From the NCBI GenBank assembly GCA_903915655.1, contig CAIWTU010000110.1:1-38027 (forward strand): DNA of 38,027 bases. Direction: 5' to 3'. The position numbers and the translations under genes are program-made. This stretch comes from an uncultured Geobacter sp. Its GTDB lineage: Bacteria > Desulfobacterota > Desulfuromonadia > Geobacterales > Geobacteraceae. Positions 1-38,027 of the stretch are shown piece by piece. Under the pieces are notes generated by a model. It did no database searches. It saw nothing but the letters and a program-made list of their open reading frames with translations, and was not told where the DNA came from. Every line of letters begins with the position of its first letter. Position 1 is the first letter of the stretch.

Positions 1-61
1 ACAATTTCCTGAAAATCCCACAAATAATTAACGACTTCAATATATTATCCGGCGGGTACTT

Positions 62-91
62 TTGACAAGAGGAGCCCGTCAGCCGTAAAAT
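62..91 (+). promoter_or_regulatory. Sigma-70-type promoter for the tRNA-Gly fragment
   Basis: A -35 box TTGACA (62-67) is followed after 18 bases by TAAAAT (86-91). The start of the tRNA-like sequence lies 13 bases beyond the -10. The promoter looks intact although the tRNA behind it is broken, so the locus may still be transcribed into whatever follows. Confidence 0.6.
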
Positions 92-103
92 AGCTTCTAC
101 TGC

Positions 104-145
104 GCGGGAGTAACTCAGTGGTAGAGTGCCTGCCTTCCAAGTGGG
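104..145 (+). tRNA. tRNA-Gly (anticodon TCC), 5' half only
   Basis: The sequence matches the 5' half of a bacterial tRNA-Gly: acceptor strand GCGGGAG at 104, a D arm containing CTCAGTGGTAGAG, and an anticodon stem-loop with loop CTTCCAA (anticodon TCC, 135-137). The anticodon stem CCTGC/GTGGG still closes using G-U pairs. After about 145 there is no variable loop, no GGTTCGA T arm and no CTCCCGC acceptor return in the next 100 bases. The gene is therefore a truncated pseudo-tRNA, probably a scar of integration or recombination at a tRNA locus. The matching 3' half is not in this window. Confidence 0.7.
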
Positions 146-149
146 AGAG

Positions 150-1100
150 TTTTCTTCAGGCACGGACGCACCGATTTTAGCCATGGAAACCCCGGGTAGG
201 GCAAGTACCCCCCTGCCCACCCCCGGACCGGGTACTTTTTCAGATCGATTTCGCGTAGTAGACCTCCTTCAAATATTAAATTTCCCTGTTGTCCTATCTT
301 AGTTAATAGCCCGCATTTTTTCAACCGTCGTTCTGGCTGATTTCTCCGAGGATGTTCCGGTTGTAAAATATATTTTGGCTCCTCCTCTATCCAAATTAAT
401 GTCTTAAGGAGTTCTGGTCAAAAGGCTGCACGTGTTCTAACCTCATGAAGATGCTCGGTAAACCTTGTCGCGAACATTATTCCGTTCGCTGTTTTGGCTA
501 TTTTCTGCCCGGGTCAAAGGGGTGTTTCAACCGAAATTCATACCATGTGAAAATCATTAAGGTATTTCCTACGCCAGCAATCGTGTGTATCATCATGATT
601 TTATGTTCCGCAGCACAAAGCTATCCATTCTGCTTCTAAACATCAGGGTCGATCTGTACGCAAACATCCTCTCTCGCCCCTTAAGCATCAACTGCTCAGG
701 AAAAGCTCACTAGTTTCCCGTAGACCCCACATGGAAAACAAGGAAGCAGCTTGTCCTAGCCTGAATCTCTTTCCTGATAACGCCGGTGCGCGGTGAATGT
801 GAGAGGAGTTATATACGGCAGGTATCGCCAACCGGCCAATCCGGCCTCTTGACCGAAGAAGGCCTTTATCCTTGACCCATAAAATCCCGGCATGAGTTTA
901 ACATTTCAGGCGCTTTCCAACCGCCACTGCGGCGAAATGGCGGTGGATAATGCCGGAACTGTACGAGGATCTGTACCAAACGGCAAGGTGGTTTCTTTTT
1001 CGCCTTCTTCTTTCTGCAATAGCCGATCCGCAGAAAGGCGGCGGGAAGGCACCTTGAAAAATATAACCTGATGCCCCGGCCCCGATTTCGCATTCGGTCC
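150..1100. other. Gene-poor stretch between the tRNA fragment and the first gene
   Basis: No reading frame here has a convincing ribosome binding site together with protein-like composition. On the minus strand an AGGAGG-like run lies near 268-274, and short open frames cross 115-324, 866-1093 and 898-1107, but none resembles a known family. A modest hairpin with 7-bp arms (ACCGCCA 920-926, TGGCGGT 938-944) lies downstream of the next minus-strand gene and could assist termination. This is probably decayed mobile-element DNA. Confidence 0.4.
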
Positions 1101-1103
1101 GAT

Positions 1104-1742
1104 TCAATTGTTCAGGTAAGCATCAGGCTTCGTGCCGTTCCGGGTTTCGAACTCCTCTTTCGTCATTTCTTGCGGTTGCCCGTTGACAAAATCCATGTAT
1201 ATGCGGGGGGCTTCCGGTGGCGCCGGAGAGGCGCCCTGACCAGGCCTGTTTTTTACTGCCGCCAACATGGCGCTCAAGACAAAGGTTACAAATGCCGGGT
1301 CCAGCTTGTCCAATAGCCCGGGTTCTTTTCCACCCGTGACTTCCTTCAATTCATTGATTTTTTCAGCAAGTATTATGGCCTGGTCGAGCGAGTTCTGACG
1401 GGGCTTTGGCGGTGCCTTGGGCTTCTTTTCAGGCTCTTTAACATTCAACCACTCAAAGAGCTTGGAGCGCGTAATTGTCTTCCTGAGCTCCGGGTCATTT
1501 TTCAGGTCCTGGAGGCCAAGCTTCAATATCTCAGCTTCAAGTTCCTCCTTGACGGCCGCCAGGCGGTCTACCTTTGGGATATCTATGCCGAACACTTTGG
1601 CGATGATGGCATCCCCGACCATAGGGTTAGCGGCAGCCCGCTCCTCCAGCAGTTTCAAAGCCATGACCTTCAGGTTTTCTTCGGGTGATCTACTGCGCCG
1701 CCCGCGTCTGGGGCGGGGTTCCTGCGGTTTATTGTTATTCAT
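1104..1742 (-). CDS. Hypothetical basic, charged helical protein
   Basis: No family is recognised. The 212-residue product begins with an Arg/Pro-rich basic tail (PRPRRGRRSRS near residue 10), followed by a helix-prone charged middle (about 25-105), a Pro/Lys linker (KAPPKPRQ near 110) and a C-terminal helical segment ending in an acidic/polar tail. There is no signal peptide or membrane segment. The ATG at 1742 is preferred over the TTG two codons upstream because GAGG sits 7 bases before it. It is transcribed divergently from the small protein at 1919. The basic N terminus suggests nucleic-acid binding, but that is inference only; the length and codon use look genuine. Confidence 0.6.
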   Translation of the reverse strand: MNNNKPQEPRPRRGRRSRSPEENLKVMALKLLEERAAANPMVGDAIIAKVFGIDIPKVDRLAAVKEELEAEILKLGLQDLKNDPELRKTITRSKLFEWLNVKEPEKKPKAPPKPRQNSLDQAIILAEKINELKEVTGGKEPGLLDKLDPAFVTFVLSAMLAAVKNRPGQGASPAPPEAPRIYMDFVNGQPQEMTKEEFETRNGTKPDAYLNN

Positions 1743-1864
1743 CACCAAACCTCACTTCGCTGCACTTTGGCACGACCACTTAGTCCGGATTATCCTATCC
1801 TCATTCCCTTATAGCATGTAGATCTGTAAAAAATCAATAGATTGAACGCATAAATGGGACAATA

Positions 1865-1893
1865 TTGGCACAATATGGTACCGTAACTATATG
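1865..1893 (+). promoter_or_regulatory. Promoter of the small protein at 1919
   Basis: TTGGCA (1865-1870) and TATATG (1888-1893) are separated by exactly 17 bases. A GGGAGGTG ribosome binding site follows at 1904-1911. The word ACAATATTGG / ACAATATGG is repeated in tandem over the -35 (about 1859-1878) and could be an operator. Confidence 0.5.
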
Positions 1894-1918
1894 GTTTTAA
1901 AACGGGAGGTGACTGTTT

Positions 1919-2170
1919 ATGGCTAACACTCCTGAGAAAGATCCAGATGTTACGGTGCTGCCTCGTTCAGTCAAGCATTACCACGTGGTTGTCAGCGAAG
2001 AGGTTCACGGGGCGCTTAAAGCCTACGCGGCAAAACACCAACTCTCAATGTGCAGTGCGACCGTAAAGCTCTTGAAGAGCGGCCTAAGAACGGAGATGGG
2101 TAACACCAAACCCCCGACCAACACCGGCATAGACGAATTAAGACGCCTGATACGGGAACTTGGCGAGTGA
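1919..2170 (+). CDS. Small ribbon-helix-helix-like protein
   Basis: This is an 83-residue protein. After a short polar N terminus it has a beta-strand-like segment (KHYHVVVSEEVHGAL, about 19-33) followed by two predicted helices (about 30-42 and 46-58). That order is typical of ribbon-helix-helix DNA-binding proteins and antitoxins. A Pro-rich linker leads to a short C-terminal amphipathic helix (about 70-82). The start is supported by GGGAGGTG upstream and a good promoter. No toxin gene follows directly; the next gene is convergent. The assignment rests on pattern alone, so a plain hypothetical protein remains possible. Confidence 0.6.
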   Translation: MANTPEKDPDVTVLPRSVKHYHVVVSEEVHGALKAYAAKHQLSMCSATVKLLKSGLRTEMGNTKPPTNTGIDELRRLIRELGE

Positions 2171-2283
2171 AGACAGGAGCTTCTGGTGGTTGTTTCAAGT
2201 CCAGTAACGTGGGCGGGACTGTACGAAAGACAGAACCTTCGAATTGACTTTCAGTTTATAAATGAAATAATGCCACTTCTCTA

Positions 2284-2523
2284 TTATCTTCTGTTTATAA
2301 ATTCATCATAAAGGGTAAAAGCCCGTTTAAGTTGGGATTGGACTGGTCCGGAAAGCGTTTTAAACTGTGTATTTCGTTTTAATAAGAATATCGTTTCGTC
2401 AAGTAATTTTGGCTTTTGACCAACCAGTGCCAACCCTCTTTTATACCTTGAAAGCACGTCTCTGGAAGAGTCCTTGTTCAAGCCTTTCGCCTCAAGCCAT
2501 GCAACAAATTGACTATAGTCCAT
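2284..2523 (-). CDS. Small protein coupled to the methyltransferase, SAM-like core-binding fold
   Basis: This 79-residue protein overlaps the last 11 bases of the cytosine methyltransferase gene. The start at 2523 is fixed by a perfect AGGAGG six bases upstream, inside the methylase coding sequence; a longer frame back to 2553 lacks such a site. The sequence FVAWLEAKGL followed by SRDVLSRYKRGL resembles the N-terminal core-binding (SAM-like) domain of tyrosine recombinases, but no catalytic domain follows. Translational coupling suggests an accessory role in the restriction-modification system, such as DNA binding or regulation. Function is not known. Confidence 0.65.
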   Translation of the reverse strand: MDYSQFVAWLEAKGLNKDSSRDVLSRYKRGLALVGQKPKLLDETIFLLKRNTQFKTLSGPVQSQLKRAFTLYDEFINRR

Positions 2524-3427
2524 GTAAAGCCTCCTGTTCAAAATATTGTCCAATCAATTTCCCTACGAACCTAGCAAGGTTTACAGGTACAGCGTTGCCT
2601 ATTAATTGCTCGACATCAGTTTTGCTACCCACCCATTTATAGTCGCTTGGAAAAGTCTGGATTTGAGCCCTTTCTACAGTAGTAAGAGGCCTCACCGAAT
2701 CTTGTACCGCAACAGGGTCGTTTGAATGCCCTTTGTATCCCTTAGGAATCGGGCGATTCACACCTCGAATAGTTGCGGCAGGTTCATCAATAGAATAAAT
2801 CCCCCGTCTGCTATAGTTTCTAGGGTGTCGATAATAGTATTCTGTTCCTAACACGTCTCCTAAATATTGTCTGACGGTCAAGGGTTTTTTATTTTTAAGC
2901 GCAGCCTTAATGTTTGGCAACAAAAACTCATGCTGGCTGTTTTTATGCCCTATACAGAAAAATCGCTTTCTCTTTTGTGGAACTCCACATAGTGAAGCAT
3001 CAAACACGTATTCTGTAAGTCCATAGCCACTACTTAGAAATTCGTTTCTCGCAACGCTGTAGGCGTTGCTGTTCAACACTCGGTCAACGTTCTCCATGAC
3101 AAACCATTCTGGAGAAATTCCGGATACGATACGAGCATAATCAAGAGTCAGGTTAGCTCGCTCGCTTTCGATACGTTTGCCAGCATGTGAAAAATCCTGA
3201 CACGGAGGGCCTCCCATAATTAGGTCTGGTGCCCATTGCTTAATATGAGCAACGGCATTTGTTACATCTGTTAAATCAAAAGAATATATTTGATGATCTT
3301 TGAAATTGCTTGCATAAGTATCTAGTGCGGGACCCCAATTATCATAGGCTGCAACAACATTGTGTCCAGCCCTAGTGAATCCCAGTGAAAGGCCACCACA
3401 GCCAGCAAATATGTCAACACAATTCAT
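2513..3427 (-). CDS. DNA (cytosine-5-)-methyltransferase of a Type II R-M system
   Basis: The enzyme transfers a methyl group from S-adenosylmethionine to C5 of cytosine, protecting host DNA from the neighbouring endonuclease. All diagnostic motifs are present in order: motif I FAGCGGLSLGF (about 7-17), the catalytic motif IV GGPPCQDFS with its PCQ Cys (about 72-80), motif VI MENVDR (about 111), motif VIII QKRKRFF (about 151), a short target-recognition region (about 180-245) and motif X IGNAVPVNLA near the C terminus. At 304 residues it is a compact, complete member. It is downstream of the endonuclease gene on the same strand, separated by 92 bases containing a strong hairpin. The Vsr nuclease across the divergent promoter fits a C5 methylase, because Vsr repairs T:G mismatches left by 5-methylcytosine deamination. 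Confidence 0.93.
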   Translation of the reverse strand: MNCVDIFAGCGGLSLGFTRAGHNVVAAYDNWGPALDTYASNFKDHQIYSFDLTDVTNAVAHIKQWAPDLIMGGPPCQDFSHAGKRIESERANLTLDYARIVSGISPEWFVMENVDRVLNSNAYSVARNEFLSSGYGLTEYVFDASLCGVPQKRKRFFCIGHKNSQHEFLLPNIKAALKNKKPLTVRQYLGDVLGTEYYYRHPRNYSRRGIYSIDEPAATIRGVNRPIPKGYKGHSNDPVAVQDSVRPLTTVERAQIQTFPSDYKWVGSKTDVEQLIGNAVPVNLARFVGKLIGQYFEQEALHGL

Positions 3428-3468
3428 AGGATGATTTTCTAATGGAATTTATTTGATAGTAGCAATAT

Positions 3469-3504
3469 ATACTGGTGACGTCAATATTCTGACGTCACCA
3501 GTAT
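3469..3504. repeat. Perfect 15-bp inverted repeat between endonuclease and methylase
   Basis: Left arm ATACTGGTGACGTCA (3469-3483) and right arm TGACGTCACCAGTAT (3490-3504) are exact reverse complements around a 6-base loop. Each arm contains the palindrome TGACGTCA. There is no T run after the stem on the minus strand, so a classical rho-independent terminator is unlikely. It may act as an attenuator, an mRNA processing hairpin, or an operator setting the endonuclease/methylase ratio. Confidence 0.85.
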
Positions 3505-3519
3505 TTGGTTAAAGTTTAA

Positions 3520-4626
3520 TTAATCGAACAAGCCAGGAGTATTTAAAATAATCGCGTCAAACCTTCTCTCAGGGCTAAGATAATTCTGGCCATCACCCAA
3601 AATAATATTTTTGATTTCTTTTTTCGTTATACGCGGTTTAGTTAAAAACGCCGACGCGAGATACGCATGAGTCGCGATGCCACTTACCGCAAACGCTTTA
3701 TCATTTTTGGTATTCAGCGATACTTCATCAATGATATTTGCATAATTTATTTTCCCATGATGAGAAAAGTCATACAGCATTCTTGCGAGCCAAATAACAG
3801 TTCTCATATGTCTAGACACTTTGAAGATATCGCGCTGTAAATCAAATTTTGCTTGATCGACAAACAAACGAGTGAAAGCAAAGTTACTCCACACGAATAT
3901 ATCTAAGCAATTTTCAGCCAGTTGAATTGATTTGCCATTGGTTTTCCAGACTGGCTGCATCACCAGAGCTGTTTGTTTAGTCAGTACTCTTAACAAGGCT
4001 TTATCGATTGATGCCACCATTTCTGACAAATAACCCTTCAAAGAATCGAAATCATTCCATTCTAAGATTTTCCCACATGAATCAGACATTAAGTTGTGCA
4101 AAACAGAGATATCATCTTTATAACAAGCAACGATGCTCAGAGCCAAATATATTATGCTATCTGGACGGACCACGATTTCACAGCTAAAATCCTCATGGGT
4201 GAGTTTGCACGTAGTATTGTCTGGTAAAGCAGTCAATTTAATTTCAATCATTTTCAACGAGGCTGAAGAACTAGAGTTCATCGTGACTAAGTCGATTCTC
4301 GGAAGAGTGCCTGTAACGAATTGCCGAAACGGAGGGTAATCACTTTCAAATGAAAAATACAAGTCGGGTGAATCAGGCTTCAACCCAAATAGCTGATCAA
4401 CAGAAATAAAGGAATGCTTAACGTTTAAATCCGAACCTAGTGTTAGATACACTAAGTTGAGCTGTTTGGAATACATGTAACATGCCAAGGCGGCTGGGAA
4501 AGACGAATTGAATTGGTTTTTTCCCCAGCTCTCCTCTTTAGTAAAATCCCGGTTTGAATTAACTATGCCGTAAAGACTCGGTTCCACATTTGAATTGTAC
4601 CCAATAAATGTTTCACAAAGCAACAT
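3520..4626 (-). CDS. Type II restriction endonuclease, HindVP/HgiDI-like
   Basis: The 368-residue protein resembles the HindVP family of Type II endonucleases (family target GRCGYC). Matching features are an N-terminal NSNRDF / SWGKNQFNSSFPAAL segment (about 24-46) and a PD-(D/E)XK core. In the core, the Asp in PRIDLV (about 110-115) precedes an EIKLTALPDNTT strand (about 127-138), followed by a CEIVVRPDSIIYLA segment (about 150-163). The pairing with a C5 methylase downstream supports the assignment. The family match is from memory of conserved motifs, so the recognition sequence is inference. The gene is AT-rich compared with flanking DNA, as is common for transferred R-M systems. It is divergent from vsr with a 75-base shared promoter region. 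Confidence 0.7.
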   Translation of the reverse strand: MLLCETFIGYNSNVEPSLYGIVNSNRDFTKEESWGKNQFNSSFPAALACYMYSKQLNLVYLTLGSDLNVKHSFISVDQLFGLKPDSPDLYFSFESDYPPFRQFVTGTLPRIDLVTMNSSSSASLKMIEIKLTALPDNTTCKLTHEDFSCEIVVRPDSIIYLALSIVACYKDDISVLHNLMSDSCGKILEWNDFDSLKGYLSEMVASIDKALLRVLTKQTALVMQPVWKTNGKSIQLAENCLDIFVWSNFAFTRLFVDQAKFDLQRDIFKVSRHMRTVIWLARMLYDFSHHGKINYANIIDEVSLNTKNDKAFAVSGIATHAYLASAFLTKPRITKKEIKNIILGDGQNYLSPERRFDAIILNTPGLFD

Positions 4627-4641
4627 CCAAAAATTGGTTTC

Positions 4642-4682
4642 GGCAAACTTGCCAATATTCCTTGTAACATCTAATGTATAAT
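4642..4682 (+). promoter_or_regulatory. Shared divergent control region of the endonuclease and vsr
   Basis: A consensus -10 TATAAT lies at 4677-4682, about 20 bases before the vsr ATG. A short palindrome GGCAA-AC-TTGCC is at 4642-4653. No Shine-Dalgarno precedes the vsr start, so its leader would be very short. No clear -35 partner was found at standard spacing. Confidence 0.4.
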
Positions 4683-4701
4683 TATTAAGCTATTTCTAAT
4701 C

Positions 4702-5133
4702 ATGGATACGTTATCAAAAGAGAAGCGGAGTCTATTGATGGGGCGCATCCGCTCAAAGGATACAACCCCAGAATTAGCAGTCCGACGCGTTTTGTTTAGA
4801 CAAGGATTGCGATATCGATTACATGTGCGTAAACTTCCCGGGTGCCCAGACATGGTTTTCCCCAAATATAGTACAGTGCTTTTCATAAATGGATGTTTCT
4901 GGCATGGGCATCCTTGCCGCAGCGCAATGGGAAAGAAAATGCCTCAAACAAACGCAAATTTTTGGTGCCTAAAAGTTCAAAGGAATATCGAAAGACAGAA
5001 CGTTGCGACACTAGCTTTACGCGAATTAGGTTGGAGGGTGTTTTGCATTTGGGAATGTGAAACGAAGGACATTAAACCTATTTCCGAGCTAAAACTTTTG
5101 ATCACAGAGAATTCTGTTAATGATGTTCCATAA
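4702..5133 (+). CDS. vsr: Very short patch repair endonuclease (Vsr)
   Basis: Vsr nicks DNA 5' of the T in T:G mismatches made by deamination of 5-methylcytosine, starting very short patch repair. At 143 residues it has the normal family length. Diagnostic sequences are MGRIRSKDTTPE (about 13-24), LHVRKLPGCPDMVFPK with the catalytic Asp (about 40-54), the FINGCFWHGHPC metal/catalytic segment (about 60-71) and FWCLKVQRNIERQ (about 84-96). It stands divergent from the endonuclease and methylase, the usual companion arrangement. The ATG at 4702 gives the canonical N terminus although no ribosome binding site is visible. Confidence 0.93.
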   Translation: MDTLSKEKRSLLMGRIRSKDTTPELAVRRVLFRQGLRYRLHVRKLPGCPDMVFPKYSTVLFINGCFWHGHPCRSAMGKKMPQTNANFWCLKVQRNIERQNVATLALRELGWRVFCIWECETKDIKPISELKLLITENSVNDVP

Positions 5134-5244
5134 CCAAGTCTTTTCGGACAGGCCTTATTTGCTTAAAAATAACGTTTGGTATTCTTATCCCGCTTTTGGA
5201 GCACCAACACACAAGAGTAACTACTTTCAGCGATTAAAAGTACA

Positions 5245-5275
5245 AAGAATAGTTATTCTTCTTGACGCAAGCGTC
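5245..5275. promoter_or_regulatory. Two adjacent palindromes upstream of the XRE gene
   Basis: AAGAATA-GT-TATTCTT (5245-5260) is a perfect palindrome with 7-bp arms, and GACGC-AA-GCGTC (5264-5275) follows four bases later. A possible promoter further downstream, TTGCGT with TATTTT at 17-base spacing (about 5300-5328), would drive the XRE gene. The pair is a candidate operator for autoregulation by the XRE protein. The 230 bases between vsr and this gene hold no credible coding sequence. Confidence 0.4.
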
Positions 5276-5366
5276 GGGGAGAATCGTGTAGCCATTCCGT
5301 TGCGTTCCACACTTTATTGTTGTATTTTTGTATTTATCAAAGTTCTCAGTAAAAGGAGCGTATCAG

Positions 5367-5600
5367 ATGGCGAGCAAAGAAGAAATCCTAAAGGAAATGC
5401 GATTGGAAAAACGCTTATCACAGAAGGAGGTTGCAGAAAAATTAGAAATTCCCCAACATGAGTATTCTGAAATAGAACGGGGAGTAAATCTGGATTCCGA
5501 CGTTGATGTTGATGAGGCGCTGAAACAGGTAAACATGATGCGTTCAACACGAAGCCGGACTGAGAGTAGTCCAGAGAGGGTAAGTAGGAAGAGCGACTGA
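5367..5600 (+). CDS. XRE-family helix-turn-helix regulator
   Basis: This 77-residue protein carries one Cro/CI-type helix-turn-helix: LRLEKRLSQKEVAEKLEI-like helices at about 9-28 followed by the QHEYSEIERG recognition segment (about 30-39). The ATG at 5367 is chosen because AAGGAG ends eight bases before it; a longer in-frame start at 5328 has no such site. Its position next to an R-M system suggests a controller-type regulator, but canonical C-boxes are not evident. The polar tail rich in Ser/Arg (about 60-77) is probably disordered. Confidence 0.8.
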   Translation: MASKEEILKEMRLEKRLSQKEVAEKLEIPQHEYSEIERGVNLDSDVDVDEALKQVNMMRSTRSRTESSPERVSRKSD

Positions 5601-5639
5601 AATAACAGCCGATTTTTCAAATTTGGTGCGGGCAACTGC

Positions 5640-5985
5640 TTACTTTATACTAAGTTGTTCATTCGATATCTCGTTTATTTCATAAGACCTACTGGTGTTA
5701 GGTTGTTTACTTTCTGATATAGGCAGTAGCACCTTTTTTAATGTTGCATATCCCACTTCCAACTCCTTGGCAGCCTTCCGTCCTGACACCTCGCCCGTTG
5801 TAAGGCCCTCCAAAACCGTTTTGTAGAGGGTATCGAACCCAAGGCTGTCAGTTAACCCTTGGCCTACCTATCTTCTTGCCCTCCTTAGCCACCCTGAACA
5901 TTCCTGCCCTTACCCTCTCTCGTATCAGTTCCAGTTCAAACTCAGCTAACGATGCCAGCAGGTTCAGGAGCAACCTCCCCAAAGT
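5640..5985 (-). pseudogene. Serine recombinase (resolvase/invertase) C-terminal remnant, frameshifted
   Basis: Reading the minus strand from 5985 gives LLLNLLASLAEFELELIRER followed by VRAGMF and EGKKIGRPR, a textbook resolvase E-helix and linker. The frame then stops at TGA (5848-5850). One frame over, translation continues with GLTTGEVSGRKAAKELEVGY and ATLKKVLL, the recombinase C-terminal helix-turn-helix, to a TAA at 5640-5642. The catalytic N-terminal domain with the active Ser is missing, with an in-frame stop at 5986-5988. It is therefore truncated and frameshifted and cannot act as a recombinase. It marks past mobile-element activity. Confidence 0.8.
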
Positions 5986-6041
5986 TTACTTTCACGCCCC
6001 AACCGCAGTCAAACTCGTTGGGGTGGTGTTAGAACGACTTG

Positions 6042-6977
6042 TTATTTTGCTGTGGCAACCGTATATGTATTCCCGTCGGTTGTTACAATAATCGTTTCAT
6101 TAATATCTGTCCCGTAAATCACCGCCCCAATGCTTTTTAGTGCATTAATCGTTTCGATATGCGGGTGTCCGTAACTGTTACCTGCCCCAGCCGTATAGAT
6201 TGCCGTCCCAGGCGTAATTCTTGCCAGAAATGCCGGAGAAGATGCGGTCCTTGAACCATGATGCCCTACTTTCAGAATCTGAACATGATGAAATGGAATA
6301 TCAGTAGCCGACAACATTCTGGCCTCGGATGCCTGCTCTGCGTCCCCTTCAAATAAGAAATCCACATTTCCGTAATCCAGTTCCGTAACGATACTGTTGT
6401 TGTTTGTCGTGCCGGATATATCGAAGGGATTGAGGACATTTAAAATAAGTGCCCCCGCCGTGATTGTGTCACCCCTTTTGCCGAGGTGCAGTTGCGCGTT
6501 GTTCACCGTTGCCGCAACCATGAAGTCCGAGTAGGTTTTGGTGGTGCTGGACTCTCCGTTGTACCATACCTGGTCAACCTTGAAATTATTCAGCACATCG
6601 ATTAAACCGCCTATGTGGTCAGCGTGGGGATGCGTGGCAATCATAACTTCCAGGTCGCCATCGACGTGTTGGTTTAGAAATTGAACAACCCCCGGCGAAC
6701 GCTCTCCGCCGTCGATAAGGATTTCGGTTGTACCTAGGTCAATGAGAATGGAATCCCCTTGGCCGACGTCAATGAAGTAAACATTTAGGTTGACACTGGG
6801 AGTAATGGACTGGACTTGAGCGGTTGTAACCGGAACAGTAGTTGAGGGTTCTGTTACTACGACTGATGTAGCAGGTGCAGGGGTTACGGTTGTGTGGAGG
6901 GGGCGATGACATCCCGTGCTAAATGTTAAAACGATGACAAGCAGTAACGTAACTGCCTTAAAGGGCCGAAAATGCAT
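6042..6977 (-). CDS. Exported MBL-fold hydrolase, ComEC C-terminal-like lipoprotein
   Basis: The protein has a lipoprotein-like N terminus: basic start, hydrophobic stretch LLLVIVLTF, then STGC as a possible lipobox. A Thr/Pro/Val-rich linker follows. A metallo-beta-lactamase domain begins with VYFIDVGQGDSILI and carries the metal site HPHADHIGG, a GDAE segment, and KVGHHGSRTASS. That series is typical of ComEC/Rec2-related stand-alone MBL proteins, which are thought to degrade nucleic acid or cleave phosphoesters outside the membrane. The ATG at 6977 is preferred because a TATAAT lies seven bases upstream (6984-6989), implying a nearly leaderless mRNA; an ATG at 6995 is the alternative. It is not evidently co-transcribed with its neighbours. 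Confidence 0.8.
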   Translation of the reverse strand: MHFRPFKAVTLLLVIVLTFSTGCHRPLHTTVTPAPATSVVVTEPSTTVPVTTAQVQSITPSVNLNVYFIDVGQGDSILIDLGTTEILIDGGERSPGVVQFLNQHVDGDLEVMIATHPHADHIGGLIDVLNNFKVDQVWYNGESSTTKTYSDFMVAATVNNAQLHLGKRGDTITAGALILNVLNPFDISGTTNNNSIVTELDYGNVDFLFEGDAEQASEARMLSATDIPFHHVQILKVGHHGSRTASSPAFLARITPGTAIYTAGAGNSYGHPHIETINALKSIGAVIYGTDINETIIVTTDGNTYTVATAK

Positions 6978-7049
6978 GCAGCGATTATACAGCATAAGAG
7001 GTGTAGTTATCCCTTGTTCCCCACCCCGCTTAGTTTGTTTAAGGTGCAA

Positions 7050-7404
7050 AATACTATCAACATGTGCACCGATCTAGGATTCTAGACCAAGTGTCTAGAA
7101 AAGCGCGAATTGTCGCTTAATACTGAATCCCTTCGGCGAATATGGCGTTGCTTTGCGCAGTCTGTAATGGTGCTGAGAAACAATAGAACGAATGAGGCGG
7201 ACAATATAGTTGGTAAGTGATGGATTGGATCGGGAAAGTGTAGTTTTTGATTGTAGGCAGCTCTCAGGTTGCCGGGAATTCAAAGTCTATGCAGCGCACC
7301 GAGTTGGGGATGTCGCCATTTAAGCCTATGTACAGGGCTCTGAGTTAAGTTCATCTCGCTGACAATTTACCCCAGGAGTAAGTATGGTGGTCTGAATACA
7401 CTAA
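7050..7404. other. Intergenic stretch without a supportable gene
   Basis: A minus-strand frame across 7095-7283 is open for about 60 codons but has no ribosome binding site and no recognised motif. Nothing else structured was seen. Confidence 0.4.
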
Positions 7405-8061
7405 TTATTCGTTTTGTCTGGTCTTTGGGATTTCCCATTTATCTTCCAAACTTTCCAATCCCGCTATCCAAGCATAGGAATCGATGTCTTTCGGGTTGAG
7501 TTCTATCGCTTTCTTGAAGCCTTCAACTGCAAGGTTTGTTAATCCGATTTTTGCGTATATCTGCGCCCGTTTGCGGTAAGGATGGGCTGGATTCAATTTG
7601 AATTTGATTATGCTGTAGAAATCTTGGGAGGCAATCCCGTATTCCCCGTTGTGGTAGTATGCCGGTTCGGGATTGTTGAATACGTGGTCCCAATGCATAT
7701 TTACACTGGAAAGCATTTCGAGGACTGCAGAGTAATCGTCAATAGCCTCATTGTTTTTCTTAAAATATTCATACAATTGGGCGCGGTAATATCTGGCTAC
7801 AGCTACTTTAGGGTCCAATTCGATAGCCCGTGTCAGATCTTCACAGGCATCAGACCACCGAGAACTGCGCCAGTACGCTCCTGCTCTGTAGAGTAACCAT
7901 AAAGGATTGCTGGGGGAAGCGTCTATCAATATAGTAAAGGCTGCTATTGCTATATCCAATACTCCGTTTCGCAGGTAGTACCGTCCTACCTCCAGGTTGA
8001 TTCGTTCAGGTGGCAACTCCAGGAATCTGTCTATCGCTTTGCGGCGGCATTTTGTTTTCAT
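7405..8061 (-). CDS. Tetratricopeptide-repeat protein
   Basis: The 218-residue protein is built of TPR-type helix pairs. Clear repeat signatures include a WLLYRAGAYWRSSRWSDACE unit, DLTRAIELDPKVAVARYYRA and KKAIELNPKDIDSYAWIAG near the C terminus, with more diverged units between. TPR arrays bind peptides or partner proteins and have no catalytic role of their own. There is no signal peptide, so it is probably cytoplasmic. The ATG at 8061 is preceded by GGAGGG at good spacing; a longer start at 8091 is less likely. It is flanked by non-coding stretches and its partner is not obvious. Confidence 0.8.
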   Translation of the reverse strand: MKTKCRRKAIDRFLELPPERINLEVGRYYLRNGVLDIAIAAFTILIDASPSNPLWLLYRAGAYWRSSRWSDACEDLTRAIELDPKVAVARYYRAQLYEYFKKNNEAIDDYSAVLEMLSSVNMHWDHVFNNPEPAYYHNGEYGIASQDFYSIIKFKLNPAHPYRKRAQIYAKIGLTNLAVEGFKKAIELNPKDIDSYAWIAGLESLEDKWEIPKTRQNE

Positions 8062-8785
8062 TTTTCCCTCCGTAGCCCGGTGGTATTCCAAGAAATGCGA
8101 GGTTTAAGTATAGGCTTGTTATCAGGGGTTTGGAAGATGGCCATTTTAGGTAGATAAACGTCTTACCTCAACTACCACAGTGGTTGTCGCCCATACCATA
8201 AATCAAATAATCACTTATTCCAGTCATTGTTGTGCTATCGATTTTGACGTGGATTTCCGAAAAGTATTCGGTGTATCTGGTCGTAAAGTGTTTCACCCGT
8301 TATTCCTCAATATCCATCTTGACGATTGCACTGTTGCCGCGCGTTAACTCCGAGGTCGGACTTAGCCGGAGGATCTCGATAGATTATGAAGCGCTTCCCT
8401 AAAATGTCATGGCGTCTTGTTCCAGGTGATGGGAGATGGTGTCCCGATGGTTTTTTGACCCAATTAGTCTTAATAATTGTCCTGCAAGCGGGTAAAGCAT
8501 TCCTCTATGGTATATTTGCAGTGCTCGAACACAGTATCAAACGGATCTTCACCTTACTAAATGCCTACGACAGTGTAGTTTTGAGGGCATTTTACCTTAT
8601 TCCATCATCATTTTAACCTCAAATAATTCGATACGTGCGTAATCGTACATGTACAATATCGTTGGAAATGTTGAACACATATACCAGAGACCAGTGGCTT
8701 GATGTTACCCAGGTATAACCATTTCCCTGATTAATCTAGCGTCGTTGCTTAGCAGGCTCCTTTTTTCGGGGCTTGTATTTTATTA
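8062..8785. other. Long intergenic stretch upstream of the TPR gene
   Basis: About 720 bases hold no convincing gene. One plus-strand frame (8386-8616) is open for 76 codons but lacks a ribosome binding site and has a non-protein-like mix of residues. The receiver-domain operon ends at 8786. Confidence 0.4.
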
Positions 8786-9229
8786 TTACAAAGGAGATGC
8801 ATGACCCAAAGTTGCATTCTTTTTCAATTGAGTTTTCACTGCTCTTAATAGATCGTCCCTTGTGAACGGTTTGGGAAACCAAGGTACCCCAGTCCTGGAA
8901 AAGAAATCCACGCACTCCTCGCTTTTATAATCGCCGGTGGCAAATATTATTTTATTCAGGTACGATCGATTTGTTTCTTCGATACGGTGGTAAAACTCGA
9001 TACCGCTCATACCTGGCATCCTAATACCCATAATAATAAGATCAAACTTCTCTCTCTTGATCCGTTTTAAAGCTGCGATAGCCGTGTCTGCCCCTTGTAC
9101 ATCATACTCATCAGAGGACAACACACGTTTAATAATCTTCGCGAATCTTGGTTCATCATCCACGACTAGTATTTTGAGTTTGCCGGATTTTCTTATTAGC
9201 CGTAGCCGATAGAGTAGAGATTTGATCAT
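8786..9229 (-). CDS. Degenerate response-regulator receiver protein (phospho-Asp lost)
   Basis: This is a stand-alone receiver domain of 147 residues with no output domain. The acidic pair is present in VVDDEP (D24, D25), the switch Thr in FATGD (about 97) and the conserved Lys in FPKPF (about 119). In the phospho-acceptor strand, DLIIMGIRMPGMSG has Gly68 exactly where DLIIMDIRMPG has the phosphorylated Asp (codon GGT in place of GAT). It therefore should not be phosphorylated in the standard way and is better called a pseudo-receiver, perhaps a constitutive binding module. It is the last gene of the minus-strand operon, 14 bases after the phosphatase gene. AAAGGA precedes the ATG. Confidence 0.85.
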   Translation of the reverse strand: MIKSLLYRLRLIRKSGKLKILVVDDEPRFAKIIKRVLSSDEYDVQGADTAIAALKRIKREKFDLIIMGIRMPGMSGIEFYHRIEETNRSYLNKIIFATGDYKSEECVDFFSRTGVPWFPKPFTRDDLLRAVKTQLKKNATLGHASPL

Positions 9230-9243
9230 ATGTAACTATCCTT

Positions 9244-9774
9244 TTAGACTATTTTTAGCAAAGAAACGAGATCAGTTCTCGTATAATCTTTTCCGACGCC
9301 ATCAAGAAGTCGTCGCGAAACACCTGCGACATTCGAGACTGCCTTCAAGGCTTCGTCGATGTCCATATTCCTTACTCTCACAAGAAATGCTGCTAGTATG
9401 ACTGATGTACGTCCCGAACCAGCTCTGCAATGAACGACAGTTTTGCCATCATCCTTAATAGATTTTCTCAAAAATGGGATAATGAGCTTGTCCAAAGCTT
9501 CTCTGCTACATAAACTATCATTTGTAATTCCTGCCCAAAGAATGTTCTCCTTACCAAATTCGGCCAGATAAAGTTCTTTTAGTGGAGGCTTTGTATAGAA
9601 ATTGTGAATCTCATCGGCTGTTAATAAGCAACAAACACGTTTGACCCCGTTCTCTTTCATAAAAGACACCCATGATTGAGGCATGCGCCACTCAGGTGCT
9701 TGAGCACCATAGAGTAATGGTTCACCTTCGCAAGCTGGGCCGAAATTATAGAAGTTTGCTCGATACAACTGCAT
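9244..9774 (-). CDS. Dual-specificity-type Cys-phosphatase (paralogue 1)
   Basis: The 176-residue protein has a protein-tyrosine/dual-specificity phosphatase active site HCRAGSGRTS with Cys116 and Arg122 (CX5R). A possible general-acid Asp lies in ITNDS (about 86). The family dephosphorylates phospho-Tyr/Ser/Thr proteins, or in some branches phosphoinositides, RNA 5' ends or nucleotides; the substrate here is unknown. It is closely related along its whole length to the 12941-13471 protein: both share FGPACxGEPL, GAQAPE, the CSRE segment and the active site. A good AAGGAG lies eight bases before the ATG. It sits between a small unknown gene and the pseudo-receiver. Confidence 0.85.
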   Translation of the reverse strand: MQLYRANFYNFGPACEGEPLLYGAQAPEWRMPQSWVSFMKENGVKRVCCLLTADEIHNFYTKPPLKELYLAEFGKENILWAGITNDSLCSREALDKLIIPFLRKSIKDDGKTVVHCRAGSGRTSVILAAFLVRVRNMDIDEALKAVSNVAGVSRRLLDGVGKDYTRTDLVSLLKIV

Positions 9775-9807
9775 TTCAAATACTCCTTATTTTCATGGCA
9801 ACAGCTA

Positions 9808-9981
9808 CTAGCCAGCCTTGACGACGGTTTCGTTATATCCCTTTCCGTTGACTCCCCATTCGCGCAAGGCTGTAACCAGCTTGTTTTCTCGATTCAACAC
9901 GGTTAACTTCAATCTGATTGCTTGCTGGGTATTTTTGACGGGTTCACCACCTGCTTCGTTTTGTAATTTGAATAAGGACAA
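9808..9981 (-). CDS. Small hypothetical protein (57 aa, TTG start)
   Basis: The frame from a TTG at 9979-9981 encodes a 57-residue protein with plausible composition, including KLTVLNRENKLVTALREWGV and a C terminus ending TVVKAG. AAGGA sits five bases before the TTG. It fills what would otherwise be a 290-base hole in a tightly packed operon, 33 bases upstream of the phosphatase start. A strand-helix pattern is likely in residues 20-45. No family is recognised. Confidence 0.6.
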   Translation of the reverse strand: MSLFKLQNEAGGEPVKNTQQAIRLKLTVLNRENKLVTALREWGVNGKGYNETVVKAG

Positions 9982-10065
9982 TTATTTCCTTCGCCTGATC
10001 TCTATAACGAATACGATCTAATATTCTGGGGCAAATATCTAGTCACTCTCAATCGTCTCTTTTGT

Positions 10066-10891
10066 TTAATTCTCAACGTCACGATCTCCCTCGAGTGCGT
10101 GCGCAGTAACGGCATGGGGTACAACCTTGTTTTCGACTATAGCGAGCCCCATGATGGGGGTGCCTTGAGTAGAAGCCGTTCGCATATGGAATACTACGAT
10201 TTGATTCCTCCATTCGGGATGGGTTTGACTTAAGGACCCAATCAAACTGAAACCGCACATTGATCGGTGTATGCATGAGTGCAGTGAGGGTTTGTTCTAT
10301 AAGTGTTCGCTGACACTTTCCGAGGTACTCGGCCACGAAAGCATTGGAAACGCCCACTAGAAAATGAGAGCCATCAAAGGCGAGCCCTTCTGTCTCCTTA
10401 AACCAGGTCTGGTAGGTAGTTTTACTTACCTGTTGCTGTATTTCGATTAAAGCGGCTTCCCATGTTAGCCCGGTCCCAAATTCTTGTTTTACACACCTAT
10501 AAACCCCGCCTGTGGTCCCATCAACAATAATACGCATTCCTGTTTGAAGAATGGTCGTGGCGTTCCCTGTACCTGGGATGTATGGAATATTCAGCTCTCT
10601 GGAGAGTATAGACGCTCCGCAAGTTAGCGCTCCGTGATCAAGCACCATGGCGGAGGCTTTCTTCAAAAAACTGGAGGTGTCCGGTAAGTTCATTCCTACC
10701 CGGCTTGAGTTAGAAACAATAATTTCGCCCTGTTGAAGGCCCATGCTCAGGTTGTAATCATCCGCCCCGATATTCCTGACATAACCCAGAACTATGCCCG
10801 AATTCGAAGGTATCCCTGACAATAGTTTTTCACCCTTCATCTTTTCGATGAGCATTCGGTCAGTTATGACATGTTTGGGTTCGTTTTGCAT
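10066..10891 (-). CDS. Degenerate PEP-utiliser swivel domain fused to a DnaA N-terminal-like domain (frameshifted 3' end)
   Basis: Residues about 22-132 match the swivelling phosphohistidine domain of PEP synthase/PPDK: SGIPSNSGIVLGYV, GEIIVSN, KKASAMVLD, RELNIPYIPGTGNAT and VDGTTGGVY. The catalytic loop normally reads GG-TSHA; here it is GALTCGAS, so the phosphorylated His is Gly (Gly92). Residues about 143-217 match DnaA domain I (WEAALIEIQQQVSKTTYQTWF, then VGVSNAFVAEYL), a protein-interaction module without an ATPase here. The last part appears frameshifted near 10200: the original frame turns Arg/Cys-rich and stops at 10079, while the overlapping frame reads IVVFHMRTASTQGTPIMGLA and stops at 10066. 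The ATG at 10891 is chosen for AAGGAGG eight bases upstream. It is tightly spaced behind the BFN/Clp-N gene. Confidence 0.75.
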
Positions 10892-10918
10892 ATGGATATC
10901 CTCCTTCCCTGGCATATC

Positions 10919-11797
10919 CTACGCCAGTACCTGTTTTTGCCTTAATATTTGAAAGTATATTTTCTCAAGCGTAACCCCATATTTTCTCAGGATATCGCCT
11001 GCTACTCCTTCGCTGGAAACCATCGCCATGAGAATATGTTCTGGTCTGACTCTGTGGGTATCAGATAATGCAAAGGCTTTGTCTATCGAAGATTGAATCA
11101 GGTCCTTGGTCGCGGTAGTCAAGCTCGATTCCTCAACGGGTGATTCGTTTGCGACAAGTGCCTCGATATTTTTGACATCCAGGTGCACCTCCAAACCTGT
11201 AAGCATGGTGGATACGGAATTTTCCTTCATTAACGCCAAGAGAAGATGCCCTGTACCTACGAATCCATTATTTAATCTTTTCGACTCCAACCCGGCGATT
11301 TTTAACAGCTCTTGAGTTGTATCAGCGATGTACCTGACAATCTGGTAGTAAGGTTTCTCTGCATGGGCGCCGGCGTCGTCTAAAGTAACGCCGTTCTTTT
11401 CGAGAACATCTTCTTCAACATTTACAGGGATCAGTTTGCTTATTGAAAGGGAAATCGCGTCACTGGTTCTGGCTTCAAATGGGTACCTGATACCACCCTT
11501 GTTCAATATGATTTTGGTAAAGAACGAATCATCTTCATAGCCGTAGATCACTACTTTCTCTAATTCAATGCCGAATTTAGTCATGACAGTATTTAGAAGA
11601 TCGAGTAAATCAGGACGCTCTGAATAGTCGTTTCGGATTTTGCTACTTATGAGGTTAGCCTGGGTTGAGCCAACAACAATAGGCAAATATCGGTCCGAGG
11701 TTTTATCTTTAAGTAGCACGTTATATAGTGTGCCACGAGAGATGGACGACGAGTCCATGAATCCGGCACGCAGGCTATCCACCAACATTTCAATCAT
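10919..11797 (-). CDS. Bifunctional-nuclease (DUF151) domain fused to a Clp-N repeat domain
   Basis: Residues 1 to about 135 match the bifunctional nuclease family: LPIVVGSTQANLI, RPDLLDLLNTVMTKFGIELE, KVVIYGYEDDSFFTKI and FEARTSDAISLSISKLIPV. Family members have reported DNase/RNase activity. After a linker, residues about 165-290 contain two Clp-N-type repeats (FVGTGHLLLALMKENSVSTM and VRPEHILMAMVSSEGVAGDI). These resemble the adaptor- and substrate-binding module of ClpA/ClpC, but no ATPase follows. The protein thus looks like a nuclease-like domain tethered to a Clp-type interaction module. GGGAGG precedes the ATG by about ten bases. It lies in the middle of the phosphatase/FtsZ operon. 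Confidence 0.8.
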   Translation of the reverse strand: MIEMLVDSLRAGFMDSSSISRGTLYNVLLKDKTSDRYLPIVVGSTQANLISSKIRNDYSERPDLLDLLNTVMTKFGIELEKVVIYGYEDDSFFTKIILNKGGIRYPFEARTSDAISLSISKLIPVNVEEDVLEKNGVTLDDAGAHAEKPYYQIVRYIADTTQELLKIAGLESKRLNNGFVGTGHLLLALMKENSVSTMLTGLEVHLDVKNIEALVANESPVEESSLTTATKDLIQSSIDKAFALSDTHRVRPEHILMAMVSSEGVAGDILRKYGVTLEKIYFQILRQKQVLA

Positions 11798-11860
11798 TTG
11801 TTCTTTTCCTCCCTGCTGGTTTCTATTGATTCAGTTTTAGCTCAGCGATGAGCGCTCTAT

Positions 11861-11953
11861 TCATATATTTGCTTCCGATGCCATTGAGAGTGTGCCGGGA
11901 GTTCCCGGAGCTAAAACATGGGGAATGCGAACGTTCATGTGATTTGCCGCCAT
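11861..11953 (-). CDS. Possible 30-residue peptide gene
   Basis: In the 175-base gap between the Cys-rich protein and the BFN/Clp-N gene, an ATG at 11953 follows AAGGGA by seven bases and opens 30 codons ending at 11861. The peptide includes MNVRIPHVLAPGTPGT. It may be a real small protein, a leader peptide, or chance. Its tight fit with the operon and the ribosome binding site are the only support. Confidence 0.35.
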   Translation of the reverse strand: MAANHMNVRIPHVLAPGTPGTLSMASEANI

Positions 11954-11972
11954 AGTAGCGTCCCTTGAATAT

Positions 11973-12515
11973 TTATGAGGAACGTCTATTCGCTTTTTTA
12001 ATTTCCCGTGGGTTAACAAACTCGCCTCTGGTGAGTCGGTCCGCAAGCTCAATTTGCGTAATGGGGATATGGGAATACCGCATTTTGATGAGTCCCCTCA
12101 AATTTGGTGTCTTATCTAAGAAATTGCGGATATTCCCAATGATTTCATCAGGATTTTCACTGCCGCGTATTATTTCGGCGCTCTCGTTCGCCAGTGCTGT
12201 GATATTCTTACGAACCCCACCCATTCCGCAATAGGTTATAAGTTCTTTTTGCAAAGCTTTAATCTTCTCGAATTGTCTTTCGGAGAAGTTGAAAATTAGA
12301 TTTTGCTGGAAACGAGTTGTTCCCATGCCTAACCACAACGCACATGCACCGCACATCGTGTAGGTCTTTGAGGGGCTATCTGCAGCGTCAATAACTGTCC
12401 CGCAAAGGTAGGCCGAGGGTTGGACAAATGTACACACATCACAGCGAAAAGTGCCTTCAGGAATACGCTTTGATTCACCCAGCCTTCCCCCTTTATTTCT
12501 GTGGAATAATTTCAT
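11973..12515 (-). CDS. Hypothetical protein with N-terminal CxxC pair (zinc-binding-like)
   Basis: The 180-residue protein begins with a basic segment, then a four-Cys arrangement CDVC (about 25-28) and CGAC (about 55-58) that could hold one zinc ion. A helical region follows (FSERQFEKIKALQKELITYC, about 75-95), then a C-terminal helical part with ITQIELADRLTRGEFVNPREI resembling a helix-turn-helix or docking helix. No family is recognised. The ATG overlaps the preceding stop in an ATGA (12512-12515) and AGGGTGG precedes it, so the two are translationally coupled. Confidence 0.65.
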   Translation of the reverse strand: MKLFHRNKGGRLGESKRIPEGTFRCDVCTFVQPSAYLCGTVIDAADSPSKTYTMCGACALWLGMGTTRFQQNLIFNFSERQFEKIKALQKELITYCGMGGVRKNITALANESAEIIRGSENPDEIIGNIRNFLDKTPNLRGLIKMRYSHIPITQIELADRLTRGEFVNPREIKKANRRSS

Positions 12516-12913
12516 GATTGACCACCCTGAGGATTATTCTTATCAGATATTTGTCCGCTGAGTCCTTTGGGTGGGAAAGTTTTCTCCTCTGGCATTCCCT
12601 TGTCCGAGCGCAACTTGTCTCTTACTGCTTTGAAGATGGGTATCCATGCAGAGTCAGCTCCCAATTCTGGAAACACTTTCCACAATCCGAAAGCGTTTCT
12701 GATCCACATGCCTATATCAAAATGGTAGTGCATCCAAGCGTTGGTGCCGCTATTAGCAACGATATCTTTAGTTTCTTGATCCATGTGGGAGATCACAATT
12801 TCAACAGCTTCGTCCATTGGGATGGGCCATTGACGAATAGGCATTTTTATTTCCGGAGAATTTGATTTGCTCGCATTGGAATCGCGAGCATCATCTCGAG
12901 GTGTATTAGCCAT
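12512..12913 (-). CDS. DUF6794-like small protein
   Basis: The 133-residue protein has a disordered polar N terminus and a central domain (about 25-95). The central pattern PIPMDEAVEIVISHMDQETK, then HYHFDIGMWIRNAFGLW, resembles DUF6794, a small domain of unknown function found as single-domain proteins in many bacteria. The C-terminal tail is Pro/Gly/Gln-rich. AAGGAG lies eight bases before the ATG. The gene is 27 bases after phosphatase 2 and overlaps the next gene by four bases. Confidence 0.65.
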   Translation of the reverse strand: MANTPRDDARDSNASKSNSPEIKMPIRQWPIPMDEAVEIVISHMDQETKDIVANSGTNAWMHYHFDIGMWIRNAFGLWKVFPELGADSAWIPIFKAVRDKLRSDKGMPEEKTFPPKGLSGQISDKNNPQGGQS

Positions 12914-12940
12914 TCGAAAATCTCCTTTCTTGCACCATTT

Positions 12941-13471
12941 TCAATCCGCCTTTAACAATGCGAGCAATTCTTTCAAGGAATAGTTCCATCCAACCCCTTC
13001 TAGTGGTGCACGATAAACCCCTTTAATACTTGAAACACCTTCCAGGGATTTCGCAGGATCCATTTTCCTGACATGGGTAAGAAAGGCCGCCAGTATTCTT
13101 GAAGTCCTGCCGGCACCCGCCATGCAATGAACTACAAACTTGTCGTCCTTCTCAACAGATTTGCGCATGAAAGGCACTATTGTTTTCACTAATAATTCTC
13201 TGCTGCAAATATGGCTGTCTAGGATTCCCGCCCAGCAAATATTGTCTTCACCAAATTCACGTTTGTAGATTTCTCTGATTGGCTGCAGCGTGTAGACATC
13301 GTCAATTTCTGCGTCAGGTAAGAGGCAGATTACGCGTTTAATCCCACGGGTTTTCATCCCGTCTACCCAGTACTTAACCCGGATACTTTCAGGGGCTTGT
13401 GCACCGAAGGCCAATGGTTCACCATCACATGCTGGCCCAAAGTTGAAGGGGTTAATATGTTGCATTTGCAT
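12941..13471 (-). CDS. Dual-specificity-type Cys-phosphatase (paralogue 2)
   Basis: The 176-residue protein has active site HCMAGAGRTS with Cys116 and Arg122 and a candidate general acid in ILDSH (D85). It is the same length as the 9244-9774 phosphatase, with the active site at the identical position, and is alignable end to end. The two are products of a duplication and now bracket the DUF6794, Cys-rich, BFN/Clp-N and swivel/DnaA-N genes. The GGAGG ribosome binding site is nine bases before the ATG. It starts 43 bases after the FtsZ-like gene. Substrate unknown. Confidence 0.85.
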   Translation of the reverse strand: MQMQHINPFNFGPACDGEPLAFGAQAPESIRVKYWVDGMKTRGIKRVICLLPDAEIDDVYTLQPIREIYKREFGEDNICWAGILDSHICSRELLVKTIVPFMRKSVEKDDKFVVHCMAGAGRTSRILAAFLTHVRKMDPAKSLEGVSSIKGVYRAPLEGVGWNYSLKELLALLKAD

Positions 13472-13514
13472 CGTTTAAAGCCTCCGGTATTATTCTATGG
13501 GAGCGCTCGAATAA

Positions 13515-14525
13515 TTAACTCTGTCTTTCCAGGTCTTGATTTGTTGAATCATTATTGTTTGAAAAAGGATCTGAGAATTTGGTCAGCAACAGAGCAATGT
13601 GTATCTCCTCACCTAATTTGTCGTCACAGTGGACCGAGAAAGCAATATTCGCATCAGGGTCAATTTCTTGCCTGATAATCTCGGCGGCTGAATTTACCTC
13701 GAAAAGCGTAAGATTACTACTACTCCCTCTTACGCTAAACAAAGCAGCATGAGCCCTGTTTCCAGTGGCGTCTGAAGAAAGGTTGGCCAGAGTTGCATAG
13801 GCCGCCTGAGCGGCTCGGTCTTCTCCCGACGAAGACCCGAATGACACTTCGGCCAATCCGGAGTCTTTTAAAATACCGCGGACATCAGCAAAATCAAGAT
13901 TGATCATGCCGGGAAGGCAAATAGCCTGGGTGAGCATATCCACACTGTTAGCCATTGAGGCTGTTATGGTTTGGAAGACCGAAGCCACATCTAGTTTGCT
14001 CTCGGATGAAGATGAGGTCAGGTCTTGAGGCATAACTATCAAGCTATCGACGCTTCGCAGCAATGCTTCAACCCCCTGTTGTGCTGTCTCCGCGCGATAA
14101 TCACCTTCAAATACAAAGGGAGCAGCCACTATTCCGATTACCAATGCTCCCATGTTTCTTGCCATTGCGGCGATTATAGGAGCCGCGCCCGCTCCGGTTC
14201 CGCCACCTACGGCTGCCACAACGAATAATATGTCTGAACCATTGATGTTCTGCCGGATAATTCCGCGGCTCGCTTCAGCTGCTCTGCGCCCCATGTCAGG
14301 GTTGTTGCCGGACCCCAGTCCGTGGAGGAGTCGCCCGCCAAGTTGTATGCGTTTGGGTACATCCGCCATGGCGAGGTCCTGGGCATCCGTGTCCATCGCG
14401 ATATATTCAATGCCGTAGGGGGCGGGGATCTCCCTCGCCGCCATACGTGATACCATTTGGCAACCCGTTCTCCCTACTCCGACTACCTTGAAACGCCACT
14501 TTGACGGATTGAAAATACTACTCAT
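13515..14525 (-). CDS. Divergent FtsZ-family tubulin-like GTPase
   Basis: The FtsZ/tubulin fold is recognisable from the T4 signature GGGTGAGAAP (about 107-116), the T3-like HGLGSGNNPDMGRRAAE (about 68-84), the nucleotide-contacting MDTDAQDL and the T7 catalytic loop NLDFADVRGILKDSG with both Asp residues (about 209-223). Polymerisation-linked GTP hydrolysis is therefore plausible. The first glycine loop differs: VGVGRTGCQMV replaces the usual VGVGGGGGNAV. The C-terminal FtsA/ZipA-binding peptide of cell-division FtsZ is absent; the tail is Asn/Asp/Ser-rich. With 336 residues and this context it is probably not the division FtsZ. GAGAGG supports the ATG at 14525 over one two codons upstream. 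Confidence 0.85.
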   Translation of the reverse strand: MSSIFNPSKWRFKVVGVGRTGCQMVSRMAAREIPAPYGIEYIAMDTDAQDLAMADVPKRIQLGGRLLHGLGSGNNPDMGRRAAEASRGIIRQNINGSDILFVVAAVGGGTGAGAAPIIAAMARNMGALVIGIVAAPFVFEGDYRAETAQQGVEALLRSVDSLIVMPQDLTSSSSESKLDVASVFQTITASMANSVDMLTQAICLPGMINLDFADVRGILKDSGLAEVSFGSSSGEDRAAQAAYATLANLSSDATGNRAHAALFSVRGSSSNLTLFEVNSAAEIIRQEIDPDANIAFSVHCDDKLGEEIHIALLLTKFSDPFSNNNDSTNQDLERQS

Positions 14526-14642
14526 ACGCATACCTCTCTATTTGTAATGTGACTAATTTGATCCGAGGGCAGTTGACGATTACGCCGTCCGAAGGGCTGA
14601 TTGAAGTAACGCCGCTTCTCTCTTTTCCGTGTATATCTTTAT

Positions 14643-16115
14643 TCACACATCCTCGCCGCTCCTGCGTATTTTATTTTGATAATAAATGGCTACCAATTGT
14701 TCCTGCTCCGGTGTTTCAACCGCGAACTCACAGTACCTATCCCGGATAGTCTTTATCGCAGAGTCAGGGCCAAGGTGTTCAAGCTCGATCAGTAAGCAAG
14801 CTAATACAGTTCCCGTTCTTCCGTGTCCCCTGCAACCTGCTATATCAACTTTCTTGCCGGATTCCAGCAGTTTCAAGATTGAGTCAACCGTCTTCTCAAA
14901 CAAGGGAATATCGATCATCCCTTCATCAGGCCAATCAATCACGGTCTTGGGGTAGGAGGTAACCTGGTTACTCCACAAATTAGCAAGGCATATCCCAAAA
15001 TCAGGGACGGGGTCAATATCTGCTTTGTTATTGAAATTGCTGCTTCCGAAAACTAATCCGTCATAAGAAGATGTTAACAACGTGTAATGCCCTATGTTTA
15101 CTTTTTGTCTCCAGTGAAGATGTAGGCATAAATTGCCTTTGAAAGCCCATTCGCGGAACCTGGCTATTTGAAGGGAAGCTCCTGCAAGGAGTTCAATTAC
15201 TTCTCCGACATGAGATTGATTGGTTCCCCACTTCTCTGGACTTTCCGCAAGATTCAAAAGGGCAGAGCATCGATAAGGGTCTTCTGGCTTGTAGAAGTAG
15301 TCTATTGGGCACTGGAGGCTTGGATTAAAGCCATAATCCCCGTCTTGGCCTTGTTGATTCGCGACATACTTTTCTTGCCATGTTAGATACATTTGCCAAT
15401 GGGGTAGGATGGTTGTCTCATGTGTCGTTAACCAAGTCCGATACTCGGCATATTGGAGCTTCTCCGTTTCTTCAGGCGGCTGCGGTTTGAGTACGATATC
15501 CATTAGAGCATTGATGAAATCCTCGTATTTTATAGTCCATTCCATAACTAATTGCTGCTCTTCAGTGTTCAGAAAAGACGTTTTCGGGCGGTGTGCATTT
15601 TTATCTGTTGAAGGTGCTTCAGGCACTGATGTATTTTCATCCTCATCACCGCAGATAAAACTGTAGAATGTTCGAGCTATTAAGCCTTGGCGGAAAAGTA
15701 TCATGCATGTATTCCAAGAATCAGCTTCATTCGGTTTCCAAACATCGCGGCTGTTTTGCAGATGAATGGCATGAGCCATTTCATATAGGTTTTCAGGTTC
15801 ATAGAACATGGCGAAGGGATTCAGCCAATGTATATAGGGAGTGTCATCATCGGCCTCTAACTTCACTAATTTAGCTTCATAATAATCGGCCCACAATGGA
15901 ATCAATCGTTCGGCATGCTCAATGAACCATGTACGGAGCTGTTTATGTTTGAGTTGCTCATCTTCGGTTGGGGGGTGAGGTATGAAGTATGGTTTTACAT
16001 AAGGCCGGTCGGTTATGAGCAATGCGAAAATTAAATGGGAAAACTCGGACCAGCGGTCCACCCATTCTTCGGTGAAATCCTGGTCTGAATTCGAATATAT
16101 TTTATTAGCCGACAT
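14643..16115 (-). CDS. Large protein with duplicated helical region and PTP-like domain lacking the catalytic Cys
   Basis: The first gene of the minus-strand operon encodes 490 residues. The N-terminal two thirds is an internal duplication: about 15-150 and 186-325 align, sharing LRTWFIEHAE / YRTWLTTHET and NPFAMFYEPENLYEMAHAI / CPIDYFYKPEDPYRCSALL. The C-terminal domain (about 328-490) is paralogous to the stand-alone phosphatase at 36130. It keeps a WPD loop (DWPDEG) and the GHGRTG of the P-loop. Where the paralogue has DIACIM, this protein has DIAGCR: the catalytic Cys position is Gly and a Cys sits one residue later, only four residues before the Arg. It is therefore a probable pseudophosphatase. 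The ATG at 16115 is preferred to the TTG directly before it. Confidence 0.75.
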   Translation of the reverse strand: MSANKIYSNSDQDFTEEWVDRWSEFSHLIFALLITDRPYVKPYFIPHPPTEDEQLKHKQLRTWFIEHAERLIPLWADYYEAKLVKLEADDDTPYIHWLNPFAMFYEPENLYEMAHAIHLQNSRDVWKPNEADSWNTCMILFRQGLIARTFYSFICGDEDENTSVPEAPSTDKNAHRPKTSFLNTEEQQLVMEWTIKYEDFINALMDIVLKPQPPEETEKLQYAEYRTWLTTHETTILPHWQMYLTWQEKYVANQQGQDGDYGFNPSLQCPIDYFYKPEDPYRCSALLNLAESPEKWGTNQSHVGEVIELLAGASLQIARFREWAFKGNLCLHLHWRQKVNIGHYTLLTSSYDGLVFGSSNFNNKADIDPVPDFGICLANLWSNQVTSYPKTVIDWPDEGMIDIPLFEKTVDSILKLLESGKKVDIAGCRGHGRTGTVLACLLIELEHLGPDSAIKTIRDRYCEFAVETPEQEQLVAIYYQNKIRRSGEDV

Positions 16116-16118
16116 CAA

Positions 16119-16397
16119 TTACATCCACTAAGTTATGTGCATTGACAATTTTTCCCGATTACCAAACCTTTTCAACTCAAGTTCTGATATCACCATCGTT
16201 TTGTCTGGCATATTCAAAAACGGGTCCATTCCAATGTTTATAAGTAAGCCTAACATGCCCCCGCGACAACTTATTATGAGGTCAATATGGCATTAGGGGG
16301 CATATTCTCTGGGCGTGAAGGTGTATTTATTGTGCTACAATGTCAGTAGTTCTCGTCCATCCACTAGCTTTCAGCGGCCTTCAGAACGGGGGGACAC
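16119..16397. promoter_or_regulatory. Divergent control region between the PTP/FtsZ operon and WYL regulator 1
   Basis: The 280-base region contains an 8-bp inverted repeat, ATGCCCCC (16255-16262) and GGGGGCAT (16296-16303). An extended -10 TGCTACAAT (TACAAT 16336-16341) points toward the WYL gene. A TATAAA about 130 bases upstream of the minus-strand operon could serve that side. No coding sequence is evident. Confidence 0.4.
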
Positions 16398-17387
16398 ATG
16401 CCGAAGAATTCTCGCGCCGACACCGTAGCCCGTCTCTCGCATATTGAACACTTGCTTTACCAGCACGGAGAGCAAGGCATGAAACTCGAAAAGCTCGCCG
16501 AGATTTGCGAGGTCAGCAAGAGAGCAATTCAACGCGACTTAAAACTAATCGAAGAAGAAGACATATTCCCTTTATGGCGTGACAGCGGATCTTGCGGCAT
16601 TGTGCTCAATAGATACCTTCCACCAATCAGATTTGAACCCTCACAAGCTCTTAACATATTTCTGGCGGCACGCCTAATGGCGACTTACGCTCACAGAAAT
16701 GACCCCGATATCACGGCGATTTTTACCAAACTGAACTGCGTTGTGCAGCCCCCGCTGAAGGAGCAGGTTGAAAAGACCATCGCCTGGATGAAAACTTTGC
16801 CAAGCAATGGAAAAGTTGTGCGCACATTAAATTATCTGGCAGATGCATGGTCGACAGGACACACGGTTAAAATTAAATACCGATCAGTCGAGGCCAACGA
16901 AGCTAAAGAGCGGCTTGTTGATCCATATTTCATTCAGCCGGCAGGGCATGGACATTCGTCGTATGTTTTAGCCTATTGTCATTTGCATAAAGCAATCCGC
17001 ACGTTCAAAGTGGACCGCATTCAAGCTATCAACATAACCGATGAAACATACATAGTGCCCTCCGATTTTGATGCAAACAAATATCTCAGTTCGGCATGGA
17101 GCATCATGGTAGGTGAGAATATCATAACGGTTAAGCTCAAAGTAGCCAAAAGTATGGTGCGCTTCATGGAGGAAATTATCTGGCATTCCTCTCAAAAATT
17201 TACCAAGTATCCCGATGGCTCAGCTCTGATGACTATCGAAGTCAGCCATACAGCCGAATTGATGAACTGGATATTGGGATGGGGAGATGGGGTGGAAGTG
17301 CTGGAACCTGCATCACTCAGGGAGGACGTTGCTAGGAAAGCAAGAGCCATATCTACCGTCTATTCTAACGAAAATGGTGTTTTGTAG
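16398..17387 (+). CDS. WYL-domain transcriptional regulator 1
   Basis: The 329-residue protein has the standard order: N-terminal winged helix-turn-helix (LEKLAEICEVSKRAIQRDLK, about 30-49), a WYL domain (about 150-225, with DPYFIQPAGHGHSSYVLAYC and RTFKVDRIQAI) and a C-terminal WCX region ending MNWILGWGDGVEVLEP. Such proteins sense ligands, probably nucleotides or nucleic acid, through the WYL domain. BrxR and CapW in defence islands are known repressors of this architecture. It is a full-length paralogue of the regulator at 32731-33723. A G-rich ribosome binding site precedes the ATG, and an extended -10 lies at 16336. It is followed on the same strand by the helicase gene. Confidence 0.9.
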   Translation: MPKNSRADTVARLSHIEHLLYQHGEQGMKLEKLAEICEVSKRAIQRDLKLIEEEDIFPLWRDSGSCGIVLNRYLPPIRFEPSQALNIFLAARLMATYAHRNDPDITAIFTKLNCVVQPPLKEQVEKTIAWMKTLPSNGKVVRTLNYLADAWSTGHTVKIKYRSVEANEAKERLVDPYFIQPAGHGHSSYVLAYCHLHKAIRTFKVDRIQAINITDETYIVPSDFDANKYLSSAWSIMVGENIITVKLKVAKSMVRFMEEIIWHSSQKFTKYPDGSALMTIEVSHTAELMNWILGWGDGVEVLEPASLREDVARKARAISTVYSNENGVL

Positions 17388-17401
17388 GCGTCTAGTCCGT
17401 C

Positions 17402-17436
17402 TGACAGAAACAGTTGTCGCAGGATGTTGTTACCAT
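17402..17436 (+). promoter_or_regulatory. Degenerate palindrome plus -10 upstream of the helicase gene
   Basis: TGACA (17402-17406) and TGTCG (17415-17419) are separated by eight bases, followed ten bases after TGTCGC by TACCAT (17431-17436). This imitates the TGACA-N7-TGTCA-N10 arrangement found at three right-hand promoters, with one mismatch and one extra spacer base. It may be the corresponding site for WYL regulator 1. Confidence 0.3.
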
Positions 17437-17467
17437 GATATTAAGATAAATCAATGAAACGTTTGCT

Positions 17468-19642
17468 TTGAAAAGAGTGCTAGTGGACACAGCAAATATC
17501 CTAAGTTCGGTAGGTATCGACTTCCAGGTTGAGGATCTTCCTGGACAGAACCCTGAAATAAACCCCCTTGGACGGAACGCGTCGCACTTTGGTGTAGTGA
17601 CTATCCCAAATTTCACTCTGTATACTCATCAGATTAAGGTGGTTGAACTTCTCCTGGCAGGACAGAACGTGCTTCTCACGTCGGGGACAGCGTCTGGAAA
17701 GACAGAGGCTGCTTGCCTGGGAGTTCTTGCTAAAAGCAGACTGCAAAAGTATGAGCCTTGCCAGGTGTTGTTTCTGTACCCGACTAAGGCATTGGCTAAC
17801 GATCAGGCAGAGCGAATAGTTAAGTACTTTTCTCCTTTCTCAGTCTGTCGATTCGATGGTGACAACGACAAGAGGCGCTCAGAGGTATCACACTCCGAAA
17901 TTGTTCTCAGTAATCCCCAGATGCTTACTGAGCATCTCAAGTTTGCCAGTCCATTTAGTAGTTTTCTCGCCAATCTATCTTTCCTGATAATAGACGAAGT
18001 GCATCTCTACAACTCATATCAATGGTCTTTACTTCTTTCGTATTTCAACGTGTTGAAACAGAAGGGACTCCAAACCCAGGTGATTCTTCTATCAGCTACG
18101 CTTGGGAATGCCTCTCAGTTGTGCCAGATTGCTGGGGATCGACTGGGGCGTATATTCATTCATGTTGACGGTGGCACAGTTGCCGCCCCAGCCAAGCGAT
18201 ACACAATCACTCATAAAGTACCGAATTTAATGGAGTTCCTCAAAGAACTCGCTCACACTTATGCCAAGGATCCGATTGGAACTCTTATGTTCCTGCCCTA
18301 TAAGACTCAGGTAAACTCACTGCACGCTTCAATCGACGATAAACGCGTAGTTCGGCACCACGGATCAATCAAAGCGGAAGAAAGGTATGAAACTGAAAGG
18401 AACCTAAAAAGTGGCGAAGCCAGTGTGTGCCTTACATGCAAGACGCTTCAACAAGGCATAGACATCGGTCGAGTTGGACGAGTCATACATGTCGGGCTTC
18501 CTGACACCGTGGCTGAATTTCGGCAAAGGGAAGGGCGCAAGGGGCGTGTTCCGGGAAGTCATGCCGAATCGATATTAATCCCGTTTGCGCCATGGGATGC
18601 AGCGATCATAGGAGATACCCAACGCTATAGAAGGTACCTGGCAATGCCTACTGAGGCAACTCCTCTTCCCTTGCAATCGGCAGCATCGACGCTATTCGAT
18701 GCATTCTACGCGTCCATCTATCACTTACCACAACAGCCAGAAACCCTTAAACTAGCAAAGGAACTCGGATGGGTAGAGTCAAGGGTAGACTTGGAATTAT
18801 ACATGATGGAAGACGAGCTGCCACTTTGCGTAGAACCAACCGAGTTGGGGGGCGCACTGTTCCATAATTTGAGTTTTTATGGTTTTGGTCGAGTCCCTCT
18901 GGTTTATAAAGATCGGAGGATCGATGAAACTTCTTATTCAGAGGCCGTACGATCTGCACTCCCAGGTTGCTTTCTTAACATCGAAGGTGAACCATATATA
19001 GTATCCCGATGGTCCAAATACCCGGTGAAACCTGACCCCGAGCTTGTGATATTCCTTCAGAGAATTGAGGATTCTGAGTATGCCAGGTTTGCGGGTAAAG
19101 TCGCTGAAGGTACGGTCTTCTCCAGAGTGCAGTTCTTGCCCTCAGATATCACTGTCGAGAGTCTCCGTGGTCCTTTTTCAATCGTAAAACTACGCCCTAA
19201 CCAGGTGGACATCCTTGAGATCGTGAATATGAAGCCTAAAATAATTGCACGACAACAACTACTAATTCAGCCTCAGCTCCCGTTGTACACCAACGCATTC
19301 ATGCTGACCTCTGAAATTGCAACTGAGGCCGACTGTGAATTGGCTGTTCATATAATAATCCATGCTATGCGTGAGGGGTTTTCTATCCCAGTTAATACGT
19401 ATGCTCATGTGGTGATCAGCGACGGGCTACGAACGGATATTATCTTATACGAAGTGCTTTGGGGCGACACGCACCTTTTATTAGACGTGGGAGTGTTACT
19501 AGAAAATGCACTACGTTTGGCGAATAGCCCTTGCGACGAACTTCTGCTTCCCCGGTGTGCTGAGGTCTCGTTTGACAACGAAAGCGACCGGGTGGAAGTT
19601 ATTAAACTCTTGCATAGACTAGCATCACTTATCGGACGATAA
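17468..19642 (+). CDS. DEAD/DEAH-box superfamily 2 helicase (Hrq1/YprA-like)
   Basis: The 724-residue SF2 helicase has motif I SGTASGKTEAA (about 71-81), Ia PTKALANDQA, II DEVH (about 176), III SAT (about 209), V TLQQGIDIGRVGR (about 327) and VI QREGRKGR (about 352). The motif V/VI sequences and the wing-like LNIEGEPYIVSRW segment (about 498) resemble the Hrq1/YprA/Lhr group of 3'-5' DNA helicases. The typical C-terminal DUF1998 Cys cluster is missing, so this is a short or different C terminus. The start is uncertain: the frame opens with TTG at 17468 without a ribosome binding site, and a GTG four codons in is possible. The next gene begins 22 bases after the stop, implying one operon with the AAA protein. 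Confidence 0.85.
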   Translation: MKRVLVDTANILSSVGIDFQVEDLPGQNPEINPLGRNASHFGVVTIPNFTLYTHQIKVVELLLAGQNVLLTSGTASGKTEAACLGVLAKSRLQKYEPCQVLFLYPTKALANDQAERIVKYFSPFSVCRFDGDNDKRRSEVSHSEIVLSNPQMLTEHLKFASPFSSFLANLSFLIIDEVHLYNSYQWSLLLSYFNVLKQKGLQTQVILLSATLGNASQLCQIAGDRLGRIFIHVDGGTVAAPAKRYTITHKVPNLMEFLKELAHTYAKDPIGTLMFLPYKTQVNSLHASIDDKRVVRHHGSIKAEERYETERNLKSGEASVCLTCKTLQQGIDIGRVGRVIHVGLPDTVAEFRQREGRKGRVPGSHAESILIPFAPWDAAIIGDTQRYRRYLAMPTEATPLPLQSAASTLFDAFYASIYHLPQQPETLKLAKELGWVESRVDLELYMMEDELPLCVEPTELGGALFHNLSFYGFGRVPLVYKDRRIDETSYSEAVRSALPGCFLNIEGEPYIVSRWSKYPVKPDPELVIFLQRIEDSEYARFAGKVAEGTVFSRVQFLPSDITVESLRGPFSIVKLRPNQVDILEIVNMKPKIIARQQLLIQPQLPLYTNAFMLTSEIATEADCELAVHIIIHAMREGFSIPVNTYAHVVISDGLRTDIILYEVLWGDTHLLLDVGVLLENALRLANSPCDELLLPRCAEVSFDNESDRVEVIKLLHRLASLIGR

Positions 19643-19664
19643 GTCTTTTTGGAGGTGGAGATCA

Positions 19665-22600
19665 ATGGCAGAAAAACAAATATTCCAGGCTCAGGGACAG
19701 CCAGAAGAAGAACGTACCATAAAATCGGATGTAGAACGAATACGTCAAGCCTTAAGAGCCGAGGGCGAAGCACTGCAAAGGCAAGCAAAACAAACGTCGG
19801 TAGAAAGGCAAACTAAACAAAAACCGTTAAAAAAGCAGGGTAACCAAGAAGAGGCGCAGAAACCTAATCATTCTGGGCGATCGCTAAGCGATCTAGAAAA
19901 GTCACTGCTATGGCTCCTCAAGGAAGTCAGACCTTTGACCATGCGAGAAACCAACCTTGACCAACCAGACAGAGACACTTTCTTGCGATTAGCGACAACG
20001 ATATGTCTAGGACATCGAGAGTTCGAAAAGCATTACCTCACGGTCTCTTCGGCATTCAGTCAACTTATAGTAGAAGGGTTTGTAAATACAGTCAATGCCG
20101 GTTACACGAAAGGTAATAATTGGAGAGGTGCCTTCCTGGAACCTATGATACCAGCATCCCAGTTTGAAGGCGTAAAACCTAAGGTGCAAAGTCTTCTGGA
20201 ATCGTCTCAGCGAGAACTCATTACGTCGAGCGTTGCCCGTTTTGTTTTTTATTTTAATAAAGGGGTGGCTCTCAAGTCGATCGATTCCAAGACTATAAGC
20301 GACCTCGAGTGCCACGGGCTTTGTTTCAAAGTCAGCGGGGAAATTATGACGGTTCCCCTGTTTTTTACTGGCCCCATTCCACAGAACGCACTAAAACGAG
20401 CCGAGACTGAACTTAGGCTTCTTCAAAGAGAGAGGTTTGCGAGCCTATCAAGCGATGAACGTTTGGCCGGGGTATTACTCCGGGTTGTCCTGATCAAGGT
20501 TCTCCGAGGCTGCCCCGTAGGTAAGGACGATGCTATCGTATTATCGGAAGCAGATGTCAGGTTACTTCAAGATATGTCGATCTTTGTTTCTCCAGGTCAA
20601 AAGACCGTTATCCTATTTGAGGAACAGTTAATAGAGCTCTTGAATTCCCATTTCACTAAAGAACAGAAACTGAAGATCCTCAAGATAGGAATCATCGGGC
20701 CGGAAGTCACGGCTACTCAGATCAGGCTAATTTTAGCCAAGGGACTGGAAGCTAATGTAGCTACCGAAATCCCTGTGCCTTTAGTGAAAGGATTAGATGG
20801 TGAGCTGTACCTCTTGGAAGATACAGAGTTGGCGTTGAAGGTGCGATATTTTGAACAACACCGTGCGACCATAGAATTAATCGCGTTTATTCAGAAACAG
20901 AATCAACCAAACACAATACTGGACACGACTCGCCGTTTTGTGTCGGTAGCTGCGGCAGAAATGCCGTTGCTAAATGTTGGGGACGTCTTTGAAAATTTCT
21001 CAATTATTGCAGGATTTCAAGGAGGCCTATCTGAAGAGCAACTCTGCGTTTCAATAGCCCCCCCTCTTAAAGTGTTGTTTCAGAAGCTTTATTCTAGGGT
21101 TGAAGTGGGCGCACTCTACCTCATTGAAAAAGCAAACGCAGCCCATGTGAGTTGGGAAGTAGAAAACCAGGCAATCTTAGCTATGTTGGTTGACCAGAAG
21201 ATATTGGACACTCTCTATACCAATGGGATGATATCATCCCAGAAACAGCCTGAGATACTACCATGGGTACGCGATATAATTTCGAAAGCTGCTCTCGCCG
21301 AAATACTAACTGAAGAGGATTGGACGATTGGAATAAAACAAGCAATAGAAAAACAGTATGCAGCACTTTCAGCCCGCGAAAGGGCTCTGTTACAATTGAT
21401 CATAGGGCAGCCTCTTGCCACAAGTTTTAGCTTGCAATCGACTGTAAAAGATGTATTCGCTTCCTATCTTGCCGGCCTGGGGGTAGATCAATCACTTTAC
21501 CGTAAACTGAAATCATTATTTTATATTTTCTTTTCTGGCAAAAGACTTGACAGCCTATTCGAACTAGGGAGTTTCCCAACGTTGGCGGCTGATCCGGAAG
21601 TATGGCAAGCGATAACGGGGAAAACTAAATATGATCTGATTGGTGAAGCAACGGATGCCGTTAAGTCTTCGGGTTTCGCTGAATGGGTTACTGCTTTGAA
21701 AGGGCACGAACATAAACTGAACATGGAGCCTCTTTTCAGGAATCATGTTTTAACGTGCTCGAGTGACCAAAAAGTCTGGCTCACCGAGGTGGGTTACGAA
21801 GTTTTATCTGAATGGTTTATGGCAGAACAAGCGGAGCTTGTTCACCGTCTCCAAAGTAAAGGAATTCCGATCGAGGGACAGACCACAACTGGCCGCTTGC
21901 TCCGGATCAACATAGGGGGTGGTAAATACACCCTCGTGGTCACCGGGGCGGTTGAAATAACAAGCGCTGGAGAAACATCTATTACAATAGCCAGTTTTAA
22001 TCAAGCATTGAAGACCGTAACCGAAACAATAGATACAAGAACCGGAGAAACTATCATATTGACGGGAATGCTTGTAAACCAATATAAAAGCGTGAGAGAA
22101 GTGAATTCTGGCATCCGGCGATATGTGGAGCATGGTGGGACAGTGATCGACGTTGGTAAGAATACCGTGATATCGGCAATTCCACAAGTTGGAGAGATAG
22201 TGCATTCAGTGCGTGAAACGCTAGGCCATGACATAGAGATCCCAATGGAATTACAGGGTATTTTGGCCGAGCTTCGCGGTGTCATCGAATCTAGAGTGCG
22301 AAAACAGGCTGATCAAGAACGAGAGCAACGGGAAAAGCAAGAACGCGAGAAAGTTAGGGAGGTTTTTGCGTTTGATGAGCTAATGTTTGCGGTATTCCTT
22401 GGAGAGCTTGAGGTCGAAACCGACGCGTATGTCGTAGAGAATGGCATTCGTCCATTTACGCGCTTGTTTCATGGTTTGCCAGGTTGCGGTAAATCGGCAC
22501 GAATTCAAGGTGAGCTTCGCTCACTGAAGACAGGGATGGACAAAATAGGGAAGCCACTAGTTGTAAAAGAAATTTCTATCTCTCGCCTCGTGGATGGGCA

Positions 22601-24095
22601 AGTTCCTCTGGTTGATTTCTGCAGGTTATACACTGAGGATGCTTTACTACGTGGGAAGAACATGCCATACCTATTAGTCATCAAGGATCTAGATGCTCTA
22701 ACGGAGAAAAAGCAGGTTTCAACCGCCGCCCTGGCTGAATCACAGAAAGTTACAGCCGTTCTAAAAGACTTCTTCCGTCAGATGTTTGACAGACATGACT
22801 ATCAGATCGGTGTGCTTGCAGAGGCCAACAGTTTGAACAACATCCCTGAAGCCCTGCTTCAGTTCTTCCCGCACAGGAGCGTGGTAATTACACCTGGTTT
22901 TAGCGAACGGAAGGAATTTTTTAAGAAACTCCAAACAAGTGAACTAGAAATTAGGTTAAAAGCGGTAGCAGGTGCCGACCCAGAGTCAGTCGAGAAAATC
23001 AAAGATATGTACGGGCTTGAAATCTCGGGTCTGGAGACTGAAGGGCTAGCAAAAGCGACCCAAGGGTTCACCTATAGAGACCTGAGTGTTCTTGCTCGAG
23101 GCATGCGACAAGAGATGCGCCAAGCGGATTTAAAAGGGGGCAAGACAAGCCCTCTCGAAATCGCTAAAAAATACAAGGCTTCTTTGCCACAATTCCTGTC
23201 TATCGAAGTGCCCCACCAAGTGGAGCCGCCAGAGGTTTCAAAAGAAGTTTGGGATAAGCTGCGACGTGCGATGTTGCTTCATGTCGAACTAACCGAAGGT
23301 AACCCACCCATCTTGACACCCGCTGTCGGATTACCGCCTTTTTCTAGGCCCGCTCGAGGGTTGCTGTTTTCGGGACCCCCTGGTACCGGTAAAACACTTC
23401 TTGCAAAGTACATTGCAGCCACAGTAAATCAGTATTTTATTTATTTGACTCCTGCAGAAATCTTTAACAAATACGTTGGCGAAAGTGAAAAGAATCTTAA
23501 GGAGGTCTTTACATTCAGCAGAGAGTTGGCGGCGGCAGGAAGGAAGGTTATCCTGTTTATTGACGAACTGGATGGGTTTGCGCCTTCTCGAGAACAATCC
23601 GAGAGTCGAGCAGTAAGAAGTGTTCTTTCAGTGTTACTGGCAGAATTGGACGGGGTCCAAGTGTTGACGAATGTGACTGTAATCGGAGCGACCAATAAGC
23701 CAGAGGATATAGACGATGCTCTGCTACGACCTGGAAGGTTTGAAGAGTGGATTCAGTTCTACCCGCCGACGGTTCACGAGGCGGCCAAAATAATGAGTAG
23801 CCACCTTTTAGAACTATTGCCGAACAGCCCCAAACTTGCGGATGTAGCCGCCATCGAACACATATTGGGTCAAGACGGTATTAGGGAAAGAATCTTTACT
23901 CCAGATAGCCTGCAACCGTACGATTATTATTGGAGTGGCGCTGACTTGGTACTGGCAATGAGAAGATCAGCCTACCAATCTGCCATTTCTTTAAATACTG
24001 ACATAACAGAATTGGTGCGGGGATCGCTTGAGGAACTAGCGAAGGAAAAGAAAGCAATGCAATCGGCGAGAGATATAAGGAATCGGAAGGGGTAA
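19665..24095 (+). CDS. Giant protein with two C-terminal AAA+ domains
   Basis: The 1476-residue protein starts after GGAGGTGGAG. Residues about 20-70 are charged and probably disordered. About 75-860 is a large region of unknown family. A coiled coil follows (QADQEREQREKQEREKVREV, about 880-900). AAA domain 1 has P-loop GLPGCGKS (about 938-945) but a weak Walker B, LLVIKDLDAL, without the usual DE. AAA domain 2 is complete: GPPGTGKT (about 1237-1244), Walker B VILFIDELDG, sensor IGATNKPEDI and DALLRPGRFE with the Arg finger. Domain 2 resembles p97/FtsH-type ATPases, so a hexameric remodelling motor with one active ring is likely. It lies between the helicase and the nuclease/helicase fusion and probably forms a complex with them. 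Confidence 0.85.
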   Translation: MAEKQIFQAQGQPEEERTIKSDVERIRQALRAEGEALQRQAKQTSVERQTKQKPLKKQGNQEEAQKPNHSGRSLSDLEKSLLWLLKEVRPLTMRETNLDQPDRDTFLRLATTICLGHREFEKHYLTVSSAFSQLIVEGFVNTVNAGYTKGNNWRGAFLEPMIPASQFEGVKPKVQSLLESSQRELITSSVARFVFYFNKGVALKSIDSKTISDLECHGLCFKVSGEIMTVPLFFTGPIPQNALKRAETELRLLQRERFASLSSDERLAGVLLRVVLIKVLRGCPVGKDDAIVLSEADVRLLQDMSIFVSPGQKTVILFEEQLIELLNSHFTKEQKLKILKIGIIGPEVTATQIRLILAKGLEANVATEIPVPLVKGLDGELYLLEDTELALKVRYFEQHRATIELIAFIQKQNQPNTILDTTRRFVSVAAAEMPLLNVGDVFENFSIIAGFQGGLSEEQLCVSIAPPLKVLFQKLYSRVEVGALYLIEKANAAHVSWEVENQAILAMLVDQKILDTLYTNGMISSQKQPEILPWVRDIISKAALAEILTEEDWTIGIKQAIEKQYAALSARERALLQLIIGQPLATSFSLQSTVKDVFASYLAGLGVDQSLYRKLKSLFYIFFSGKRLDSLFELGSFPTLAADPEVWQAITGKTKYDLIGEATDAVKSSGFAEWVTALKGHEHKLNMEPLFRNHVLTCSSDQKVWLTEVGYEVLSEWFMAEQAELVHRLQSKGIPIEGQTTTGRLLRINIGGGKYTLVVTGAVEITSAGETSITIASFNQALKTVTETIDTRTGETIILTGMLVNQYKSVREVNSGIRRYVEHGGTVIDVGKNTVISAIPQVGEIVHSVRETLGHDIEIPMELQGILAELRGVIESRVRKQADQEREQREKQEREKVREVFAFDELMFAVFLGELEVETDAYVVENGIRPFTRLFHGLPGCGKSARIQGELRSLKTGMDKIGKPLVVKEISISRLVDGQVPLVDFCRLYTEDALLRGKNMPYLLVIKDLDALTEKKQVSTAALAESQKVTAVLKDFFRQMFDRHDYQIGVLAEANSLNNIPEALLQFFPHRSVVITPGFSERKEFFKKLQTSELEIRLKAVAGADPESVEKIKDMYGLEISGLETEGLAKATQGFTYRDLSVLARGMRQEMRQADLKGGKTSPLEIAKKYKASLPQFLSIEVPHQVEPPEVSKEVWDKLRRAMLLHVELTEGNPPILTPAVGLPPFSRPARGLLFSGPPGTGKTLLAKYIAATVNQYFIYLTPAEIFNKYVGESEKNLKEVFTFSRELAAAGRKVILFIDELDGFAPSREQSESRAVRSVLSVLLAELDGVQVLTNVTVIGATNKPEDIDDALLRPGRFEEWIQFYPPTVHEAAKIMSSHLLELLPNSPKLADVAAIEHILGQDGIRERIFTPDSLQPYDYYWSGADLVLAMRRSAYQSAISLNTDITELVRGSLEELAKEKKAMQSARDIRNRKG

Positions 24096-24224
24096 CGCAA
24101 TGATAAACTGGAAGCAGAACAAGACAAGTCAACCAATCTAAAAGAGTTTCCGTTATTGACTAACAAATTGCGATTCTTTGTAACATCGTACTTCTCTGAA
24201 CTTACGGTAGAAGCTGCTAGTTAA
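24096..24224 (+). other. In-frame open extension after the AAA-protein stop codon
   Basis: Beyond the TAA at 24093-24095 the same frame stays open for 42 more codons to TAA at 24222-24224. Its composition is protein-like (EFPLLTNKLRFFVTSYFSEL). This may be a former C terminus cut off by a recent stop, or chance. No start codon with a ribosome binding site marks it as a separate gene. A 13-codon frame from ATG 24100 also exists but looks trivial. Confidence 0.3.
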
Positions 24225-24244
24225 ACATAAGTCGATAGTAACCA

Positions 24245-27200
24245 ATGAAGAAAGATAAGTTAGGCCAACTGATTTATTCACCAAGCGACCTGGTTCGCTA
24301 TTCGTCGTCCCCTTTTGCATCTTGGATGGACCGATACCATCTTGAGAATCCCGGTGCAGTAACTCCGGATGAGGAAACAGAAGAAGAAAAACTAATTGCT
24401 GAGACCGGAAATCAGCATGAGCATACGGTTCTGGAAGAATTCAAGGTGTTGGAACCCAAATTGCTCGAAATTCCCAGAGGTAAATTCGAGGATTCCAGGG
24501 CAAATACGCTCACCGCGATCAAATCGAAAGCCCTCATTATATTTCAGGCTGCTTTTGCTGCCGGTCAGTTTGCCGGCTACGCTGACTTTCTTATGCTGGA
24601 TAAATCCGGAAGATATCAAGTTTGGGACTCCAAGCTTGCCCTCTCTCCCAAGCCGTATTACGCCATTCAGCTCTGCTGTTATACCGAGATGCTCGCAACG
24701 GAAACCGGTGAGCCATTGCAGGAAAGATTCGGCATCATCCTCGGGTCTAAAAAGAAGATTGAATTCCGCGTCGAGGACTTTATTCACTATTACCGCCACA
24801 TCAAGGCGAGTTTTCTCTCCATGCAAGAAGGCTTCACCGGGAACATCAAAGACCGGCCCGAGCCTTTGCCAGGAGCAGATCACGGCCGATGGACTTCGAT
24901 TGCGGATCAATTTTTTATAGATACTGACCACCTGGTACGGGTTGCAGGAATAACGGTTGGTCAAATCAAGAAGCTGAAAAACTCTGGCATTGCCACAATG
25001 ACCGATTTGTCGGCAGCCTCAGGCAAAATGGTGCATAAGCTTGCGGGCGAATCCATGGAAAAACTGGTAGACCAGGCACGACTTCAGTGCCAGACATTAA
25101 AAGACAGAAACGAAAACCCCGATTCTCCGCCCAGATACGAACTTTTACCCCAATGCGGAGCAAATGGGGAACCCAAGGGACTCGCCGCGCTACCCGCAGA
25201 GCACGCGGCAGATGTAGTTTTCGATATGGAAAGTTACCCGCTGGTTCCCGGCGGGTTGGAATACCTTTTCGGCATAAGCATCTCTAACGGGGGAGAATTC
25301 AAGGACTGGTGGGCACATGACCGCGACGAAGAGAAACTCGCTTTTGAAAAGTTCATGGATTGGGCATTTGCGCGTTGGAATAGTAGTCCGGGAATGCATA
25401 TATACCATTACGCCCCTTATGAGGTCAGCGCCATTAGACGCTTAAGCATCAGGCACGATACCCGGCAAGATGAGGTTGATCAGCTTCTTCGAAACGAAGT
25501 GTTCGTCGATCTTTACCATATCGTATGCCAAGGTTTACGAATCGGTGAAGATAGCTACTCCCTCAAGTCCGTAGAACATCTTTATCGACCGAAGCGCACT
25601 ACCGAAGTTGCCACAGCCGGTGACTCTATCGTCCAGTACGCACGCTGGATCGAAAGCAAACAGCCTCGCGGTTGGAATGAAAGCCCAATCCTGAAGGACA
25701 TCCGCGACTACAATGAAGATGACTGCAAGTCTACAACAGAGTTGTTGCGGTGGCTAAGGAAGTTGGCTGTAGAGCAAAAGATCATTGCCGCCTCCGCGCC
25801 TGTTTCCGTCACGACTCCCGCACCAGAAATATCACCGGAAGGCGCCCAACGGTTAGAAATCGCGACGAACCTGCGCGCTAAAGGCGATGCGGTATCGGTT
25901 GTCCTTGCGGACGTAGTGGACTTTCATCGTCGGGAACAAAAACCCATGTGGTGGCGCATGTTTGACCGCGCGGAAGCCACAGCGGAAGAACTGCACGATG
26001 ACCATGGATGCATAGAAGGGGCCCGGGCAAAGGGAGACCCAGCTCCCGAGAAGCGGTCCCAGGTCCAAACATATTGCTTCGACCCTTCCCAGGAATGCAA
26101 ACTTGCTGCCGGCGACAGGGTTCAAGTCATGTTTACCCATAATCTGACGGCAAAGTTAACCCTTACCGAATTTGACGCGTCTGTCGGCACACTCGTACTC
26201 AAGACCGGAAGCAAAAATCTGAACGAACAATTTGGGGGTATATTCCCTCAGTTTGGTTCACTTATACCTTATGAACACATACCGGCGGAAACATTGCAGG
26301 CTGCTCTGGCTGAAGTTGCCTCGGGGCATTTGCAAAACAAACTGGTCTCCCCGGTTACCGCGCTGTTGAATCGCATACCCCCGGGCGGGTTGCCGCAATT
26401 GGCCGGGGAGTCTCCCAAAGATGCTGCCATCAGGATTACAGGTTCAATGTCAGGTGGATGCCTTGTCATACAAGGACCTCCGGGCACAGGAAAGACTTAC
26501 ACTGCTTCGCAGGTCATCATGGCGCTGCTGGCTGATGGTAAGAAAGTAGGTATTTCCTCCAATAGCCACAAGGCAGTGGTGAACCTTTTATTTGCCTGCG
26601 GCGATGCCGCCCGGGAACGCGGTGTCATGCTCCACGGGGTGAAAGTTGGTGGGGATGAGGAGGAAGCTTTGTTTGTCCGCAACCCCTGTTTGATACACAT
26701 TCAAGGCAACGGAGATGCGTTTGGGGCATACACCGAGGGTGTGGTTGGCGGAACGGCATGGCTCTTTACGAGACCAGAATGGATAGACGCGCTTGATTTC
26801 CTTTTCATTGATGAAGCGGGGCAGGTTCCTCTAGCGAACGCTGTGGCGATGGCTCGCTGTGCCAGAAACATTGTCCTGCTAGGGGACCAGATGCAACTTG
26901 AACAACCGGTTCAAGGCTCGCACCCTGGCGATGCTGGGCTTTCGGTTCTGCAATACGCGCTTATGGATATGGATGCCAGCCAACCTGATGCACCTGTTTT
27001 TCATGCTGTAGTCCCACCGAAGTGCGGCCTTTTCCTCGGTGAATCCCGGAGGATGCATCCGTCAGTCTGCAGCTTTATTTCTGAGAGTATCTACGAGGGA
27101 AGATTGGGTTCTCACATCGACTGCGCCAAACAAAAGATCACTGTTCCCTCCGGGGCGCAGGGGTTAATCAACGTGGAGAACGGAATAGTATTCAGAGGCG

Positions 27201-27652
27201 TCGAGCATTATGGGAACGTTCAACGGAGCGACGAGGAAGTCGAGAGAGTACTGGCTATTTACAACGAGCTTCTCGGACGTCTCTACACCTCCAAAGATGG
27301 AACCACTAGGCCTCTGGAGCTGGGGGACTTTCTTTTCATATCTCCCTATAACGCTCAGGTTCGCGCACTCAAAGATGCTCTGCCTGCAGGCGCGCGTGTT
27401 GGGAGTGTAGATAAGTTTCAAGGGCAGGAAGCCCCGGTCTGCATCCTGTCTCTATGTTCCAGTTATGGGGAATATGGTTCCCGGGGGCTAGCGTTCATTC
27501 TCGACCGCAACAGAGTCAATGTCGCTGTTTCCCGTGCCCAATGCCTGGCGGTGGTTGTTGCTGACCCTCGAATAGCGGGAACAACTGCAAAGTCTCTGGA
27601 AGATATGAAACTACTCAATTTATTATGCAAATTGACGAGTGCCAATCGCTAA
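24245..27652 (+). CDS. RecB-like nuclease / DEDD exonuclease / SF1 helicase fusion
   Basis: The 1135-residue protein has three enzymatic parts. About 1-230 resembles the TM0106 RecB-like nuclease family (IYSPSDLVRY start, QVWDSKLALSPKPYYAIQL core with the DxK pattern); the N-terminal Cys usual for an Fe-S cluster is absent. About 315-525 is an RNase H-like DEDD exonuclease of the YprB type (VVFDMESYP, HIYHYAPYEVSAIRRL, DYNEDDCKSTTELL). About 720-1135 is a UPF1/Dna2-type helicase with GPPGTGKTYTASQ (about 744), FLFIDEAGQVPLA (about 852), LLGDQMQLEQP, VDKFQGQEAPV and DRNRVNVAVSRAQ. Together these suggest DNA end processing or destruction of foreign DNA. It starts 150 bases after the AAA gene and probably belongs to the same unit. 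Confidence 0.88.
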   Translation: MKKDKLGQLIYSPSDLVRYSSSPFASWMDRYHLENPGAVTPDEETEEEKLIAETGNQHEHTVLEEFKVLEPKLLEIPRGKFEDSRANTLTAIKSKALIIFQAAFAAGQFAGYADFLMLDKSGRYQVWDSKLALSPKPYYAIQLCCYTEMLATETGEPLQERFGIILGSKKKIEFRVEDFIHYYRHIKASFLSMQEGFTGNIKDRPEPLPGADHGRWTSIADQFFIDTDHLVRVAGITVGQIKKLKNSGIATMTDLSAASGKMVHKLAGESMEKLVDQARLQCQTLKDRNENPDSPPRYELLPQCGANGEPKGLAALPAEHAADVVFDMESYPLVPGGLEYLFGISISNGGEFKDWWAHDRDEEKLAFEKFMDWAFARWNSSPGMHIYHYAPYEVSAIRRLSIRHDTRQDEVDQLLRNEVFVDLYHIVCQGLRIGEDSYSLKSVEHLYRPKRTTEVATAGDSIVQYARWIESKQPRGWNESPILKDIRDYNEDDCKSTTELLRWLRKLAVEQKIIAASAPVSVTTPAPEISPEGAQRLEIATNLRAKGDAVSVVLADVVDFHRREQKPMWWRMFDRAEATAEELHDDHGCIEGARAKGDPAPEKRSQVQTYCFDPSQECKLAAGDRVQVMFTHNLTAKLTLTEFDASVGTLVLKTGSKNLNEQFGGIFPQFGSLIPYEHIPAETLQAALAEVASGHLQNKLVSPVTALLNRIPPGGLPQLAGESPKDAAIRITGSMSGGCLVIQGPPGTGKTYTASQVIMALLADGKKVGISSNSHKAVVNLLFACGDAARERGVMLHGVKVGGDEEEALFVRNPCLIHIQGNGDAFGAYTEGVVGGTAWLFTRPEWIDALDFLFIDEAGQVPLANAVAMARCARNIVLLGDQMQLEQPVQGSHPGDAGLSVLQYALMDMDASQPDAPVFHAVVPPKCGLFLGESRRMHPSVCSFISESIYEGRLGSHIDCAKQKITVPSGAQGLINVENGIVFRGVEHYGNVQRSDEEVERVLAIYNELLGRLYTSKDGTTRPLELGDFLFISPYNAQVRALKDALPAGARVGSVDKFQGQEAPVCILSLCSSYGEYGSRGLAFILDRNRVNVAVSRAQCLAVVVADPRIAGTTAKSLEDMKLLNLLCKLTSANR

Positions 27653-27883
27653 GTAAATTTCGATGCCACTAATACTGGTCCATGATTGCTGCCGCTCTGC
27701 AGTCTTCTGTTTGTTATCGAGATTTGGTTTCAACTCCATCAATAAGAGACCGAATTTTATTATTCGTGGCTTGGTGCTAATAACTGGAGGGTATCAACTT
27801 TTGAGTTTTTCTAATCCCAAGCCTTTTTTCAATATTGTGCTGAATTTTTCAGTGGCTATATTATTTAGAAGAACTATCGTTAG
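27653..27883. other. Convergent intergenic region
   Basis: The plus-strand nuclease-helicase operon and the minus-strand gene at 27884 converge here. The region is AT-rich. No terminator with a clear stem and T run and no credible gene were seen. Confidence 0.4.
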
Positions 27884-28480
27884 CTAGGTATCGGTTTTGT
27901 TAGCATCATTTTGAAGTGTTTCAAGTTCTTCAAGTAATTTTTTATTATTATCAACTGTGGCAAAGATGAATAAGGCACAGCGGCATTTCTTGGGATTTTG
28001 CTCATAAATCGATCTTAATCGCTCTACAGCCGTTAATGCTGTCGTCATCCTCTCAGTCAGCCAAACTTTGATCTCTGCGGCTGAATAGGGAATTTCGTCC
28101 TTTAATATCAAGATATCTGGTCTTATTTTGATTTTATCATTGTGTGGGTCGATCCCCTGGGTCAACTTGAATTTACTTTTATTATCGCACGTAAAGGTCA
28201 AGGTATGGCTCGAATCTTTAGTTATCTCGGGTTTAAAATTTAGTTTAATGTCCTTTTCTAATGTATAGACCAACAATCTGAAAATTAAGAACTCCGAAAA
28301 ACCAGTAAATCCGCCAGAACTCCCCCGTAGATGTTTTTGTGCATCGAAGACGCCATAATATAAATTGGAAATGTCCCTGGTCGTCAACTTGTCATAATTA
28401 AAATTTAAATATTGATCTATCTTGTCGAATACATGGTATCCTTCGTTATATTCCGAGGACTTCTGGTCGTATCTTGGCAT
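27884..28480 (-). CDS. Probable PD-(D/E)XK nuclease-like protein
   Basis: The 198-residue AT-rich gene has one suggestive core: IRPDILILKDEIPYSAAEIK (about 121-140), matching the PD...ExK metal-binding signature of restriction-endonuclease-fold nucleases. Helices rich in Lys/Glu flank it, and a GGFTGFSEFLIFRLLVYTLE helix (about 56-75) precedes it in the usual place. The closest family is not recognised. GGGGGA precedes the ATG. Its low GC content relative to the nuclease-helicase upstream suggests separate acquisition. Confidence 0.6.
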   Translation of the reverse strand: MPRYDQKSSEYNEGYHVFDKIDQYLNFNYDKLTTRDISNLYYGVFDAQKHLRGSSGGFTGFSEFLIFRLLVYTLEKDIKLNFKPEITKDSSHTLTFTCDNKSKFKLTQGIDPHNDKIKIRPDILILKDEIPYSAAEIKVWLTERMTTALTAVERLRSIYEQNPKKCRCALFIFATVDNNKKLLEELETLQNDANKTDT

Positions 28481-28628
28481 GCTTTCCCCCTTCGATATTC
28501 TAACGATCGATTGGCTTGTTACTCTAACATCCTAGATGGCCATCACGCCAATGTCAATGCATGCAAGATGTTTGCGATGCAGAGAATCACATACGTTCAG
28601 GCAATAATTTAAAAAAAGAAAATAATAG

Positions 28629-28662
28629 TGACAGACTAGCTGTCAAAACAGAGGGTTAGAAT
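28629..28662 (+). promoter_or_regulatory. Shared operator (site 1) with -10
   Basis: TGACA (28629-28633), seven bases, TGTCA (28641-28645). TAGAAT (28657-28662) follows ten bases after TGTCAA. The -10 is enclosed in a small inverted repeat GAGGG/CCCTC (28651-28667). Transcription would start near 28669 and serve the gene at 28735. Confidence 0.7.
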
Positions 28663-28734
28663 CCCTCTAGCAAGAATGAAGGAACTCCAATTGCCGATAT
28701 TGCCTTCATGCTTGGAAATAAGAGGGTGGGTTCA

Positions 28735-29118
28735 ATGCCAGAGACAAGAGTTGATTATCATGGATGGGTCTTGAAGGACCAATGGATTGAAACAACGGCC
28801 TATGGTTGGAATTCACTGAATTATCATCACAGATTAAGCATGATGCCATCACTTAAAGACATAACTCATGAAGAATTCATGTCCACGCCGTGGCTCAAAT
28901 GGGACAAACTATCACCGAACGTTCGTGAGCAACTATTGGACTTGCACGCTAATTCGGCGTATGCGGACCAAATGCTCCAATTTAGCAAATCGCCGCTGTA
29001 TATCTATCTGCGGTTCGATACAGGGAAAGAAGTGATCGAATCACCGGAATCTCCCAAGGGAGGAGAGGAGTACGGAGTGAAAAGGTGGGCGGAGCTGGTT
29101 GCGAAATATCTGGAGTAA
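28735..29118 (+). CDS. Hypothetical protein under the shared operator
   Basis: The 127-residue soluble protein is rich in Trp and Tyr and has no recognised domain. A pattern of short helices (SLKDITHEEFMSTPWLKW, about 31-48; SPNVREQLLDLHANSAYADQ, about 52-71) leads to a C-terminal YIYLRFDTGKEVIE strand-like segment. The ATG at 28735 is chosen because AGAGGGTGGG ends four bases before it; an upstream ATG at 28708 is possible. It is a single gene with its own promoter carrying the palindrome found before the DUF2779, AAA and zinc-ribbon genes, so it is likely part of the same regulon. Confidence 0.6.
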   Translation: MPETRVDYHGWVLKDQWIETTAYGWNSLNYHHRLSMMPSLKDITHEEFMSTPWLKWDKLSPNVREQLLDLHANSAYADQMLQFSKSPLYIYLRFDTGKEVIESPESPKGGEEYGVKRWAELVAKYLE

Positions 29119-29149
29119 GGGGCTCCGAAGCGTGTGGCATGAGCTCTCG

Positions 29150-29332
29150 CTAGTGTTTCGTTGAAAGAATGCGCCCAGTCTTCAAGAACAATGAATCTGA
29201 CTTCAATTGCTTGGCTTCCTTTTCCTTTGCCGCAAGAGTCGCACCCTCGCGTTTTTTCTCAAGCGAAATTCTGGCATCAGCCCGTTCTTGCCAGAACCTC
29301 TTTGTATCTTTTAAATAATTGATTTTTCCCAT
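29150..29332 (-). CDS. Small charged helical protein overlapping the nucleotidyltransferase gene
   Basis: The 60-residue protein is nearly all helix and highly charged (FWQERADARISLEKKREGAT, about 13-32). It overlaps the 3' end of the nucleotidyltransferase gene by 56 bases in another frame. AAGG lies about eight bases before the ATG. Such a small partner next to a nucleotidyltransferase recalls toxin-antitoxin pairs, but that is inference. It may also be a fragment of a longer protein. Confidence 0.45.
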   Translation of the reverse strand: MGKINYLKDTKRFWQERADARISLEKKREGATLAAKEKEAKQLKSDSLFLKTGRILSTKH

Positions 29333-29789
29333 CGTCGAACCTTTTTACAACGTCTGCCAACAGTAGCTTATCCGCTTTAACCAGTAAACTACTAATTCTG
29401 ATTTTATCTTTCTCCCTGTAAGCTGTCAATAATAATGCGATGAGGTATTCGACATTCACGAATTTGCAGTTGATACTCTCAAACTGAACCGTTTTAGCTT
29501 TCGCAATGGCGGCGTTGTACAAGGGCCCAATATAATTAGGGAAAAACTGGACTGGCATATCTCCGATGAAAATATAAAAATTTTCTATTTTATTTCCAGC
29601 TTGTTTGAAGTGCTGGTAAAGCCGGTGAAAATCATCTTCTGAAGGTAGCACGACCAGGACGTCCAGATCGTATGTGGACATTTGCACGTCATAAAACATA
29701 CAGGCATAGCCACCGGCAATGGCATAATCCTGGATTGTCCCTGACGTTTTCAGGGAGTTAAGTGTAAGTAGGGTTTCTCTAATTCCCAT
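29277..29789 (-). CDS. Nucleotidyltransferase-fold protein
   Basis: The 170-residue protein carries a nucleotidyltransferase-like start: AIAGGYACMFYDVQMSTYDLDVLVVL (read as GG at about 25-26 and the D-L-D metal pair at about 40-42). A Tyr/Phe-rich middle and a C-terminal helical part follow (VEYLIALLLTAYREKDKIRI, about 112-131). This layout fits the AbiEii/MNT-like group of small nucleotidyltransferases used as toxins, or the DUF6036-type family. The ATG at 29789 overlaps the preceding stop region and has GGAAG upstream; ATG 29816 is an alternative. It follows the PD-(D/E)XK gene directly, so both are one transcription unit. Confidence 0.65.
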   Translation of the reverse strand: MGIRETLLTLNSLKTSGTIQDYAIAGGYACMFYDVQMSTYDLDVLVVLPSEDDFHRLYQHFKQAGNKIENFYIFIGDMPVQFFPNYIGPLYNAAIAKAKTVQFESINCKFVNVEYLIALLLTAYREKDKIRISSLLVKADKLLLADVVKRFDDGKNQLFKRYKEVLARTG

Positions 29790-29790
29790 T

Positions 29791-31131
29791 TCATTTGCTT
29801 CCAACCATAAATTCATGGCTGAAAGCTTCTTCAATCTGTGGCAAGTCATCTTTCATGAACTGGGTAAATCTATTTGAAATGATTATTTCCAAATCCGTCA
29901 CATCGTTTTTATCGTATTCAAGCTCATTCAGGAACTCCTTTTGATAAATTGATAACCAATTAGGCCTAAGTTCGTGGTGAGATCTGTTGAATAATCTAGG
30001 TGTTTTTTTGGAAATCATATGCAATTTAATTCTTGTTGGTTCGTCCCCTGGGCCAATATACAGTCTCAAAATTAACTGCTTATCACAATTTTCGAATTCA
30101 AAAAGGAGAATTTGGGGAATATTATGTTGCCAAGTCCCAAGTTTTGGGATTACTTTATCTAGTTTATTTGAATAAAATCTGTTGTGAAGCTTAGTTTTAC
30201 TTGAAGCGATCAAAGTGAGTTGGTCATTTTCTTCGGATAGAGCTTTCTTGATGATTTCACTTACTTCAAGTTCCATATCCGGTTTGTATTCGTTGATTAA
30301 ATCGATTGCCTCTTTATGTATTTTATATATTTTCTTACAAAGACGCCTGATGTCAGACTCGGGTAAGACATACCTCCCCAATGCTGTGCGATACTGATTA
30401 AGAAAATTATAAACATCAGTAGTTAGTAAATCTTTTCGTGAGTCCAGAAGTTGGGTTAGGATTGAATGTATAACGCTATAATCGGATATTATCCAATTAT
30501 CAGTATCGCTTGGGATGGATTTATCAGGAGTTAAGAAGACAAATATGGGAGTTAAATTAGAAAATTCTGATGAAACTATTGAACGATATCGGTTAAGTTG
30601 GTCACTATGCTCGCTGGTTTGAGTTTTGCTGGTTTTGGTTTTGTTTTCTATTGCAACAACAAATTTATTTTTCTCTGAAATGATTAGTATATCTATGCGG
30701 CTCCATTCGGTACGTATCTCAATATCATCGAAATCAAAAACTGCGATATCAAATAATGTAATACCGCCTCTTATTTTGTCTTTATTGGCTACGAACAATT
30801 TTTGCAAGAACAACCTTAGGAAGCGATCATGTAAGCCGTGATTGGCATCGGGATTCAATATCCAAGCCAATACATTGCTATGCCTGATTTCTGTTGCGGT
30901 ACTTTTTAATATTTCAAAAATATTAAATTCTAAGAGCATTGTTTCCAGTTTTTCCAGATCAGCGTTATGTAGTAAAAAACTTTCTAGAAGAGTTAATTTT
31001 TCAGTATTTGTGATTTCAAGTTTGTTTTCTCCATCAGGCTCTCGCTCGCTGTGTTTTTCAATAGCATCCAACGCATCCTTGTGCTTATAGTATATATTTT
31101 TACAAATTGGGTCGATTTCATGTTCAGACAT
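29791..31131 (-). CDS. PD-(D/E)XK nuclease superfamily protein
   Basis: The 446-residue AT-rich gene encodes a protein like the PDDEXK_4 family. It has IRHSNVLAWILNPDANHGLH (about 81-100), RFLRLFLQKLF, then the active-site strands WSRIDILIIS and FVVAIENKTKT (about 143-170) and a QLNRYRSI helix containing the Gln. The Asp and E-N-K triad is as expected for a metal-dependent nuclease. The C-terminal half is of unknown fold. AAGGAGGTAAGG precedes the ATG. Family members are often found in defence islands; the target is unknown. It is co-transcribed with the nucleotidyltransferase. Confidence 0.8.
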   Translation of the reverse strand: MSEHEIDPICKNIYYKHKDALDAIEKHSEREPDGENKLEITNTEKLTLLESFLLHNADLEKLETMLLEFNIFEILKSTATEIRHSNVLAWILNPDANHGLHDRFLRLFLQKLFVANKDKIRGGITLFDIAVFDFDDIEIRTEWSRIDILIISEKNKFVVAIENKTKTSKTQTSEHSDQLNRYRSIVSSEFSNLTPIFVFLTPDKSIPSDTDNWIISDYSVIHSILTQLLDSRKDLLTTDVYNFLNQYRTALGRYVLPESDIRRLCKKIYKIHKEAIDLINEYKPDMELEVSEIIKKALSEENDQLTLIASSKTKLHNRFYSNKLDKVIPKLGTWQHNIPQILLFEFENCDKQLILRLYIGPGDEPTRIKLHMISKKTPRLFNRSHHELRPNWLSIYQKEFLNELEYDKNDVTDLEIIISNRFTQFMKDDLPQIEEAFSHEFMVGSK

Positions 31132-31184
31132 GCCTTACCTCCTTAGGGTTGTTCAAAAAATGAAGAGAATGGATCATACCAATA

Positions 31185-32654
31185 TCATTCCAAGGACGCT
31201 AGTCTCTTGATTATCCATATCATCCCTCCGGTATCCTGCCCGCAATAGACTTCAAGCCCCGTGCGGATTGCCTGCCGGTCTTCTTCCGGGATATCGCCAA
31301 ATTCTGCCTCCATGTATTTGAGGCTGGCCATTTGGCCTTCCCCAATCTCAAGATCATCATAACTAACTCCCGTGACAGCCGGCATTACCTTTTTCAAAGA
31401 GGCACTGCCTTTTTGGGCCGGGTGGTAGTAGCTAAAATTACGGAAAGGCACCAGCAGATCTGTTATACGTTCCAGCATGCCTTCGACCCATTCTTCATAC
31501 TCAGGGAATGTGCTGGCTAATTCCTTAAGCCTGGTCTTCTCAAAAGTCTGGTTATATACAACGATGGAACCTTTCGCCCCAATTGCCTTTTTAAGCTCTG
31601 ACAGAAACCCGGGCCGCGGATCCCCCTTCCCTTCCCCAAGATAGGAAATGTGGAGCGGCACTGATTCAAGGCTTTCGATGATATGCACCGAAAATTGGAA
31701 AGTGATCGGCTGGTGAGGGCTTAGGTTGTCGAACATGGGCACGGCAGTCTCAAACGTTTCGAAGTCCATGAAGTGAAGTGGATATTCCAGGGTATCAAGG
31801 AAGCCTTTTATCTCAGAGGGTTTGATGTGGGGCTTGCCGCACACGACACATTGTTGTTGTATCTGCTGTTTCACATTCATGGGGAAATCAACCGGTATGT
31901 CCTTTATATCGAGAATACCCTTAGCAAGCAGGTCTTCGGCCTTAGAACCCAGGCGGTTCATCGTGAATACGTTATGCTCCGGCAGGTAAGCCCAACACTC
32001 GTCCTTGAGGGGGCATCCAAACGGAGAAGTGCAGTGCCCCCCAATCGATATCTCCGGGCAAACGGGAAGCGATACCGCATCGAGCATGCCGGCGATTCTT
32101 TCTTCCAACCCGATAGCGTGCGCGTCTAACTGGTCAGTCACATCTTCCATAACGAATAATTGATCGAGGTCGATTTCTCCGTGCCTGACATAATCTCCGT
32201 TCAAATGCATGACATAACAGCGATTTATCTTCAGTCCGGCTGTCCGGCAAGTATGCCTTTGGAAAGCCACATCCTCGAGTTGTTCTTCTTTGACGGAGTT
32301 GGTGCTTTTTACTTCAACGATGTCCCAGGCATCTTTAGCTGAAGGATTAAGGACATCCACCCTGCAGTAAAGCCTGTTCGCCGAGAAACCTGCTTCGAAA
32401 ATAGGTTTACGAAGATTCAGCGAAGCCTTTGTTTCTTTGAGATTTTTGCCAAAGTCCTCGCTTTGCAGCAGTATCCCTCCCGGGAATAACTTCTGGGCAA
32501 GAAAACCGACCTCGTGCCCCTGGTCGAAGACATTTTGCGTACCGGGGGGAGTCGGCGGGAGTCTGGATGGGTCGTTGATCTGTACCCATAACAGTTTCAG
32601 GCACTGCAAGCCGCTGATGTATTTGGATTTAGAGAGTGATTTATATGAGCCCAA
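31185..32654 (-). CDS. DUF2779 protein: Cas4-like Fe-S nuclease fused to a DEDD exonuclease
   Basis: Using the TTG at 32654 the protein has 489 residues. The N-terminal half resembles Cas4/RecB nucleases: SKSKYISGLQC with Cys18, RVDVL (D100), IVEVKST (E114, K116), a QRH segment, then C208, C214 and C220 (CTSPFGCPLKDEC). One N-terminal and three later Cys match a 4Fe-4S nuclease. The C-terminal half is an RNase H-like exonuclease: HFMDFETFE (D297, E299), VVYNQTFEKTRL, DLL (D399) and YCGQD (Y470, D474). The frame continues to a GTG at 32708, but the shared operator occupies 32703-32719, so the start is probably the TTG, which has AAAGG seven bases upstream. It lies directly after WYL regulator 2. 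Confidence 0.82.
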   Translation of the reverse strand: MGSYKSLSKSKYISGLQCLKLLWVQINDPSRLPPTPPGTQNVFDQGHEVGFLAQKLFPGGILLQSEDFGKNLKETKASLNLRKPIFEAGFSANRLYCRVDVLNPSAKDAWDIVEVKSTNSVKEEQLEDVAFQRHTCRTAGLKINRCYVMHLNGDYVRHGEIDLDQLFVMEDVTDQLDAHAIGLEERIAGMLDAVSLPVCPEISIGGHCTSPFGCPLKDECWAYLPEHNVFTMNRLGSKAEDLLAKGILDIKDIPVDFPMNVKQQIQQQCVVCGKPHIKPSEIKGFLDTLEYPLHFMDFETFETAVPMFDNLSPHQPITFQFSVHIIESLESVPLHISYLGEGKGDPRPGFLSELKKAIGAKGSIVVYNQTFEKTRLKELASTFPEYEEWVEGMLERITDLLVPFRNFSYYHPAQKGSASLKKVMPAVTGVSYDDLEIGEGQMASLKYMEAEFGDIPEEDRQAIRTGLEVYCGQDTGGMIWIIKRLASLE

Positions 32655-32685
32655 AGCGATTACCTTTCGATTTGTTACGTACCTG

Positions 32686-32719
32686 ATGTTTGCACACCCG
32701 AATGACACCTAGCCTGTCA
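32686..32719 (-). promoter_or_regulatory. Shared operator (site 2) upstream of DUF2779
   Basis: TGACA-N7-TGTCA at 32703-32719, read on the minus strand as TGACA GGCTAGG TGTCA. It lies in the short gap between WYL regulator 2 and the DUF2779 gene. A weak -10-like AAACAT follows at the same ten-base distance (32686-32691). This is the only one of the four sites without a good -10. Confidence 0.6.
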
Positions 32720-32730
32720 AAACCCGGAAC

Positions 32731-33723
32731 TCACGTGTCCCTGTACTTGTTAAGGATCTCCCTGGTCCGTTTAATAACTTCATTTCTTAGAGTCTTGGGT
32801 TCAAGCACTTCGAGGTATTGGCCCCATCCCATGATCCATGATATAAGTTCGTCGCTCACGCTGACTTTCAGGGATACTTCTGCGGATCCATCCTGAAGTT
32901 TTTTTACCGTCTGGGTCGGATGCCAGACCGTTTCCTCTGCGAGGCGGGCGATTTCCTTGTCAAACTTCAGCTTTATAGCCGCGGAACCTTTTTCAGCTAC
33001 GATCCCAAAGCCCGATGACAGGTATTCATTGGCATCGAAATCCTCGGGGATAGAGTAGCTTTCGCCCATGAGCTGGATTTCCTTGATGCGCTCGACTTTG
33101 AACGTCAACACCTTCTTTTCTTTGTGGCAGTAGGCGATGGCATAGGTCGAGTGGCTGGGCGCCATGGGCTGTATGAAATAGGGGTCGATTATGCGTTCCT
33201 TGGCTTCCTTCGAAGATAAGGAATGATACATGATCTTGACTTGTCTTCTGGCAACCCATCCTTCGGACAGCACGGCCAATGTGCGGAGGATTTTCTCGTT
33301 GGGAGGGAGCTTGCTCATCCACAGCAGCGTTTTTTCGATCTGGTCTTTCAATGGAGGTTTCACGATTGAGTTTAACTTGATGAAAACGGATGCGATATTG
33401 GGATCGTATCTGTAGGCGTAGCTCAGCATCAACCGCGCTGACATGAAAAGCGCCATGGCCTCCGGCAGCGTGAAATCCACCGGGGGGAGAACGTAACCTT
33501 CCTCCACGCCGAACCGGATGCCGGATGGGCTCCGGTGCTCCGAGACCGGCATCTTGAACTCATTCTGGAGGGCCTCCAGGTCGCGCCTGACCGTCCTGCC
33601 GCTCATACCTGTGATTCTGGCCATCTCGTCTAGAGTCAGGCCGGATTTTCGATTCTGGCAGATGAGATGCTCGATCTTGACGAGGCGGGCCTGCCGGTCC
33701 GTCTTCCCTTCGTGCTGTGGCAT
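32731..33723 (-). CDS. WYL-domain transcriptional regulator 2
   Basis: The 330-residue protein has the same layout as regulator 1: winged HTH (LDEMARITGMSGRTVRRDLE, about 31-50), WYL domain (DPYFIQPMAPSHSTYAIAYC; LTFKVERIKEI) and WCX region ending SWIMGWGQYLEVLEPKTL. It is alignable to regulator 1 throughout. It lies between two copies of the TGACA-N7-TGTCA palindrome, upstream of DUF2779 and upstream of the divergent AAA gene, and is the obvious candidate to bind them. GGAGGTG precedes the ATG, and an extended -10 TGCTATAAT lies about 45 bases upstream. It could be a repressor, as for BrxR/CapW, or an activator. Confidence 0.9.
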   Translation of the reverse strand: MPQHEGKTDRQARLVKIEHLICQNRKSGLTLDEMARITGMSGRTVRRDLEALQNEFKMPVSEHRSPSGIRFGVEEGYVLPPVDFTLPEAMALFMSARLMLSYAYRYDPNIASVFIKLNSIVKPPLKDQIEKTLLWMSKLPPNEKILRTLAVLSEGWVARRQVKIMYHSLSSKEAKERIIDPYFIQPMAPSHSTYAIAYCHKEKKVLTFKVERIKEIQLMGESYSIPEDFDANEYLSSGFGIVAEKGSAAIKLKFDKEIARLAEETVWHPTQTVKKLQDGSAEVSLKVSVSDELISWIMGWGQYLEVLEPKTLRNEVIKRTREILNKYRDT

Positions 33724-33766
33724 TGGTTCACCTCCAGGAGATAAAAGAGGTGGTAAATTTGCCAGG

Positions 33767-33775
33767 ATTATAGCA
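33767..33775 (-). promoter_or_regulatory. Extended -10 of WYL regulator 2
   Basis: On the minus strand TGC-TATAAT reads from 33775 to 33767, a perfect -10 with a TGn extension and no obvious -35. WYL regulator 1 has the matching TGC-TACAAT at 16333-16341, so the two regulator promoters share their design. Confidence 0.55.
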
Positions 33776-33805
33776 TAAATAATTTGACCCTAATCCCCGA
33801 AATAT

Positions 33806-33839
33806 TGACACTCAAGCTGTCACTCACAGGCTATAAACT
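33806..33839 (+). promoter_or_regulatory. Shared operator (site 3) with -10, upstream of the AAA gene
   Basis: TGACA (33806-33810), seven bases, TGTCA (33818-33822). TAAACT (33834-33839) starts ten bases after TGTCAC; TATAAA two bases earlier is an alternative -10. AGGAGG (33859-33864) and the ATG of the AAA ATPase follow. Confidence 0.7.
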
Positions 33840-33869
33840 TGTATTGATAACAAATACTAGGAGGTCAAT

Positions 33870-35249
33870 ATGAGTGACGATATTTTGATGGATGCCGACG
33901 GCGATGATTATATTGATCCGGTAGCTGAATATCATGAACATGTGAGTGCCGCAAAACGTAGATTCCAAAAGCTTCAAAAACGCAACAAATCCCTGATCGG
34001 AGATTTTTTAGGGGATGCACCGAGGCATAAACAGGCGATACTATTCCCCTTTTATTTTGAAGGAGTGTTCGCCTGGGCTGTTCAACGCTGTATTGAACGA
34101 GGTGGATGGGAGGTGTCCGGCAAGCTTGGTTACCGTGAAGAAGATCCTCATTTTTCGGAAGTAGAGACCGGTCTTTCCAAGAAGGAGAAACTGGTAACAA
34201 ACGGCCAATTGTTTTTGACAAGGGAGAAATCCAAACTTGTTGTAACTGTTGACATAAGTCACCGTGCGGATGCGCTTACCATCGGTGTGGAAGGATTGGC
34301 ACGCCAAAAGAAGGGTATAGAAACCTTCGTTAACGCAGTGGAAAAAATCGCTAAAGAGGAAAACTTCTTCCGCGGTCAAAAGTTGAATTTCTGCGGGACT
34401 ATCGAGTTCCTAGATATCAAACCCCGCGCCTGGGATACAGTGATCCTGAGTGATGAGTACAAGAAGGAAATCCGGGCGAACACAGTAGAATTTCTTCGTG
34501 AGGCAAAGCTCTGGGAAGAGCTTGGAGTTCCAACCAAGCGCGGGTTGATGCTCGCCGGTGAACCCGGAACAGGCAAGACCATCGTTTGCCGGGCGATCAT
34601 GGGCGAAGCCGAAGGGATCACCTGTATTACTACCGGCGCATATGCTTTGGGCGAACGGGAATATATCAGTCTCCTCTACACCGTTGCCCAGGAATTGAGC
34701 CCGTGCATCGTACTGATAGAGGATGTCGATCTGATAGGCCAGGTTGATTCTGATTACGGGGGACACCGGAATCCTGCGCTCGTTTCTTTACTGGACGCCA
34801 TGGACGGAGTCGAACCGAGGAAGGAAGTCGTTACGGTCGCCACTACGAATTGTTTTGCGCTTCTGGACAAGGCTTTGAGCCAAAGGCCATCGAGGTTTGA
34901 CAGGGTAATCCAGTTTACCGTTCCCAACTCCGCTGAAAGGGGGATTCTGATTGATAGCCTGTGCCAGAAAATCAAGCTAAATGAAATAACAAAGGAATAC
35001 ATCGCGCGGCATACCGCCGGTTTCACGCCGGCTCAAATACAGGAGGTCGTGTTTGGTTTGGCTATTGAGTACCGCAGGGATATCGGGATTGTGGAAATCC
35101 AGACGGGCGACATGGACCGCATCATTTCAAGGATAAACGTAACCAAAAACAAGCAATTCGGCTTCAATCACGTCGGGAATGTGGAGGGAGTAAACCTGCG
35201 CAACCAGGCTAGCCAGAACGAAGCATCCGCGAAGGAGAAAAAGGGCTGA
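33870..35249 (+). CDS. AAA+ ATPase
   Basis: The 459-residue protein has an N-terminal domain of unknown family (about 1-195; Lys/Glu-rich helix near 25-40, beta-rich part to 190). One AAA+ module follows: GEPGTGKT (about 230-237), Walker B CIVLIEDVDLI, sensor VATTN and the Arg-finger segment SQRPSRFDR. The lid runs to about 425 and the tail is Asn/Ala/Lys-rich. Walker B has ED in place of DE. The module resembles BCS1/proteasome-type ATPases that remodel proteins as hexamers. It is likely the motor of the right-hand module, as the 1476-residue protein is of the left one. AGGAGG lies five bases before the ATG, behind operator site 3. Confidence 0.88.
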   Translation: MSDDILMDADGDDYIDPVAEYHEHVSAAKRRFQKLQKRNKSLIGDFLGDAPRHKQAILFPFYFEGVFAWAVQRCIERGGWEVSGKLGYREEDPHFSEVETGLSKKEKLVTNGQLFLTREKSKLVVTVDISHRADALTIGVEGLARQKKGIETFVNAVEKIAKEENFFRGQKLNFCGTIEFLDIKPRAWDTVILSDEYKKEIRANTVEFLREAKLWEELGVPTKRGLMLAGEPGTGKTIVCRAIMGEAEGITCITTGAYALGEREYISLLYTVAQELSPCIVLIEDVDLIGQVDSDYGGHRNPALVSLLDAMDGVEPRKEVVTVATTNCFALLDKALSQRPSRFDRVIQFTVPNSAERGILIDSLCQKIKLNEITKEYIARHTAGFTPAQIQEVVFGLAIEYRRDIGIVEIQTGDMDRIISRINVTKNKQFGFNHVGNVEGVNLRNQASQNEASAKEKKG

Positions 35250-35263
35250 TTTGACTGCATTTG

Positions 35264-35297
35264 TGACACCATAGCTGTCAAACCGGGGCGGTACAAT
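35264..35297 (+). promoter_or_regulatory. Shared operator (site 4) with -10, upstream of the zinc-ribbon operon
   Basis: TGACA (35264-35268), seven bases, TGTCA (35276-35280). TACAAT (35292-35297) begins ten bases after TGTCAA. The -10 lies only six bases before the first ATG (35304), so the transcript would be leaderless or nearly so. Confidence 0.75.
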
Positions 35298-35303
35298 GGT
35301 TAT

Positions 35304-35633
35304 ATGATGAATGAAAGAACCAATAATATCTCCCCGGTACTCAAACCATTAGCCGACGATATCAGCCAGTTTTTAAAAGAACTGCAGTCCCCCATTCCTG
35401 ATGAAATCCGGATTGACACCCACCTGCCAAAGAAAAAACCCAAGGTTGTAAAGATAACCGAAACCGGCAGCGTAACAAAATGGCATTTTATCGCAAGTAA
35501 CCAGACACGCAACTGTCCGAACTGTATGTTCATCGTTGCGGTAAAAAACACCTGTGGCCTGTATTCCTGCGGTTGCGCAAACGAACCCGCCAGGCCCAGG
35601 TTCCTGTCCAAAACAGCTAAACTCAAAAATTGA
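35304..35633 (+). CDS. Small zinc-ribbon-like protein
   Basis: The 109-residue protein has a polar helical N terminus, a basic Pro/Lys stretch (LPKKKPKVVK, about 40-49) and a C-terminal Cys cluster: CPNC (about 70-73), then CGLYSCGC. That arrangement is suited to a single zinc site. No signal peptide is present. The first ATG sits at the predicted transcription start, so translation is probably leaderless; a second ATG follows at once. It is the first gene of a short operon that continues with the small proteins and phosphatase. Similar proteins of known function are not recognised. Nucleic-acid binding is plausible but unproven. Confidence 0.65.
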   Translation: MMNERTNNISPVLKPLADDISQFLKELQSPIPDEIRIDTHLPKKKPKVVKITETGSVTKWHFIASNQTRNCPNCMFIVAVKNTCGLYSCGCANEPARPRFLSKTAKLKN

Positions 35634-35651
35634 TCTTGAAAGGATGGTTAT

Positions 35652-35936
35652 ATGCATAAGATAGCCGTTGTACGCCGGCTCGATGCATCACGCATTGAAG
35701 ACGATATCTATGAAACCGCACCCTTTAAACAGGAGTTGCTGGAATTCACGACTGTTGGCCTGGCAGTCCTGGAAGACGAAGAAAAGCTGGTACTGGCGAG
35801 TACTATTGGACGTGACAAGGATGGAACTTTTAATCGGGACAACCTTTTATTCCTTAAGAAGATAATCGCGGAATCCATTTTGCTCCCCGTTACCACCGGC
35901 AAGGATGCCCCGACCACGCGAGAGGAGAGTTTATGA
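35652..35936 (+). CDS. Hypothetical 94-aa protein
   Basis: This is a compact protein with alternating strand-helix character (HKIAVVRRLDASRIEDDIYE, then LVLASTIGRDKDGTFNRDN). It has no recognised motif, signal peptide or Cys. AAAGGATGG precedes the ATG, and the stop overlaps the next ATG in an ATGA, so the pair is translationally coupled. It belongs to the zinc-ribbon/phosphatase operon. Confidence 0.65.
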   Translation: MHKIAVVRRLDASRIEDDIYETAPFKQELLEFTTVGLAVLEDEEKLVLASTIGRDKDGTFNRDNLLFLKKIIAESILLPVTTGKDAPTTREESL

Positions 35937-36133
35937 AAAGAGTGAAACAGGGACAAATGCTCGGATGCGTGTGCATACTGATCGGCGGTTACAACGTGTA
36001 CATGCTTTCTACCAATACGGACATACTGAGCGCCTGGTACAGCCTGTGTCTTCTGGCGGCAGCGGCGCTGGCGGCCATAAGCTTTTATAACGCTGGCAGG
36101 TGGGAGAAAAAGAATGGGGAAAGGTCTGATTGA
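35933..36133 (+). CDS. Small inner-membrane protein
   Basis: The 66-residue protein has two predicted membrane helices: about 8-25 (MLGCVCILIGGYNVYML) and about 33-52 (WYSLCLLAAAALAAISFY), joined by a short polar loop. The N-terminal KRVKQ and the basic/acidic C-terminal tail (RWEKKNGERSD) suggest both ends face the cytoplasm. It overlaps its upstream neighbour by four bases, and the phosphatase start overlaps its end. It could anchor the operon products to the membrane, or be a small effector of the kind seen in defence operons; this is inference. Confidence 0.65.
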   Translation: MKRVKQGQMLGCVCILIGGYNVYMLSTNTDILSAWYSLCLLAAAALAAISFYNAGRWEKKNGERSD

Positions 36134-36603
36134 AAATGTGTTTACACTGGAGAGAAGAATTCAAAATCGGTCCCCATATAGTACTGGTTTCCTCATACAC
36201 AGCACTAAACAGCAAATTCAAGAAAGCAGAATCCTCTCTGGAACCCCAGTTTGGCATTTATCTTGACGAATCCTGGGAAAGTATCCCGACATCATACCCC
36301 AAGATTGTTATTCATTGGCCCGATACCGGCGTAATCGGTTTGCCGGAGTTGAAGCAGTTGGTTTCAAAAACCAAATCACTGTTAACAAAAGGAATGGTAA
36401 TCGATATAGCCTGCATCATGGGACACGGAAGAACCGGGACTTTGCTAGCCTGTTTACTGGTTGAACTGGAAGGGATGGCCGCTGCTGAAGCTGTATCGGC
36501 TGTCAGAAACAGGCACTGCGAGTGTGCCGTTGAATTCGCACCTCAGGAAAAGCTTGTTGCAGCATATGCAATTAGTCGGCAAAAATCGAAACCCTTAAAT
36601 TAA
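36130..36603 (+). CDS. WPD-loop Cys-phosphatase (PTP-like), intact active site
   Basis: The 157-residue protein has the PTP general-acid loop HWPDTG (D65) and active site IACIMGHGRTG with Cys95 and Arg101 (CX5R). The His that usually precedes the Cys is Ala. The whole protein aligns with the last 160 residues of the 14643-16115 protein: LHWR, SSY, the WPD loop, GHGRTGTLLACLLVELE, and CEFAVETPEQEQLVA / CECAVEFAPQEKLVA. Here the catalytic Cys is present, so this copy should be active. The start may be the TTG at 36130, with AAAGG five bases upstream, or the ATG two codons later. It is coupled to the membrane-protein gene and followed by the HD gene. Confidence 0.82.
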   Translation: MKMCLHWREEFKIGPHIVLVSSYTALNSKFKKAESSLEPQFGIYLDESWESIPTSYPKIVIHWPDTGVIGLPELKQLVSKTKSLLTKGMVIDIACIMGHGRTGTLLACLLVELEGMAAAEAVSAVRNRHCECAVEFAPQEKLVAAYAISRQKSKPLN

Positions 36604-36615
36604 AAGGAGGAAATG

Positions 36616-37023
36616 ATGGATTCGGAAATAGTAACTAAAGCGCGGCGTTTTGCTAAGGTATGTCATAGCAAAGAAGTCGATGACGCCGGGAAATCATACT
36701 TCGCGGCTCACATAGTTCCGTTGGTCGAAATCCTAAAACAGGTCACGAAGGACGCCGATATTATCTCGGCCGCATATTTACACGACACCATCGAGAGTTA
36801 TTGTGGGGTAACGTACGACACTTTGGTACAAGAATTCGGACCCCGGATAGCTGATCTGGTGAATGAAGTAACCAAGGAATCAAACAACTGCTTCCCCAGG
36901 CTTAAAACCAGGGATGCCATAATGATCAAATTCGCAGACAGGCTGTCGAATATATCCAGGATGGAAACATGGCCCAAGGAAAGACGTGAACAGTATCTCA
37001 ATAGTTCAAAATTCTGGAAATAA
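36616..37023 (+). CDS. HD-domain alarmone-hydrolase-like protein
   Basis: The 135-residue protein matches the hydrolase domain of RelA/SpoT and MESH1-type small alarmone hydrolases. It shows H32 in FAAHIVPLVEIL, the HD pair H56-D57 in AAYLHDTIES, FGPRIADLVNEVTK and the KFADRLSNI segment with D108. Such enzymes remove pyrophosphate from (p)ppGpp. In the catalytic pair normally reading ED after the HD, Glu60 is kept but the Asp is Ser61. The protein is also shorter than MESH1 and lacks the last helices, so activity or substrate may differ. AAGGAGG lies five bases before the ATG at 36616; an ATG one codon upstream is too close to it. It is part of the phosphatase operon. Confidence 0.8.
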   Translation: MDSEIVTKARRFAKVCHSKEVDDAGKSYFAAHIVPLVEILKQVTKDADIISAAYLHDTIESYCGVTYDTLVQEFGPRIADLVNEVTKESNNCFPRLKTRDAIMIKFADRLSNISRMETWPKERREQYLNSSKFWK

Positions 37024-37035
37024 ATAGGAGGGAAT

Positions 37036-37347
37036 ATGAAACCAGTTGCATGCCATTTATGGACCAAGGAAACGATAACTCAAGATGACCTGGATCTCGA
37101 AAGAGTGAAACTCATGCAGGATACCACTCTCTTTTCGCTTGAACTGGATAAGTGCAGGCGATGCGGCCAGTTATATATGAGAACCGACTGCGAGTATAAC
37201 GATATGATTAGCACAGCGTTTTTCCCTGTCTCTGAAGAGCAAATTGAAAGGATAGATTTCATGAAGGGTTGGAGCGACAAAAGGATCGCCCGTTTCAAGC
37301 CAGTATTGCAATGGTATGGAGAGGATAGTTTTTGGTGGAAAAAATGA
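37036..37347 (+). CDS. Hypothetical small Cys-containing protein
   Basis: The 103-residue protein has a CRRC pair (about 36-39) and a later Cys in MRTDCEY (about 49), possibly a treble-clef-like metal site with an early His/Cys (ACHLW, about 4-8). The C-terminal half is helical and Trp-rich (FMKGWSDKRIARFKPVLQWY). AGGAGGG lies three or four bases before the ATG. It directly follows the HD gene and is probably co-transcribed. No family recognised. Confidence 0.6.
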   Translation: MKPVACHLWTKETITQDDLDLERVKLMQDTTLFSLELDKCRRCGQLYMRTDCEYNDMISTAFFPVSEEQIERIDFMKGWSDKRIARFKPVLQWYGEDSFWWKK

Positions 37348-37402
37348 ACTAACAAACCCCCCGAGTTGACAGCAGGGAGGGTGAAGAAGGAGCGCAGTTT
37401 AA

Positions 37403-37978
37403 TTGAGAAAGTTTTCAGGGAACCCCATCAGCGATGAAACAGGATTGGACAGGCCTCAACGAGAGCTGAACCAATTATTCCGGTGGGAAAAAGACTTTCG
37501 CGCTGATGCTAGAACTGATAAGCACGCAACTTTTCGTAACCACATGGAAAGGTTGGATTTGCCGGGTAAACCGCAGTTGATGGTTGAGGGTACAATCCGT
37601 GTAATGCAAGCTGTTTGGGTCTACAACAACATTGACGGCCAGACATCTGACCGGTTAGTCAGTCTGCAGAAATATGACTGTTCCAAAGCGCCGGATACCA
37701 AATATGTGTTCACATTTGACCTCATTGGGAAAGCTTACGCTCGTATCCTGGTTGTAAGTAAATTTGGAGAGCTGGATCTTGCTGATCTTCTCAATCATCC
37801 ATTTGATGACTATAAGATTGTAGGGTATAACAGTATCTCAATATCCCATCCCGATTGGTCTCCCTTAAGCAAGAGGGAAATAGAAGATCGCGGGTTCAAT
37901 AATGAAGTGCAACACTTGGAGGAGCAGAAAGGGGTCTGGTACTCTAAGTGGATATGGGAAAGCAATATAAGCATCTGA
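37403..37978 (+). CDS. Hypothetical protein, 3' end probably cut by an IS30 insertion
   Basis: The frame begins with a TTG at 37403 (AAGGAG about 11 bases upstream) and runs 191 codons. Residues about 1-160 look native: RELNQLFRWEKDF, RVMQAVWVYNNIDG, TKYVFTFDLIGKAYARILVV. From about 37891 the DNA looks like the terminal inverted repeat and leader of an IS30-family element, so the last 25-30 residues are probably IS-encoded junk. The frame also overlaps the transposase start by 25 bases. The original C terminus is not in the window. Function unknown. Confidence 0.55.
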   Translation: MRKFSGNPISDETGLDRPQRELNQLFRWEKDFRADARTDKHATFRNHMERLDLPGKPQLMVEGTIRVMQAVWVYNNIDGQTSDRLVSLQKYDCSKAPDTKYVFTFDLIGKAYARILVVSKFGELDLADLLNHPFDDYKIVGYNSISISHPDWSPLSKREIEDRGFNNEVQHLEEQKGVWYSKWIWESNISI

Positions 37979-38027
37979 GCATTGATGAGAGAGAACGCAT
38001 AGCGCAGTTAAAGAACGAAGGCATAGG
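37891..38027 (+). mobile_element. Left end of an IS30-family insertion sequence
   Basis: GGTTCAATAATGAAGTGCAACAC (within 37892-37915) resembles the GTGCAACA-containing terminal repeats of IS30-family elements. It lies about 40-60 bases ahead of a transposase start codon, the usual distance. The element continues beyond the window, so the right repeat and target duplication cannot be seen. It marks an insertion at the right border of the phosphatase/HD operon. Confidence 0.6.
37954..38027 (+). CDS. IS30-family transposase, N-terminal part (runs off the window)
   Basis: An ATG at 37954 opens a frame that stays open to the window end: MGKQYKHLSIDERERIAQLK followed by NEGI. This is the N-terminal helix-turn-helix of IS30-family transposases (compare YKHLTxEER-I-LK-G). 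Later members of the family carry a DDE catalytic core, which would be beyond 38027. It is in a different frame from the truncated gene it overlaps. Confidence 0.75.
   Translation, partial: MGKQYKHLSIDERERIAQLKNEGI

What the first reader, a model, noticed from the sequence alone, without database searches (positions are those of the whole stretch)
8786..16115. Operon joining FtsZ-like GTPase, Cys-phosphatases and degenerate signalling domains
About eleven minus-strand genes with short gaps or overlaps combine a divergent FtsZ, three PTP-type proteins, a BFN/Clp-N fusion, a swivel/DnaA-N fusion, a DUF6794-like protein, a Cys-rich protein and a receiver. I know of no described system with this set. 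DnaA-N, Clp-N and FtsZ are recruitment or polymerisation modules, so the operon may assemble a cytoskeletal or proteolysis-linked signalling complex that targets replication or division.
Basis: partly seen in the sequence, partly recalled or inferred. Interest (0 to 1): 0.8.

Follow-up and report, generated by a model that had tools for sequence, protein, structure and literature searches.

The report
Operon of degenerate host-protein look-alikes
A bacterial defence island carries a run of genes for odd, partly inactivated look-alikes of cell-division, DNA-replication, protein-breakdown and signalling proteins, which might work as baits for phage or other attackers, but only one copy of the set has been seen and nothing has been tested.

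Summary
New here: the key phospho-residue is missing in three of them (swivel His->Gly, receiver Asp->Gly, third phosphatase Cys->Gly). The FtsZ has changed nucleotide-pocket residues and no C-terminal peptide. Two phosphatases keep CX5R. The operon lies among restriction, WYL/helicase and nuclease genes, so it is probably island cargo. No related neighbourhood was found, but the searches were centred on the assembly's nominal phylum, and the contig differs from much of that assembly in composition, so absence is weak evidence. My best reading: interaction-only mimics (FtsZ, ClpC N-domain, DnaA domain I, swivel, receiver) that bind what normally binds the originals, as sponges or sensors for phage or toxin inhibitors, plus two working phosphatases. 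Confidence 0.3. The set matches no system in PADLOC or in the papers searched; the novelty rating is provisional, since there is one locus and no function shown.

The parts
14643..16115 (-). p9, 490 aa from ATG: two copies of an unnamed ~130-aa domain, predicted mostly helical at very low confidence, + C-terminal DSP-type phosphatase domain whose catalytic Cys is Gly
   Evidence: internal duplication 24% over 129 columns, E 1e-14 in a two-sequence comparison; 48% to window:36130-36603; AGCRGHGRTG against ACIMGHGRTG / ACIMGHVRTG in two paralogues
13515..14525 (-). p8, FtsZ-like (start probably ATG 14525): T4 and T7 kept; T1, T6 and T6/H7 pocket residues changed; no C-terminal peptide
   Evidence: Pfam, and TIGR00065 273.1 bits against cut-off 295.2; 18 of 63 columns invariant in 18 other FtsZ changed; loops; very long tree branch
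12941..13471 (-). p7, DSP-PTPase, HCMAGAGRT (CX5R intact)
   Evidence: 54-55% to p2
12512..12913 (-). p6, DUF6794 protein
   Evidence: 38.9 bits, cut-off 27.1
11973..12515 (-). p5, 180 aa, CxxC...CxxC (possible zinc binding), six Cys, no family
   Evidence: fold prediction failed (pLDDT 38)
10919..11797 (-). p4, BFN domain + ClpC-like N-domain, no AAA+ part
   Evidence: Clp_N aligns over residues 154-286 to ClpC N-domains
10066..10915 (-). p3, PEP-synthase-type swivel domain with His replaced by Gly + DnaA domain I; last ~36 codons probably out of frame, the coding frame ending at 10066
   Evidence: ltCGa against mtSHa; frame scores
9808..9981 (-). possible small gene (57 aa), no family
   Evidence: codon score 0.141; no Pfam or PHROGs hit
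9244..9774 (-). p2, DSP-PTPase, HCRAGSGRT (CX5R intact), paralogue of p7
   Evidence: DSPc 39.2, cut-off 33.5
8786..9229 (-). p1, stand-alone receiver; phospho-acceptor Asp is Gly (LIIMGIRMPG)
   Evidence: alignment to an ordinary receiver
14518..14646 (-). possible 42-aa ORF between p9 and p8
   Evidence: codon score 0.114
16128..16256 (-). possible 42-aa ORF before p9
   Evidence: codon score 0.102
16398..17387 (+). divergent WYL/WCX regulator, possible regulator of the operon or of the helicase genes beside it

Best explanation
The operon is defence-island cargo whose main products are interaction-only mimics of host proteins: an FtsZ subunit without its C-terminal partner peptide, the ClpC substrate/adaptor-binding N-domain on a BFN domain, the DnaA partner-binding domain I on an inactivated swivel, and a receiver that cannot be phosphorylated. 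They bind what normally binds the originals. I think the likeliest use is as sponges or sensors: inhibitors made by phages or rivals against FtsZ, ClpC or DnaA are soaked up or detected. The two phosphatases with intact active sites (p2, p7) and the Cys-rich, DUF6794 and p9 proteins would regulate or relay. SHOWN here: domain make-up, lost phospho-residues, the changed FtsZ pocket, missing catalytic modules, defence-gene surroundings. INFERRED: co-transcription, binding, bait function, and the role of every protein without a known domain.
For: Three phospho-residues lost in one operon (for the swivel; for the receiver; for p9). FtsZ pocket: T1 GVGGGGGNA -> GVGRTGCQM, T6 Asn -> Gln, T6/H7 Asp -> Thr, while T4 GGGTG and T7 NxDFAD are kept. 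Clp_N and DnaA_N lack their AAA+ parts. Surroundings: HindVP restriction pair, WYL regulators, DEAD and SF1 helicases, AAA proteins, PDC-S26 nuclease. Precedents (abstracts read only): T7 Gp0.4 sequesters monomeric FtsZ and the complex activates CapRel immunity (PMC13423816); ClpC2, a partial ClpC1 homologue, is a 'molecular sponge' for a ClpC1-targeting antibiotic (PMC10030653); cryptic-prophage YfdR binds DnaA, and DnaA Phe46 is important for it (PMC4776307).
Against: One locus only; no conserved neighbourhood found. No attacker that would bind these mimics is known for this host. Two phosphatases with intact active sites, DUF6794 and p5 are not explained by the bait idea. p3 gives no significant BLAST match to the first 90 aa of the assembly's own DnaA (E 3.3). 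The only Clp_N chaperone found in the assembly is one protein that I read as ClpB, not ClpC, so bait for this genome's own proteins is doubtful unless the contig belongs elsewhere. Altered residues could also reflect drift.
Confidence: 0.3

Rival explanations
1. Dominant-negative cell-cycle arrest: p8 enters or caps FtsZ filaments through its intact T7 face but cannot be extended, DnaA domain I and Clp_N titrate partners, so switching the operon on stops division, replication and proteolysis (abortive infection or dormancy).
For: T7 catalytic loop kept while the nucleotide pocket is altered, the make-up one would expect of a capper; isolated partner-binding domains; WYL regulator next door.
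Against: No toxicity data; 36-42% identity to the FtsZ listed and a very long branch make co-assembly with a host FtsZ uncertain.
Confidence: 0.2
2. A phosphatase-controlled filament or signalling complex: p8 still polymerises with altered nucleotide use, p2/p7 dephosphorylate components, and BFN is the effector nuclease.
For: T4 and T7 loops kept; p2 and p7 have intact CX5R; BFN above cut-off.
Against: No kinase among the operon's family hits; receiver and swivel lack their phospho-residues; no conserved neighbourhood.
Confidence: 0.2
3. Unrelated cargo: an island region where small genes accumulated in one direction, some partly decayed, with no common function.
For: Single locus; larger gaps of 111, 175 and 304 nt; p3 tail out of frame; phosphatase paralogues in other settings in the window and on C17.
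Against: Nine open ORFs with mostly coding-like codon use (p5 at 0.024 and p2 at 0.050 are the lowest), short gaps or an overlap at five of eight junctions, good start regions, and catalytic losses that leave other motifs of the folds in place.
Confidence: 0.3

Closest known systems
FtsZ (TIGR00065) and its relatives FtsZl1/FtsZl2 (PMC2875224, passages read)
   Same: Tubulin/FtsZ GTPase fold, GGGTG loop, T7 DFAD
   Different: p8 scores under the FtsZ equivalog cut-off, has altered T1/T6 residues and no C-terminal peptide; it lacks room for the coiled coil of FtsZl1 or the ~300-aa C-terminal region of FtsZl2, and no vWA domain is among the operon's Pfam hits
Mycobacterial ClpC2 (PMC10030653, abstract read)
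   Same: a Clp N-terminal-type domain without the full unfoldase; a possible sponge for agents that attack ClpC
   Different: p4 carries a BFN domain; p4 aligns better to ClpC N-domains (up to 44.5 bits) than to ClpC2 (23.8 bits)
CapRel-Gp0.4-FtsZ sensing (PMC13423816, abstract read)
   Same: FtsZ as the surface by which immunity notices a phage inhibitor
   Different: there the host's own FtsZ is used; no CapRel-type protein is among the operon's family hits
Stand-alone DSP-PTPases of the p2/p7 type in family f59 of the nominal phylum and in Kovacikia minuta
   Same: 39-43% and 36% identity, similar N-terminal region
   Different: I saw no FtsZ, BFN/Clp_N or swivel/DnaA_N among the neighbouring ORFs, read by eye without a family scan

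Membership tests
FtsZ cell-division protein (TIGR00065) | equivalog cut-off 295.2 bits | tested here: not met
   273.1 bits
FtsZ cell-division protein (TIGR00065) | T4 GGGTG and T7 catalytic Asp loop | tested here: met
   GGGTGAGA, NLDFADVR
FtsZ cell-division protein (TIGR00065) | guanine-contact Asn/Asp and T1 loop (roles recalled) | tested here: not met
   Asn->Gln where 18 of 18 others have Asn; Asp->Thr where 17 of 18 have Asp and 1 Asn; T1 GVGRTGCQM (2 of 18 others have no residues there)
FtsZ cell-division protein (TIGR00065) | C-terminal partner peptide (role recalled) | tested here: not met
   absent in p8; 17 of 18 others have residues in those columns
FtsZl1 / FtsZl2 | extended coiled coil and helical domain (FtsZl1) or ~300-aa C-terminal region (FtsZl2) | tested here: not met
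   p8 is 338 aa with FtsZ_C matched to residue 319; features from passages
DSP protein phosphatase | HCX5R loop | tested here: met
   met by p2 HCRAGSGRT and p7 HCMAGAGRT; not met by p9, Cys->Gly
Two-component receiver | phospho-acceptor Asp | tested here: not met
   Gly at that place in p1; fold match 78 bits
PEP-utilising swivel | phospho-carrier His | tested here: not met
   Gly aligned to His of PEP synthases; fold match 52 bits
DnaA initiator | domain I plus AAA+ and DNA-binding domains | tested here: not met
   only DnaA_N in p3, 27.5 bits, cut-off 24.6
Clp/Hsp100 unfoldase | AAA+ rings after the N-domain | tested here: not met
   p4 is 292 aa, BFN + Clp_N only
Known anti-phage systems (PADLOC-DB 2.0.0) | any component model | tested here: not met
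   all nine proteins scanned; only matches of at most 19.8 bits, for p1
Conserved system | same neighbourhood in another genome | tested here: inconclusive
   none found, but not every hit's neighbourhood was read and the contig's true lineage is uncertain

The most novel reading that the evidence does not exclude
A multi-bait decoy operon: one transcription unit that encodes inert copies of several host proteins that phages or toxins attack (FtsZ, ClpC N-domain, DnaA domain I, a swivel and a receiver) so that attackers are soaked up or detected, a bacterial analogue of integrated decoys.
Probability: 0.2. Interest if true: 0.85.

Novelty: categorically new. Interest (0 to 1): 0.55.

Why it matters
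If the mimics bind what binds the originals, this would be the first operon known to me that collects inert copies of division, replication, proteolysis and phospho-signalling proteins. It would make a general idea testable in bacteria: that immunity can present decoys of attacked host proteins. Even if the function is different, the lost phospho-residues turn a vague 'degenerate' label into named residues, and two domain fusions (BFN + Clp_N; swivel + DnaA domain I) were not seen elsewhere in the searches I ran.

Tried and rejected
Swivel His->Cys: my first reading by eye; the PEP-synthase alignment puts Gly opposite His and Cys opposite Ser, so corrected.

p9 as CX4R by a one-residue deletion: my first reading by eye; the alignment to two paralogues, ungapped at that place, shows Cys->Gly with a new Cys one place on.

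A recent copy of the assembly's own FtsZ: rejected; 39% identity and outside the ten sequences from this assembly and its class, support 98/99, though the long branch leaves its true place open.

FtsZ of a phage or plasmid lineage: the listed hits (20 of 113 plasmid records, 12 of 24 phage records) are 33-42% identical. The Paenibacillus one lies in an ordinary division cluster and the Acinetobacter one follows ftsA; other neighbourhoods were not read.

Conserved neighbourhood in G064, f59 genomes and Kovacikia: only phosphatases without the other operon members, read by eye. Loci L029 and L030 encode chaperones I read as ClpB. The viral hits L050 and L051 (31% over 52 residues) were not read further; nor were the weak matches in G448, G501, G211 and G215, although I fetched regions of the last three.

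Structure prediction of p5 and p9 without relatives failed (pLDDT 38 and 33), so no fold search was run. Rfam: no hit. Phages: no p7 hit; plasmids: no p9 hit.

Several genomes have 2-5 FtsZ matches (for example G048, G081, G087); I did not read the neighbourhoods of those second copies, and that call's list was cut by the tool.

Tying the window to contig C17 by composition alone: weaker than I first thought; see the full report.
Full report
WHAT IS THERE. Nine minus-strand ORFs run from 16118 to 8786; four of eight gaps are 3-43 nt, one junction is an ATGA overlap, three gaps are 111, 175 and 304 nt. In order: p9 (491 aa, or 490 from ATG 16115), p8 FtsZ-like, p7 phosphatase, p6 DUF6794, p5 Cys-rich, p4 BFN + Clp_N, p3 swivel + DnaA_N, p2 phosphatase, p1 receiver. 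Codon scores support small ORFs at 16128-16256, 14518-14646, 9808-9981 and 10066-10182 and not at 11861-11953. The one at 10066-10182 is probably the real end of p3: p3's own frame scores -0.32 per codon over its last 36 codons (and -0.12 over the 42 before them) while the other frame scores +0.18 over 38. DnaA similarity in p3's own frame still reaches residue 223, so a shift, real or from the assembly, lies after that.

INACTIVATED SITES. The swivel domain of p3 aligns to PEP synthases with Gly in place of the phospho-carrier His. The receiver p1 has Gly where the phospho-acceptor Asp should be, with the acidic pocket, Thr and Lys kept (roles recalled). The phosphatase domain of p9 is 48% identical to a phosphatase at window 36130-36603; against it and a third paralogue on contig C17, p9 has AGCRGHGRTG for ACIMGHGRTG or ACIMGHVRTG, so the catalytic Cys is Gly and another Cys sits one place on. 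The p2 and p7 phosphatases keep HCX5R. p4 and p3 carry the N-domains of ClpC and DnaA without the AAA+ parts.

THE FtsZ-LIKE PROTEIN. p8 scores 273.1 bits to TIGR00065, below its cut-off of 295.2. Of 63 columns invariant among 18 other FtsZ sequences, 18 differ in p8; in a leave-one-out count the others differ at 0-9. T4 and T7 are kept; T1, the T6 Asn and the T6/H7 Asp are changed; the protein ends without the C-terminal peptide. The guanine-contact and peptide roles are recalled. It is 39% identical to the assembly's native FtsZ, falls outside the ten sequences from this assembly and class (98/99 support), and has by far the longest branch and an unusual amino-acid make-up, so its place is unsure. 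All 49 PDB sequences that match at E 1e-40 are FtsZ chains, 232 to 164 bits; I did not resolve their organisms.

SURROUNDINGS. Left: a C5 methylase and a HindVP endonuclease, an MBL protein with LmuA-like matches and a TPR protein. Right, divergent: WYL regulator, DEAD helicase, a 1476-aa AAA protein and a 1135-aa RNase H-like/SF1 helicase, then a PDC-S26 nuclease, a DUF2779 protein, a second WYL and a second AAA protein, then a small cluster with another phosphatase and an HD_4 protein. This looks like a defence island, so defence is my prior for the operon.

IS IT CONSERVED? p7: one weak match (E 7e-4) in 146 other genomes. p4: 74 of 395 genomes, own included, match at E 1e-12; no listed match outside the window runs past residue 183 of 292, so none covers the BFN + Clp_N fusion. 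p8: 235 of 244 class genomes, own included, match at E 1e-20, as expected for FtsZ; the best outside the window is 42% identical, in a 418-aa frame (list cut). p7+p5+p6+p9 joined: 8 of 395, own included; three are phosphatases without the other members, four are weak fragments I did not read. p3+p4+p5+p9(1-400) joined: only the window's genome among 141 at E 1e-12. Two genome-contig scans with six 8-residue patterns each, which find close relatives only, gave no relative of p7 and two chaperones for p4. Viral contigs: p8, p3, p9, p5, p4 and the p9-type phosphatase gave none; the p7 alignment gave two short weak matches. Plasmids: one 36% relative of p7 in Kovacikia with no shared neighbours by eye; none for p9; p3 125 records, none covering 80% of it; p8 113 records at under 60% identity, few neighbourhoods read. 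Phages: none for p7; p8 24 records.

WHOSE DNA IS IT? The window is contig C110 of a 171-contig assembly whose native FtsA and FtsZ look Geobacter-like to me (recall). Tetranucleotide profiles of the window correlate 0.41-0.46 with four 20-kb stretches bearing dnaA, ftsZ or clpB or taken from C45, and 0.49-0.63 with six others, while those six correlate 0.58-0.85 with the four. I used 25 of the 41 stretches fetched from this assembly and left out the 16 under 3 kb; several short contigs (C35, C5, C15, C1, C10) are also low, and C95 resembles the window (0.63) about as well as the core (0.58-0.69). So the window deviates moderately, as a foreign island also would. Contig C17 carries a p9-type phosphatase 61% identical to the one at 36130. 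It correlates 0.51 with the window and 0.26-0.46 with those ten stretches, has a second DnaN C-terminal domain, 29% to the protein beside dnaA, and a DegV protein with no match in the other 137 genomes of the order. C17 therefore looks mis-binned; that the window shares its source is possible, not shown. That p8 and C17's proteins resemble Chloroflexota is a recalled impression; I had no way to search that phylum in depth.

MECHANISM. Shown: make-up, lost sites, surroundings. Inferred: everything about action. Losing phospho-sites while keeping folds, and keeping only partner-binding domains, points to binding without catalysis. Three of the copied proteins are known targets: FtsZ of T7 Gp0.4, with immunity sensing the complex (PMC13423816, abstract); ClpC1, for which ClpC2 acts as a sponge (PMC10030653, abstract); DnaA, bound by prophage YfdR with Phe46 important (PMC4776307, abstract). 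I therefore favour sponges or sensors (0.3), against unrelated cargo (0.3 as a catch-all), dominant-negative arrest (0.2) and a phosphatase-run filament complex (0.2). Against my reading: one locus; the only Clp_N chaperone found in the assembly reads as ClpB, not ClpC; p3 shows no significant BLAST similarity to the assembly's DnaA N-terminus; and half the operon is unexplained.

NOVELTY. No PADLOC component beyond weak receiver matches and no paper listed for the set (in an open-licence library only). 'Categorically new' refers to the make-up and is provisional.

CHECK. 

Noticed in passing
window 33870-37978 (+): A second compact cluster: IetA-like AAA ATPase, Cys-containing 109 aa, 94 aa, DSP-PTPase of the p9 type with intact ACIMGHGRTG, HD_4 protein, two more ORFs; possibly a separate signalling/defence module.
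   Followed up: partly
window 16398-27652 (+): WYL regulator, DEAD helicase, 1476-aa AAA protein and 1135-aa RNase H-like/SF1 helicase in a row; partial matches to several PADLOC helicase models, so possibly an uncatalogued helicase defence operon.
   Followed up: no
window 2513-4626 (-): HindVP-type restriction endonuclease (477 bits) with a C5 methylase.
   Followed up: no
window 29791-33723 (-): PDC-S26 nuclease candidate, DUF2779 protein and a second WYL regulator.
   Followed up: no
L079 (contig C17 of the assembly): Looks mis-binned: a second DnaN C-terminal domain and a DegV with no match in 137 other genomes of the order; the window's own composition deviates only moderately.
   Followed up: partly
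window 10066-10250 (-): Coding signal switches frame near the end of the swivel/DnaA_N gene, pointing to a late frameshift.
   Followed up: partly
window 14643-16115 (-): p9 holds two copies of an unnamed ~130-aa domain with no family match.
   Followed up: partly
L079 3074-5007: p9-type phosphatase beside a Cys-rich protein and a protein with a weak, below-cut-off restriction-enzyme-like match.
   Followed up: partly
L063 (Priestia megaterium plasmid pFDU301A): A plasmid-borne FtsZ that differs at 9 of 72 otherwise invariant columns, the most among the 18 compared.
   Followed up: no
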